NCBI GenBank assembly: GCA_947624235.1
Contig: CANQJK010000004.1
Location: forward strand, 1 to 50,200
DNA length: 50,200 nt
Reading direction: 5' to 3'
Source of the DNA: an uncultured Clostridia bacterium
Lineage (GTDB): Bacteria; Bacillota; Clostridia; Christensenellales; CAG-314
Shown: positions 1 through 50,200 of the stretch, in pieces
Layout of the letters: the number at the start of each line of letters is the position of its first letter
How positions within the stretch are numbered: position 1 is the first letter of the stretch
Program-made: the position numbers and the translations under genes
Notes under the pieces: model-generated
The model's input: the letters and a program-made list of their open reading frames with translations, nothing else
Database searches by the model: none
What the model was told of the DNA's origin: nothing

Positions 1-578
1 TTATCGTCCAGTCCGCGCTCTTTCAAAAAGGCATTGAACTCGGCGGAAAGTTGCTCTGCGGAATATTCGGCGGGCTGTGTGGCGGTATCTGCGTTGTGCG
101 CACGGATATTTGCCTGCGTTTTTGCACGGACCTCGGCTATTTTCCTTGCAGTGTCGGCGTTTGCGTTTTTGGCGCCACGTTTGATGCTCTCTATGACAAA
201 ACGGAACTTTGCTTTGATACCTTTTGTGTGCAAAAATTCGCGGAACTCCTTGTTTTCCTCGGAATTTTTGACGGCTTCGATATTCGCCTTGTCCTGTTCG
301 TGTTGACGGCGGGCGTTGTCTCCCATTTGCACAAACGCCACCTTGAATTTTGCAACTATCCCTTTGGTATGGCAAAATTCTTCAAATTGTTTTGTGATTT
401 CTTCCTGACTGACCGCATAGTCTGCATTGTAGTTTTCCATTTTCTTTCTCCTTATTTCAATTATTTTTTGGTTTTTTTGAGAGTGTTTAAGGAGTATCTC
501 AAATTGCTCCGCGTAGGTCTTTGCCGACAGAAATTCGTTAAGGTCGTCCGTGGTGAGCGATCCGTCGTCATTTTTCAT
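1..578 (-). CDS. Partial helical-repeat protein (runs off left edge)
   Basis: An open minus-strand frame of at least 192 residues with no stop before the window edge. I do not recognise the family. It contains a degenerate repeat of about 50 residues: LNEFLSAKTYAEQF, then EEFCHTKGIVAKF, REFLHTKGIKAKF and NAFLKERGLDD, each followed by a charged helical stretch rich in Ala/Lys/Glu/Arg. No signal peptide or membrane segment is visible, so it is probably cytoplasmic. Two in-frame starts exist. The ATG at 578 is 11 nt after the upstream permease stop and has only a run of nine G as ribosome binding site. The ATG at 440 has a strong AAGGAGA site seven nt upstream and would give a form 46 residues shorter. 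It is the last visible gene of the ABC operon, which suggests a role linked to that transporter (inference). Confidence 0.7.
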   Translation of the reverse strand, partial: MKNDDGSLTTDDLNEFLSAKTYAEQFEILLKHSQKNQKIIEIRRKKMENYNADYAVSQEEITKQFEEFCHTKGIVAKFKVAFVQMGDNARRQHEQDKANIEAVKNSEENKEFREFLHTKGIKAKFRFVIESIKRGAKNANADTARKIAEVRAKTQANIRAHNADTATQPAEYSAEQLSAEFNAFLKERGLDD

Positions 579-581
579 GCA

Positions 582-590
582 CCCCCCCCC
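582..590 (-). promoter_or_regulatory. G9 homopolymer serving as ribosome binding site
   Basis: Nine consecutive G on the minus strand end three nt before the ATG at 578. The first G is also the last base of the permease stop codon TAG. No other Shine-Dalgarno sequence is present, and a G run can pair with the 16S CCUCC using a G-U wobble. Length changes here would alter initiation without shifting any reading frame. Confidence 0.5.
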
Positions 591-1387
591 TATACAAGGC
601 TTGTTTTGTTAAGTATCACGTTGCTGACGGCGCCAAGTCCCGTGGCGAACAGCGTACCGCCCGCAACACAGAGAATGACGTTGAACGCGCCCGAATTAAG
701 TGGCGTCATCATGGGGATCATCGTGAACAAGAGCATACCAACCGCGAGAGAACCGAGGATAGAGAGCCAAAGTCTTTGCTTCCCGACGGTCGCAAGCGTC
801 AAGGCAATGGACACAAACACGAGCGCAAAGAAGACCTTGCTTATCATGCAAGCGACGATTCCGCCCGCGCTTGCTCCTACCGCCGTGACGTCGAAGGAAA
901 GCCCTGCTATCCCGCCACCGATCATTGCGCCCACAAAATAGAGTACAAACATTCCTGCCGACGCCACAAACAGCACAATGGTTTTGGAAAGGACGTAATC
1001 GAGCTTCTTGGAGCGCACCGTAAACAGGTTCTTGACGTATCCGCTTTTGAAGTCCTCGCCAACGAACAGGCAGACGAAGATCGCCACAAGGAAGTACAGG
1101 AGATTGATATTGCACATACTTGTCAAATCCATGCTCATAGCACCGCCCGTCGAGCCGATCGCCTGCCACACGTTGGAAAATGTTTCGATTGTTTCTTCCG
1201 CGCCCGTCTGCGGGTTTACCGTCGTTCCGCCCACAAAAGAAGTCATCACGAGTATAAGAATAGGTAGTGCAAGGCTCACGCCGAGCATAATGTATATGGT
1301 GGGCATTGTGAACATCCTGCGGAAGTCCACTTTGAGCATGGTTTTCAGGCGTTTTGCGAAGTCGCTGTTTTTGACGTTTGCGTTCAT
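590..1387 (-). CDS. ABC-2 type transporter permease (BcrB/LanE-like)
   Basis: A 265-residue membrane protein with about six hydrophobic segments (roughly residues 27-53, 94-113, 130-163, 178-203, 206-230, 236-259). The order and length are typical of ABC-2 permeases partnered with BcrA-type ATPases that move bacitracin, lantibiotics or other membrane-active compounds. The loop GEDFKSGYVKNLFTVRSKK between TM2 and TM3 is the conserved 'sGyvKnl' permease motif. Its ATG overlaps the stop of the upstream ATPase (ATGA), so the two are translationally coupled. It is a paralog of the permease at 2299-3117. Substrate cannot be read from the sequence; export of, or immunity to, a peptide is the usual role of the family. 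Confidence 0.85.
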   Translation of the reverse strand: MNANVKNSDFAKRLKTMLKVDFRRMFTMPTIYIMLGVSLALPILILVMTSFVGGTTVNPQTGAEETIETFSNVWQAIGSTGGAMSMDLTSMCNINLLYFLVAIFVCLFVGEDFKSGYVKNLFTVRSKKLDYVLSKTIVLFVASAGMFVLYFVGAMIGGGIAGLSFDVTAVGASAGGIVACMISKVFFALVFVSIALTLATVGKQRLWLSILGSLAVGMLLFTMIPMMTPLNSGAFNVILCVAGGTLFATGLGAVSNVILNKTSLV

Positions 1388-2286
1388 TTTCTCCCCTCCT
1401 GCATCAGATCGATATAGTACTCTTCGAGGCTTATCTTCGCCGTGCGTATCTCGCCAACGGCAATGTCGAAGTTTTCAAACAAATACTTTGCCACCGTCTC
1501 CGCATTCGCCCCATAGACGCGGATCTCGTTCGTCTGCTCGTCGATATCCGCCCGTCCGAACGCCCGTTCCAAAATCGCCCGCGTCTTTTCGACCTCGTTC
1601 GTTTTGATGGCGACATATGTCGGACAATCGGCGTTGAGTTGTTCGGCCGTCATCTCCTTTAACAGCTTTCCGCCACGAATAATGCCGTAATGGGTGGCGA
1701 TTTTTTCCAATTCGCCCAAGATATGTGAGGAAATGAGAACGGTTGTACCGCGGTGAGAAAGGTCGGTCAATATCTCTCGCATAATGCGCATGCCGTCGGC
1801 GTCCAACCCGTTGATAGGCTCGTCAAGAACGAGAAGCGCAGGATTCCCGAGCAGTGCAAAAGCAATGCCGATACGTTGTTTCATGCCGAGCGAGCAGTTT
1901 TTGAATTTGTTGCTTGCCGCGCCGTCCATGCGAACGAGGTGAAGTACGCGCCGTATTTGTTCGTCCTCGTTCTTTATTCCGAGGTTTGCGGCTTGCAATT
2001 TCATGTTGTTCCAGACGGAGTAGTTGGGAAAGCAACCGGGCGCTTCGATCAAAACACCGATTTGAGAGCGAACGGTCTGATCTCTATGGTCTTTGCCCCA
2101 AAGTTTTATCTCTCCGCCACTCGGTTGAATAAGTCCGCAAATAAGCTTTTCCGTCGTCGATTTTCCGCTCCCGTTCTCGCCGATAAAGCCGTAGATCGCT
2201 CCCTGTGGCACGGTCATATTCAAACCGTCCACCGCACGTTTTTCTCCGAAAGTCTTTGTCAGATTTCTGATTTCGATTGCGTTCAT
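1384..2286 (-). CDS. ABC transporter ATPase, BcrA type
   Basis: A 300-residue single ATPase domain plus C-terminal extension. Visible motifs are Walker A GENGSGKS (36-43), Q-loop region IEAPGCFPN (about 80-88), signature SLGMKQ (132-137) and Walker B LLVLDEP with D155/E156, followed by the switch region SSHILGELEKIATHYGII. The C-terminal 80 residues match the extra domain of BcrA/bacitracin-type ATPases. Start ATG 2286 has AAGGGGGTG just upstream, 13 nt after the preceding permease stop. It is nearly identical in its first 45 residues to the ATPase at 3119-4021, showing that the two ATPase/permease pairs arose by tandem duplication. It powers the permease encoded just downstream. Confidence 0.9.
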   Translation of the reverse strand: MNAIEIRNLTKTFGEKRAVDGLNMTVPQGAIYGFIGENGSGKSTTEKLICGLIQPSGGEIKLWGKDHRDQTVRSQIGVLIEAPGCFPNYSVWNNMKLQAANLGIKNEDEQIRRVLHLVRMDGAASNKFKNCSLGMKQRIGIAFALLGNPALLVLDEPINGLDADGMRIMREILTDLSHRGTTVLISSHILGELEKIATHYGIIRGGKLLKEMTAEQLNADCPTYVAIKTNEVEKTRAILERAFGRADIDEQTNEIRVYGANAETVAKYLFENFDIAVGEIRTAKISLEEYYIDLMQEGRK

Positions 2287-2298
2287 AATGACACCCCC

Positions 2299-3117
2299 TT
2301 AATACACGTCCCTGCGGTACAAAACAACCGCACCGAGGACATTATAGACGATCGCCCACGCGACAGAGCAAACAAGGCATACGAGTACGGACAAGAAGTT
2401 TGCCGAAAGGCAGGCGTACACCGACGAACCGTACAGGAAGATGTTTAGGGCAGACGTGTTGCCCAGCAGTGACGCCACGCCGATGACGGGGATACCCGTG
2501 CCGAGGACGAAACAGAGCGCAATGGAAATGCCGAACTTCCTGCGGAAGATAATGTTGATAAAAGTGTACAGGCTCGCCCAACCGAGGCTCATGACAATTT
2601 TACCCAAAATGGCGCAAAGGAGAGAACCTGCGTTGATCGCAAAAGGAAGTCCCGTTGCCGCCCCCGAAATCATTCCGCCTATAAGGTAGGTAAAGCACAT
2701 ACACACCATAGAGAACGCGGAGACAAGCGTTTTTGAAATGATATAGTCCTCTTTTTTGGCGTGTGTGGTAAACAGTTGCTTGACGTAACCGCTACGATAG
2801 TCGTGTCCGATAAAGATAGACACCATGATACCGCCGAAGATAAACACCATGTTCATGTTGGCGTACTCGCCCATGTCGTGAACGATATACAGCGGGCTGT
2901 CTGCGGCGATTATCTGCCAAGCGTTTGTAAACATTCCCGCCGTTTCGCCTTCGCCCATTGCCCCCATAGATACAAGCGCGGGAATTATAGCCGCGATCAC
3001 TATGAAGATGTAAAATAGCGGTGTATGAAACAGGCGGTAGAAGTCCACGCCGAGCATGCCTTTGAGCCGTTCAAAAAAGCGCGGTTTCTCAAATTTTAAC
3101 GTTTTTGTGTTTTCCAT
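2299..3117 (-). CDS. ABC-2 type transporter permease (second copy)
   Basis: A 272-residue permease with about six membrane segments; the first follows LFHTPLFYIFIVIAAI. It carries the motif GHDYRSGYVKQLFTTHAKK, matching the equivalent loop of the permease at 590-1387. It begins one nt after the stop of the ATPase at 3119-4021, so that ATPase is its partner. Family knowledge: paired permeases of this type can form heterodimers with a duplicated set (as in LanE/LanG), so the two pairs here might form one mixed transporter rather than two separate ones (inference). Confidence 0.85.
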   Translation of the reverse strand: MENTKTLKFEKPRFFERLKGMLGVDFYRLFHTPLFYIFIVIAAIIPALVSMGAMGEGETAGMFTNAWQIIAADSPLYIVHDMGEYANMNMVFIFGGIMVSIFIGHDYRSGYVKQLFTTHAKKEDYIISKTLVSAFSMVCMCFTYLIGGMISGAATGLPFAINAGSLLCAILGKIVMSLGWASLYTFINIIFRRKFGISIALCFVLGTGIPVIGVASLLGNTSALNIFLYGSSVYACLSANFLSVLVCLVCSVAWAIVYNVLGAVVLYRRDVY

Positions 3118-3118
3118 G

Positions 3119-4021
3119 TTACACAGCCTCCTTTCCGCTCATGAGGGAAACATAGTATTCTTCCAGCCCGATCTTGTGCTTTTTCAACTCGCTCGGCGCA
3201 AAGCCGTTTTGCATAAGAAAGGCTGAGAGCTTTGCCGTGTCGTCGATGTCATAGACGCGAAGTTCGCCTTCTTCGAATTTGACGTTGCATCCGTCACGCA
3301 ACAACAGGTCTGCCGTAGCCCGCAAATTTTGCGTTTTCAATGAAACGTAGACCTGCGAGCGGTTGTCCATTTGCGATGCGGTAATCTCTTTTATCATCTT
3401 GCCTTGGCGAATAATGCCGTAATGTGTTGCGATTTTTTCCAGTTCGCCCAAGATATGCGAGGAAATGAGGACGGTGCAACCGTAGTTTTTGGTAATGTCC
3501 ACAAGGATCTCTCGCATAAGGCGCATGCCGTCCGTGTCCAGTCCGTTGATGGGTTCGTCGAGTATGAGAAGCGCGGGATCGCCGAGGAGTGCCATTGCAA
3601 TGCCGATACGCTGTTTCATACCGAGCGAACACTTTTTGAATTGCAATTTTGCGTTGTCCTCCATGCGGACGATTTTGAGTACCCGTTCGATTTCGCCGTT
3701 TCTGTCTTTCAGTCCCAAATTGATTGCTTGCATCATAAGGTTGGCGTACACGCTCGACGAGGGGAAACACCCCGCGTTTTCAATTAGCGCACCCACGCGC
3801 ACACGGACGCCCGCGTCGGTGTAAGGCTTTCCGAACAGCGTAATATTGCCCTTATCGGGAACGAGATGTCCGCAGATACATTTTTCTGTCGTCGATTTTC
3901 CGCTTCCGTTCTCACCGATAAAGCCGTAGATCGCGCCTTGTGGTACCGTCATGTTCAAGCCGTCGAGCGCGTACATTCCGCGAAAACTCTTGGTAAGATT
4001 TCTGATTTCGATTGCGTTCAT
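3119..4021 (-). CDS. ABC transporter ATPase, BcrA type (first gene of operon)
   Basis: A 300-residue ATPase with Walker A GENGSGKS, signature SLGMKQ, Walker B LLILDEP and switch SSHILGELEK. I chose the start at 4021 over an in-frame ATG at 4048 because AAGGAGG lies five nt before it and the protein then begins exactly like its paralog (MNAIEIRNLTK). It is the promoter-proximal gene of a minus-strand operon (ATPase, permease, ATPase, permease, repeat protein). A TetR-family gene starts 173 nt away on the opposite strand, the classic arrangement for local repression of an efflux or immunity operon. Confidence 0.9.
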   Translation of the reverse strand: MNAIEIRNLTKSFRGMYALDGLNMTVPQGAIYGFIGENGSGKSTTEKCICGHLVPDKGNITLFGKPYTDAGVRVRVGALIENAGCFPSSSVYANLMMQAINLGLKDRNGEIERVLKIVRMEDNAKLQFKKCSLGMKQRIGIAMALLGDPALLILDEPINGLDTDGMRLMREILVDITKNYGCTVLISSHILGELEKIATHYGIIRQGKMIKEITASQMDNRSQVYVSLKTQNLRATADLLLRDGCNVKFEEGELRVYDIDDTAKLSAFLMQNGFAPSELKKHKIGLEEYYVSLMSGKEAV

Positions 4022-4194
4022 AGCCGCCTCCTTGTTTTGATACTTCAATTATAAAACGTTTGAAAGATAAACACCACAACATAAATCCCAAAAAGTGTTG
4101 GTTTGTAAAAAGTTTTTCAGAAAGAAACAAACAAAACTCATTTTTTATTTGTGTTTTGCGTGGAAACATGTTACAATACAAAAAGGTGAGCATT
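4022..4194. promoter_or_regulatory. Divergent ABC operon / TetR regulator control region
   Basis: This AT-rich 173-nt region separates the ABC operon from the divergent TetR gene. On the minus strand a perfect TATAAT -10 sits at 4048-4053, 27 nt upstream of the ABC start, with only a weak -35 candidate. On the plus strand TACAAT (4172-4177) is a possible -10 for the regulator but lies very close to its ribosome binding site. The TetR protein probably binds here; I could not identify a convincing long palindrome as its operator. Confidence 0.5.
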
Positions 4195-4788
4195 ATGAAC
4201 AAGTCCGAAGCAAAATTTCACAACACCGCCGTCAAAATGGACGAGGCGCTTGTTGCGTTGTTGGAAGAAAAAGAGTTTTCAGATATTTCTATCATGGATA
4301 TATGCGAAAAGGCGGGCGTCAACCGCTCCACCTTCTACGCGCATTATGATAATTTATTCGACCTGTTAAAGGAAACGCAGGAGCGCGCTGTTTCGGATTT
4401 TTTCGAATCGTTCGGCGCTTCCTTTGGGGCGACTGACTTTTCCAAAATGTCGGCGGACGAACTCATTTTCATTTCACCGCAGTACCTTGTGCCGTATTTG
4501 ACGTTCATCAAGAAAAACAGGCGGTTGTACGAAGTGTACAACAACTCGGGCGCGTTTCAGATAGGCGAAATGGACAAACAGCTCATCGAGAACATCTTTG
4601 TCCCGATCTATGCCAAAAACGGCGTAACGGACAAGCGTATCGTGGAATACATGTCGCATTACTTCATAAGTGGCGTCACAGCCATCACAATGGAGTGGGT
4701 AAAACGCGGGTGCGAGGACGATATTCTGTTCATCTGCGAAATCATTTCCATTTGCGTGCGTCCCTCGGTGAAAGCGCCGTTACAATAA
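4195..4788 (+). CDS. TetR/AcrR family transcriptional regulator
   Basis: A 197-residue protein with a canonical N-terminal TetR helix-turn-helix (about residues 27-55): FSDISIMDICEKAG then VNRSTFYAHYDN. The C-terminal ligand-binding and dimerisation domain (60-197) is helical, ending EWVKRGCEDDILFICEII. The start ATG 4195 is supported by AAAAGGTGAG upstream; a longer frame beginning at 4060 would run across the shared promoter. It is divergent from the two-pair ABC operon, so it most likely represses that operon until a transported compound or its effect is sensed (inference from arrangement). The ligand is unknown. The next gene starts five nt after its stop, so both are likely co-transcribed. 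Confidence 0.9.
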   Translation: MNKSEAKFHNTAVKMDEALVALLEEKEFSDISIMDICEKAGVNRSTFYAHYDNLFDLLKETQERAVSDFFESFGASFGATDFSKMSADELIFISPQYLVPYLTFIKKNRRLYEVYNNSGAFQIGEMDKQLIENIFVPIYAKNGVTDKRIVEYMSHYFISGVTAITMEWVKRGCEDDILFICEIISICVRPSVKAPLQ

Positions 4789-4793
4789 AGAAT

Positions 4794-5708
4794 ATGAAAA
4801 AAATTTTTGACTTTTTCAAAAAGCCCCCGTTGTGGTTTTTGACGTTGATTGCCGTCGTAGGGATAGGCGCAACCGTCGGCGGTACGCTCATCTTAACGCA
4901 AGATGATCTGTTCTCATACATTGTGTTGGGATATGTTTGCCTCGGCATTATGGCTGTGGCGGTCGGATATTGCGTGTACGGCGTTATCAAGAGCCTTTCC
5001 GATTGGAACGAACGGGTGTTGAAGTGGTCCGAAAACAAGCCGTTTTGGAACAGACTTTTCACCGAATACGGCTTCCGCGCCATTCTGTTCTCCGTCGGCT
5101 CGTTCGCTATCAATCTTGCGTTCGCCGTCTACAACGGATCAGTCGCCATCGTCATTCATTCCATTTGGTTCGGCGCGCTTGCAACATATTATATTCTGCT
5201 CATTGTGCTTCGCGGATCGATCATCGTGTATTATGCAAAGCGCAACAAAGCCGTCAAAGCGGGGCAAACGGAAGAAGTGACGGAATTGAAAGATAAACGC
5301 GTTTATCTCGTTTGCGGTGTGGTTTTGCTATTGCTTCCGATAGCCCTTTCCTTTGCCATTTTGCAAATGGTGCGCGCAAACGATTCGTTTGTTCATACGG
5401 GCATTACGATCTATGCCTATGCGATTTACGCTTTTTATAAAATTACCATAGCCGTTTATAATTTTGTCAAGACGAGGCGTACAAAAGAAATGGCGGTGCG
5501 GGCGTCGAAAAATATCAACCTTGCCGACGCTATGGTGTCCATTCTCGCATTGCAAACGGCAATGTTTCACGAGTTCGGCACGGCAGGCGATGTGGTCGAT
5601 GTCGCCACCATGAACGCGGTAACGGGCGCCGTCGTCTGTGTGTTGACTGCGATCATGGGTATTTTTATGATCGTAAACGCCACAAAAAAATCAAGTGGCA
5701 ATAAATAA
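4794..5708 (+). CDS. Predicted 8-TM membrane protein of unknown function
   Basis: A 304-residue integral membrane protein. Hydrophobic segments lie near residues 13-33, 40-64, 92-115, 120-142, 168-190, 200-222, 240-258 and 275-298, separated by short charged loops; the loop after segment 2 contains NERVLKWSENKPFWNR. I recognise no catalytic or transport motif. ATG 4794 begins five nt after the TetR stop, with no strong ribosome binding site of its own, which fits translational coupling to the regulator. The TetR-membrane-protein pairing suggests it belongs to the same stress or immunity response as the divergent ABC operon, but that is only context. Confidence 0.7.
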   Translation: MKKIFDFFKKPPLWFLTLIAVVGIGATVGGTLILTQDDLFSYIVLGYVCLGIMAVAVGYCVYGVIKSLSDWNERVLKWSENKPFWNRLFTEYGFRAILFSVGSFAINLAFAVYNGSVAIVIHSIWFGALATYYILLIVLRGSIIVYYAKRNKAVKAGQTEEVTELKDKRVYLVCGVVLLLLPIALSFAILQMVRANDSFVHTGITIYAYAIYAFYKITIAVYNFVKTRRTKEMAVRASKNINLADAMVSILALQTAMFHEFGTAGDVVDVATMNAVTGAVVCVLTAIMGIFMIVNATKKSSGNK

Positions 5709-6016
5709 ATTTTTAATATGGACATTGGAAAACGTGGACTGTCGCATTAAACATTTTTTATACAAATTTGACATCAAAAACGGCTTGAAAATATTGATTT
5801 CAAGTCGCTTTTTTGTATAATTATTCATTTTTTTATCGTTTATGCGATCAATGCGACAGCCCTTTTTTATTGAAAGTGATTTAATAGTAAAAAATATGTA
5901 TATTGATGTTCACTGTATTTGGTAGTATAATTATAAATGATACAGCGTTCATTTTTGTGTGCACGCGCAAAGTATCACGTTCAATACTTAAAATTGAGTT
6001 TTTGTGAGGGAAACCC
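5709..6016 (+). promoter_or_regulatory. Intergenic region with promoter of glycerol-3-phosphate operon
   Basis: No gene is present in these 308 nt. The first half is the nested palindrome. The second half holds TTGATG (5903-5908), a 17-nt spacer and a perfect TATAAT (5926-5931). The predicted start near 5938 gives a leader of about 79 nt. At the start of the leader TGATAC pairs with a later GTATCA across about 27 nt, a possible operator or 5' hairpin. GAGGG lies before the ATG at 6017. Confidence 0.65.
5730..5870 (+). repeat. Nested palindromic intergenic element, copy A (terminator)
   Basis: Three nested inverted repeats share one centre: CTGTCGCATT (5739-5748) with AATGCGACAG (5850-5859); TTATACAAA (5758-5766) with TTTGTATAA (5812-5820); and CGGCTTGAAA (5781-5790) with TTTCAAGTCG (5798-5807), followed by TTTTTT. 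The inner hairpin is a plausible terminator for the TetR/membrane-protein unit. Homologous elements occur at 31440-31545 (same orientation) and 37725-37832 (opposite orientation). Confidence 0.8.
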
Positions 6017-7729
6017 ATGAAGTTGCAAAAAACAGTAAAAGCAGTAAAAAAGAAATACGGCATAGACGTCGTCGCGCGCGAGGACGACAGAAGCATTTTT
6101 CTTTCGGGCGAATGTAACAGTTGGGATACCGTCGTTGCTATCGGCAAGGAGTTCGTCACCGAGGGCAAGCATGTGGTAAACGACATACGTCTTGCGGGTT
6201 ACCAACCAAAGCCCGAACGCCTTCCGTTGTTGAAGGACGACAAGTTGGAGGGCACAAGTTGGGACGTCGTTGTCATAGGGGGCGGTATCAGCGGATGTTC
6301 CGTAGCGCGCGAACTTACGCGGTACAACATCAGCGTGTTGCTTGTGGAAAAACACAGCGACGTAGCGCGCGGAGCAAGCGGAGCAAACGACGGAATGGTG
6401 CATGCGGGCATCGATCTCAAACACAAATGTCTCAAACTCAAATACGGGGTGGCAGGCAACGCCCTCTACGCAGATGTATGCAGGGAACTGGGCGTGGATT
6501 TTCGTCGTTCGGGGCAGTACGTTGTTTTCGATTCGCGCCTTGTAACTTTGCTTGCGAGAAGTACGGTAAAGCGTAGCCGAAAGCATGGCATATCGGGCGT
6601 TCGCACGGTGGGCAAAAGGGAAATTTGCACAGCCGAACCTTGCGTAAAAGATTTTGCCAAGGGCGCGCTGTATGCCCCATCTACTGGCGTTGTGTCTCCC
6701 TATCAGTTGACGGTCGCCTATGCGGAAAACGCCGTGCAAAACGGCGCCACAGTGTCGTTGGATACGGCAGTTCTGTCCATGGAAAGGCGCGACGACCGCA
6801 TAGTTAACATTGTTACAAACCGCGGATCTTTTTCCGCGCGTTGCGTTGTAAATTGTGCGGGGGTATTCGCCGACAAAATAGCGCAAATGGCTTCGGATAG
6901 ATATTTTTCCATTCATCCGCGCAAAGGAACCGATTTGTTGTTGGATCCCAAGGCGGACGGCTTGCCCAACGGAAACATAAGCATGGGACCGTCTGTTAAA
7001 TCTTCGCACGAACACACCAACACCAAGGGCGGAGGAGTCATTCGCACCGTAGACGGCAACTATCTTCTCGGTCCCGACGCCGTCGAAACGCCCGAAAGGG
7101 AGGACGTGGGGACGGAAAAGTCGAGCGTTGACGGAGTGTTTGCAAAACAAAGTCGGGTTTGTCCCTCCCTTTCCAAAGGCTCCGTTATCGCCTATTTTGC
7201 AGGCGTACGCGCACCCACCTACGAGGAGGACTTTTTGATTGAACGAAGTTCAAAGGTGCGCAATCTCGTACATGTGGCGGGTATTCAGTCTCCCGGGCTG
7301 ACCGCCGCGCCTGCTTTCAGCAAGGATGTTGCGCAAATGGTAAAGGAGTGCTTGGAGGAATCGGGCGATATGGTGGAATTGAACGACAGCTTCGATCCCG
7401 TCCGTCCCAAGCCCGTCCGCGCCAAGAACTTGACGGACAGCCATCGCGACGAATTGATAAAACAAGATCCCGACTACGGCAAGATAGTGTGCCGTTGCGA
7501 GGAGATCAGTTTGGGAGAAATAAAGCAAGCGATACGCAATCCTCTCGGGGTGCACACGATCGACGGCGTAAAGCGTCGCGTGCGCGCGGGAATGGGGCGC
7601 TGTCAGGGCGGTTTTTGCATGCCCATCATAACGCGCGTGATCGCCGAAGAGTTGGGGATAGATCCGAGCGAGGTCACCAAGGACGATGGCGGAAGCAACA
7701 TTGCCGTAGGCAGAATAAAGGAAATATAG
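6017..7729 (+). CDS. GlpA-like FAD-dependent glycerol-3-phosphate dehydrogenase with BFD-type [2Fe-2S] domain
   Basis: A 570-residue protein of three parts. Residues 1-75 look like a BON-type domain (IFLSGECNSWDTVV, then HVVNDIRL). Residues about 82-450 are a DAO-type FAD domain with the dinucleotide motif VVVIGGGISGCSVA. The C-terminal 90 residues form a BFD-like [2Fe-2S] domain with C492-x-C494 and C529-x4-C534 (VCRCEE, GRCQGGFC). Related Clostridia and Thermotoga clusters of this protein with the next two gene products and a glycerol kinase are assigned to anaerobic G3P oxidation to DHAP. The N-terminal BON-like part is unusual for this family. It is first in a five-gene operon with gaps of 1-6 nt. 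An L-2-hydroxyglutarate oxidase-like role is a less likely alternative. Confidence 0.85.
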   Translation: MKLQKTVKAVKKKYGIDVVAREDDRSIFLSGECNSWDTVVAIGKEFVTEGKHVVNDIRLAGYQPKPERLPLLKDDKLEGTSWDVVVIGGGISGCSVARELTRYNISVLLVEKHSDVARGASGANDGMVHAGIDLKHKCLKLKYGVAGNALYADVCRELGVDFRRSGQYVVFDSRLVTLLARSTVKRSRKHGISGVRTVGKREICTAEPCVKDFAKGALYAPSTGVVSPYQLTVAYAENAVQNGATVSLDTAVLSMERRDDRIVNIVTNRGSFSARCVVNCAGVFADKIAQMASDRYFSIHPRKGTDLLLDPKADGLPNGNISMGPSVKSSHEHTNTKGGGVIRTVDGNYLLGPDAVETPEREDVGTEKSSVDGVFAKQSRVCPSLSKGSVIAYFAGVRAPTYEEDFLIERSSKVRNLVHVAGIQSPGLTAAPAFSKDVAQMVKECLEESGDMVELNDSFDPVRPKPVRAKNLTDSHRDELIKQDPDYGKIVCRCEEISLGEIKQAIRNPLGVHTIDGVKRRVRAGMGRCQGGFCMPIITRVIAEELGIDPSEVTKDDGGSNIAVGRIKEI

Positions 7730-7731
7730 TT

Positions 7732-8967
7732 ATGAAATACGATGTTGTTGTTATTGGCGGAGGCCCTGCGGGTTTGGCGTCTGCCGTCAAGGCTTGGCAG
7801 GGCGGAGCAAGCGTCTTGCTGATAGAGCGCGAGGCAAAGCTCGGAGGAATACTAAAACAGTGCATACACGACGGTTTCGGCGTTGTGCGCTTCGGCGAAA
7901 AGCTTTCGGGGCCGGAATATGCCGACCGATTTGTCAGGGCGCTAAAAGAAACAAATGTACAAGTAAGTCTGTTAAGCTTTGTTACTCGTATTATTAAACA
8001 GGACAATATGTACGTCATCACCTATGTGTGCAAAGAGGGCGTTCAAACGGTGCAGTGCGACAGGATAATTCTCGCAACGGGCTGTCGCGAGCGCACGAGG
8101 AACGGGATATTTATTAACGGCGACAGATGCGCAGGCGTCTACACCGCAGGTTCCGCTCAAAATCTCGTCAATATGTTAGGCGTCATGCCGGGCAAAAGAG
8201 TGGTGATATTAGGCTCGGGAGACATCGGGCTTATCATGGCGCGCAGGCTTACGTTGGAGGGCGCCAAGGTTGTGGGAGTGTACGAAGCAAAGCCTACTCC
8301 CAGCGGACTTACGCGCAACATACACCAGTGTCTCAAAGACTTCGATATCCCCATGTATTTGTCCTCAACGGTTACCCGAGTGTTCGGCAAAACGCGCCTT
8401 GAAAGGGTGGAAATATGCAAGGTGGACGAGCATATGCGTCCCATTGCGGGCACGGAGGAAATAGTTGAAGCGGACTGCTTGGTGCTTGCGGTGGGGTTGA
8501 TACCCGAAAACGAGATCGCTCGCGATTTGAACGTGCCCATCGACGGCAAAACAAAAGGCGCCATTGTGGACCAAAACTGTCAGACGCTTGTTGACGGCGT
8601 TTATGCTTGCGGAAACGCACTCCATGTCAACGATTTGGTGGACTATGTGTCCGAAAGCGGAGAAACCGCGGGCGCTTCGGCGGTAAAAAATCACAAGCGC
8701 GATTTGAGAGAGATAAAAACCGTTGGCAAATTGCTCTACGCCGTTCCGCAACGGTTGGATGTAAACAGCGACGTTGACGGGGTGATAATGTATTTCCGCG
8801 CAAGCGAAGAATTGTCCGATCAGCGCATCACCGTCCGCGCCGACGGCGAAACGGTTTTCACAAAGGTTTACGGCAAGCTTTTGCCTCCCGAGATGGAGCG
8901 CATATCGGTAGATTTCTCCAAGGCGAAAAGCCTCGGCGAGATAACCGTAACATTGGAGGACAAATAG
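7732..8967 (+). CDS. NAD(P)/FAD-dependent oxidoreductase subunit of anaerobic G3P dehydrogenase
   Basis: A 411-residue two-dinucleotide-binding flavoprotein. The N-terminal FAD motif is VVVIGGGPAGLASAVKA (residues 4-20). The internal NAD(P) motif is VVILGSGDIGLIMARRL (about 156-172), and VDGVYACGNALHVNDLV near residue 290-306 is the second FAD contact. GGILKQCIHDGFG near residue 40 is characteristic of members that sit beside the GlpA-like protein and DUF1667. ATG 7732 begins two nt after the upstream stop; an in-frame extension to 7348 would overlap the dehydrogenase completely. It probably passes electrons from the GlpA-like subunit to NAD(P)+ or another acceptor; the acceptor is not evident. 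Confidence 0.88.
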   Translation: MKYDVVVIGGGPAGLASAVKAWQGGASVLLIEREAKLGGILKQCIHDGFGVVRFGEKLSGPEYADRFVRALKETNVQVSLLSFVTRIIKQDNMYVITYVCKEGVQTVQCDRIILATGCRERTRNGIFINGDRCAGVYTAGSAQNLVNMLGVMPGKRVVILGSGDIGLIMARRLTLEGAKVVGVYEAKPTPSGLTRNIHQCLKDFDIPMYLSSTVTRVFGKTRLERVEICKVDEHMRPIAGTEEIVEADCLVLAVGLIPENEIARDLNVPIDGKTKGAIVDQNCQTLVDGVYACGNALHVNDLVDYVSESGETAGASAVKNHKRDLREIKTVGKLLYAVPQRLDVNSDVDGVIMYFRASEELSDQRITVRADGETVFTKVYGKLLPPEMERISVDFSKAKSLGEITVTLEDK

Positions 8968-8968
8968 T

Positions 8969-9328
8969 ATGCAAATGGTATGTATCGTGTGCCCTAACGG
9001 GTGCAGGCTCAACGTCGAGCAAACGGAAGAGGGAATAGTCGTTTCGGGACAGCGTTGCAAGCGGGGCGAAGCGTTTGCGATAGGCGAACTTACCGATCCC
9101 AAGCGGAGCGTCACCAGTTCCGTCAGGACCACCGTCAAGGGCTATCCCGTTGTGTCCGTCAAAACGGACGGGGAAATTCCCAAAAGCAAGATATTCGAAC
9201 TTATGGATATGTTAAAAAATGTTACGCTACACGAACCTTTGCCTATCGGCTCGGTGGTGATAGGCAATTTGTTCGGCACGGGCGTCAACGTGATCACAAC
9301 TACGCAAATGGAGGAAACAGATGAGTAA
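8969..9328 (+). CDS. DUF1667 family protein (small Cys-rich subunit of G3P dehydrogenase cluster)
   Basis: A 119-residue protein of the DUF1667/COG3862 type. The N-terminus has a Cys cluster, MVCIVCPNGC (C5, C8, C12), and a fourth Cys in GQRCKRGE (about residue 31), which could bind a metal or iron-sulfur centre. Members of this family are encoded almost always next to the two flavoproteins found just upstream, and are taken as a third subunit. It starts one nt after the previous stop, and its own stop overlaps the start of the kinase gene, so expression is tightly coupled. Confidence 0.9.
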   Translation: MQMVCIVCPNGCRLNVEQTEEGIVVSGQRCKRGEAFAIGELTDPKRSVTSSVRTTVKGYPVVSVKTDGEIPKSKIFELMDMLKNVTLHEPLPIGSVVIGNLFGTGVNVITTTQMEETDE

Positions 9329-10850
9329 TGTTTTGGTAATCGATGTCGGCACGCAAAGCATGCGAGGCATCATATTCGACGAAAAAGGCAATTTGTTGCA
9401 CAAGGAGCAGGTAAAATATGTGCCCTATATATCCAAGGAAAACGGCTATATGGAGCAAACAATGGATATGTTTTGGGGCGTTTTTTGCGATATCACCCGC
9501 AAGATGACCGAGCAACGTTCCGATTTGATGAAAGACGTGATAGCAATGAGCGTGGACACCTTCCGCGACACGGCTGTGTTGTTGGACGAGCACAACAACG
9601 TACTGCGCGATCTGATTTTGTGGAGCGACCAGCGCGTGGCGGACGTTTCGGAGCCTCTCCCCAAAAAGAACGGCGCTATTTTCAAGTTGGTGGGAATAAC
9701 GCGTACCGTCAACGCCATACGTAGCAAGGTAAAGACGCGGTGGATAAAGCAACACGAACCGGAGTTGTGGGCAAAAGTGCACAAAGTGGTGCATATATCG
9801 GCGTATATCAACTACCTGCTCACAGGCAATTTGGTGGACAGTTACGCCTCCACGATAGGGCATTTCCCCTTCGATCACAAGCGCAAGCGCTATCTGAAAG
9901 AAAGCGACCTTGTTTTTCCCGTTTACGACCTTCCCCTCAAATACATGGTGCCCGTTTGCGCCCCCGGCGATTGCCTCGGCACCGTAACGGAGGAGTGTTC
10001 AAAACTTACGGGCTTGCCTGTTGGGCTTAAAGTAATTGCGACAGGATCGGACAAGGGTTGCGAAACTTTGGGCGTGGGGTGTGTGGACGCCAACGTTGCC
10101 AGCGTAAGTTTCGGCACAACAAGCACGGTGCAGTTCTCCACAAAGAAATATTTCGAACCCGAGCCGTTTATGCCCGCATATCCGTCCGTACTCAAAGAGT
10201 ACTACAATCCCGAGGTGCAAATTTTCCGCGGTTATTGGATGATAAGTTGGTTCAAACAAAACTTTGCACGACATCTGGAAAAACGCGCCGAGCAATTGGG
10301 CAAAAGCGTAGAAGAGATCATGAACGAGGAAATAGAAGCCATTCCCCCGGGAAGCGACGGACTTATCCTTCAACCCTTCTGGCAGGCGGGCTTGACCACT
10401 CCCGAAGCGCGCGGATCGATAATAGGTTTCAGTGATTACCACACTCGCGCACACGTCTACCGCGCAATAATCGAGGGAATAGATTTTGCTTTGAGAGAAG
10501 GCTTGGAGCGTATGGAAAAGCGCGGAAAGCAAAAGATAGACTACATAGCCGTTTCGGGCGGAGGATCGCAAAGCGACCTTATTTGTCAGATCGCGGCAAA
10601 CATTTTCAACAAGCCCGTCAAGCGCGTGCAAACCTACGAAACCAGCGGGTTGGGGGCGGCAATCGTAACTTTTACGGCGTGCGGAACGTATGCCGACGAG
10701 CACGAAGCGATAACAAATATGGTGCACTACACAGACACCTTCGAACCCGAGCCGACGGCTGTCACCACCTACGATCACATTTACCGCAACATTTATCTCA
10801 AATTGTACGCCAAACTGCAAAGTTTCTACAAATATCTCGAAAAGGAGTAA
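9321..10850 (+). CDS. FGGY-family carbohydrate kinase (glycerol-kinase-like by context)
   Basis: A 509-residue member of the FGGY sugar kinase family: phosphate-binding VIDVGTQSMRGIIFDEKG (residues 5-22), second motif SFGTTSTVQFS (about 262-272) and C-terminal nucleotide motif VSGGGSQSDLICQ (about 413-425). FGGY kinases phosphorylate glycerol, xylulose, gluconate and related polyols. The neighbours point to glycerol to G3P, but the sequence is not a textbook GlpK, so the substrate stays open. It overlaps the DUF1667 gene by eight nt and is followed six nt later by the AGPS-like gene. Such coupling suggests stoichiometric production with the dehydrogenase. Confidence 0.8.
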   Translation: MSNVLVIDVGTQSMRGIIFDEKGNLLHKEQVKYVPYISKENGYMEQTMDMFWGVFCDITRKMTEQRSDLMKDVIAMSVDTFRDTAVLLDEHNNVLRDLILWSDQRVADVSEPLPKKNGAIFKLVGITRTVNAIRSKVKTRWIKQHEPELWAKVHKVVHISAYINYLLTGNLVDSYASTIGHFPFDHKRKRYLKESDLVFPVYDLPLKYMVPVCAPGDCLGTVTEECSKLTGLPVGLKVIATGSDKGCETLGVGCVDANVASVSFGTTSTVQFSTKKYFEPEPFMPAYPSVLKEYYNPEVQIFRGYWMISWFKQNFARHLEKRAEQLGKSVEEIMNEEIEAIPPGSDGLILQPFWQAGLTTPEARGSIIGFSDYHTRAHVYRAIIEGIDFALREGLERMEKRGKQKIDYIAVSGGGSQSDLICQIAANIFNKPVKRVQTYETSGLGAAIVTFTACGTYADEHEAITNMVHYTDTFEPEPTAVTTYDHIYRNIYLKLYAKLQSFYKYLEKE

Positions 10851-10856
10851 CGCGAC

Positions 10857-12602
10857 ATGAGTAAACCCTACAAAGATTTCGAACCAAAATGGTATCTCGA
10901 CGAACCGCCCAAGGGGAGTTACCGTTCCATTTTCAAATGGGGCGATCCCAAATTCAACAAGACTCCCAAGGAAGCGCTGTACAAGATGATGAAGGAGACG
11001 TTCCACTTGACGGACGACGACTTCGGTCACTATTCCGAACCGCTGGGGTTGGAACAGGTAAAGTTGGATAAGCCCTGTTCGTTAAGCGAGGAATTGTTGG
11101 AAGAATTGCGCCTCATTGTGGGAAACGACAACGTTTCAACCGACGACTACGACCGTTTATCCGTTGCTTACGGCAAAACGATGTTCGATCTGTTGCGCTT
11201 GCGCGAACATATTGCCGATAACGTTCCCGACGTCGTTGTTTATCCCGAAAACAAAGAACATGTGGAAAAATTGGTGGCTTTTTGCACAAAGCACAAAATT
11301 CCGCTGTACGTCTATGGCGGAGGCTCCTCCGTAACTCGTGGCGTGGAGCCTATCTGCGGAGGGATATCCCTCGATATGCGCCGTCATTTCAACAAGGTGG
11401 TGTCCTTTAACGATATCGACCAGACCATCACCGTGGAAGCAGGCATGAGCGGTCCCAAGTTGGAGCAAATTTTGCGTGACGCACCCAACGCGCTCAAAGA
11501 GTACGGCGCTTCTCGCGCATACACATGCGGGCACTTTCCGCAGTCCTTCGAGTACAGTTCGGTGGGCGGATGGACGGTCACTCGCGGAGCGGGACAAAAC
11601 AGCACCTACTACGGCAAGATAGAGGACATCGTCATTGCGCAGGAGTACGCTACTCCCACGGGCACCGTCAAAACAGAGGTGTATCCCGCACGCGCCACAG
11701 GCCCCGATATCAACCAGATAATGATGGGGAGCGAAGGCACTTTCGGCGTGCTTACTCACGTCACCCTCAAAGTGTTCCGTTGGATGCCACAAAATCACTT
11801 CAAATTTTCCTTCATGTTCAAGGATTGGCACACCGCAATGGCTTGCGCTCGCGAAATAATGCAATGCGAGTGCGGACGTCCCAGCGTGTTTCGTCTGTCC
11901 GATCCCGAGGAAACGGATATCACCATGCGCATGTACGGCGTGGATGAAAGCCCGCTAAACGGCATAATGGACCGTTTGGGTTACAAAGCGGGGAAGCGTT
12001 GTCTGTTTCTCGGCTTTACCGACGGCGAAAAGGGCTTTTGCAAAAACGTAGCCAAAAACGTCAAACGCCTTTGCAAAAAGTATCACGCCATGAGCCTAAC
12101 GGGCGCGGTAACATCCGCTTGGGAAAAAGGACGTTTCAACGATCCCTATTTGCGCGACACGATGCAGGATTTCGGCGTGATGACGGACACGTTGGAGTGC
12201 TCGGTGCGGTGGAGCCAGATGGAAGAAGTTCATCAAATGGTGCGCGACTACTGTCACAGCAGACCGAACACGATTTGCATGACGCACATGTCACATTGCT
12301 ACCCCCAGGGTGCCAATTTGTACTTTATTTTCATCGCCCGCATGACGCAACTGGACGAATTTGTCAACTATTGGAGCGGTATCCTCGACCATATCCAAAA
12401 GAGCGGTGCGGCGATCAGCCATCACCACGGCATCGGCAAGTTTTTCGCGCCTTGGTTGGAAGGGCAGATCGGTAGCAGACAAATGGAGGTTTTCAAAACT
12501 TTGAAGAACCACTTCGATCCCGACAATTTGATGAATCCCGGCGGAACGCTCGGTTTGGACCTCGCCGAAGAGGACAAAAAGTTCCTTCGCCCCAAGTGGT
12601 GA
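10857..12602 (+). CDS. FAD-binding oxidase, alkyl-DHAP synthase (AGPS)-like
   Basis: A 581-residue flavoprotein of the FAD_binding_4 / FAD-oxidase_C type. It has the PCMH-type FAD site PLYVYGGGSSVTRG (about 147-160) and SSVGGWTVTRGAGQNSTYYG (about 228-247), close to the AGPS pattern 'S-x-GGW-x-ATRASG...YG-x-IED'. The triple-His motif SHHHGIGKFFAPWL (about 520-533) is the AGPS active-site signature. AGPS exchanges the acyl chain of acyl-DHAP for a fatty alcohol, the committed step of ether lipid synthesis. Being last in an operon that makes DHAP from glycerol supports a link to DHAP chemistry. A different 2-hydroxyacid or glycerol-derivative oxidase is possible. A strong terminator follows. 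Confidence 0.8.
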   Translation: MSKPYKDFEPKWYLDEPPKGSYRSIFKWGDPKFNKTPKEALYKMMKETFHLTDDDFGHYSEPLGLEQVKLDKPCSLSEELLEELRLIVGNDNVSTDDYDRLSVAYGKTMFDLLRLREHIADNVPDVVVYPENKEHVEKLVAFCTKHKIPLYVYGGGSSVTRGVEPICGGISLDMRRHFNKVVSFNDIDQTITVEAGMSGPKLEQILRDAPNALKEYGASRAYTCGHFPQSFEYSSVGGWTVTRGAGQNSTYYGKIEDIVIAQEYATPTGTVKTEVYPARATGPDINQIMMGSEGTFGVLTHVTLKVFRWMPQNHFKFSFMFKDWHTAMACAREIMQCECGRPSVFRLSDPEETDITMRMYGVDESPLNGIMDRLGYKAGKRCLFLGFTDGEKGFCKNVAKNVKRLCKKYHAMSLTGAVTSAWEKGRFNDPYLRDTMQDFGVMTDTLECSVRWSQMEEVHQMVRDYCHSRPNTICMTHMSHCYPQGANLYFIFIARMTQLDEFVNYWSGILDHIQKSGAAISHHHGIGKFFAPWLEGQIGSRQMEVFKTLKNHFDPDNLMNPGGTLGLDLAEEDKKFLRPKW

Positions 12603-12640
12603 TCCATTAAAGAAATAATTCAGAAAACACCTGTTTTTTG

Positions 12641-12669
12641 CCGTCCCAATCGGTTTGGGACGGTTTTTT
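12641..12669 (+). terminator. Rho-independent terminator of glycerol-3-phosphate operon
   Basis: CCGTCCCAA (12641-12649) pairs with TTGGGACGG (12655-12663) around a 5-nt loop and is followed by a run of T, 38 nt after the AGPS-like stop codon. Confidence 0.9.
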
Positions 12670-12744
12670 TGCGCAAATTTCTTACAGAATAATAACAGAA
12701 TATCGTTTTTTCTTAAATAAAACTTGAAACCACGTCGAAATTTG

Positions 12745-12775
12745 TTGACAAGTGGGGGGGGGTATAAGGTATTAT
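12745..12775 (+). promoter_or_regulatory. Promoter of giant lipoprotein with G9 tract in the spacer
   Basis: A consensus -35 TTGACA (12745-12750) is separated from a -10 TATTAT (12770-12775) by 19 nt. The spacer contains nine consecutive G (12754-12762). Loss of two G would give the optimal 17-nt spacing, so tract slippage is predicted to tune transcription. A TATAAT at 12779-12784 lacks a -35 at the right distance. A good AAAGGAG site precedes the ATG at 12812. Confidence 0.6.
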
Positions 12776-12811
12776 AGATATAATATACTAACAGTAAGAA
12801 AGGAGCAGATT

Positions 12812-15800
12812 ATGAAAAAAATCCGTTCTAATAAAATACTTTTGATTTTGACTTTGGCGTTTGTCTTGTCTTTGACAACGGCGCTGTTGTTTGCCTGCGC
12901 ACCGCACATCGTGGAAGAAAAGCGCACGGTAACCTTTATGAACGGCGACGTGGTGTACGCACAGCAAGAAGTCAAGTTGGGCGAGAAGTATTCATTCCCC
13001 TCTGTCAACCCCACGCGGGAACAGCCCGACGACGAACACCTGATGGAATTTGTCGGTTGGACGCTGGATCCCAACTACTACGAATATCGTAGCGAGATCC
13101 TGACCGAACCGGATTTTGTCGTGGCAAACTTGACTATTTACGCGGCGTTTCGCACTGTTGCGATAAGCGACACTCCCGGCAAGGGAGAGGATCTCAGCTA
13201 CAACGTTGAGTTCCGCATGCCACGCGGAGAGGACTTCGGAGAATTGTCGGGCACGACGCTTACGGAGTTTTCGCAGGAAGTCAAGCGTTACGGCAACGCC
13301 GTCGTGCCCACCGACGAGGATATGCCCCAAATCAAGGGCTATCACTTCACGGGAGAGTGGGTAGGCGGTACGTTGCAAGATATTCGCGGTAACAGGCGCG
13401 TAACTGCCGTCTACGAAAAGAACACCTACAATTACGTTTGGCACTACCTCGGTGAGACTTCTACACGCGAGGTGCTCTTCCGCGACGCCGTCGATTTGAC
13501 GGAACAGCCGACGGTGGAAGACGCATTTGTATTTGACGGTTGGTACACCGACAGTGAGTTTCAAACAAAAGCCTCGTTGACGGAGATACCCGACGGCGAT
13601 GTGGAGTTGTACGCCAAGTATCACATAGATTTCAGCACGGTCACCGTCGCCAAGGAAGGCACGATGGTGTACGGCGACAGCGAAAACAACTTGTTCGTTA
13701 CCGGTCTGAAAGAGTGCGAGGGGCTGGAATACACCTTTGAGTGGAAGTTGAACGATCAATCGTTCGAAAAGTCCGCCGTGCGCAATCACTATGTAAAAGA
13801 GGCGGGCGATTACGTTGTTTCGGTGCGCATATACGCCGACTACAAAGATGGCACGCTTTTGGATAGCGCCGACGCCAAAACAGAGCAAGGCTCGACGCAA
13901 TTTGTATATACATTGGACAAGGCAACATTGAATGCCGTCGTCACCCTTTCCGCAAGTTCGGTAGAATACGGAAGCGAGGCTCCCGTTGCCGATATCGTTT
14001 ACAGCGGATTTGTGTTTGGCGAAACCGCTCAGGAAGTGGGAGTGGGACAAGCCTTCGTTTATATGCAAGGGGACGCGGAAGTTTCCGCTCAAAAACTCCA
14101 TGCGGGCACCTATCGCGTGGAAACAATTCCCACCGTGCTTCAAAACTACAAATTTGCAACGATCGATGCGCCTGTGTTCACCGTCACCGCCAAGGATCTG
14201 ACGGTAAGCGCAAAAGTCACCGTGCAAAATTACACCTACGGCGACGGCTTTGCCTACGATGTTACGTTTGACGGGTTCGTCGAGGAGTACGGCGACAACG
14301 TCGATGTTCTCGGTGAGCATTGGTTTACGTTGGACGGCGCAGGCAAGTATGTGGGCGGAGAGCTTTTCCATGCGGGAGACCACGCCGTACAGCTTTGCGG
14401 TTACGCCTCCGACGACTACAATGTGCTTTTGCCCGAAGAGATCGAATTTACTGTTGCAAAACGCCATGCAGAAGCCACCCTTTTTGCCGAGGGCGGAATT
14501 TACGGCGTTATTCCGCAAATAACCTACGCTTTCGACAACGTGCTAAAACAGGACGAAGAGCGTTTTGTTCCCACCTATACATATAGGCGCGCAAACAACC
14601 CCTACACGGCGATCAACAACCGATTTGTAGTGGGCGACTACACGGTCGACGCGACCTTTGCGGAAAACGGTTTTGACGATTACGAACCCCTTGTCGTCAC
14701 GGGCGACGCTTTTACCATTGTCAAAAAGCAACTCAAAGTAAGCGTATCCGTACAAGACAGCTACACCTACGGCGACAAAGTAAATCCCTCGCCCGTTTAC
14801 GAGCAGGCTTTTGAATTCGGCGAAAGCCAAAACACCGAAGGGCTTGTCAAGGGAAATATTTCTTACAGATTTTTCGATTCTCGTAAACAGTCGTACACGC
14901 GCAACACCTACGTTGTGGATACCTACACCATAGAGGCATTCGGCATATCTTCGGATAACTACGAATTCGTTTTTGAGCAGGGAACGTTTTCCGTTACCAA
15001 AAAGTCGCTTGTTTTGACTGTTAGCCTTGTTTCCGATACTGTCAAGTACGGCGAAACGGACAAGATCGTCGGCAACATATCCTACAACGGGTTTGTGGAG
15101 GGCGAATCGGCAAGTAGCGTGTTCGGCAAAAATTTGCCGACGGTTTACTACACCGACGCCGAAGGTCAAACCACAAGCGTATTCCATGCGGGCACTTATA
15201 CCGCCACCACGACGGCAGATCCCCAAAACTATGCGGTAACGGTGGTGACTGCCACGCTGAACGTTGTCAAACGCTCGCTGTTTGTGGGAATAACGCTCAA
15301 TTACCAAACAGTCGTTTACGGCAATAAACCAAGCTCTACTATCGTCTACCGCAAGGACGGCTTTGACGGATTTGTGCCCGGCGAACAAACGTTGTACACA
15401 TCTCAGGCTTATGTGCTGTACAGCGGAGAACAGAGTTACACGCAAAACGCACTTGTTCAAAGCGCGACCAAAATGTCTGTGGGCAACTATACGCTTTCAG
15501 TACAAGGTATAGACGAAACAATTACAAAAGACTACGAAGTCACCTACCAACATCAAACGGACGCATTGCAATTTTCCGTTACGCCCGCGCAACTCACCGT
15601 TACCGTCAAGTCGGATAGCGCCGAGTACATTTACGGCGAAACGCCTCGTTTTGACATAACTATCAAAGGGTTTGCCTACGACGAAAACGCTCAGACGCTT
15701 TTCGGAGAAAAAGCCAATACTATTGTTTACATGAGCGACGGCAAACAGGTGCAAGTGGGCAAATATATAAACGTCGGTAGCTACACGGCGACGCTCAACG

Positions 15801-18800
15801 GAATTGAAAACTCCAACTACACGGTGGAAATGCACAATTCCGAATTTCGCGTTGACAAAAAGGAATTGAAACTTCAACTGTCCGTAGCTAACTTTGTTTA
15901 CGGAGGCGCTCCCTCTTTGCAATTGAGCTACAACGGCTTTGTCGAGGGCGAAAACACCGACATTCTTGAAGGTAGTGCGGTGTACAGTTACAAATGGAAC
16001 CGCAACGCGGGAGAGGAAAAACAGTCCTATTCGCCCGAAAACTACAAACTGTTCCAAGCGGGATCCTACACGGTATCCGTCGGCGGTTTTTCAAGCGACA
16101 ACTACAACGTTGTTGAGGCAAGCGACGATTTCACCGTTTCCAAGCGCAACTTCACCGTTACGGTGACGGCAAAGAGCATCGCTTACGGAGACGCACCCGA
16201 CTACGGTTATACTACTACCGTGTTGGAGGACGACAAGGAAAGTTTCGATTTCCGTTACGTTCTCACCTTCACACGCACGTCGCAAAATTACCAAACATAT
16301 GACGTGTCGGCATACCCCTACTATCAGGCGGGCAACTATCGCGTAAACATAAGCTACACTCTCAACCCCAACTACAACGAATATGCGGTGCAATTCAAAG
16401 CCTTCACGGTAAGCAAAAAAACGCTCACCGTGGGCGTAAGCGGAGTGGACGCTTCCTATGTGTACGGAGAAAAAATAACGCCTCATTTGACGTTTGACGG
16501 CTGGGTAGCGGGAGAAAGCGAACAGAGCAAGGATATTTTCACCGCCCGTCCCGCAAACGAGTTTACCTACAACAGAAACAAAAACTCGCTCGGCGTTTTC
16601 GATGTGGGCAACTACACCGTTTCGGCAACTCGCGGTTACACAACGCTCAACTACAATGTGGTATCAGCACAGCCAACGTCTTTCAACGTTACGCCCAAGG
16701 CGCTCAAAATAGGCGTCACCGTGCAGGATATCATCTACGGTGCAACGCCCGCTCCCAAACTTGTGTACGAAGGTCTGCTCAAAGGGGACGAGGGCAGTTT
16801 GGACGTTAGCGGTGTAACATATACCTACGAAGGCAACCTTGTAGACGGTGTGTTCCACGCAGGCGAGTATCAAGCAAGCGTAAGCGGAATAACCTCTCGC
16901 AACTACACCGTGACTTTCGGCGAAAAGGTGCAGTTCAGCGTGGGCAAAAAGGACCTTGCATTCAACGTGACGATCGTCCGCAACTCCATCACATACGGCG
17001 AATATCTCGTGGTGGAAACAAGCTACAACGGGTTCGTTCTCGGCGACGGCATAAGCGCGCTGAACGGAGCGCTTGTAATAAGCGTTGACGGCGACGCGTT
17101 CGACCAAAAGGCGTTGTATCACGGCGGAGAACACAACGTAACGTTGTCGGGCTATTCTTCCGACGACTACACGATAAGTTACGGTAGCGTAACGTTTACG
17201 GTAAACAAAAAAGTTCTCACCCACACCCTTCGCTACGAAAAGAGCATCGAATACGGCACGGAATACACTCCGTCTGTAACATTCGATGGCTTTGTCGAGG
17301 GCGAAAGCGTTCAAAACATAGGAAAGGTCGAGTTCTCCTACGGCGACAGCGCAAAGAGCGCCGGCGGTTTTTGGCGCGTTGGTACGCACAGCGTGTCCGT
17401 AGAAGGTTTGTATTCCGAGGACTACGAAATTCCCGAAATAAAATTCAGTTTCGAAGTGACTCCGCGCACGGTCACTATTCAATTCAACAATGTGTGGAAA
17501 ACCTACGCAGACGATATCGACGGCTTTACCTGGTACACTCTCGGAGGAGATGAAATACTCAACGACGGCGCCGAATTGCGTTTCGAAACGTCCGTTACGA
17601 GAAACAGCGTTCGCTACGACAAAGGAAGTGCTCCGTTCTACGACGCAGGTAACTACGTTGTCACGGTGAGTTATGTTATCAACCCCGACTATACGGTAAA
17701 ACAAGGAGAAACGGTGCTTCAAGGCAGTGTTTCCAACACGTTTACCATACAAAAACGAACAATAAACGCCAACATGCTGGACCAAACGGTCACTTTTGCA
17801 AATTGTGAAGCGTGGAAGGGCAATGTTTCCGTCAGAGATCCGCAAAACAAATTGAACGGCAAATTGGTAATAAAGGGCGACATCGTGCTCAAAGACGCGC
17901 AACACGCCGACGTTACCACTTACAGCGACACGTCCATAGGCGATCACTTTGTATGGAAGAACGGCGAATATACTATATCCTATAATGATAGTGATATAAC
18001 AGACAATATTATATTGTCCTACAATTTGAGGCTTGCGATCACTTCTGCATTTTTGCCGAAACTTCCTTCAAGCGAGGATATGCACTTTGTATATGACAAA
18101 ACGGCGCACCGCTTTGAAGTGACGGCAACTGCGGACGGCATAGATCAAAGCGAGATATCGGTAGAATACAGTATCGGCAACAAGGACAACTATTCTGCCC
18201 CCGTACCCGAATTTTCCGATGCGGGCACCTACACGGTGTACTACAAGATCAGTGCAAAAGAACACCCGAGTCTCACGGCGGACGAGGGCGAGTTCGTCGT
18301 TACGATCGACAAAAAGGAAGTCCAAGTGCCCGACGTCAAAGGAACGGTGTACAACGCTACGTTGCAAAAAGCAGATGTTGTCGGCACCGACGAGTACGAA
18401 GTAAGCGAAAACAACGGCGGTACAAACGCAGACAGCTACAACGTCGTATTCAAGTTGATAAATGTTGACAACTACAAATGGATGGGCGAAGAGGACGGAC
18501 AAGCCACCGTTACGCGTCAATTTGTAATTGCAAAGGCAACCCTGACTCGTCCGAGCGCTACCGCTGGACAAAACCTTGTCTACAACGGAACGGAGCAGGA
18601 GTATCTTATCGACCTCAAAGGGCAGGATGCAAAACTGTTCGATATTGTTGGCAACAAGCAAAAGGATGCGGACGATTACAGCGTGACGATAACGCTTCAC
18701 GACGAAGCAAACTACAAGTGGGCAAGCGGTGCAGAAAAGGACGCGATCACATTGTCCTATTCCATTGCAAAGGCAACGCTTACTCTCGGCAAACAAGGCG

Positions 18801-21800
18801 CCCTCACATTTACCTTTGACGGAAGCGATCACTTTGTTGCTTATCAACAAACCAACGTCAAGGGGTTGAAAGGCGACGATACGGTTACGTTGACATACAG
18901 CCGTGAACGAAACGGCAGTTACACTGACGCGCTTACTCTGCGCGATTACAGCGACAGGGGAGCGGTTTACGTCAAGGCGGACGCAGGCAAAAACTACAAC
19001 ATTGCGTACACCGATTATTCCGTCACCGTTATCAAAGCTGATTACAATGTGTCTGTCACAAAGGAACAGACTCACACTTACGACAAGCAACCGTTCGGCA
19101 CGGGCGTTGCCGTAAGCGGTGCAGAACACGACGAACATTTTGAGGGTAGCTACACGCTCTTGTACAACCAAAGCGACAGCGTTGCTCCTCAATACACCAA
19201 TTGGCAAAGTGGCGGTTACACGGTGGGTTACTCTATAACGGGCAACGCCAACTACAACGACGTAAACAGCAGTTACAAAATAGTGATAGAAAAGAGAAAC
19301 TTCGATGTGACCGCTGTGTCCGACGACGTAGCCAATGTGTACGACAACACGTTGAAGGGACGCACTGCTGAGCAGATCAAGGCGCTTATCCAAGGTGTTT
19401 GCGAAGGCGACTCTTTCACGGTAACAGTAAAGAATGCGTCTCAAAGCACCGTAGCGGTGGCAGAATACGACGTAAGCTACGAAGTGGGCGGAAACGCCAA
19501 CTACAACACCGTCAGCGCAACGTACAAGTTTGCCGTTGCAAAAGCAAAACCCGAAATCAACTTCGAAGATATCGGTCAAGACAAGCTTGTTTACAACAGC
19601 GATTCCGACAACAAGGTGTTGATCCGACAGGCTATCTCCTTTGAGCATATCTACGACGACAATCACGAGGTGTGGTATCGCGCCACCAAGAATCTCGCAA
19701 ACGGCATCGTGCCGACTTCGCTGGAAGATGAAGGTTGGGTTCGTTCGATAGACGAGATACAAATAAACGGCGCAGGCGAGTACACGTTGGAAATAAAGGT
19801 TCAAGGCGACAACTACACCGAGAAAACCATATCCAAGACAATTGAAATAGCCAAGGCTGAGGGCAAAATATCGGTAGATGACATCCAGGAAAGTTTCGAT
19901 TACAACGGCACGGAACAAACGGTAACGGGCGCAAGCGCCAACCATTCCGAAAGCGAACTTGTGTACGAAGGCAACTCCTTTACCGATGTTCCCAAAGGCG
20001 GAAAACTCACATTTACCATCATCTTGCCCGAAAGCGACAACTACAAAGAGGCGAAAGTACAACACACCGTAATCGTCAACAAAGCTCAGGCGCGCATCGG
20101 TACAAGCGAAATGGCAAAAGAGTACACCTACAACGGCAACACCCAAACGGTAAAAGGCGCAACGGCGCAAGGGCTTGAAGGCGTAGAGTTGAAGGGTATA
20201 GGTGAAATCACCTACAAAAACAATACGTTCTTGGATGTTCCCGAAGGTGGCAAACAAATAGTTACTATCATACTTTCCGAAGGAGATAACTATCTCGGAG
20301 AGACCATAGATGACTTTGAAATTACCATCAACAAGGCAGAGTACACTGTTAAGCTTCCCGAAAAGCTAAATTGGACTTATAACGGCGTATCATACGACAT
20401 GAGGGTTACCGTCACGGGTGTAGACGGCAACGCGGTAAGCGGTGCAACCGTCACTTACAGCGGAGAAGGCGTTCCGAGCGACGCGCAAATTATCAATTAT
20501 CGACTAAACGGGTACGAAGTGACATATACCGTTGCGGAAACTGCCAACTACGAACAAGCAAGTTCTACCTTCCATGTTAGAGTATATCAAGCAACCCCGC
20601 AATTGAAGTCGGTAGACAACGAAGACACCTACATTTACGACAAAGATGTTTCCAACCACGTCACCGAGGAGGAAATTCGCAACGCCGTGATAACAGGCAA
20701 TGTGTATAGCGACGCAAAAGTAACGTTCAAAGTAAACGGCGGTGCTTTCTCCGAGTCGATCGCCGATGGCGCTACCAAAAACGCCAATAAGTACACAATC
20801 ACGGTGCATGTCGAAGGCGACAACTATGTCAGTGTGAAAGACGTCACCTACACGTTTACGGTATCGCCCAAGCATGTCAAGGTACAATTGACAACACCTC
20901 AAAACACTCCCGACTACGACGGTACCTACGACGGTACGCCGAAAAGCGGAGGTACCATTGAAATCATCGATGACGCTGTTCTCAGCAAGCAGATATACGT
21001 CACATATCCCGATGGTAGCAGAGTGCTCTCTGAAATTATCCCGTCCGTTGTAGATGCGGGCACATACAAGGTGGATATTGACATAGTGTCTACGAGTAAC
21101 TACTATATCGATTCCGACGACGATAACGAAGAAACCACTGGCAATTACAGTTACAGTTACGAGTTTAAGATCGCCAAGGCAACGTTTACTGTCGAGGTTC
21201 ACGATGTTTCCACCTATTACGATGGCAAAGACCACTTTGTCGAATTGACAAAGGACAATGTTAAAGGTTTGCACAAATCGGACGACAAAATAAAGGTAAC
21301 GTACAGCACAGAAGAAAAAGGCACATATGGCGACGCATGGGAGATAAAAAATGCAACAGAAGGCTCTAAAGAGGGTTATGTTGTTGTGTGGTACACAGTA
21401 AGCGTTGTAAGAGAAGATAACAAAGACAACTACAATGAAGTTACGGGATCCTACAAAGTTACCATCAACAAGGCAACGCCGACGGTTCCTCAACTGCCCG
21501 ATATAGCAGAGCAAATCAATCGCTATGACAAAAAGCTCAGCGACGTCAAGCTTCCCAAATATTTCAGCTGGAAGGACGGTTCCGCGCCTCTTGTGTTGGG
21601 CAACAACAAGTACAACGCTTTGTACAACCCAAACAGCCAAAATTACAATGATTTGGCAGTGGAGATCTCCTTCAACACGCGCAAGGAAAAAATAACCGTC
21701 ACATACGACGAAAAGCCGTTTGAAACGACCTACAATGTAGATGTTGACGCTTTTTCACACATCACGTTTACAAATGAAGACGGCGAAGTGCTTTCAAAGG

Positions 21801-24800
21801 AAGAACTTGCTCTGATCAACGGTATTGTTGACGGCTACACCAAGACAATCGGTAGCACCTACTTGGGAAATGTAACGTTTAGTTGCTCCAACAACTACTT
21901 TACACTTGAGACGACTCAATTCAACAATGTGGTTATCAAGGTCAAAACAGTCGATGTCGGTGGTACGTTGTACACAATTGAGGACGCGCTCAACGTCGCA
22001 AAAAACGGCACAATTACTGTAAAATACAACACTTCGTTTGCGGACAAGGAAACGGCAAAATTTGCCGGTTATTGCAATGGCGACGGCTCTCAAAAGAGCG
22101 AGTACTACACCGTCAAGAACGGCGTAACCTTGCTGTTGCCGTATAGCGCAGATGATACAGTTGGAAATGTTTATATCTCGACTACGGATAATCCAAGTTT
22201 GAATAGCAATTTCAACAATTCGTCAAAATATATCACATTATATATATCGAAAGAAACAACACTTTCCAACCTTGGAACCATAATTGTTGGCGGAGTGACA
22301 GGGGCAACAATTACAAACCCGATTGCCGGAGATATCTCCGCAGGGTATAGCGAAATTTCTTTGGACGGAGTTATCAATTCTACCGGAACCATCACGGTAT
22401 ATGGTAATATAATCGGAACAGGAACTATAAATGCGACAAGCGGAACTGTTCGCGAAAGAATGGTAATTACCGATTGGCCCGGAGGTAGACAGGCAGGCGG
22501 AAGATTTGTCGGTAATAAGACCGTTAGTGCTACTAAGTTTCTAGGGGGTTACAGTGAAAAAGATCCTAATGAATTTCCGTTTGAGCAATATAAACTTCAA
22601 GCAATAAACGGCCCCAAACTCAATGTGTATTATGGTGCAAACTATCTTGGAAACGTGCGTATTTACACTGGAATTGTTGAAACATCTGTCGGCACATTAC
22701 CACCTCGTTTGTCCATTGTGGACTTGACAATCGTAACAAAAGCAAACGGCAATTCTGCTGATGGACTGTTCGGTTTGAAAGAAGGAAGTGTTTATACGAA
22801 ACAGGTTGTAGACGGAAGAGAAAAAGTTACCATAACTAATGGTGTCGTTGGAGGCATTACGGGTATTAATATGGTTATTGGAAACGTGATGATAGTTGGC
22901 GAACTTAGTGTAGATATGGATACATCAAACGTCAAATTCCCCATTCCGTCACACGTTGATTTGACCTTTAATGGAGGTAATTCGGAATTTTATTACGGTT
23001 ATGAGTTTATGCCAAGCTCATCTGTTGTGTTAACTAACGATGCCGTTGTAACATTAAACGATCTTGATGATGGTGTGATATTGTACGATACCGCAACTGT
23101 CAGTATTGAATCCGGTTGTAGGCTTGTTGTAAACGGTGCAATTGGCGGACAAATCAATGGTCAAAATGGTGCCGAGGTGGTATTTGGTAGTGGCGCCAAA
23201 ACTGTTGCTACCGGTTATCGTGGCGGTCAAGGTGGTATTGAAATTGAAGGTATTGATTGTAAATGTTCATTCTCTGGCACTTTGGAGGAAAAACAAGCCC
23301 ACGGAAAACTATTGAACGGTGACGGCGCATTTGCGCAAGGTCAAACCTACTACTACAAGAATAACGCTTGGTATTCGGAAAATACCGAATTCAATGTTCA
23401 GTACGAATTTATGCTTCGTAACGAGGACGGAACAACCACGGCGTTTACCGAAAGCGGATTTACAAACGACAATGTGACGCACTACGTTTTAGGCGGTACC
23501 TATGCGTTGCAGAACATCGATTTCGATGGTTACACGTTCCTCGGTTGGTACACCAATGCCGATTGCAGTGCAGAGTACAGAATTGAACAAATCGTCGGTT
23601 CTAACTATTTCGGTGATATCACGCTGTACGGTTTGTTTGAGAAAAAATCAGAGAATAACCTCTACATCACTTACAGTATCGACAAGGAAGGCTATGACAG
23701 CGTCAAATATGTACCGATAACGTTGCCTCGCGATGACATATCCGCTTTCGATCCGTTTGAGGACGAGTGGTTGACAAAAGACGACTACAATGTTGACATC
23801 GGCACATACTTTGGCGGTTGGGAGATCGTCGCTAATGGTGAAACGTTGGCAACATGCACCGACGTTGATTCGCTCAGAGCAAAACTGCTCGAAATCGACG
23901 GCGGAACGGAAGTTACACTTAAAGTTAATTGGGAAAACAAGAATGAAATTAAAGTTTTGCGTAACAGTAATGCAAGCAGTGACAAGCAGTATTTGAAAAT
24001 CACAGTAAAATACAAACAGGGAGAGACTGAAACAACATGGATTTCTGAAAGCACTGCGTCGACGGAAGGCTCCATCTATGTTTTAACCGGAACGAGCATG
24101 ACGATTACATTAGATGTTACGGCCAAAGATGGGAGTGCGCACGGTGGATATAAAGATCCTTGGATTTCCATAAACAATGACAAGAAGTATAGTACCACAG
24201 AACAAACAATATCTATTGAGTCGAATACGACAATAGAGTATGGCGGAACATATGTGAAAAAAGACACCTGCTTTGTCCAAGGCACGCTTATCATGCTTGC
24301 AGACGGCACTTCAAAACCTGTTGAGTTGTTGACGGAAAGCGATCAAATTGTTGTGTTCAATCATGATACCGGTAAATACGAGATTAGCACATTAAGGTTC
24401 AACATTCACGCTGACGAAGAAGCGAGGGAATATCAACTGTTGAGATTGCTGTTCTCGGACGGCACCGAGTTGACAATAGCCAATTACCACGGATTGTTTG
24501 ACAGAACATTACGAAAGTATGTTGTAATTGATGCCGACAATTTCCATGACTATATCGGACATGAGTTTAGTAGCGTCAGGTATGTTGATGGTCAATATGT
24601 TGACGCGCGTGTTACATTGAAATCCGTGGTTGTCTACTACGATACGGTAAAGGTGTACTCACCCATTTCGAACGGTCAAATGAATGTTGTGGCAGAAGGC
24701 TTGCTTACGATGACACCCATCCCTGGTATCAGAGAATTTCTTGTGAACATGTTTGAATATAACGATGACATGTCTTATAATGAAGAAAAGAAACAAAAAG

Positions 24801-24979
24801 ATATAGAACAATACGGTCTGCTGACATATGAAGAGGTAAAAGATTACATGTCGTATGAAGAATGGTTGAAAGCACCCAACCAATACTTGAAAGTCTGTAT
24901 CGGTAAGGGGCTGTTGACCATGGACGACATCCTGTGGATAATTGACTATTTGACAAATGGTGCATACTGGGATATCTAA
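12812..24979 (+). CDS. Giant MBG-repeat surface lipoprotein with C-terminal Hint domain
   Basis: A 4055-residue exported protein. The signal peptide ends in a lipobox-like LLFAC (Cys29), so the N-terminus is probably lipid-anchored outside the membrane. Two InlB/Flg_new-type repeats follow (GWTLDP, GWYTDSEF; about residues 35-270). Then come about 29 MBG-type domains of 75-100 residues (about 365-2960), each starting L-x-V-x-V...YG and ending F-x-V-x-K. A Gly/Asn/Thr-rich beta-helix-like stretch (about 3050-3510) and two more InlB-like repeats (GWYTNADC, GGWEIV) come next. The C-terminus is a Hint domain starting at Cys3820 (CFVQGTLIMLADG). Start: ATG 12812 with AAAGGAG upstream; an ORF extension to 12752 lies inside the promoter. 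Likely a long fibre or adhesin; ligand unknown. The next gene follows after 69 nt with no obvious terminator. Confidence 0.9.
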   Translation: MKKIRSNKILLILTLAFVLSLTTALLFACAPHIVEEKRTVTFMNGDVVYAQQEVKLGEKYSFPSVNPTREQPDDEHLMEFVGWTLDPNYYEYRSEILTEPDFVVANLTIYAAFRTVAISDTPGKGEDLSYNVEFRMPRGEDFGELSGTTLTEFSQEVKRYGNAVVPTDEDMPQIKGYHFTGEWVGGTLQDIRGNRRVTAVYEKNTYNYVWHYLGETSTREVLFRDAVDLTEQPTVEDAFVFDGWYTDSEFQTKASLTEIPDGDVELYAKYHIDFSTVTVAKEGTMVYGDSENNLFVTGLKECEGLEYTFEWKLNDQSFEKSAVRNHYVKEAGDYVVSVRIYADYKDGTLLDSADAKTEQGSTQFVYTLDKATLNAVVTLSASSVEYGSEAPVADIVYSGFVFGETAQEVGVGQAFVYMQGDAEVSAQKLHAGTYRVETIPTVLQNYKFATIDAPVFTVTAKDLTVSAKVTVQNYTYGDGFAYDVTFDGFVEEYGDNVDVLGEHWFTLDGAGKYVGGELFHAGDHAVQLCGYASDDYNVLLPEEIEFTVAKRHAEATLFAEGGIYGVIPQITYAFDNVLKQDEERFVPTYTYRRANNPYTAINNRFVVGDYTVDATFAENGFDDYEPLVVTGDAFTIVKKQLKVSVSVQDSYTYGDKVNPSPVYEQAFEFGESQNTEGLVKGNISYRFFDSRKQSYTRNTYVVDTYTIEAFGISSDNYEFVFEQGTFSVTKKSLVLTVSLVSDTVKYGETDKIVGNISYNGFVEGESASSVFGKNLPTVYYTDAEGQTTSVFHAGTYTATTTADPQNYAVTVVTATLNVVKRSLFVGITLNYQTVVYGNKPSSTIVYRKDGFDGFVPGEQTLYTSQAYVLYSGEQSYTQNALVQSATKMSVGNYTLSVQGIDETITKDYEVTYQHQTDALQFSVTPAQLTVTVKSDSAEYIYGETPRFDITIKGFAYDENAQTLFGEKANTIVYMSDGKQVQVGKYINVGSYTATLNGIENSNYTVEMHNSEFRVDKKELKLQLSVANFVYGGAPSLQLSYNGFVEGENTDILEGSAVYSYKWNRNAGEEKQSYSPENYKLFQAGSYTVSVGGFSSDNYNVVEASDDFTVSKRNFTVTVTAKSIAYGDAPDYGYTTTVLEDDKESFDFRYVLTFTRTSQNYQTYDVSAYPYYQAGNYRVNISYTLNPNYNEYAVQFKAFTVSKKTLTVGVSGVDASYVYGEKITPHLTFDGWVAGESEQSKDIFTARPANEFTYNRNKNSLGVFDVGNYTVSATRGYTTLNYNVVSAQPTSFNVTPKALKIGVTVQDIIYGATPAPKLVYEGLLKGDEGSLDVSGVTYTYEGNLVDGVFHAGEYQASVSGITSRNYTVTFGEKVQFSVGKKDLAFNVTIVRNSITYGEYLVVETSYNGFVLGDGISALNGALVISVDGDAFDQKALYHGGEHNVTLSGYSSDDYTISYGSVTFTVNKKVLTHTLRYEKSIEYGTEYTPSVTFDGFVEGESVQNIGKVEFSYGDSAKSAGGFWRVGTHSVSVEGLYSEDYEIPEIKFSFEVTPRTVTIQFNNVWKTYADDIDGFTWYTLGGDEILNDGAELRFETSVTRNSVRYDKGSAPFYDAGNYVVTVSYVINPDYTVKQGETVLQGSVSNTFTIQKRTINANMLDQTVTFANCEAWKGNVSVRDPQNKLNGKLVIKGDIVLKDAQHADVTTYSDTSIGDHFVWKNGEYTISYNDSDITDNIILSYNLRLAITSAFLPKLPSSEDMHFVYDKTAHRFEVTATADGIDQSEISVEYSIGNKDNYSAPVPEFSDAGTYTVYYKISAKEHPSLTADEGEFVVTIDKKEVQVPDVKGTVYNATLQKADVVGTDEYEVSENNGGTNADSYNVVFKLINVDNYKWMGEEDGQATVTRQFVIAKATLTRPSATAGQNLVYNGTEQEYLIDLKGQDAKLFDIVGNKQKDADDYSVTITLHDEANYKWASGAEKDAITLSYSIAKATLTLGKQGALTFTFDGSDHFVAYQQTNVKGLKGDDTVTLTYSRERNGSYTDALTLRDYSDRGAVYVKADAGKNYNIAYTDYSVTVIKADYNVSVTKEQTHTYDKQPFGTGVAVSGAEHDEHFEGSYTLLYNQSDSVAPQYTNWQSGGYTVGYSITGNANYNDVNSSYKIVIEKRNFDVTAVSDDVANVYDNTLKGRTAEQIKALIQGVCEGDSFTVTVKNASQSTVAVAEYDVSYEVGGNANYNTVSATYKFAVAKAKPEINFEDIGQDKLVYNSDSDNKVLIRQAISFEHIYDDNHEVWYRATKNLANGIVPTSLEDEGWVRSIDEIQINGAGEYTLEIKVQGDNYTEKTISKTIEIAKAEGKISVDDIQESFDYNGTEQTVTGASANHSESELVYEGNSFTDVPKGGKLTFTIILPESDNYKEAKVQHTVIVNKAQARIGTSEMAKEYTYNGNTQTVKGATAQGLEGVELKGIGEITYKNNTFLDVPEGGKQIVTIILSEGDNYLGETIDDFEITINKAEYTVKLPEKLNWTYNGVSYDMRVTVTGVDGNAVSGATVTYSGEGVPSDAQIINYRLNGYEVTYTVAETANYEQASSTFHVRVYQATPQLKSVDNEDTYIYDKDVSNHVTEEEIRNAVITGNVYSDAKVTFKVNGGAFSESIADGATKNANKYTITVHVEGDNYVSVKDVTYTFTVSPKHVKVQLTTPQNTPDYDGTYDGTPKSGGTIEIIDDAVLSKQIYVTYPDGSRVLSEIIPSVVDAGTYKVDIDIVSTSNYYIDSDDDNEETTGNYSYSYEFKIAKATFTVEVHDVSTYYDGKDHFVELTKDNVKGLHKSDDKIKVTYSTEEKGTYGDAWEIKNATEGSKEGYVVVWYTVSVVREDNKDNYNEVTGSYKVTINKATPTVPQLPDIAEQINRYDKKLSDVKLPKYFSWKDGSAPLVLGNNKYNALYNPNSQNYNDLAVEISFNTRKEKITVTYDEKPFETTYNVDVDAFSHITFTNEDGEVLSKEELALINGIVDGYTKTIGSTYLGNVTFSCSNNYFTLETTQFNNVVIKVKTVDVGGTLYTIEDALNVAKNGTITVKYNTSFADKETAKFAGYCNGDGSQKSEYYTVKNGVTLLLPYSADDTVGNVYISTTDNPSLNSNFNNSSKYITLYISKETTLSNLGTIIVGGVTGATITNPIAGDISAGYSEISLDGVINSTGTITVYGNIIGTGTINATSGTVRERMVITDWPGGRQAGGRFVGNKTVSATKFLGGYSEKDPNEFPFEQYKLQAINGPKLNVYYGANYLGNVRIYTGIVETSVGTLPPRLSIVDLTIVTKANGNSADGLFGLKEGSVYTKQVVDGREKVTITNGVVGGITGINMVIGNVMIVGELSVDMDTSNVKFPIPSHVDLTFNGGNSEFYYGYEFMPSSSVVLTNDAVVTLNDLDDGVILYDTATVSIESGCRLVVNGAIGGQINGQNGAEVVFGSGAKTVATGYRGGQGGIEIEGIDCKCSFSGTLEEKQAHGKLLNGDGAFAQGQTYYYKNNAWYSENTEFNVQYEFMLRNEDGTTTAFTESGFTNDNVTHYVLGGTYALQNIDFDGYTFLGWYTNADCSAEYRIEQIVGSNYFGDITLYGLFEKKSENNLYITYSIDKEGYDSVKYVPITLPRDDISAFDPFEDEWLTKDDYNVDIGTYFGGWEIVANGETLATCTDVDSLRAKLLEIDGGTEVTLKVNWENKNEIKVLRNSNASSDKQYLKITVKYKQGETETTWISESTASTEGSIYVLTGTSMTITLDVTAKDGSAHGGYKDPWISINNDKKYSTTEQTISIESNTTIEYGGTYVKKDTCFVQGTLIMLADGTSKPVELLTESDQIVVFNHDTGKYEISTLRFNIHADEEAREYQLLRLLFSDGTELTIANYHGLFDRTLRKYVVIDADNFHDYIGHEFSSVRYVDGQYVDARVTLKSVVVYYDTVKVYSPISNGQMNVVAEGLLTMTPIPGIREFLVNMFEYNDDMSYNEEKKQKDIEQYGLLTYEEVKDYMSYEEWLKAPNQYLKVCIGKGLLTMDDILWIIDYLTNGAYWDI
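13920..21690 (+). repeat. Array of about 29 MBG-type domain repeats within the giant gene
   Basis: The translated region divides into consecutive beta-sandwich units. Units 1-15 (to about 18050) are about 85-95 residues with the pattern 'YG...F-x-GFVxGE...HAGxYxVxxxGxxSxNYxV...FxVxK'. Later units are shorter, with 'YNGTEQ' or 'YDGK' openings and 'GDNY' or 'ANYN' before the last strand. Repeats diverge strongly, so the array looks old rather than freshly expanded. Confidence 0.8.
24269..24720 (+). other. Hint (hedgehog/intein) domain coding region
   Basis: The translation starts with nucleophile Cys3820 in CFVQGTLIMLADGTSKPVEL, the standard Hint block A. It continues with VVFNHDTGKYE and the block-B-like TIANYHGLFD, whose His3893 is the expected acyl-shift catalyst. 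The final strand reads SPISNGQMNVVAEGLLT and lacks the His-Asn pair needed for protein splicing. This supports N-terminal thioester cleavage, as in hedgehog-type Hint domains, rather than splicing. About 85 residues follow, with no recognised toxin fold. Confidence 0.8.
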
Positions 24980-25048
24980 CAGAGTCAGTTGATATTAACA
25001 GCCTCAACACAAAAAATAAAAATTTAACCCCTACGGAGGAAAAACAAC

Positions 25049-26560
25049 GTGAATTTACAACTTTTGGCGCTTAGCGGAGCGCATATAGCAATTTTAGTAG
25101 TATTGCTTTGCATCGTAGCGTTTCAGCTTACGGTGGTGGGATACTTGATCTATCAGCTCGTCGCGGGCGCCCGCAAACATGGCAAAAAACAACGCAACAC
25201 ACAAAATTCCGACAACGACGTCACGCACACTTTGCAAGAAGGTTCGGACGAAGTCGCTGTCGAAGAAGCTCTCGACCAAGCGTCGAGTGAAACATCGGAG
25301 GACGAACTTGACGACTCGGCACAGGACGCCGACGTCGCGGAGAACGTCTCCGATGACGCCGAAGGCGTTGTTGACGAAGGCGTTGACAGCGCGTCGGAAA
25401 CGGAAACGACCGAAGAGGCAGACTTTACCGAGGAACAAACCGAGGCTATGTTGGACGAATTTGACGACGAGTACAAGCCGTCAGAAACGCCCGTCGAGGA
25501 GGACGACGCCGTTGAAGAGACCTCATCCGACGACGCCGACTCCGACGCCGAGGCAAGGGCTTTTGCCGACGAAATAGAACAAAACGCCATGTATCTTGAC
25601 GAACAGGCGGACGAAGTATCGGATAAGGAGACGGACGAAGTCGCTTCTGCCGAAGAAGGCGAGAGCGCCGAGTCTGCCGAAGAGGGCGAGGAAACCGAAT
25701 ACTTCGAGTCCTTTGCCGAAACGGTAGAGGAGATCCTCGAAGAGCACGGCTTGACCAGCGAGGACGAGATCACGGAGGAAATCGCCGAGGAGATCATGTC
25801 CGTGCACGTTGCGCACGACGAATCGGCGGTAGAAGTGGTATCCGTTACAGGTTTGTACAAAAAGTACTCCAAAAAAGCCGATTGGGCAATAGCCGACGTC
25901 AACTTCCACTGCTACGAGGGAGAAATTGTGGGCTTGTTGGGGCACAACGGCGCGGGCAAATCGACCACTATCAAGTGTCTGGAAGGAATGTTGCCTTTCG
26001 ATCAGGGCGAGATAGCCATTTGCGGTCACGACATAGTAAAGGAACCTATCGACGCCAAGGCAAACATGGGTTTTGTTACCGACAATCACGCCGTGTTCGT
26101 CAAAATGACGGGTATGCAATATCTCGCCTTTATGGCAGACGTGTACAACGTGCCCACCAACGTGCGCAAGGAGCGCATTGCCAAGCTTGAAGAAGTGTTT
26201 CAACTGGGAGACGCCGTCAACAACCTTATCAGCTCCTACTCGCACGGCATGCGTCAAAAGATATGTATGATGGGCTCATTGATACACTGGCCTAAACTGT
26301 GGGTGTTGGACGAGCCTATGACGGGCTTGGATCCGCGCACGATGCACGCCGTACAGCAATTTATGAGAGAGTATGCCGACCAAGGCAATTGTATCATTTT
26401 TTCTTCGCACGCCCTTATTACCGTTGCCAAAATGTGCGACCGCGTTGTGCTTTTGCGCACAGGTTGTCAGTTGGACGAGCTTAATATCAAGCGTATAATG
26501 ACGGTTGATCCGACATTCGACTTTGAGGAGTATTTCTTGAAACATGAAGGACAAGATTAA
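25049..26560 (+). CDS. ABC transporter ATPase with N-terminal membrane anchor and long acidic tail
   Basis: A 503-residue protein in three parts: one hydrophobic helix (residues 11-40), an extremely acidic low-complexity stretch (about 50-265, mostly Glu/Asp/Ala/Ser), and a complete ABC ATPase (about 270-500). The ATPase has Walker A GHNGAGKS (298-305), signature SHGMRQ (398-403), Walker B LWVLDEP (D421/E422) and switch SSHALI. It resembles ABC-2/Nod-type exporter ATPases. The membrane-tethered acidic N-terminus is not a normal part of that family. Start: GTG 25049 with GGAGG nine nt upstream. It overlaps the permease gene by 17 nt. Its position 69 nt after the giant lipoprotein gene suggests a shared transcript. 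Confidence 0.85.
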   Translation: MNLQLLALSGAHIAILVVLLCIVAFQLTVVGYLIYQLVAGARKHGKKQRNTQNSDNDVTHTLQEGSDEVAVEEALDQASSETSEDELDDSAQDADVAENVSDDAEGVVDEGVDSASETETTEEADFTEEQTEAMLDEFDDEYKPSETPVEEDDAVEETSSDDADSDAEARAFADEIEQNAMYLDEQADEVSDKETDEVASAEEGESAESAEEGEETEYFESFAETVEEILEEHGLTSEDEITEEIAEEIMSVHVAHDESAVEVVSVTGLYKKYSKKADWAIADVNFHCYEGEIVGLLGHNGAGKSTTIKCLEGMLPFDQGEIAICGHDIVKEPIDAKANMGFVTDNHAVFVKMTGMQYLAFMADVYNVPTNVRKERIAKLEEVFQLGDAVNNLISSYSHGMRQKICMMGSLIHWPKLWVLDEPMTGLDPRTMHAVQQFMREYADQGNCIIFSSHALITVAKMCDRVVLLRTGCQLDELNIKRIMTVDPTFDFEEYFLKHEGQD

Positions 26561-28232
26561 ATTCAATCAGGTGGGATCCATTTTGCGCAAACAGGCGCAA
26601 GAACGCGGTTCCGCTTTCAAAAAAGGATATTTCGACGGGTTTGGATTTGCCATACGATTGATCCTCGTTGTAGTGTTTCTTGCGGTGTTTGTGGTGTTTT
26701 TCGGCAGATTTACCGATATATACCTTTCCGTAAAAACCAACGGTATGTTGCAGGAAAGTACCCGTCTTTACGAGCTGTTTGCCATGGTGTACACCGTCAT
26801 TTTGGTGTTTTTGGTGGTAGGCGGTGTGGGGCAGATAAACCGTCAACTTTTTGACGCGGACGACATGAAGGTGCTTGTGGGTATGCCTCTCGGGGCAAGC
26901 ACGGTGTTTGTTGCAAAACTTATCACCATCTACTTTGAGCAACTGTTGATATCCGTTGTCTGCGTGATTGCCGTCAACGTAACCGTGTCGTTGCATGTGG
27001 CTCAAACGGCGTTGTTCTACGTTGTAACGGCAATGTTCTGCTTCATTTTGCCCCTCATTTCCCTTGCGCTATCCGCGCTTGTGGCAATGCCGTTCCATGC
27101 GATAAAGCAATTTCTCAAAAACAAATTTATACTTCAATTTGTGCTTATTACACTGCTTACCGCGGTGGTGTTCTACGCATATTCGTCCATTTTGAATGCG
27201 GTGCGCGACATGTTGCTCGGCGATTCGCTCAAATTCTTCTTCAACGAACAGGTGATGAACACTATGCAAGCGGTAACCGCCTATCTGTATCCCGCTTTGT
27301 GGTTTGCGGATATTTTGCTCGGCAACAATTTGTTGATCGCGTATTTGTCCCTGTTTTCGGTGGTAATTGTAAGTTTGGTGGTGGCAATGCTCGTCATTCG
27401 CCGGTTGATGGTGTGGGTGATGCAATCGCGCATTGCGGGCGACGTCAACTTTATGAGGACAAAGCAAAACATTGCGCCTCGCCGTCATCCCTTCCTTGCG
27501 TTGATGAAAAAGGACTTTTTGCTCATTTTCCGCACCCCATCCTACACATTTTCCTATTTCAGCGTTGCCGTGCTTATGCCTCTTATGGTGTATTTTTGCA
27601 TGACTGTGGGTTCCTCTATCGTGGAAAAACTCATCGGCATGAACTGCAACCTCGAATTGGCTGTGTTCCTCACGCTTATGTTCGGCGCGCTGACAAATAT
27701 CTTTTGCTCCACCAATATCAGCCGTGACGGTGAAATGTTCTTTTCCGTCAAGGCGTACCCGTTGGGATACAAGTATGTGTTTTTCAGCAAAGTGGTGCTG
27801 TGCATGCTTGTAACTACCGCGTCTCAACTTATATCGGCAATTTTGCTTGCGTCTTTCGGCTACGTTGCTTGGTGGCAAGCGCTGTTTATCTTGCTCGGCG
27901 GTTTGCTGTGCGGTTTTGCGCAGGTTTGTTTTGCCACGCGTTACGATTTCAACCATGCAAAGTTTTCCACCGAGGAGGACGGCGAAATAAAGGAATCGGG
28001 CAACACCGTATCCGTCATAATCGTGGTGGGAATGTTTTCCTCTTTCGTTATCGGCGGAAGCGTGCTTTTGATGCGCCTTATGTTTGCTTTGCGCCTTGTG
28101 ACGGGCTTGGAATTTTTGACGTACCTCATTGTGGGCGTCGTATCCGCCCTTATCGCCGTGCTCAGCTACATTTATTTGACGCGCAAATTGAGCGTCAAAT
28201 ATCACGAGTTTAGCGGAGGAGGCAGTCTATGA
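26544..28232 (+). CDS. Multi-pass ABC transporter permease (about 12 TM)
   Basis: A 562-residue integral membrane protein with about twelve hydrophobic segments in two halves, joined near residue 300 by a cytoplasmic loop (MRTKQNIAPRRHPFLALMKKD). The size and arrangement resemble large ABC-2-type permeases of Bacillota. The loop QLFDADDMKVLVGMPLGAS after the third segment is typical of that class. The gene starts inside the upstream ATPase gene and overlaps the downstream exoprotein gene by four nt (ATGA), so ATPase, permease and exoprotein are coupled. The substrate is not evident; the flanking genes encode very large exported proteins or their modifiers. Confidence 0.85.
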   Translation: MKDKIKFNQVGSILRKQAQERGSAFKKGYFDGFGFAIRLILVVVFLAVFVVFFGRFTDIYLSVKTNGMLQESTRLYELFAMVYTVILVFLVVGGVGQINRQLFDADDMKVLVGMPLGASTVFVAKLITIYFEQLLISVVCVIAVNVTVSLHVAQTALFYVVTAMFCFILPLISLALSALVAMPFHAIKQFLKNKFILQFVLITLLTAVVFYAYSSILNAVRDMLLGDSLKFFFNEQVMNTMQAVTAYLYPALWFADILLGNNLLIAYLSLFSVVIVSLVVAMLVIRRLMVWVMQSRIAGDVNFMRTKQNIAPRRHPFLALMKKDFLLIFRTPSYTFSYFSVAVLMPLMVYFCMTVGSSIVEKLIGMNCNLELAVFLTLMFGALTNIFCSTNISRDGEMFFSVKAYPLGYKYVFFSKVVLCMLVTTASQLISAILLASFGYVAWWQALFILLGGLLCGFAQVCFATRYDFNHAKFSTEEDGEIKESGNTVSVIIVVGMFSSFVIGGSVLLMRLMFALRLVTGLEFLTYLIVGVVSALIAVLSYIYLTRKLSVKYHEFSGGGSL

Positions 28233-31200
28233 GAAAGAATATTATTGCTTTGATGCTTGTTTTGCCCATTTTGTTTGTGCTTGTCGTTTACGGAGCCGTC
28301 AATGTGTCCAGTCTTGACGTAGACATATCGGCAAACGGTATCGAGATCATGGAACGCTATCCCAACGACACGATAAGCATCGACCTTGCCGATTACGACG
28401 ACAGCTACGAGATCACTCCCGTGGTTACGCCCAACAACGCTACCAATACCGATTTTGAGTACCGTTACGAACTTGTAAGCGGATCCGCAACCGAGGAAGA
28501 AGTGGCTTTGGGTGGCGTGGTGCAGGTGGTACGCGCCGAAAAACAGGGCGAGGCGGACAAAATAGTGGCAAACGGCGTAGGCACGGTGCGTATCGTGGCT
28601 GTCAGCAAAGACGGCGGTTACGAGGACAGCATAACGGCAATCGTAGGCTCTTCCAAGCCCTATGCCTTCGACTTTTCCATGTACAACGACGCAACAAGCA
28701 AGCAAAATCTTTTGTCCGACGAAAATCTCGGATACACCGCAAAAGTATCTACGGGCAGTTACGGTTTCGATGTCAAACTAAAACCCAACACGCACATAAG
28801 CCCCGTTTTTGACGTAAAAAGCGGATTTGTCGTGACGGATCAGGCACGCGGAAGCATCACGCTTCCCTTTACGGGAGACGTTGTTTTCGACGTCAAAATT
28901 CCCAACGGCGTAAAGGGCGAACTAACAAAGCATGTGCAACTTTCCGTCACCAATCCAAGCCTCACGGCGGACAATTTCTCCGTCAACGGCAGTGTGGAAA
29001 ACAATCCCACCGTTCGCTTTGACAGAGAGTCCGGCCACGCCGAGTTTTACGTCGAGTCGTCAAGCAAACCTCGGGTGGAGTGCTATGACGCTCAAAATAT
29101 CGCCGTCGAACAGGTAACAGGCACTCAAAACGGTTGGAAAGTCTCGGCGGAACTGAGTGACGCGCGCGAGGGCGACAGTTTCGAATTTTACGTTACCGTC
29201 GGCGAACGCAACAAGACGGTAAACGTCAACGCGGTGGAGTTCGACTTTACCATTCGTACGGATATTCCCAATTTCGACATAGAAAAAGGCACCAATATTC
29301 TTATGGGTACGGAAATCTCCTTCTATGCCACTCCCATCGAGGTAGCAACGGGCGTTACCTACAAGTGGGATTTCATCAATCTTAACGACGACAAGTTGTT
29401 GGAACGCACCGTCGGCGAGGACGGCTCCGTGTGCTCGATGATCGCGCACGAACGCGACAAGTTCATTGTGGTGGTGGAAGCGTACCGTAACGGCGAGCCT
29501 ATCCCCAACATCGACGCCAAGGAAGTGGAAGTAGAGGTTATCAACAACGTTGTGGGCGCAACGGGCATCGACACCAACGTGGGACTTGCCAAGAGCCTTG
29601 CCGTGCCCGGTTACAAGTATGTAGACGGACGCAAAACGGACAACTTGTTCCCCGTCAAGATCAACGCGCACAGCCCGTCGGGCGCCCTTGCAGACGGTAT
29701 TTACGACTTCGACTACTCGGTGGACAACACCTCAGTCGCCCGTATTGTCACCAACGAGCTTGGCGAAACGCTCATCGACGAGGAAAACAGCTGTATCTTC
29801 CTTGAAACGCGCGGAAAAGGCATAGTGACTGTAACAGCCGACTGGAAGGGCAATTCCGATTGGCGCGTAAACGAACCTTACACTCGTTACGAGGTGCAGT
29901 TTACCGTTGACAGCGAAGCGGTGGAAGTTACCACCAGCGATCAGTTGTTTGCGGAAACGGAAGCGGGCAATCCGATAGTTCTCGGCGCCGACATCATGCT
30001 CGGCACAAACGACAACGGACAGCCTTTGTCTCTCGATCAACGCCTTGCCATGCTAAAAACAATGAAGTCCACCTACAACACGCAGTTCTACGAGGATATG
30101 GGTTACAGCGATCGCGCGGTAGTCAATTACGTTGTGGAATTCAAAAACGACGTCTACGGCAACGGTCACTCCGTTTGCGGAGAGTATTTCTCGCACGACG
30201 TGGACGGCAACGACATCCCGAGGATATTCAAGGGACCGCTGTATCTGGTGGCGATGGGCGATCTTGCCAGCGTGGCCGCTCAGGACAACATTGTGTTCTT
30301 GTGCAGAACGGACGGAGTTACGATACACAACGCAACGCTTTTGGGTTGCAGTGACAGCTCGCGCACCAATCCAGACACAGGTCTGGACGATTTGACGAGG
30401 TTGGATTACACGGGTACCGTGTTGGAAATAAATGCCGATGTTAACGTGCTCAACTGCCGTGTGCGCAATGGGCGCAACGCAGTGCGCGTCTACGGAGCCA
30501 ACCGCAATGGCGACAAATATTTTGTGGACGCCCTTTCGCAAAGCACCGTAACATCGCAGGATAGAGCCGTGGTGCGTATTGAAGGATGTATTTTGTCTCA
30601 CAGTCGCGAATTTGTGCTCAAATTGGGCGCCAACAGGGCATTGCGCTCATCCAACGGCAACAGAGAACCCTATCTCACCGACCGCAACGGCAATCGCTAC
30701 GATTCGCAAACGGACAGCTATCTCAACGACGACTTCTTCTATCAGGCATATGTGCTTACAGACATCACTTTGTCCGATACGGTTTTGGAAAAGAGCGGAC
30801 TGTTCTGTGTGGGAGTGGAAAGCAACTTCGCGGGCGAAATGCTCTGCCCCGACAACAGGTTTGCAAGCGACGAAAATTACAGCGAGTTGCTCAAAGGTTG
30901 GACGCATGTGGGCGGTACCTCGTTTGCCACCGTTCTTCGTTTGCAAGGCGATGTTCGCATGTACGACTGGAAAGATCTTGCCAATGTAAACAGCGACACC
31001 CTTATTCAGTCGGGTGGCGGACTGCCCATCAAGTTGGATCTCGCGTCGATGATAGATTATATGAGCATGCAAAAGCCCGATGAAATAGGTCCCATTGTCG
31101 AAAGGGACGGCGACAACAAGTACGTTCACGGCGGAATAGCGGTGTACGGCGGAGGTCGCAACTACTCGCAAATAGATATCGCCGAGCTTAACGCCGAAAG

Positions 31201-31402
31201 AAAGGACGGTCTGTTGGAGTTTAAGATAAACATCTCCGAATTGGAAGGCGCCGAAGGCGACGCAGGCGGTATAGGACAATATCTGCCTCTTGCCGCTGGC
31301 ACACAGGATTTCCGTTTCTTCATGTACTCGAAAACGGGTTCCAACAACAGAAATTGGCAGGCAAACGCCAACTACGACGTTATCCCCGTTTCTTTCAAAT
31401 AG
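28229..31402 (+). CDS. Exported beta-rich protein with C-terminal beta-helix, linked to ABC transporter
   Basis: A 1057-residue protein with a single N-terminal hydrophobic segment (residues 4-24, no lipobox Cys), so it is membrane-anchored or secreted. Residues about 30-560 are a chain of Ig/Big-like beta modules (SGSATEEEVALGGVV, SVDNTSVARIVTNELG). Residues about 570-900 resemble a right-handed parallel beta-helix: repeats such as VVNYVVEFKNDVYGNG, VTIHNATLLGC, VLEINADVNVLNCRVRNG and VVRIEGCILSHS. The last 150 residues are less regular. I recognise no catalytic motif. Translational coupling to the ABC permease suggests it is a substrate, a periplasmic-side partner or a surface receptor of that transporter. 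The nested palindrome copy B follows and likely ends the transcript. Confidence 0.75.
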   Translation: MRKNIIALMLVLPILFVLVVYGAVNVSSLDVDISANGIEIMERYPNDTISIDLADYDDSYEITPVVTPNNATNTDFEYRYELVSGSATEEEVALGGVVQVVRAEKQGEADKIVANGVGTVRIVAVSKDGGYEDSITAIVGSSKPYAFDFSMYNDATSKQNLLSDENLGYTAKVSTGSYGFDVKLKPNTHISPVFDVKSGFVVTDQARGSITLPFTGDVVFDVKIPNGVKGELTKHVQLSVTNPSLTADNFSVNGSVENNPTVRFDRESGHAEFYVESSSKPRVECYDAQNIAVEQVTGTQNGWKVSAELSDAREGDSFEFYVTVGERNKTVNVNAVEFDFTIRTDIPNFDIEKGTNILMGTEISFYATPIEVATGVTYKWDFINLNDDKLLERTVGEDGSVCSMIAHERDKFIVVVEAYRNGEPIPNIDAKEVEVEVINNVVGATGIDTNVGLAKSLAVPGYKYVDGRKTDNLFPVKINAHSPSGALADGIYDFDYSVDNTSVARIVTNELGETLIDEENSCIFLETRGKGIVTVTADWKGNSDWRVNEPYTRYEVQFTVDSEAVEVTTSDQLFAETEAGNPIVLGADIMLGTNDNGQPLSLDQRLAMLKTMKSTYNTQFYEDMGYSDRAVVNYVVEFKNDVYGNGHSVCGEYFSHDVDGNDIPRIFKGPLYLVAMGDLASVAAQDNIVFLCRTDGVTIHNATLLGCSDSSRTNPDTGLDDLTRLDYTGTVLEINADVNVLNCRVRNGRNAVRVYGANRNGDKYFVDALSQSTVTSQDRAVVRIEGCILSHSREFVLKLGANRALRSSNGNREPYLTDRNGNRYDSQTDSYLNDDFFYQAYVLTDITLSDTVLEKSGLFCVGVESNFAGEMLCPDNRFASDENYSELLKGWTHVGGTSFATVLRLQGDVRMYDWKDLANVNSDTLIQSGGGLPIKLDLASMIDYMSMQKPDEIGPIVERDGDNKYVHGGIAVYGGGRNYSQIDIAELNAERKDGLLEFKINISELEGAEGDAGGIGQYLPLAAGTQDFRFFMYSKTGSNNRNWQANANYDVIPVSFK

Positions 31403-31439
31403 ATGTTGCTCCCGTCCGTTCAATTCGTACAAAGACAAA

Positions 31440-31545
31440 GGGACAGTAGCTAAACATTTTAGGCAATATATCGTCAAAAACGACTTGAAAACAGATTTCA
31501 AGTCGTTTTTGCATAGTTACTCATTTTGGATTGCATGTTCGGCAA
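31440..31545 (+). repeat. Palindromic intergenic element, copy B (terminator)
   Basis: The core is a perfect hairpin: ACGACTTGAAA (31480-31490) with TTTCAAGTCGT (31496-31506), then TTTT. The flanks (TAAACATTTT upstream, TTACTCATTTT downstream) align with copy A at 5730-5870. The outer arms are less well paired than in copy A. It lies just after the exported beta-helix gene. Confidence 0.8.
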
Positions 31546-31601
31546 AGCTGAGCCGTTTGTAACAGCGCTATTTTACTTTGAGACAAAATGCGCCGTAGTA
31601 C

Positions 31602-31630
31602 TTGATATAATCGAGTGCATGTGATATACT
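31602..31630 (+). promoter_or_regulatory. Promoter placing transcript start on the ATG (leaderless)
   Basis: TTGATA (31602-31607), a 17-nt spacer and TATACT (31625-31630) make a near-consensus promoter. The expected start, seven nt past the -10, is the A of the ATG at 31637. No ribosome binding site precedes that ATG, so the mRNA is predicted to be leaderless. Confidence 0.6.
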
Positions 31631-31636
31631 GTAAAT

Positions 31637-32209
31637 ATGAGTAGCTATGATTTCGACGATACAATTTTCCGTGGCAATAGCATGCGCAGATTTTCCTTTT
31701 TTTGCACTTTGCGATTGCCATATTTGATTTTGTATTTACCCGTTGTATTGGTTGCGCTGTTTTTGCGCGCCCTTCGCATACTCAACAAAAACATTTATCT
31801 GTTGCTTTTGGATTCCTTTGTGGTGTTTGTTCCCCACGCGGAAAAATTTGTTGTCAAGTTTTGGGACAAGAACATCGGCAGGATAAAGCCCTGGTATCTT
31901 GCCCAACGTCAGGATAGCGACGTGATAGTGTCCGCCTCGCCGAATTTTTTGATAGCAGAAGCGTGCAAACGCTTGGGCGTGAGGTGCATTGCAACGGATA
32001 TTTCCACCAAGGCAAAGCTTAACGGAAAGCACTGCCACGGCGCATACAAGGTGGAAATGTTTCGCCGAGTGTACGGCGACGTTCCTCCCGAAGCCTACTA
32101 CTCCGACTCTTTTTCGGATAAGCCCATGTGGCAATTTTCACATCTCGGTTATCACGTCAAGGGCAACAGCGTCAAGCTTGTTTACCGTGACGGAATTGAA
32201 CAAAAATAA
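31637..32209 (+). CDS. HAD-superfamily phosphatase (HAD-IB type)
   Basis: A 190-residue protein with all HAD motifs. Motif I is DFDDTI (nucleophile D5, acid D7), motif II VSASP (about residue 97-101), and the motif III Lys lies in GAYKVEM (about 137). Motif IV is YSDSFSDKPM (about 155-164). The insert after motif I (residues about 25-60) is strongly hydrophobic, suggesting a membrane-associated cap, as in HAD-IB enzymes acting on phospholipid head-group precursors such as phosphatidylglycerophosphate or phosphoserine. The substrate is uncertain. It may be translated from a leaderless message. The phosphoribosyltransferase gene follows after 72 nt on the same strand. Confidence 0.85.
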   Translation: MSSYDFDDTIFRGNSMRRFSFFCTLRLPYLILYLPVVLVALFLRALRILNKNIYLLLLDSFVVFVPHAEKFVVKFWDKNIGRIKPWYLAQRQDSDVIVSASPNFLIAEACKRLGVRCIATDISTKAKLNGKHCHGAYKVEMFRRVYGDVPPEAYYSDSFSDKPMWQFSHLGYHVKGNSVKLVYRDGIEQK

Positions 32210-32281
32210 CACCCCATATGCCCGATTTTGCGTCACGCGCTGTACTATCGGGTAAAACACAGCCGTTACAGGAGAGATCTC

Positions 32282-32818
32282 ATGAAAACACTTCAAGTCA
32301 ACATCAAAGGCTACGTTGCCGAATTGCCCGTTTTGCCCCTGCCGAGCGGTATAAATATCGCTTTCTTCAATTTGCACGGCAACACCGAACTAACAGAACA
32401 CTGCGGTAAGGAACTCAGCAAGCTCGTTTCCGATTGCGAAGTGCTGTTGACTGCCGAGAGCAAGGGACTTCAACTCACTCACGTTATTGCGCGCGAGCTT
32501 GGTCATCGCTACTACGCAGTTGCGCGCAAATCTAAAAAACTGTATATGCAGGACGGTTTAGAGGTCGCCATAGACAGCAGTATCACTACGGGACGGGAGC
32601 AAAAACTGTACATATCCAAGCACGACGCCGAACTTATGCGAGGCAAAAAGGTGGGTATAATAGACGACGTCGTTTCAACGGGAAACAGTCTTGTCGGGTT
32701 GGAAAAGTTGGTCTCTATGTCGGGAGGCATAATACACAAAAAAGCCTTTGTGCTTGCCGAGGGCGACGCGGCTTTGCGACAAGATATCCTCTATCTCGGA
32801 GTGATACCCCTTTTGTAA
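32282..32818 (+). CDS. Purine-type phosphoribosyltransferase (Apt-like)
   Basis: A 178-residue type I phosphoribosyltransferase. The PRPP-binding signature VGIIDDVVSTGNSL (about residues 124-137) holds the two acidic residues and the TG loop. The upstream fold includes VLLTAESKGLQLTHVIAREL (residues 56-75), which carries the substrate-recognition hood equivalent of adenine phosphoribosyltransferases. These enzymes convert a purine base and PRPP to the nucleoside monophosphate. Start: ATG 32282 with CAGGAGA upstream, preferred to an in-frame ATG at 32228 that lacks a site. It is slightly shorter and more divergent than housekeeping Apt, so the base specificity is uncertain. A tandem terminator follows. 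Confidence 0.82.
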   Translation: MKTLQVNIKGYVAELPVLPLPSGINIAFFNLHGNTELTEHCGKELSKLVSDCEVLLTAESKGLQLTHVIARELGHRYYAVARKSKKLYMQDGLEVAIDSSITTGREQKLYISKHDAELMRGKKVGIIDDVVSTGNSLVGLEKLVSMSGGIIHKKAFVLAEGDAALRQDILYLGVIPLL

Positions 32819-32832
32819 AAACAAATTTCTTT

Positions 32833-32877
32833 CAATATCCCGCTTCGGCGCAATATCCCGCTTCGGCGGGATTTTTT
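32833..32877 (+). terminator. Terminator built on a tandem 18-bp repeat
   Basis: An 18-nt unit, CAATATCCCGCTTCGGCG, occurs twice in a row (32833-32850, 32851-32868). The second copy completes the hairpin ATCCCGC-TTCG-GCGGGAT (32855-32872) with a UUCG tetraloop and a T run. A further inverted repeat, TTTTGTTGGG (32874-32883) with CCCAACAAAA (32900-32909), overlaps its 3' end. Confidence 0.85.
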
Positions 32878-33048
32878 GTTGGGCTTAAAGGATCGCTATC
32901 CCAACAAAAGGTCGGTAGGTGGGCTTGTGCAATCACTCAGCATAAGTTTTCACATTGTTTTTACGCCTCAATACTCCTCACATAGCTGAATTTTCTGCCC
33001 GTTAAGGGCATACAACTGCGTTAAAAGTGTAATAATCGTACATATCTA

Positions 33049-33077
33049 TTGCAATTTGTTCGCCGATTTGATATACT
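33049..33077 (+). promoter_or_regulatory. Promoter of the AMP-forming ligase gene
   Basis: TTGCAA (33049-33054), a 17-nt spacer and TATACT (33072-33077) predict a start near 33084 and a leader of about 31 nt before ATG 33115. This makes the longer frame starting at 33049 impossible from this promoter. Confidence 0.55.
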
Positions 33078-33114
33078 ACACATATCGTTGCAATTGGATA
33101 AAAGCGGTTTGTAT

Positions 33115-34686
33115 ATGGTTACTTGTTACGAATTTTTACAGCAAGGCGTCAACCGTGAAGGCTCTATTGTCTACTACGGTCACAAGCTTGCAACAAAACG
33201 TTTTTTGACGGACATCGAGCGTATTTGCGGAGCGTTCGGCAAGTTAGGACTTGCCAAGGGCGATGTGATCACGCTCTATTTGCCCAGCTGTCCGCAAAGT
33301 TTGGCGGTTTTTTACGCGTGCAGTAAAATGGGATTGGTGGCAAATGTCATACACCCCCTCGTCCCCGTCAATCTTCTTGCTCAAAATCTGCAAAAAACAC
33401 ATTCGAAAATGTTGCTGTACTACGACGCCACCGTCAAGGACGAGCGACCGCTGTCAAAGTTGGGGCAGATACTTGTCCGTTGCAGTATCGCCGACTACGT
33501 CGTTGTGCGAAAGCCTGCGTACAAGCTGTATTCCCGTTTTAGCGGAAAGCGCTTGACGGGCGTTTACACCTACGCCAAATTGCTCCGTATGGGCGATGGA
33601 ACGCACACCGAGCTTGCAGGCAAGGGCGAGGACGTGTTGTGCTTTATGCACAGCGGAGGCACGAGCGGTGCGCCCAAGATCGTCAAACTTACCAACAATG
33701 CTTTTCAGGCGGTTTGCGACGGAATGGTGCGCATGTATCATCCCGATGTTCACAAAGGTGATTGCAATTTGGCAACGTTGCCGGTGTTTCATGCCTACGG
33801 GCTTTGTTCCGCGTTGCACGGACCGCTTTCGGTAGGATACGATCTTATAATAGTGCCCAAGTTCGACACCCGAACGGTGGCAAGGTGTATAGACAAATAC
33901 AACGTCAAGGTGTGGTCGGTGGTGCCCGCAATGCTCAAAAAGATGCTTGCCGACGGCAGGTTGGATCGCAAGGGGCTAAAAAAACTCGATGTTATCTGGT
34001 GCGGTGGAGACGTTTGCGAAGAAGATCTTGTAGACAACGTAGACAAAATTCTATCCTCTCACGACACTCGCGCCCGACTTATGCGCGGATACGGCTTGAC
34101 GGAAATGTGTGGAGTCACCGTCGTCAACAACTTCGATTTTTACAAAAAGGGCACATGCGGTCGTCCCATGCCCGGTTTTGACGTGCAAATATGGGATGAA
34201 GAGGGCAACGCCCTGCCTTGCGGTGAGCAGGGAGAGATCGCTTTGTGCGGTGGCGGAGCAATGAGCGGTTACGTTGAGGGGGACGATTGCCTTGTGTCCA
34301 AACAGGGCAGGTTATGGGTAACTACGGGCGATATGGGTTATCTCGACGAAGAGGGCTATTTGCACTTTATCGACAGAAAAAAGCGTTCGTTAAAGATCGC
34401 CGCCGTCAATGTGTTTCCCGCTCAAATCGAAAGTTGCGTCAAAAAAATCGACTATGTTTCCGAAGTTTGCGCCGTTGGCGTCAAGGTCAACGGAAAACCT
34501 TTCGTAAAGGTGTACGTTACCCTTTCACGACAGGTTGACGCTGGCAAGGTCAAGGAGGATGTCGTTGACGTTTGCAGGCAAAATCTCATGCGGTACGCAG
34601 TTCCCGCCTTTGTGGAGGTCGTACAAACACTTCCGCGCACGCCCCTCGGCAAGGTGGACTACAAAGCGTTGGAAAAGCTGAATTGA
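33115..34686 (+). CDS. AMP-forming acyl-CoA synthetase/ligase (class I adenylating enzyme)
   Basis: A 523-residue ANL-superfamily enzyme. Core motifs are the P-loop HSGGTSGAPK (S180 onward), A5 motif RGYGLTEMCG (324-333), A7 TTGDMGYLDEEG and A8 DRKKRSLKIAAVNVFPAQIE. The C-terminal half-domain ends PRTPLGKVDYKAL, placing the catalytic Lys of motif A10 about eight residues from the end. The family activates a carboxylate with ATP and usually transfers it to CoA. The overall look is that of a fatty-acid or aryl acyl-CoA ligase; the chain length cannot be read. ATG 33115 lacks a strong ribosome binding site. It is single-gene, flanked by its own promoter and terminator. Confidence 0.88.
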   Translation: MVTCYEFLQQGVNREGSIVYYGHKLATKRFLTDIERICGAFGKLGLAKGDVITLYLPSCPQSLAVFYACSKMGLVANVIHPLVPVNLLAQNLQKTHSKMLLYYDATVKDERPLSKLGQILVRCSIADYVVVRKPAYKLYSRFSGKRLTGVYTYAKLLRMGDGTHTELAGKGEDVLCFMHSGGTSGAPKIVKLTNNAFQAVCDGMVRMYHPDVHKGDCNLATLPVFHAYGLCSALHGPLSVGYDLIIVPKFDTRTVARCIDKYNVKVWSVVPAMLKKMLADGRLDRKGLKKLDVIWCGGDVCEEDLVDNVDKILSSHDTRARLMRGYGLTEMCGVTVVNNFDFYKKGTCGRPMPGFDVQIWDEEGNALPCGEQGEIALCGGGAMSGYVEGDDCLVSKQGRLWVTTGDMGYLDEEGYLHFIDRKKRSLKIAAVNVFPAQIESCVKKIDYVSEVCAVGVKVNGKPFVKVYVTLSRQVDAGKVKEDVVDVCRQNLMRYAVPAFVEVVQTLPRTPLGKVDYKALEKLN

Positions 34687-34702
34687 ACGTCTTTTCGTTT
34701 TT

Positions 34703-34730
34703 TGCGTCACTTTTGCGGTGGCGCATTTTT
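34703..34730 (+). terminator. Terminator after the ligase gene
   Basis: TGCGTCAC (34703-34710) pairs with GTGGCGCA (34718-34725), including one G-T wobble, around a 7-nt loop and is followed by TTTTT. Confidence 0.8.
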
Positions 34731-34774
34731 GTGCAAAAAATTTGCCCTCACAAAAGAGCAAGAGCGTTTTTGTG

Positions 34775-34831
34775 TTGCAATAGTTTGCTTGTTGTGCTAC
34801 AATATACTTTGCACGGTCATGCGCCGTGCAA
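34775..34831 (+). promoter_or_regulatory. Promoter and 5' hairpin of trkAH
   Basis: TTGCAA (34775-34780), 17 nt, then TACAAT (34798-34803) predict a start near 34810. Exactly there begins a hairpin: TTGCACGG (34809-34816) with CCGTGCAA (34824-34831). It lies at the very 5' end of the mRNA, before GAGG and the ATG at 34852. It may protect the transcript or be an operator. Confidence 0.55.
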
Positions 34832-34851
34832 TAACAATTTGAGGTCACTTA

Positions 34852-36213
34852 ATGAAAATCATCATTGCAGGTTGCGGAAAGGCAGGCAAGGCTATCATCG
34901 ACAGCATGACGGAGGACAACCACGACATCACGGCGATAGATACCAACCCCGATGTGATCGAAAACATATCCAACACTTACGACGTAATGGCGGTGTGCGG
35001 AAGCGCCACCTCGCGCGAAATGTTGCTATCGGCTCGCGTCGGCAAGGCAGATTTGTTTATTGCCGTCACACAATCGGACGAAGTCAATATGCTCAGCTGT
35101 TTTTTGGCAAGGCGTATGGGCGCCAAACACACCGTTGCCCGTATTCGCGAGACGGACTACAACGAGGATGGTTTGAACTTCCTGATCAAGGAGTTGGACC
35201 TGTCCATGTCCCTCAACCCCGAACGGCTCACTGCGGAAACGTTGTTTGACTGGCTAAAACTGCCATCTGCGGTAAGCGTGGACAACTTTGCAGGCAAAAA
35301 ACTTCAAATGTTGGAGCTTATTGTGCGATCCACATCCTCTCTCAACGGCGTGAGCATAATGGACCTGCGCAAAAAATGTCCCATCGAATTTGTTGTATGC
35401 GCAGTGCAACGCAACGAAGAGGTGCACATACCCACAGGTACGTTTGTGCTCGAATCGGGAGACAGAGTGGCGTTTATGGTAAAGCGTGCCGAAACGCACA
35501 AGTTTCTCAAACGTTTGGGAGTGGTGCAAAAGCAGGGACGCGACGTCATTTTGCTGGGGGGAAGCACTACGGCGTACTATCTTGCTCGAATACTTGTCAA
35601 CAACGGCTTTTACGTCAAGATCATTGAGCGTAACGAGGAACGTTGCGCCGAATTGGCGGAGATATTGCCGGGTGGCGTGGCGTTGATACACGGCGACGGC
35701 ATGAACCACGATCTGTTGTGGGAAGAAGGCATCAAGGGCACGGACGCCTTGGTCGCATTGACGGGTTCGGACGAAGAAAACATCCTCATTTCCTTCTATG
35801 CGTCCAGCCAGCAAGTGCCCAAAGTAATTGCCAAGGTCAATCAGCCCGAAATTGCCGATCTTGCGGAAAAACTCGGATTGGACAGCATAGTGTCCCCGCG
35901 CAAGTTGGTTGCGGACGCATTGACGCGTTATGCGCGTGCGCTCAACACAAAGCAGAGCAGTAAGGTAGAAACAATGTACAGCCTTATGGACGACCGCGCC
36001 GAAGCATTGGAATTCAAAGTGCTTGCCGATTGCAAACTCAACGGCATTGCCCTAAAAGATTTGAGTCTCAAACCCAACATCATCATTGCAGGTATCATTC
36101 GCGGAAAGGAAACGATCATTCCTTCCGGCGATGACAAAATACAACAGGACGATAGTGTAATAGTTGTTGCCACCGATTCGAGGCTTTACGACTTATCCGA
36201 AGTGCTGAGGTAA
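34852..36213 (+). CDS. trkA: Trk potassium uptake system NAD-binding regulator TrkA
   Basis: A 453-residue peripheral membrane protein with the two-fold RCK layout of TrkA. The first Rossmann/NAD domain (1-120) has IIIAGCGKAGKAI and acidic D-x-N at the end of strand 2, followed by a TrkA_C domain (about 140-220). The second Rossmann domain (about 230-345) has ILLGGSTTAYYLA, where the Gly motif is degenerate, followed by a second TrkA_C (about 370-453). TrkA binds nucleotides and gates the TrkH channel for K+ uptake. It is followed one nt later by trkH, forming a two-gene operon. NAD binding is likely restricted to the first half, as in known full-length TrkA proteins. Confidence 0.95.
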   Translation: MKIIIAGCGKAGKAIIDSMTEDNHDITAIDTNPDVIENISNTYDVMAVCGSATSREMLLSARVGKADLFIAVTQSDEVNMLSCFLARRMGAKHTVARIRETDYNEDGLNFLIKELDLSMSLNPERLTAETLFDWLKLPSAVSVDNFAGKKLQMLELIVRSTSSLNGVSIMDLRKKCPIEFVVCAVQRNEEVHIPTGTFVLESGDRVAFMVKRAETHKFLKRLGVVQKQGRDVILLGGSTTAYYLARILVNNGFYVKIIERNEERCAELAEILPGGVALIHGDGMNHDLLWEEGIKGTDALVALTGSDEENILISFYASSQQVPKVIAKVNQPEIADLAEKLGLDSIVSPRKLVADALTRYARALNTKQSSKVETMYSLMDDRAEALEFKVLADCKLNGIALKDLSLKPNIIIAGIIRGKETIIPSGDDKIQQDDSVIVVATDSRLYDLSEVLR

Positions 36214-36214
36214 C

Positions 36215-37702
36215 ATGAACTACAAAGTAATTTTCAACACAATAGGCAAAATTGCGCTTATTCTTGCCGTTTTGCTTGTTATACCCACCGTGTTGTCGGC
36301 AAGTCTTTTGGAAAACAGCTGGTGGGCGCTTCTTGCAACGGCGGGCATTTCCCTTGTGATAGGCTTGGTGCTCACGTTTGCCATTCGTCCGCGCAACAAG
36401 GCGATTTTTTCAAAAGAGGGGCTGATAATAGTTGCGCTCAGTTGGATATATGTTTCGGCGATAGGCGCTCTTCCATTTGTTTTGAGCAGAGCTATTCCCA
36501 ACTACATAGACGCTTTTTTCGAGACATGTAGCGGTTTTTCCACCACAGGCGCCACAATTTTGACGGGTACGCAAATTGAAAGCATGGACAGGGGCTTGCT
36601 GTTTTGGCGAAGCTTTACGCATTGGATCGGCGGTATGGGCGTGATAGTTTTCCTCATGGCGTTCGAGTCGGGTTCTGCCAACAGAGGCATGCACATTTTG
36701 CGTGCGGAAATGCCCGGTCCCACCGTAGACAAAATAGTTCCGCGCGCCCGCAGTACTGCGCGCATACTGTATCTGCTGTACATCGGGTTTACCGTCGTGC
36801 AGATAATCGCGCTTCTGATTGCGGGCATGCCCGTTTTCGACAGTTTTGTGCATGCGTTCGGCACGGCAGGTACGGGCGGTTTCGGTATCAAAGCGGATAG
36901 CATAGCGGGTTACAATCCCGCTTGCCAATGGATAATTGCCGTGTTTATGGTGCTGTTCGGCATCAACTTCAACTTGTACTATCTTTTGATAATGCGCAAG
37001 TTCCGTTCGGCATTCAAATCGCAGGAGTTGTGGATATTCCTCGGCATCATCGTCGTTGCGTCCACGGCTGTTTCCATCGACCTTGCCCTTGCCGATCTGC
37101 CCTTTGCGCAGGGCGCGAGCGAAGCAGTCCGACACGGATTTTTTCAGGTCGCGTCTTTTATCAGCACCACGGGGTACAGTTCCATTCCCACATCCGTCGC
37201 ACACCCTGCCAATATCAACAGCTTTCCGCTGTTATCCAAGGCATTGCTGTTTTTGCTTATGTTTATCGGCGGATGCGCAGGCTCCACGGGCGGAGGACTC
37301 AAAGTCAGCAGAGTCGCCATTCTCGGCTGTTCCGTTCGAAAAGAACTGCGCAAGGTTTTGCACCCGCGCAGTGCAAGCGCAGTCAAGTTCGAGGGCAAGA
37401 TACTCACAGAAGAAAATATGCAGGGCGTAACGCGCTACTTTGCGCTGTATATGCTTATCACGGCATGCACCATCTTGATTTTGTGTCTGGACGGGGGCGA
37501 AGGTCTCACTTTGGAAAGCAACATCACGGCGTCCGTCTCCTGCCTCAACAACATAGGACCTGCTTACGGCGTGGTTGCGGACGGATACTACATGTATAAT
37601 TGGTTGTCCAAGATAGTGTTGTCCTTTGCGATGTTGATAGGCAGGTTGGAACTTTATCCGATATTGCTCACCTTTGCCCCGAGCACTTGGATAAAACGCT
37701 GA
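36215..37702 (+). CDS. trkH: Trk/Ktr potassium transporter membrane subunit TrkH
   Basis: A 495-residue membrane protein with the four M1-P-M2 repeats of the Trk/Ktr/HKT superfamily. Selectivity-filter stretches are recognisable: TCSGFSTTGATIL (about residue 106-118), GTAGTGGFGIKADS (about 216-229), STTGYSSI (about 322-329) and CLNNIGPAYG (about 443-452). It also has the membrane-cytosol element IGGCAGSTGGGLK. It is the pore subunit for K+ (Na+- or H+-coupled) uptake, gated by the TrkA encoded just upstream. The palindromic element copy C follows and probably ends the transcript. Confidence 0.95.
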   Translation: MNYKVIFNTIGKIALILAVLLVIPTVLSASLLENSWWALLATAGISLVIGLVLTFAIRPRNKAIFSKEGLIIVALSWIYVSAIGALPFVLSRAIPNYIDAFFETCSGFSTTGATILTGTQIESMDRGLLFWRSFTHWIGGMGVIVFLMAFESGSANRGMHILRAEMPGPTVDKIVPRARSTARILYLLYIGFTVVQIIALLIAGMPVFDSFVHAFGTAGTGGFGIKADSIAGYNPACQWIIAVFMVLFGINFNLYYLLIMRKFRSAFKSQELWIFLGIIVVASTAVSIDLALADLPFAQGASEAVRHGFFQVASFISTTGYSSIPTSVAHPANINSFPLLSKALLFLLMFIGGCAGSTGGGLKVSRVAILGCSVRKELRKVLHPRSASAVKFEGKILTEENMQGVTRYFALYMLITACTILILCLDGGEGLTLESNITASVSCLNNIGPAYGVVADGYYMYNWLSKIVLSFAMLIGRLELYPILLTFAPSTWIKR

Positions 37703-37724
37703 ACGTAGCAACTTTTTCGGATCG

Positions 37725-37832
37725 TCGCTCGGCGCATAAACGATCAAAAATGAATAATTGTCCAAAACGACTTGAAAACCGTGCGTTTCAAGCCGTTTTT
37801 TTGATGTCGTTTTCCATAAAAACGTTTACGTT
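37725..37832 (-). repeat. Palindromic intergenic element, copy C (inverted)
   Basis: The core hairpin is ACGACTTGAAA (37767-37777) with TTTCAAGCCGT (37786-37796), followed by TTTTTT. The left flank GCATAAACGATC...AATGAATAATT is the reverse complement of the right flank of copy A, and the right flank (TTTGATGTC) matches the reverse of its left flank. So this is the same element in opposite orientation, placed between trkH and the peptidase lipoprotein. Confidence 0.8.
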
Positions 37833-37934
37833 ACAACCCCTCGGTATCGTTTTGTGTAAATTATCGTTAGCGACAACACGTCTTGTCGCAAACAAGATCG
37901 CCGTATCTTCGTTGGCAGAAATTTTATTTGTTTA

Positions 37935-37963
37935 TTGACTTTTCTTTGCAAAAATACTAAAAT
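37935..37963 (+). promoter_or_regulatory. Promoter of first metallopeptidase lipoprotein
   Basis: TTGACT (37935-37940), 17 nt, then TAAAAT (37958-37963). The same TTGAC/17/TAC-TAAAAT layout precedes the paralogous gene at 43418, which suggests both are expressed together. Confidence 0.65.
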
Positions 37964-37991
37964 GATTTACACAAACATTTAGGGGTGAAAT

Positions 37992-40853
37992 ATGAAAAAG
38001 TTTACATCCTTGTCGGTTGCGCTGATCATCGCTTTGATGTGCGTACTGACGGTTGCATGCAACGCGACGGTCACCGTGTCGTTGCACAATTATGACGGAT
38101 CCAACACCGTCAAACAAGTGTACGATCCCAACGAACCGCTACCCACGCCCGTGCGCGACGGTTACACATTCGAGGGTTGGTACACGGATACTCTCACCAC
38201 GCAACCCTTTGTCGAGGGGCAAAGCAGAAGCGAAGATTTCCATTTGTATGCCAAGTGGACCAAGTCGGCAGACTCCTCGCCCAAAAAGTTTACCGTCACT
38301 TTGGTGTATAACGACGGCGTAACGGACAACAAAACCGTGCAGGCGGAGGAGGGAAAACCCGTTGTTTTGGCGGAGCCGAAACGTTCCGACTACCGTTTTG
38401 ACGGTTGGTGGACGGCTCAATCGGGAGGAGAGCAGTGGACTGTGCAACCCGTCACGGAGGATATCACTCTTTACGCCCGTTGGACGTTTGTGGGCGATCC
38501 GTCCGTTGTTTTGCCCGAAACGTTGACGGTTACGCCGAGAACGGTCAGCCTTGAAGTCGGCGAAACACAGCGACTTTCGGTATCGGTCGGTCCCGATAAT
38601 GCTTCCGACAAAAGCGTCAATTTCGCTTCATCCAACGGCAACGTCGTGACGGTGTCCAACGATGGCTTGATCTCTGCTGTTAGTATCGGAAGCGCAACAG
38701 TCACTGTCAGTTGCGGTGCAAAGCCTTCCGTCAGCGCTTCGGTGCAAGTAACCGTTACGCAAACGCAGGCTTCGTCCTCCTTCGGCACGCGTGAAAAGCC
38801 TCTCACCGTCGCACAGGCAATTGCTTTGGGCAAAAGTCTTGCCAGTAACGCCTGGACGGAAGAAAGGGTGTATGTGCGTGGCGTCGTGGTAGGCGGAAGA
38901 GATAACGCCTCCTCTCCCACGCAGGGCACCGAGGGCGATTGGCAATTTTGCATAGCCGACAGCGCAAGCGCTTCACAAAAACTTTTGGTGTATTTTGCCG
39001 AGTTGCCCTCTACGCTTTCGTCAACGCTTTCCAACGGAGACACGGTGGTGGTGTGCGGATATATGCAAAACTACAAGGGCACAACCATCGAGATTTTCCA
39101 CAAAAACAACGTTGAGGCGCAAATAGTAGAATGGACCGCCGGTAGTGGCAGTCAGGGCGGAGGATCTACCGTTCACACCAAGCACGATTTCGGCAACAGC
39201 TACTTTGCTTACGTCAAGTGTTCGTACGAGGGGTGCCAAGTTTACGGGCGCAATGAGGGCAAACGCAATTGCGACGACATGTTTGATTACAGCGCGACAA
39301 AGCAAGCGGAGATAGACCGCCACTACAACGATTGCACGAGCAAACTCAACGGATCGACGGACGAATTTGTAAAAGCCTTGGCAATTTTCGAGGACGATGT
39401 GGAGTATCTGGACGGTCAATACAGTTGGGCAAGCGTTTATTACAGCACGGACGAGTATTTCGATTTCAAAAATGTAGACAGCGCGTACGACGTCGCGTTT
39501 ACCAACTTGTGCAAGCTCATAGTAGACGCGGACAAAAAGTTCAATGACTTTTGGGACTTGTACCCCGAGGAAAGGGACGATGTTTTGCCCATGGCTCAGA
39601 TGTATGCCAACGGTTCATCGAGCAACGTGGACGGCATTTTGGACAGTTACTACGAAGAAATGCAACAAGACTATCCCGACGCAGACAGGTTGGACGAATT
39701 GTACGGTCAACTTGTACAAGCCTACAACAAGCAAGCGCAAAGCTACAACTACGACAACTACATGCTTTACGCCTACGATCAGATATACAATCGCGAGTAC
39801 GGTTTGACGCAAATTCAGCAAATGCGCAATTTCATCAAGCAGTACATTGTCGATGCGTATATAGATGTTTCTTGGGCGCTTGCCGATTTGTACGGGTATT
39901 CCGACTATATCGAGTTTTCAACGGACGCCAACGAGTATTTTTACTACGGGTTGATGTACGAATCGATATTTGAAAACAGCAGTTACGACTACTTTGAACA
40001 GATGACGATGCCGTCTGTCAACTACATTGCGCGCTACTTCGAGTGGTTGGATGAAGCAACGGTGGGAGTAAAACCCATAACCTTTGCGGAAGCCGTTAAC
40101 GAGATGTTTCAAAAGGGCACCTATTTTCGCGGAGACGAGCAAGGCGCCTACACCTTGTGGGTGCCAAAGGACGAAATGGCGGTTTGCTATTTTCAGCAAG
40201 GCGACGATGAGTTCTACGGTTACGACGATCCGTTCACCTTTGTGCACGAGTTCGGTCACTACTACGAAAATATCCACAACGGCGGGCTTGCATTGAGCTA
40301 CGACCACGACGAAACGCAGTTGCAAGGTGACGAGATGTTGTTCCTTGCCTGGCTCCAAACCAACAAGGCGTCCAATATCACCGACGGAATGACGGCGGTG
40401 GAGTTGGAAAAACTTTCCTACATGTTGCAAACGGTCATTGTATCCGCCGCGGTGGACGAATTGGAGTGGTCTGCCTATACGGGCGAAACAACAAGCAATT
40501 TTGGCGATAAGTATGCGCAAATTTTGGCAGATTACCTCGGCGAGGACGAGGCGGAGTACGAAAACCCCGACTACTGGTACGAAGTGGTTTTTGACAACGC
40601 AGGCTACTATGTATCCTATGCCGTCAGCGCTCTGCCCGCATTGGAAATTTATGCCATTTCGCAAAAAGAAGGACTAAACAGCGCGCGCTCGGCTTATCTC
40701 AAACTGTTTACCTATTGCGAGGACAACTCTCGCATGACAAATTACACCTACACAGGTGCAAACGGCGTGTTGGACTTTGCAGGACTGGGCAACCCGTTCG
40801 AAACGAGCATCTACACCGATATCAAATCTTGTATTGACGACATGGGGTTGTAA
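37992..40853 (+). CDS. Surface lipoprotein metallopeptidase (HEFGH, M3/gluzincin-like) with InlB, Big_2 and OB-like modules
   Basis: A 953-residue lipoprotein with signal peptide ending LTVAC (Cys23). Order of parts: two InlB-type repeats (GWYTDTLT about 58-65; GWWTAQSG), a Big_2 domain (about 175-262; LEVGETQRLSVSV), and an OB-fold-like module (about 265-385; VYVRGVVVGG...VVVCGYMQNYKG). Then comes a helical catalytic region (about 395-953) with zinc motif HEFGH (752-756) and a downstream Glu in DETQLQGDEM (about 769-778) as probable third ligand. The arrangement resembles M3 oligopeptidases. Two conserved Cys pairs (KCSYEGCQ) lie at the start of the catalytic region. The likely role is peptide or protein cleavage at the cell surface; the InlB repeats may bind wall or host ligands. 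Confidence 0.85.
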   Translation: MKKFTSLSVALIIALMCVLTVACNATVTVSLHNYDGSNTVKQVYDPNEPLPTPVRDGYTFEGWYTDTLTTQPFVEGQSRSEDFHLYAKWTKSADSSPKKFTVTLVYNDGVTDNKTVQAEEGKPVVLAEPKRSDYRFDGWWTAQSGGEQWTVQPVTEDITLYARWTFVGDPSVVLPETLTVTPRTVSLEVGETQRLSVSVGPDNASDKSVNFASSNGNVVTVSNDGLISAVSIGSATVTVSCGAKPSVSASVQVTVTQTQASSSFGTREKPLTVAQAIALGKSLASNAWTEERVYVRGVVVGGRDNASSPTQGTEGDWQFCIADSASASQKLLVYFAELPSTLSSTLSNGDTVVVCGYMQNYKGTTIEIFHKNNVEAQIVEWTAGSGSQGGGSTVHTKHDFGNSYFAYVKCSYEGCQVYGRNEGKRNCDDMFDYSATKQAEIDRHYNDCTSKLNGSTDEFVKALAIFEDDVEYLDGQYSWASVYYSTDEYFDFKNVDSAYDVAFTNLCKLIVDADKKFNDFWDLYPEERDDVLPMAQMYANGSSSNVDGILDSYYEEMQQDYPDADRLDELYGQLVQAYNKQAQSYNYDNYMLYAYDQIYNREYGLTQIQQMRNFIKQYIVDAYIDVSWALADLYGYSDYIEFSTDANEYFYYGLMYESIFENSSYDYFEQMTMPSVNYIARYFEWLDEATVGVKPITFAEAVNEMFQKGTYFRGDEQGAYTLWVPKDEMAVCYFQQGDDEFYGYDDPFTFVHEFGHYYENIHNGGLALSYDHDETQLQGDEMLFLAWLQTNKASNITDGMTAVELEKLSYMLQTVIVSAAVDELEWSAYTGETTSNFGDKYAQILADYLGEDEAEYENPDYWYEVVFDNAGYYVSYAVSALPALEIYAISQKEGLNSARSAYLKLFTYCEDNSRMTNYTYTGANGVLDFAGLGNPFETSIYTDIKSCIDDMGL

Positions 40854-40909
40854 TTTACGACAAAATGCCCTGCAATTGTGGCGCGATGAACAACAGTTAA
40901 ACAACTTGA

Positions 40910-40944
40910 AACAAGCGGTTCGGCATTCAGCCGAACCGCTTGTT
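40910..40944 (+). terminator. Perfect 15-bp hairpin after first metallopeptidase
   Basis: AACAAGCGGTTCGGC (40910-40924) and its exact complement (40930-40944) flank a 5-nt loop. No T run follows, so it is either a factor-dependent or imperfect terminator, a processing site or a mobile-element end. The remaining stretch up to 41080 shows no gene. Confidence 0.55.
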
Positions 40945-41080
40945 CCATACCCCCGCCTTGCAGTCACACCAAAGTGAGCGGTAAAAGCGCAAAGTGCGCG
41001 CAAACACTTTTCCGTTTTGCAAGGGGCAAACGCTCAAAAAATGGCAAACAAAATATTTTGCCGAAAGGTGCAAATACCCT

Positions 41081-41109
41081 TTGAAAGTTGTAGTGAAATA
41101 TGCTATAAT
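41081..41109 (+). promoter_or_regulatory. Consensus promoter in front of the decayed island
   Basis: TTGAAA (41081-41086), 17 nt, then TATAAT (41104-41109). It now drives a truncated specificity-subunit remnant, and perhaps the 53-aa gene downstream. Confidence 0.6.
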
Positions 41110-41116
41110 TAATAAT

Positions 41117-41482
41117 GAAATAAAATATCGTGTAACGCATCCTAAGGGGAGAGTTAATCCGCTCAATGTTATTTCGTTTGGCGCAGAAAATGCTACATTC
41201 TTTTATCAGAAGGAAGAGTGGATTTCGGGACGTGATATAAATTTTATAGACGAACGGGAAATTGACGAATATGCGTGTTTGTTTATGGTGACTTGTTTAC
41301 GGCAAATCGCCACTAAATATACATATAACTATGGTTTGTTTCCGAAGTTACTCAAAAAAGAAAAAATCAAATTACCGATAGACAAGGAAGGAAACCTCGA
41401 TTTCATGCAGATGTCCAATCGGATGAAAGCGTCGGAAGTTTTATCGCGTCAGAAGATATGTGTATGCTCGGAGTTAATATAA
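41117..41482 (+). pseudogene. Remnant of restriction-modification specificity subunit (HsdS-like C-terminus)
   Basis: The frame encodes the tail of a type I/IIG specificity domain: VISFGAENATFFYQKEEW, then ISGRDINFIDEREI, then TYNYGLFPKLLKKEKIKLPI and DKEGNLDFMQM. In intact proteins this block closes a target recognition domain of several hundred residues. Here no start codon with a ribosome binding site exists, the N-terminal recognition domain is missing, and the last 20 residues look out of frame. Codon use and base composition are more AT-rich than in the flanking genes. No methyltransferase or nuclease gene is left in the window, so it is a dead fragment of an acquired system. Confidence 0.65.
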
Positions 41483-41521
41483 TTTGTTATATTGTAAAAG
41501 GAATAAAAAGGAGATAGTCTC

Positions 41522-41683
41522 ATGACGGAAGAACAAATTAAATTTTGGTGCAAATGGATTGTTGAGAACGGCGACCGCCCATTATCTCCAATCCAAAAGG
41601 AACTTATCAAACAGGCGATAGATGCTTCCCAAAATCCATTTGAAATGATTGTTGCGATTTTGGCATTATTGCCGAAATACTGA
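41522..41683 (+). CDS. Small protein of 53 residues, unknown function
   Basis: A short complete frame beginning MTEEQIKFWCKWIVENGDRP and ending ILALLPKY. The ATG at 41522 is preceded by a strong AAAAGGAGATAG site, which argues that it is real. The product is helical and amphipathic, with no membrane segment or metal motif. I do not recognise a family. It lies between the restriction remnant and the abortive-infection gene, so a defence-related accessory role or a mobile-element origin is possible but unsupported. Confidence 0.6.
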   Translation: MTEEQIKFWCKWIVENGDRPLSPIQKELIKQAIDASQNPFEMIVAILALLPKY

Positions 41684-41856
41684 TATGGAACGTTGACAGT
41701 CACCACTCATTTGCGCATGGTCCATATCAACGCCGAAGATTTTTTTTCGCGCTCCAAATGCGAAACTTATTGTCAAAAAAAGTGGTTATAAAAACAGTTT
41801 GTTCTCTAATGAAATCGCTTTGATAAAATCTACGATAAAACCTATGGAGTAACAAC

Positions 41857-42807
41857 ATGGATGTGAAAAAAATAAATAAAGAAATTGACGCATTAGAACA
41901 GCAAGTTCAAAATAGAACAAACTCCTATATGATGGATATTGAATATACAACGATTATTGATTCTCAGTTAAATGGATACGCAAAGGTAATCCTTTCATAT
42001 TGTGAAATGAATAATCTAATTGCATATTCCAATGTTCTGCGCGAATCAATCCCTATTGATAGAAATGCTATAGAATTTTTTTGTATTTGGGATGGGATTA
42101 AAACAGATATCTTAGAATATTCTGAATCATTAAAAGGAGGGAACCGACAGCGAATAATATCATCTATTGCATATAAGCTTCAAAAAAGTATGACAAAAAA
42201 TGAAATTGATGATTATTTAGGCGGTTTTTCTGTCCCAATATCAGAATTTAATTATACAATAAACAGTAAACGCGTATATGTCCAGAACACACTGAAAGAT
42301 GTTGACGGATGTATTATAAAGGACATTGCCAAAGATTTGCAGTTGATTTCTCCTGAAGTAATAGATACAAATTTGGAAATTTTATCGGGTTCAGACTTTA
42401 TATCTGAGCAAATATCAAAGTGCAAAGTCAAAATGAACAATGGGGATTTTGATGGTGCAATAACAAATGCTCGAACTTTAGTGGAAGCTGTTTTACTTTC
42501 AATAGAGGAGCGAATTCTGGGGACTCGGCAATCGTATGACGGGAAATTGCCCAGATTGTATGTGCGAGTGTCAAAGCTGATAAATATGTATCCCGAGGAC
42601 AAAGCCACATCAAATTCTTTCAATGAAATTCTGCGAGGTTTTATATCCATTGTAAATGGATTTGCAGGATTATCGAATAATATTGCGGACAGACATGCTA
42701 CTGCTATACATCCTAAAAAACACCACGCCAAAATCGTAGTCAATAGTTCTATGATACTTTCAGAGTTCTTATTTGAAAGTTTTGAATATCAAACAAACAA
42801 AACCTAA
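41857..42807 (+). CDS. Abortive-infection-type protein with Abi_C domain
   Basis: A 316-residue soluble helical protein. The C-terminal part (about 198-312) matches the Abi_C (AbiC-like) pattern: GDFDGAITNARTLVEAVL (about 198-215), KLPRLYVRVSKLINM, ILRGFISIVNGFAGLSNNIA and a final HAKIVVNSSMILSEFLFES. The family motif 'RN-x-xxDxHG' appears here as NNIADRHA, so the usual Arg and Gly are changed. The N-terminal 190 residues are unrecognised and probably sense infection. Abi_C proteins are linked to phage resistance by growth arrest or death of infected cells. ATG 41857 has GGAG seven nt upstream. The AT-rich gene is in an island of decayed mobile genes, so recent acquisition is likely. Confidence 0.75.
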   Translation: MDVKKINKEIDALEQQVQNRTNSYMMDIEYTTIIDSQLNGYAKVILSYCEMNNLIAYSNVLRESIPIDRNAIEFFCIWDGIKTDILEYSESLKGGNRQRIISSIAYKLQKSMTKNEIDDYLGGFSVPISEFNYTINSKRVYVQNTLKDVDGCIIKDIAKDLQLISPEVIDTNLEILSGSDFISEQISKCKVKMNNGDFDGAITNARTLVEAVLLSIEERILGTRQSYDGKLPRLYVRVSKLINMYPEDKATSNSFNEILRGFISIVNGFAGLSNNIADRHATAIHPKKHHAKIVVNSSMILSEFLFESFEYQTNKT

Positions 42808-42843
42808 TCGTGTCATACTTGATACATTTAAAAGGAGAACGCT

Positions 42844-43200
42844 ATGGCAAGTAAAGAAGTAATAGTTTAAGAATAAATCTTTGATATCAGAACAAAATAC
42901 CGACGATTGTATTTGCCTGACTGACATTGCAAAGGCTAAAAGCCCGCAACATTCGGGCATTATGTTTTCGCATTGGCTCAGAAATTATTCCACGATTCAG
43001 CATCTCGGGCTGTGGGGAACGTTGAACAATCCGATTTTAATGTAATCTAATTCGGTAACATTAAAAATAATTCGGGCGATAGCTCTTTTGTTTTGACTGC
43101 GCAAGAGTAGATCGAAAAGACAAATACTATCGCATGGTAAGCAGATACAAGCGCTATGGCGACACCTCGCGCCTTTTGGGAGATAGATCCGACTAAAATT
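42844..43200 (+). pseudogene. KilA-N domain protein, degraded
   Basis: After AAAAGGAGAACGCT, the ATG at 42844 encodes MASKEVIV and then a stop. Dropping one T restores KNKSLISEQNTDDCICLTDI. The frame continues with the KilA-N core HWLRNYSTIQHLGLWGTLNNP and is again broken by a frameshift near 43040. Downstream pieces in other frames (FGNIKNNSGDSSF, IEKTNTIA, RYKRYGDTSR) match the rest of the KilA-N pattern, interrupted by stops. KilA-N proteins occur in phages and mobile elements. Several independent lesions show this copy is dead. Confidence 0.75.
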
Positions 43201-43353
43201 AATCATTACTTAATTTGTCATTGCGCCCAATAAGTCAATTTGCCAACAGCAATGCAATTTTCTTACCCCATAACCTCATTTTTATTCTAAATACATCTTA
43301 AATCAAGCCTTTTTGCGTGTCGGGTGGCGGGGCATGCAAAGGGGCTTATCTAT

Positions 43354-43382
43354 TTGACAATTTGTCGCATGCGTACTAAAAT
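43354..43382 (+). promoter_or_regulatory. Promoter of second metallopeptidase lipoprotein
   Basis: Perfect -35 TTGACA (43354-43359), 17 nt, then TAAAAT (43377-43382). The stretch 43201-43353 before it shows no gene. Confidence 0.7.
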
Positions 43383-43417
43383 TAGTGTGATCTTCTTCAA
43401 GGAGGATATTGGATGAT

Positions 43418-46165
43418 ATGAAAAGATCCGTTGCGCTGATAACGGCATTTGTGTTGTTGTTGACATGCTTTTGCGCCGTTGCATGCAACCGTTCCGTTTA
43501 TGTGTATCTGCACGGATATGACGGTGGTGAAGAAGTTAAAAAGATAGTTTACGATTCTAATGTTGCGTTGCCCGAGCCGAAGTGCGACAATTACGTTTTT
43601 GAGGGGTGGTTTACCGACGCAAACACAACAGAGCCTTTTGTGCAGGGACAAGAAAAAAGCGAGAACTTTCACCTTTACGCCAAATGGAGCAAGGCAAAAA
43701 ACCCCGTTATGCACGCCGTCAGGCTGGTATTCAACGACGGCAGAGCCGACGTCACGCTCAATGTGGCCGACGGTATTCCCGCAAGCGTTCCGCAACCCGA
43801 TCGCGAAGGGTATCGTTTTGACGGTTGGTATTTTGACGGTTCGGACACGCAGTACGCCCATCAACCCGTTACGAAAGATATAGTTCTGTGTGCCAAATGG
43901 ACGGAGTTGTCGCGCTACATCGTACAACTTGTCTACAACGACGGCGAAACATTCGTCGATATCCCCATTTACGACGGCGGATATGTGCAATTGCCTACTC
44001 CTTCGAGAGAGGGCTATTTGTTTAAAGGGTGGTTTACGGACCAAACCTACCAACACAAGTTTTCCGATACGCCCGTCAAAAGCAACATCACGTTGTATGC
44101 GGGGTGGAGCGCGCAAACAGGCAATGCCTACAACGTTACTTTTGTGTTTTACGGCAACGTCCGCACGGTAAAAACCTTTGAGGCGGGATCGGTCGCAGAG
44201 GTCCCGTCCCCTCCCATACGCAAAGGATACATTTTTGAGGGGTGGTATCTCGACGAAAACTTTACAGTGGAGTGCAACGATCTCATTGTCGATCACGACT
44301 ACACCGTTTATGCCAAGTGGTATGCAAAGATAGCGATAACCCTCAAATATATGGACGGCGTCACGTCAGACAGAGTAATTTACGTAGACGAGGGCGAAAC
44401 GCCCGAACTGCCCGCCGATCCCGTGCGTTTGGACCACGATTTTGTGGGTTGGTTTTTGGATGAAGAAGGCACCGAACAATATGTTCTCGGTCCCGCAACG
44501 CACGATCTCACTCTCTTTGCCAAGTGGGAAGAAAAACACACGGTCCATCGCTACGACAGCTACTTTATGTTTACTGAATGTACATATAGCGGTTGTCACG
44601 TCTTGGGGCGCAACAGGGGCGAAAGGAAGTACGACAACATGTGCGATTTCGGGTGGAGCAAGCAAAACGAGATCGATGGGCATTACGATGATTGCCAAAG
44701 TGCGCTTAACGGCACTGTAGCGCAATTTGTAGAGGCGTTTGAGATATTTGAAGATAATCTGGAATATCTTTCCGACCAATACTATTGGGCAACGTTGTAC
44801 TACGACGTTCGCTACTACGATTACACGTCCGTAGTCAACTGTTATTCAACCAATTTTAGCAGGTACTACGATTTGTTTATCCAGGCGGACAACACGTTCC
44901 ACGAGGAATTTTGGACGTTGTACGGCGAGGACAGCGAAGAGATTTTGTACTATGCCGAGATGTACGCCGATCAGGAAGAAAGCGAAGCGGACAGTATCCT
45001 CGAAGAGTATTACAGTGAAATGAATTCCTACTATCCCGCCACGGGCACGCTGAACAGTTTGTACGGAAGATTGGTAAAAGCCTACAACAAAGAGGCAAAG
45101 GGCTACGGCTATGACAACTACATGGAATATGCTTACAGCGAGGTGTACAATCGCGAGTACGGCCCCGAGGATACGGCAGAAATGCACTCCTTTGTAAAGG
45201 AGTATATCGCGCCCGCGCTTGTGACGGTGCACAACAAAAATGTCGGCGTCGGCAATTCTTCCGACCGCAGTTTCTTTGACGCATTGAGCTCGGGACGTAT
45301 AGTAAGCGGTTCGGCATCGCAAACAGCCACCAACTATATCGGCAATTACTTCAAGTGGCTCTACGACAACAGCGATCCCGACAAAACAATAGATTTCTAT
45401 TCTGCCGTGGAAGAGATGTTTAGTGTAGGCAACTATTTTAGCGGTAGCGGTGAGGGGGCTTACACGATGTATGTTCCGTACGGCGACGTGGCGTGCATAT
45501 ATGTGCAGAGCGGGATCACCTACGACAACGCCTTCACTTTTGTTCACGAATTCGGTCACTATTACAACTACTACTATAACGGCGAAAAGTACCTCAGCTA
45601 CGACCATGACGAAACGCACAGTCAAGGCAACGAGATGCTGTTCCTCGCCTGGCTAAAACAAAACAAGCCGTCCAACGTAACGACGGGTATGACAAGACTG
45701 GAAGCGGAGCAATTGGAAAACATCTTGTGGACTATCTGCATGGCGTCGGCAGTGGACGAACTGGAACAAGTGGCGTACACGGGCGTCTACAACGGAGAAC
45801 CGTTTACGGGCACCGACTACCACTCCTTGTTCGGAGAAATTTTGGATAGTTACGGAACGAACGCAAGCAGTATATTGAAATCCAACGGCAATCAATCTTA
45901 TTGGTACTATGTGGCTTTTGATAATGCCGTCTACTACATATCCTACGCAATGAGCGCGTTGCCGTCTGTGGAATTGTACACAATTGCGGAAAGCGAAGGC
46001 GTGGAAAAAGCACGCGAGACCTACTTTAAGCTTTTCACCTACTGCGATGACGAATCGCGCATGTCGCAGTACACCTATTCCAAGGCGCTGGAATACTGCG
46101 GGTTGACCAGTCCCTTCAACGAATCGCTGTACGCGCACATTTCGGAATACATCGACTCACTCTGA
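43418..46165 (+). CDS. Surface lipoprotein metallopeptidase, paralog with five InlB-type repeats
   Basis: A 915-residue lipoprotein whose signal peptide ends CAVAC (Cys23). Five InlB/Flg_new-type repeats follow (residues about 25-385), each ending in a GW-x-x-D...LYAKW-type strand: GWFTDANT, GWYFDGSD, GWFTDQTY, GWYLDENF, GWFLDEEG. The rest is a catalytic region homologous to the 37992 gene, with HEFGH (710-714) and DETHSQGNEM. It shares long blocks with its paralog such as YYDHDET-like and SYAMSALP stretches, but lacks the Big_2 and OB-like modules. I prefer ATG 43418 to the TTG at 43409, which sits only three nt from GGAGG. It is probably a surface peptidase with different binding modules for targeting. 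Confidence 0.85.
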   Translation: MKRSVALITAFVLLLTCFCAVACNRSVYVYLHGYDGGEEVKKIVYDSNVALPEPKCDNYVFEGWFTDANTTEPFVQGQEKSENFHLYAKWSKAKNPVMHAVRLVFNDGRADVTLNVADGIPASVPQPDREGYRFDGWYFDGSDTQYAHQPVTKDIVLCAKWTELSRYIVQLVYNDGETFVDIPIYDGGYVQLPTPSREGYLFKGWFTDQTYQHKFSDTPVKSNITLYAGWSAQTGNAYNVTFVFYGNVRTVKTFEAGSVAEVPSPPIRKGYIFEGWYLDENFTVECNDLIVDHDYTVYAKWYAKIAITLKYMDGVTSDRVIYVDEGETPELPADPVRLDHDFVGWFLDEEGTEQYVLGPATHDLTLFAKWEEKHTVHRYDSYFMFTECTYSGCHVLGRNRGERKYDNMCDFGWSKQNEIDGHYDDCQSALNGTVAQFVEAFEIFEDNLEYLSDQYYWATLYYDVRYYDYTSVVNCYSTNFSRYYDLFIQADNTFHEEFWTLYGEDSEEILYYAEMYADQEESEADSILEEYYSEMNSYYPATGTLNSLYGRLVKAYNKEAKGYGYDNYMEYAYSEVYNREYGPEDTAEMHSFVKEYIAPALVTVHNKNVGVGNSSDRSFFDALSSGRIVSGSASQTATNYIGNYFKWLYDNSDPDKTIDFYSAVEEMFSVGNYFSGSGEGAYTMYVPYGDVACIYVQSGITYDNAFTFVHEFGHYYNYYYNGEKYLSYDHDETHSQGNEMLFLAWLKQNKPSNVTTGMTRLEAEQLENILWTICMASAVDELEQVAYTGVYNGEPFTGTDYHSLFGEILDSYGTNASSILKSNGNQSYWYYVAFDNAVYYISYAMSALPSVELYTIAESEGVEKARETYFKLFTYCDDESRMSQYTYSKALEYCGLTSPFNESLYAHISEYIDSL

Positions 46166-46191
46166 AATAAGCCGACAAAACGGCAAAGAAT

Positions 46192-46245
46192 AAGCGCACC
46201 TCGCATTATTGCACAAAAACAACATTGAGCGGTGCGCTTGATTTT
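46192..46245 (+). terminator. Terminator after second metallopeptidase
   Basis: AAGCGCACC (46192-46200) pairs with GGTGCGCTT (46231-46239) across a 30-nt loop and is followed by GATTTTT. It lies between the convergent peptidase and TIR genes. Confidence 0.65.
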
Positions 46246-46281
46246 TGGAACGGTATTTTTTTTATTTTATTTAGTCAACCA

Positions 46282-47487
46282 TTAGTGCATTCCCACTAAA
46301 TAATTGGAAAGTGAAAGCAAACGTTTATTTGTTGCTAACTTCTCGTACGTTTGCGGTTCTTCTATTTGTAATTCCGCCAAGTTCAGGAACCAATCCGGGT
46401 ACAAAAAATACGCCAAATATGTTATCGGAACATCAAAGATATAGGTTGGACGATAAAAGGTTTTGCCCATGTAGGTAAAGGCTATCTTGCGAAGAAAATT
46501 TTGACAGACATTGTCATCGAGATTTGGAACATAGGATACAAAGTGCCAAAATTCAATGCCTACGGAGTCTTTGATAAGGCAATCCAGTCCGATATAATTT
46601 GAAGAATTGGCATATTGATTGATTCTTGAAAAAACCAATTCTTTAAGCATTTCTTCGATAATATCCGCCCAAAGCATAGGTGTGCAAAGATTTTTTTCCA
46701 CGTCGGATTCGTTTACAAAAAAGCATCGTGAGATCCCGTACTTTTGAGCATAGTTTTCACATAATTGATTTGCGCAGGTATCTATCGATGAGTATAATAC
46801 CAAGTTTTCGATAGCAAGCTCTATAATTTTTTTGTATCGTTCTATTCTTCTCAAAATGCGTTGTTGAGCTTCTTGTTCGGCAAACGAAGTTCCGTATTCT
46901 GCAACAAGATCATTACGAATCCACTCTTTTGAAAGCTCGACGACATCGTGTATCTGCAATTCGAATTTCGTTTTAGCTCTTCCGTTTTTATCAAACCTCT
47001 TGTAAAGTTCTATTAATTTTTCAAGACATTCTTCGCTGAGCGAAAAATGGTTACCGTTTTTTACGACATCAAGAACTATGCGCTTGTTGCTTTTCAAAAA
47101 GGTTTTCAATTTTTCGCATGCTTGATTTGTTTCATTCCAAAAAATGGCGTTAAATTTTGCAATTTCGAGTAGCTCCGAAGGAATATTCGAAGGAAAAGTT
47201 GATGTTCCGACAAATATTGGTATAATGTTTTTGCCTCCGCTTATCGCTATTTGAACTTCTTGCATTATCCAGTCATTAGGTTGCGAACAACGGTCAAATA
47301 CTGTTGGAGTGACAATGAGAATAAAATCCGAACAGTCCATTAGGGCGTCTTTTAATGCCAAATCAAATCGTCCGTTTTTGAGACATTCCTGATCGCGAAA
47401 CACTTCGTAATCAGAGTTCAAGCAATTGTAAATTTCTTTTGCGACAGCATCTCCGCCGTCTCTGCGATAACTAATAAATACAGACAT
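46282..47487 (-). CDS. TIR-domain protein, probable antiphage NADase effector
   Basis: A 401-residue protein with an N-terminal TIR domain (about 1-130): opening strand VFISYRRDGGDAV, BB-loop area VFRDQECLKNGRFD, strand DFILIVTP and the helix WIMQEVQIAI with the likely catalytic Glu77. Residues about 135-401 are helical and unrecognised (region EYGTSFAEQEAQQRILRRIERYKK); they may sense infection or mediate oligomer formation. Prokaryotic TIR proteins of this kind degrade NAD+ or make cyclic ADP-ribose signals in abortive defence. ATG 47487 has AAGGAGG four nt upstream. There is no Thoeris, CBASS or Argonaute partner next to it, so it seems to be a stand-alone system. Base composition is AT-rich, like the Abi_C gene, suggesting acquisition. 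Confidence 0.82.
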   Translation of the reverse strand: MSVFISYRRDGGDAVAKEIYNCLNSDYEVFRDQECLKNGRFDLALKDALMDCSDFILIVTPTVFDRCSQPNDWIMQEVQIAISGGKNIIPIFVGTSTFPSNIPSELLEIAKFNAIFWNETNQACEKLKTFLKSNKRIVLDVVKNGNHFSLSEECLEKLIELYKRFDKNGRAKTKFELQIHDVVELSKEWIRNDLVAEYGTSFAEQEAQQRILRRIERYKKIIELAIENLVLYSSIDTCANQLCENYAQKYGISRCFFVNESDVEKNLCTPMLWADIIEEMLKELVFSRINQYANSSNYIGLDCLIKDSVGIEFWHFVSYVPNLDDNVCQNFLRKIAFTYMGKTFYRPTYIFDVPITYLAYFLYPDWFLNLAELQIEEPQTYEKLATNKRLLSLSNYLVGMH

Positions 47488-47623
47488 ATTTCCTCCTTAT
47501 TAAATTAAATTTTATTTTTATTGTCGTTCCTGTGGTATTATCTCAAAAGTTCTGACCGTTATGTGTAAGGAGCGGTGCAACCGCGACGGAATAGAGATCG
47601 TTACGCGAAGCGTCGATCACGTC

Positions 47624-47671
47624 ACCGGTGGTCCCGTCTTTACCAAGGACGTGCTCTACCTACTGAGCCAT
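47624..47671 (-). pseudogene. Truncated tRNA-Thr copy
   Basis: These 48 nt match 47770-47817 of the intact tRNA-Thr gene at 45 positions and cover the D-arm, anticodon arm (GGT) and the 5' half of the T-stem. The anticodon stem has one broken pair, and the T-loop and both acceptor strands do not match. It cannot form a normal tRNA and is best seen as a scar of duplication or integration. Confidence 0.7.
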
Positions 47672-47711
47672 CAATCGAGCGACAAAGTGGCGAACACCGA
47701 CGAATATATGC

Positions 47712-47747
47712 AAAAAAACAGACTTTACCAAAGCAAAGTCTGTTTTT
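47712..47747 (-). terminator. Terminator of tRNA-Thr transcript
   Basis: ACAGACTTT (47718-47726) pairs with AAAGTCTGT (47735-47743); read on the minus strand the hairpin ends in TTTTTT directly after the encoded CCA end of the tRNA. Confidence 0.85.
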
Positions 47748-47823
47748 TGGAGCTACTAACCGGATTTGAACCGGTGACCCCGTCCTTACCAAGGACGTGC
47801 TCTACCTACTGAGCCATAGTAGC
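47748..47823 (-). tRNA. tRNA-Thr (anticodon GGT), CCA end encoded
   Basis: A complete 76-nt cloverleaf on the minus strand. Acceptor GCTACTA pairs with TAGTAGC, discriminator T is followed by encoded CCA, the D-arm is GCTC...GAGC, and the anticodon stem CGTCC/GGACG has loop TTGGTAA giving anticodon GGT. The T-arm is ACCGG-TTCAAAT-CCGGT. It decodes ACC/ACU. It has its own consensus promoter and terminator. The open reading frame that crosses it is not a gene. Confidence 0.96.
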
Positions 47824-47835
47824 AACACCTTGCTT

Positions 47836-47864
47836 ATTATATATTTTTTTTTCTTTCTTGTCAA
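47836..47864 (-). promoter_or_regulatory. Perfect-consensus promoter of tRNA-Thr
   Basis: On the minus strand, TTGACA (47859-47864), 17 nt, then TATAAT (47836-47841), ending 12 nt before the mature 5' end of the tRNA. This is the strongest promoter in the window. The rest of 47865-48047 shows no gene. Confidence 0.85.
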
Positions 47865-48047
47865 TAACTTTACGGCAAGTAGTGTATTTTATCTGTACAG
47901 GCAAATTTTTCGAAGTTTATTTGCGCAAACGTCGTTGCGCCTTGAAACAAGCCTTTTTTGCCGTAATTGAACGTCGATAGCAAACCGTCAAAAGGTCTGT
48001 GATTTTTGCTTTTCATTGCATTTTGAGCATATGGGGTGGAATTTTGT

Positions 48048-48077
48048 CAAAATTCCCCAAGCGCTTTGCTCGGGGAA
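48048..48077 (-). terminator. Terminator after mgtC-family gene
   Basis: On the minus strand, TTCCCCGAGC and GCTTGGGGAA form a 10-bp stem (one G-U) around a 5-nt loop and are followed by TTTTG, about eight nt after the stop codon. Confidence 0.75.
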
Positions 48078-48084
48078 AGTATTT

Positions 48085-48813
48085 TTACAAATCTTCGAGA
48101 CGTTCTACGGAGAGTACATCGGGGTGCAAGTACATCAAGTCGCACAATTCGTTTGCAAAAAAGTTTTGTTTTGTGTATATAACGGCTTCGGCGATCATTT
48201 GTTCTCCGTCTTTGTATATTTTGAAACGGTGGAAATTGTCGCAACCGAAGTGGTCTATTAGCAAATTTTTGGTTTCGTTACTGTACACGAATTTTACAAA
48301 AAGCATGTGTTTGCGACTTTTGCGAAGCACGACCTTGCTGTGCAAGAACATCTGTATGCACAGTATCAACACCGTAGCCACCGAAGCCACAATGGGCATT
48401 CCTGCACCTACCGCCATACCTATTGCGGCTGTTGCCCAGACGCCCGCCGCGGTGGTAAGACCGCGAAGGTTTTCTCTGCGGAAGAATATTACGCCTGCGC
48501 CCAAAAAGGATATACCCGAAACGATCTGCGCGGCAATACGTTCGCCGTCGCCGATATCTTTTAGCGACATGGATATAATGGTAAACAGTGCAGCTGCGCA
48601 ACCCACGATAAAGTGCGTTGCCATGCCCGCTTCCTTTTGACGGCGATTGCGTTCTATGCCGATTATTATGCCAAGACCGCCCGCAATCAATATGCGTAGC
48701 AAAAAGATCAATTGTACTTCCCAACCCGTGTAGGCGGGGTTGCCGAGATCGTGCCCGAAGAGAATTCCTATGGGCAATTCGGACAGGGATTTTGCAGTTG
48801 CCAATAAATTCAT
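48085..48813 (-). CDS. MgtC/SapB family membrane protein
   Basis: A 242-residue protein. The N-terminal part (about 30-155) has four or five membrane segments with the MgtC signature IGIERNRRQKEAGMATHFIV (about 51-70) and GISFLGAGVIFFRRENLRGLTTAAG (as two parts, about 98-122). The C-terminal 75 residues form a cytoplasmic ACT-like domain (MLFVKFVYSNETKNLL). Family members help cells under low magnesium or acid and modulate F-type ATPase activity in pathogens; in many commensals the role is unknown. GAGAGG lies ten nt before the ATG. It has its own promoter and terminator, so it forms a single-gene unit. Confidence 0.92.
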   Translation of the reverse strand: MNLLATAKSLSELPIGILFGHDLGNPAYTGWEVQLIFLLRILIAGGLGIIIGIERNRRQKEAGMATHFIVGCAAALFTIISMSLKDIGDGERIAAQIVSGISFLGAGVIFFRRENLRGLTTAAGVWATAAIGMAVGAGMPIVASVATVLILCIQMFLHSKVVLRKSRKHMLFVKFVYSNETKNLLIDHFGCDNFHRFKIYKDGEQMIAEAVIYTKQNFFANELCDLMYLHPDVLSVERLEDL

Positions 48814-48850
48814 TTTGAATTTGCCTCTCTTGTTTTACGCTTGTCATAGT

Positions 48851-48879
48851 ATTCTAACACAATCTGCAAGCAAATTCAA
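48851..48879 (-). promoter_or_regulatory. Promoter of mgtC-family gene
   Basis: On the minus strand, TTGAAT (48874-48879), 17 nt, then TAGAAT (48851-48856), placing the start about 30 nt before the ATG at 48813. Confidence 0.6.
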
Positions 48880-48912
48880 TAGTAAATCAACAAAATTTAG
48901 GCGAAAAATTTC

Positions 48913-48938
48913 AAAAAATAGGCGACGCAACGGTCGCC
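48913..48938 (-). terminator. Terminator downstream of the dnaI-like gene
   Basis: On the minus strand, GGCGAC and GTCGCC form a short stem around a 6-nt loop and are followed by TATTTTTT. It ends the helicase-loader transcript before the mgtC promoter. The stretch 48939-49094 between it and the gene also holds the 12-bp palindrome GCAAACGTTTGC (48979-48990) and an inverted pair, GAGCGCGC and GCGCGCTC, about 100 nt apart. Confidence 0.65.
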
Positions 48939-49094
48939 ATGTATTATTAAAAGAAAAAGAGCGCGCAAAAATAAATTTGCAAACGTTTGCGTCTGTGTTT
49001 TTCTTTGTCTCCGCCAACGGACAAAGTGCCGAAAAACCCCAAAATTTGCGCCGTTTTTTGACGCGCGCTCGTTGTTTTTCGTCGGCGATACAGT

Positions 49095-49985
49095 TTACTT
49101 GCAAAGACGTTTGTCCTTGCCCACAAGTTCGGCAATCAGAGTGATGTTTTGGTCTACAAGTCGCGAAAATATCCTTTCGTCATATCTTTCGCGCAGTTGT
49201 TGGAGCGTAAGGTTTGTGGAAATAAACGTTTGATTGCCCCTTACTATCCGTTCGTTCAGCACCGAGTAGAGGTATTCGGCGGTGACGTTTTTGTAGATGT
49301 TTTCCGTCCCGAGGTCGTCGATCAACAGCACGTCTGCGCCCACAAGCGTATCCAGCGTTTCTTCGCGAAGAGCGTATCCGCTGATATGCGCGTTAAGCAG
49401 TTCGCTCCCCAGCGAGTAGGCGGTGAGGTACAGCGTGTTTTTGCCGAGCGAAAGGCACCTATTTGCGCAAGCCGTCATAAGGTATGTTTTTCCCGCCCCC
49501 ACGTTGCCTATCAGCAACATGTTGGTTTTTCCTTTTTCGCAAATTTCCTTTGCCTTTTTGTAGACGGCAATGTTGTGTTTGTCTGTTTCGGCAGAACTTT
49601 CAAAAGTGTACTCTTGGTGAAGGACGTTGCTTTGAGACACGGTTATTCGGCGGATCTCATCTTGCAGACATTGACACAGGGCGTTTCCCGTGTAGCCCGT
49701 GTCGTTACACTTTGTGCAGGTGTAGTGCGGAAGGATATCCTCTTTGGTCAGTCCCAAACGTTTTAGCAGTTGCTCCTGTTGCCGTTTGAGGGATGCTATT
49801 TCCTCCGTCTTGTCCTTTCCTCCCATTACGCTGTCCACTTCGGCTTCGCGCAATCGGCGTTCCAACTGCGTCCATTCTTGGTTTTGCCTCAGGCTGTTCA
49901 AGGTTTTGTCCGCTTTGTCCTCTGCGTCGAAACGTCTTTTGTCAATGGTCATGCGCGCCAAACGCAAAATTTGTTGTTTGTTCAT
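49095..49985 (-). CDS. dnaI: DnaI/DnaC-like helicase loader ATPase
   Basis: A 296-residue protein. The N-terminal 80 residues are helical, followed by a zinc-type cluster CTKCNDTGYTGNALCQC (about 104-120). Then comes an AAA+ domain with Walker A GNVGAGKT (about 172-179), Walker B VLLIDDLG (about 231-238), sensor motif FISTNLT and a C-terminal Arg finger region. The layout matches Bacillus DnaI, which loads the replicative helicase DnaB/DnaC onto DNA with DnaD help. I start at ATG 49985 (GGAGG five nt upstream) rather than the TTG one codon earlier. Its ATG overlaps the stop of the upstream DnaD-like gene by one nt (TGATG), a common DnaD-DnaI pairing. Confidence 0.9.
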   Translation of the reverse strand: MNKQQILRLARMTIDKRRFDAEDKADKTLNSLRQNQEWTQLERRLREAEVDSVMGGKDKTEEIASLKRQQEQLLKRLGLTKEDILPHYTCTKCNDTGYTGNALCQCLQDEIRRITVSQSNVLHQEYTFESSAETDKHNIAVYKKAKEICEKGKTNMLLIGNVGAGKTYLMTACANRCLSLGKNTLYLTAYSLGSELLNAHISGYALREETLDTLVGADVLLIDDLGTENIYKNVTAEYLYSVLNERIVRGNQTFISTNLTLQQLRERYDERIFSRLVDQNITLIAELVGKDKRLCK

Positions 49986-50200
49986 CAATCCTCCGTATCC
50001 AAAGCGGTAAACAGCGCGCTCAGTTCGTCATCAGTGTAGTGTCTGCGTTCCATATCCTTGCCGATAATGGCGGTAGTCGCGGTAGAACTTGCTTGACGGG
50101 CGTTTTGCTTGTGATCTTTTGCCTGTTCCACGCTGAAAATGCCGTTTTGTTTGTAGTCGGCAAGCACTCTGTTGATGTACGCCATGGGCGATGATGTGCC
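49985..50200 (-). CDS. DnaD/DnaB_2-domain replication protein, 3' end only
   Basis: Only the last 71 codons are in the window; the frame is open through the right edge. The visible tail GTSSPMAYINRVLADYKQNG is the conserved end of the DnaB_2/DnaD C-terminal domain (the usual 'Y-I-x-x-I-L-x-x-W/Y' motif). It is followed by a polar linker and ERRHYTDDELSALFTALD. The ATG at 50185 is internal, not the start. DnaD-type proteins bind DNA at oriC or restart sites and recruit the helicase loader, which is encoded immediately downstream here. Confidence 0.8.
   Translation of the reverse strand, partial: GTSSPMAYINRVLADYKQNGIFSVEQAKDHKQNARQASSTATTAIIGKDMERRHYTDDELSALFTALDTED

Follow-up and report, generated by a model that had tools for sequence, protein, structure and literature searches.

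The window, meaning the whole stretch of 50,200 nucleotides that we analyzed, is one complete contig (C4) of a 1.66-Mb genome assembled in 94 contigs from an uncultured Clostridia bacterium. It contains three related intergenic elements, each starting 14–38 nt past the 3' end of a gene. Copy A (5735–5866, plus strand) has upstream of it a gene without a Pfam match (4695–5708, plus strand), copy B (31440–31558, plus strand) another gene without a Pfam match (28229–31402, plus strand), and copy C, which is inverted (37716–37840, minus strand), a TrkH cation transporter gene (36215–37702, plus strand). These limits were set by a covariance model, R1, built from 20 copies of the element, under which copy A scored 160 bits and the decayed copies B and C scored 58 and 58.5 bits. 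The initial annotation had proposed that the three elements form one family, lie just behind genes and share flanks beyond a hairpin core; all of this was borne out, with B and C similar to A outside the hairpin yet far more diverged (79% identity to A for copy C). A search of the window against Rfam gave a single match, a tRNA. Other features of the window include a minus-strand tRNA-Thr(GGT) gene with a 48-nt partial repeat, 94% identical and 146 bp away (47624–47671, 47748–47823), and an internally repetitive open frame of 4075 aa (12752–24979), probably a giant surface protein.

Copy A carries the three nested inverted repeats first described for it and is indeed the nearest to intact of the three copies. 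Its outer repeat consists of a left TIR, GGACTGTCGCATT (5736–5748, plus strand), which is common to IS ends, and a right TIR, AATGCGACAGCCC (5850–5862, plus strand), followed by a T-run. The middle repeat has arms TATACAAA (5759–5766, plus strand) and TTTGTATA (5812–5819, plus strand). The innermost is the core stem, with arms CGGCTTGAAA (5781–5790) and TTTCAAGTCG (5798–5807), set in a unit of A-tract, 10-bp stem, 7-nt loop and T-tract (5776–5814) that is terminator-like on both strands by terminator scan, folds and stem conservation. Copy B has a perfect core stem, CGACTTGAAA (31481–31490) and TTTCAAGTCG (31496–31505), with A- and T-tracts, and copy C has CGACTTGAAA (37768–37777) and TTTCAAGCCG (37786–37795). 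The hairpins of all three fold on both strands, with z = -5.5 and -6.6 for copy A relative to shuffles and z = -8.0 and -7.1 for the core of copy B. The family consensus reads GGGGCTGTCGCATTAAACATTTTTTATACAAAATGACATCAAAAA-CGGCTTGAAA-loop-TTTCAAGTCG-CTTTTTTGTATAATTATTCATTTTTTATCGTTTATGCGATCAATGCGACAGCCCC. Two copies in another genome (L107 and L124, in G001) have the family TIRs around a different core hairpin (AAAAAGACGCTGAAAAATATGTATTTCAACGTCTTTTT).

The three copies in the window are not alone. With strands merged, the covariance model placed the ~130-bp element at a minimum of about 84 distinct sites in its own genome, so that the contrary outcome envisaged at the outset, no more copies and no similarity beyond the core, is itself refuted. 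Used as a DNA query, copy A matched ~22 places over most of its length at 80–100% identity, among them a copy 97% identical to it, and ~20 further places in part. The core pattern CGRCTTGAAA-N2-12-TTTCAAGYCG occurred at 45 genome sites, against none for the reversed control pattern. The covariance-model matches listed represent 16 of the 25 genus genomes; by DNA search, 11 of the 24 other genus genomes matched the family, and 16 genomes from elsewhere in the order gave no match. Viral contigs searched with the protein left of copy A gave no match. The element carries no transposase gene, has TIRs of 13–14 bp and is present in many copies, as is characteristic of a MITE. Both the existence of the family and its location at gene ends are firm.

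To score the genes on either side of each copy, we called genes by a simple method based on codon usage. Both sides could be scored at 73 sites, of which 40 lay between convergent genes and 33 between tandem genes, with none between divergent genes and none within genes; in 31 of the 33 tandem cases the copy was closer to the stop of the upstream gene. Copy-free intergenic regions of the same loci comprised 20 divergent and 2 convergent ones, a rough control given that the loci were picked around copies. Because convergent and divergent junctions are equal in number on a circular chromosome, 40 against 0 is not a chance result. Recent IS insertions likewise favored gene 3' ends (15 of 19), which implies that at least part of the bias stems from insertion or early purging instead of later recruitment, and that location bias alone is no proof of recruitment. 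We also considered an outward promoter as the main role, since TTGATT-16-TATAAT overlaps the core, and rejected it: copies at tandem sites show no bias in orientation (18 with, 15 against), and the commoner sites are the convergent ones, contrary to such a reading.

Each of the 21 young copies, and 61 of the 62 old ones, had an A-tract before the stem and a T-tract after it. Intrinsic terminators that work in both directions have this layout, and the stem-loop with its T-tract lies behind a gene. Compared with copy A, old copies had stem identities of 0.89–0.97, loop identities of 0.37–0.47 and TIR identities of 0.56–0.65. Ascertainment of the conserved stem was checked with a model of the right arm only (E ≤ 0.01): 21 old copies picked by that arm alone gave 0.94 and 0.88 for the stem, 0.37 for the loop, and 0.59 and 0.64 for the TIRs. 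Among all 51 right-arm matches, 43 retained the core, in four another element had broken into the core or pushed it aside, two were of a 54-bp mosaic form and two were without a core. Stem changes often preserve pairing, a few of them compensatory, as in CGGCTGGAAA/TTTCCAGTCG (C6) and CGATTTGAAA/TTCAAATCG (C37). Retention of the stem and pairing-preserving changes support its use as a terminator. Together with gene-end position and tracts on both sides, they favor the proposal that the elements were recruited as bidirectional terminators; from form, place and conservation, we infer that transcription would terminate at the cores. The letters of the stem are conserved beyond the need of pairing; a further, sequence-specific factor may read them, or copies may refresh one another. 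Separately, at C21:23881–23960 (L221) a coreless right arm falls within a short open frame (MSTKTMTPIVYSIIVLSFVQSTRQIC), perhaps the start of a gene joined to what is left of an element.

The TIR also links the family to a candidate mobilizer. The sequence GGGGCTGTCGCRTTAA lies at the ends of IS copies in four genomes of the genus and likewise in L171, a locus of a Clostridia MAG. In the four genus genomes, namely G021, G011, G002 and the element's own, with three such places, the TIR opens a longer element. These longer elements mostly run into contig ends, as expected of a recent multi-copy IS. One IS copy in the own genome (contig C43) retains an 84-aa transposase start; IS ends and this fragment were all that the own genome yielded, and a complete IS was recovered nowhere in the genus genomes examined. 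The fragment gave no match in the viral contigs searched. A complete relative with 56% identity was found in the Clostridia MAG RGIG3953 from roe deer cecum (L171:2875–4707, 1.8 kb), with TIRs GGGGCTGTCGCATTAA and GGGGCTGTCGCAAGTGG. Its 515-aa transposase matched NF033551 (IS1182 family) at 352.6 bits, with a cut-off of 270, as well as PF13751, PF05598 and PF01609. This IS resembles the family in its TIR GGGGCTGTCGCATTAA and its A|T flanks, and differs in being a complete 1.8-kb element with a transposase in another organism, whereas the family has none. The MITE interior does not derive from that of the known IS. On sequence grounds the family is most likely a MITE of an IS1182-family IS, probably moved by an IS with the matching TIR. 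The elements had originally been described as MITE- or REP-like: TIRs, high copy number and the TIR common to IS1182-family IS favor the first half of this description; for the second half, the copies and their TIRs showed nothing specifically REP-like, and the TIR is of IS1182 type. Elsewhere in the genome there are short hairpins of 26–37 bp with GGCTGTCGC arms (C20:1685, C56:8753, C33:78 and, in L230, C66 at about 2520). Several of them (GGCTGTCGCAAGT...ACTTGCGACAGCC) look like the right-hand end of the IS in L171, and the one in L230 takes the place of the core in an old MITE copy, with the arms of that copy on either side.

Target-site duplications, which had been expected of a MITE, were absent: young copies showed no direct repeat beyond that found under permutation. 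Their absence fits a hairpin-replacing mobilizer of IS1182 type, so MITE membership is not excluded by it. The nearest 6 nt flanking young copies were 0.70 A on the left and 0.70 T on the right, falling to 0.40 and 0.45 further out. A residual stem at every site was considered and rejected, as the two outer flanks retained no trace of a stem over and above generic A|T (p 0.80).

What the young copies do reveal is insertion into older members of their own family, with four or five of 20 lying exactly where an old copy has its core. At C33:15922 an older inverted copy lies outside with both arms readable (GTTGCATTGATTGCGTAAACGACAAATAATTATACAAAAC ... GTTTTTGCGCCATTGTGCACAAGCTATTTAATGCGACAACCCC), and the young copy occupies exactly the position of its hairpin. 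C6:42063, C2:1829 and C40:9459 show the same nesting, with one or both outer arms present and the outer hairpin gone; C3:44498 is less clean, half an old stem surviving ~75 bp off. In an anchored alignment against dinucleotide shuffles, the likeness of copy flanks to the arms was highly significant (Fisher p 1e-10 left, 8e-9 right), and control points in intergenic DNA of the window fell below p = 0.05 in 6% and 0% of cases. Inner and outer orientations differ between nested cases, which indicates separate events. In addition, one old copy has an IS end adjoining its right arm, at C55:9518. As to nesting among the copies of relatives, the left flank was supportive in two cases (L046 and L048), negative in two and unscorable in six. 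At the site of copy A, six relatives have the upstream-gene orthologue without the element, with synteny lost there. Loss of a target hairpin was seen at self-nested copies only, where outer arms are present and the hairpin absent. Hairpin replacement at self-nested sites is well supported, and we infer that it extends to non-self sites. The genome also contains nested-palindrome mosaics (C25:19650–20800, L095, and >100 further matches; GCTCGCATATCCCC...CTTCGCTTCGGG / CCTCGTTGCAGATTGTTTTGATTGGGGACA), which often enclose the MITE or its 54-bp coreless form and may have arisen as hairpins inserted into hairpins again and again.

We propose that the family is a non-autonomous MITE mobilized by an IS1182-family transposase that would recognize targets able to form hairpins, for the most part intrinsic terminators at the ends of genes. 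The element would be joined between the A-tract and the T-tract with loss of the target hairpin, leaving no target-site duplication, and its central hairpin with A- and T-tracts, usable on both strands, would take over from the lost terminator, backed up by the TIR stem landing beside the T-tract. The core being itself a hairpin, old copies would serve as targets for new ones and nesting would follow. After insertion, the TIRs and loop would decay while selection retained the stem as the terminator of neighboring genes. We consider it likely that the family is a MITE that an IS1182-family transposase inserts in place of terminator hairpins and that brings a terminator with it. That the element is specialized for terminator exchange, destroying a hairpin, returning a two-way terminator and laying a fresh target, is a more tentative suggestion, for and against which we see nearly equal grounds; if true, one family has taken over gene ends by the dozen and nests its palindromes by recursion.

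Three other explanations have to be weighed against this proposal. The copies could be unrelated terminators made alike by convergence, with no mobile family behind them, given that A-tract, hairpin and T-tract are the natural form of a terminator and that the most decayed sites resemble copy A mainly in the core. However, the likeness extends over 130 bp including TIRs and arms, with up to 97% identity between unrelated sites, and the right-arm model, which contains no core letters, recovers the same sites; convergence is already refuted for the high-scoring copies and, taken as a whole, highly improbable. We also doubt strongly that the core serves mainly to be bound by a small RNA or a sequence-specific protein, with termination secondary. 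Such a role would suit the pattern of change in old copies, where 531 of 616 cells of the stem are unchanged, just five changed on both sides with pairing kept, and the loop is nearly random, but the position right behind genes and the tracts on both sides of old copies fit termination, and related copies in G001 and G013 carry other stem sequences.

A stronger contender, though still an unlikely one, is an IS1182-type MITE that inserts in A/T-rich gene 3' ends without recognizing hairpins, termination being a by-product. A|T flanks without stem remnants are what it would leave, and IS copies too have A-rich left flanks and favor gene 3' ends. Nesting would then reflect landings in A/T-rich old copies whose hairpin had already gone. 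Yet insertion-free loss of the hairpin is rare (2 of 51 right-arm matches, plus the two of the 54-bp mosaic form), old copies make up <1% of the genome and yet received four or five of 20 young copies at their cores, and IS1272, of the same family, is documented as replacing hairpins. Hairpin replacement by a terminator-bearing MITE, the reading that we prefer, suggests that a selfish element may find a nearly harmless niche by taking a gene's stop signal and giving one back. It would provide a source of new bidirectional terminators and would account for nested-palindrome repeats that are otherwise baffling.

Enterobacterial REP and BIME sequences are dispersed intergenic palindromes able to influence transcript ends, REPs being ~35–40 nt long and linked to RAYT transposases. 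The family resembles them as dispersed palindromes between genes and differs in its 130-bp length and IS1182-type TIRs. The BrickBuilt MITE of Porphyromonas gingivalis is likewise intergenic and is discussed in relation to transcription and terminators; it has a minisatellite interior with promoter activity, terminators outside the element, and another size and other ends (PMC4596501). The literature searched (open-licence full texts) contained no high-copy MITE that returns a terminator and serves as a target for itself. The closest known system is IS1272/TnSha1 of Staphylococcus, whose transposase family is that of the IS sharing the TIR here. IS1272 targets inverted repeats or terminators without a sequence consensus, and the stem-loop is removed on insertion with no target duplication (PMC4923244, PMC5678879). 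New insertions are described there at 22–30-bp targets with 9–12-bp arms (PMC5678879); the family core is 27 bp with 10-bp arms. IS1272 is autonomous, whereas the ~130-bp element lacks a transposase and occupies at least about 84 sites, and the excerpts mention neither a terminator of its own nor self-nesting for IS1272, whereas here the terminator-like core doubles as a target. Inverted-repeat-replacing transposition is thus already known; what is new here is a terminator-bearing, self-targeting, high-copy MITE. Hairpin replacement, known from an IS of staphylococci, would then also be the way in which a high-copy MITE inserts in the genomes of gut Clostridia-like bacteria.

Follow-up and report, generated by a model that had tools for sequence, protein, structure and literature searches.

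How should we read a run of nine consecutive Gs that lies inside the promoter of a giant lipoprotein gene: as a switch that works through promoter spacing, as a fixed part of the promoter, or as an accident of sequence or assembly? The run belongs to the promoter at 12745-12775 of a 50,200-nucleotide stretch of DNA (the window) from an uncultured gut Clostridia bacterium; the window is contig C4 of a 1.66-Mb assembly that is 95% complete.

The promoter has the order TTGACA-AGT-GGGGGGGGG-TATAAGG-TATTAT, and the layout proposed in the initial annotation, with the two hexamers 19 nt apart and nine Gs between them, is correct (Table 1). The upstream gene ends in an intrinsic terminator, so the lipoprotein gene is expected to have a promoter of its own; a standard promoter scan, which allows spacers of 16-18 nt, misses this one because its spacer is 19 nt. 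The homopolymer lies between recognisable -35 and -10 boxes, as in promoters of the porA/tp0126 type, and the -35 box, 3 nt 5' of the tract, is neither replaced nor overlapped by it. The tract is also outside the reading frame used, and so differs from a translational frame switch, because the Shine-Dalgarno sequence and the start codon (ATG, 12812-12814) are both downstream of it. A GTG in frame at 12752 lacks a Shine-Dalgarno sequence and was not considered a likely start. As partners of TTGACA we rejected TATAAT (at 28 nt) and TATAAG (at 12 nt). An inverted repeat, TATTAT-AGAT-ATAATA (12770-12785), spans the -10 box and the alternative TATAAT and is possibly an operator, or chance.

Table 1. 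Features of the promoter region and promoter-spacer tracts of the genome.
Feature	Position	Strand	Evidence
Upstream FAD-linked oxidase gene (FAD_binding_4 + FAD-oxidase_C); synteny anchor	10857..12602	+	domains
Intrinsic terminator of upstream gene: 10-bp stem, T tail	12640..12664	+	promoter/terminator scan
-35 hexamer TTGACA	12745..12750	+	sequence
Spacer, 19 nt	12751-12769	+	sequence
G9 tract, inside spacer	12754..12762	+	sequence, pattern search
-10 hexamer TATTAT	12770..12775	+	sequence
Alternative -10 TATAAT, perfect; 28 nt from -35	12779..12784	+	sequence
Shine-Dalgarno AAGGAG	12800..12805	+	six bases 5' of ATG
4055-aa lipoprotein, MBG_2 + List-Bact repeats	12812..24979	+	translation, domain search
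Promoter-spacer tracts of own genome	window's G9 tract (C4), C7:11991, C7:29730, C9:33997, C33:2768, C53:5155		census

The gene product was initially described as a 4055-residue surface fibre. The length stands; the sequence itself gives a lipobox-like N-terminus (...TALLFACAP) and MBG_2 repeats, which, together with the enrichment of exported products across the promoter set (see below), point to a surface or exported protein, and "surface fibre" is an extrapolation from these. The C-terminus (24269-24979, CFVQGTLIMLADGTSKPVE...) resembles a Hint/intein domain, a likeness whose sole support is a weak hit in the PDB, the intein-domain protein 8w20 (E 0.06).

Most known examples of transcriptional phase variation by G tracts come from Gram-negative pathogens and from spirochaetes. 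The Bordetella fim genes resemble our locus in that a promoter homopolymer switches a surface gene, but theirs is an activator-dependent C-tract promoter, whereas the -35 box of the window is intact. The same likeness extends to opc, one of the precedents offered in the initial annotation, and there the parallel fails: the opc poly-C tract includes the -35 and is likely to work through a regulator (PMC7864442). The porA precedent, from N. meningitidis, holds, since its G tract is clearly within the spacer between -35 and -10, a change of spacing is the switch and the target is a surface protein (PMC7864442). It differs in that porA encodes a Gram-negative outer-membrane porin, whereas here the gene encodes a lipoprotein of an uncultured Clostridia bacterium and the assembled spacer is 19 nt. 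Poly-G promoters also occur at tp0126 and the tpr genes of Treponema pallidum, a spirochaete that the initial annotation did not cite: the tp0126 tract is in the spacer and transcription is best at 17 nt, and the tprL tract ranges from G7 to G11 within isolates and in vivo, mostly G9, the length found in the window (PMC7864442). The locus at 12745-12775 would itself belong to an already known kind of switch promoter.

We consider it probable, judging from the comparisons that follow, that this is a sigma-A promoter whose spacer would be set by a hypermutable G tract, that is, a case of spacer-length phase variation of the porA/tp0126 type. Replication slippage would add or remove single Gs in the tract, the -35 and -10 boxes would thereby shift toward or away from the 17-nt optimum, and the shift in spacing would raise or lower transcription of the giant lipoprotein gene. 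The predicted promoter states are weak for G9 (19 nt), intermediate for G8 and strong for G7. The promoter would be one of a set in the genome and in the order, mostly ahead of exported proteins, in which the common G9 state would usually lie one or two bases off the optimum.

Tract length differs between some related promoters. Five sets of near-identical promoters differ by exactly one G, with the reservation, which applies to all genomes compared, that these are assemblies whose tract lengths may be off by one: G375 has G10 where G276 has G9 (flanks 95-97% identical), an eight-copy lipoprotein family of G402 has six G8 and two G7 copies, a family of G396 has both G8 and G7 copies, paralogues in G128 have G11 and G12, and the orthologues of G244 and G301 have G9 and G8. 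Other duplicate sets (in G020, G023 and G024) have equal tract lengths. The G402 family (L176-L183) is spread over eight contigs, with one G7/G8 promoter and leader in common and divergent sequence past the lipobox. For the lipoprotein gene of the window, two sister species were compared: in G020 the orthologue, which is syntenic and 51% identical across the first 1200 residues, has TTGACA-GTA-G10-TAATG-TATAGT with an 18-nt spacer, and the orthologue in G019 (50% identical) has TTGAAA-17-TATGAT, without a tract. The initial annotation had named an invariant G9 in all relatives as grounds for giving up the idea; instead, single-unit changes are seen both between related copies and between species. 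A G023 gene in the oxidase-flanking slot, whose promoter has a G4 run, was first taken for another orthologue and proved on comparison not to be orthologous.

How widespread is the arrangement? We searched for the pattern TTGAC-N-G7+-N-TATNAT, with the reversed pattern as control. The pattern has 4 matches in the window's own genome. Within the genus it is present in 20 of 25 genomes, within the family in 3 of 11 genera, and within the order in 84 of 396 sampled genomes (35 of 142 genera); the reversed control gave 0 at each of these three levels. Outside the order, 10 of 372 sampled genomes of the class matched, mostly with one match each and often with a short tract. A census of the window's genome, made by pattern search and from sequence stretches, gives 28 runs of G8-10 (8 of eight, 17 of nine, 3 of ten), of which 6 sit between a TTGAC box and a -10. 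Run lengths are bimodal, with G8-10 abundant and sevens very few: runs of exactly six and exactly seven satisfy n6 + 2*n7 = 25, and one G7 was seen. By this bimodal census and the empty control, the tracts are longer and more frequent than expected by chance, and the G-tract promoter at 12745-12775 is no chance motif. C-tract versions also occur in the genus, at G002:C41:14795-14826 and G003:C67:8186-8219 (TTGACA, then C9-C10, then TATAAT).

Spacer lengths reveal a further regularity. Among the matches listed, 112 of 144 tractless TTGACA/TATAAT promoters of the genus are spaced at 17 nt. For tract promoters that share both of these consensus hexamers (n=111), the spacers are 16 nt in 29, 17 nt in 10, 18 nt in 22 and 19 nt in 17, and the contrast at 17 nt (10/111 against 112/144 listed) has a Fisher p of about 3e-30, a value that overstates independence because promoter copies are partly related. 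With exactly nine Gs, the counts at 16, 17, 18 and 19 nt are 23, 2, 12 and 11. The dip at 17 was first noticed in genomes of the genus and of other families within the order; in a further set of genomes, 17 nt is again rarer than 16 (10 vs 26) and rarer than 18 (10 vs 14), the latter not significantly. The hexamer-matched tract promoters peak at 16 and 18-19 nt, and in all three sets 17 falls below both 16 and 18. Most simply read, the tract length found most often would leave these promoters off-optimum, one or two slips from the optimum. Taken with the 17-nt preference of tractless promoters, this avoidance hints indirectly that transcription from tract promoters may depend on tract length and be best at 17-nt spacing.

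The genes behind the tracts are also a biased sample. A crude N-terminal classifier, which looks for lipoproteins, signal peptides and N-terminal membrane segments, scores the products as exported-type for 45 of 70 genes that follow tract promoters and for 8 of 39 that follow tractless ones (Fisher 1.9e-5); for lipoproteins alone the counts are 24 and 3 (p 0.002).

Could the tract instead be a fixed promoter element, an A-like helix or a site for a bound protein that sets promoter strength, with an optimum other than 17 nt and incidental differences in length? Presence of the tract and its approximate length (nine) are kept while the flanks diverge, and 16- and 18-nt spacers dominate, as such an element would have it. 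A shifted optimum, however, predicts one peak, whereas we see two, either side of 17, in both arrangements; the one-G differences between related copies, the 17-nt spacer of the tractless orthologue and a bias toward exported targets like that of known contingency loci also speak against it, and we regard the fixed element as unlikely. More doubtful still is control of the gene from another -10, the TATAAT at 12779-12784, or by a regulator at TATTAT-AGAT-ATAATA, with the tract either having some other role or none. Just downstream there are indeed a short palindrome and a perfect TATAAT, but that hexamer is 28 nt from TTGACA and a second -35 to pair with it was not identified; in the G020 orthologue, TTGACA and the tract are retained, with a -10 at 18 nt. 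We give almost no credence to a chance homopolymer or an assembly artefact: metagenome assemblies do carry homopolymer-length errors and one locus alone is weak evidence, but the reversed pattern has no match in genus or order, where the true pattern is matched about 80 times and more than 200 times respectively, and a uniform sizing error would not give a two-sided dip at 17.

Points against spacer-length switching are that most long tracts of this genome (22 of 28) lie outside promoter spacers, that tract lengths in assemblies may be off by one, that the signal-peptide classifier is crude and the promoters partly related, and that mismatch repair is present. MutS is encoded in the window's own genome and in 23 of 25 genomes; its presence would lower mononucleotide slippage rates, and slippage would have to happen despite it. 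Loss of MutS as the driver was rejected for this genome, which encodes it. Alone among the nearly complete genomes of the genus, G023 has no MutS_I match, and it also has the longest promoter-spacer tract (about G18, C4:8164-8200). Overall, the core claim of the initial annotation, a candidate spacer-length switch that is weak as sequenced, gains support from the order-wide recurrence, the one-G differences, the G10 and tractless orthologues and the avoidance of 17-nt spacing. We infer slippage within the population, an effect on expression and a benefit to the cell, and likewise switching at 12745-12775 itself.

More broadly, we lean somewhat toward a picture in which an order of uncultured gut Clostridia has poly-G spacer promoters throughout the genome, chiefly ahead of genes for lipoproteins and other exported proteins, with flanks tuned so that the usual G9 sits one or two bases either side of the 17-nt optimum: a surface phasome that is low by default and that one or two slips would turn on. 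If true, surface proteins of commensal Clostridia would be switched stochastically in the gut, and avoidance of 17-nt spacing would allow such promoters to be recognised, and their state predicted, from genomes alone. The new part is this apparently order-wide set in uncultured Clostridia and its avoidance of 17 nt. A search for literature on phase variation under the order name Christensenellales (a guessed name) found none, and further searches, within a limited collection of papers, turned up no account of it in Clostridia of this kind, a result that falls short of proving absence. Among named records, those closest are Candidatus Fimimonas merdipullorum and MAGs from rabbit gut titled "uncultured Clostridia"; Fimimonas is placed under Myxococcota in the NCBI tree, at odds with the Clostridia titles of those records.

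The remaining 22 of the 28 long tracts of this genome lie outside promoter spacers: within genes for repeat-rich proteins (C30, C36, C46), at Shine-Dalgarno-like positions and elsewhere. In the window, a second G9 tract (582-590, minus strand) follows the stop codon of an ABC-2-like permease gene and precedes the ATG of the gene after it; the tract occupies the Shine-Dalgarno position, so slippage could alter translation initiation there. Three G9 tracts fall within long reading frames of repeat-rich proteins (L043 1564-1572, L046 1587-1595, L045 1561-1569) and are candidates for frame-switch phase variation; two of these proteins have an SGHSDA-MP-GGG motif in common.
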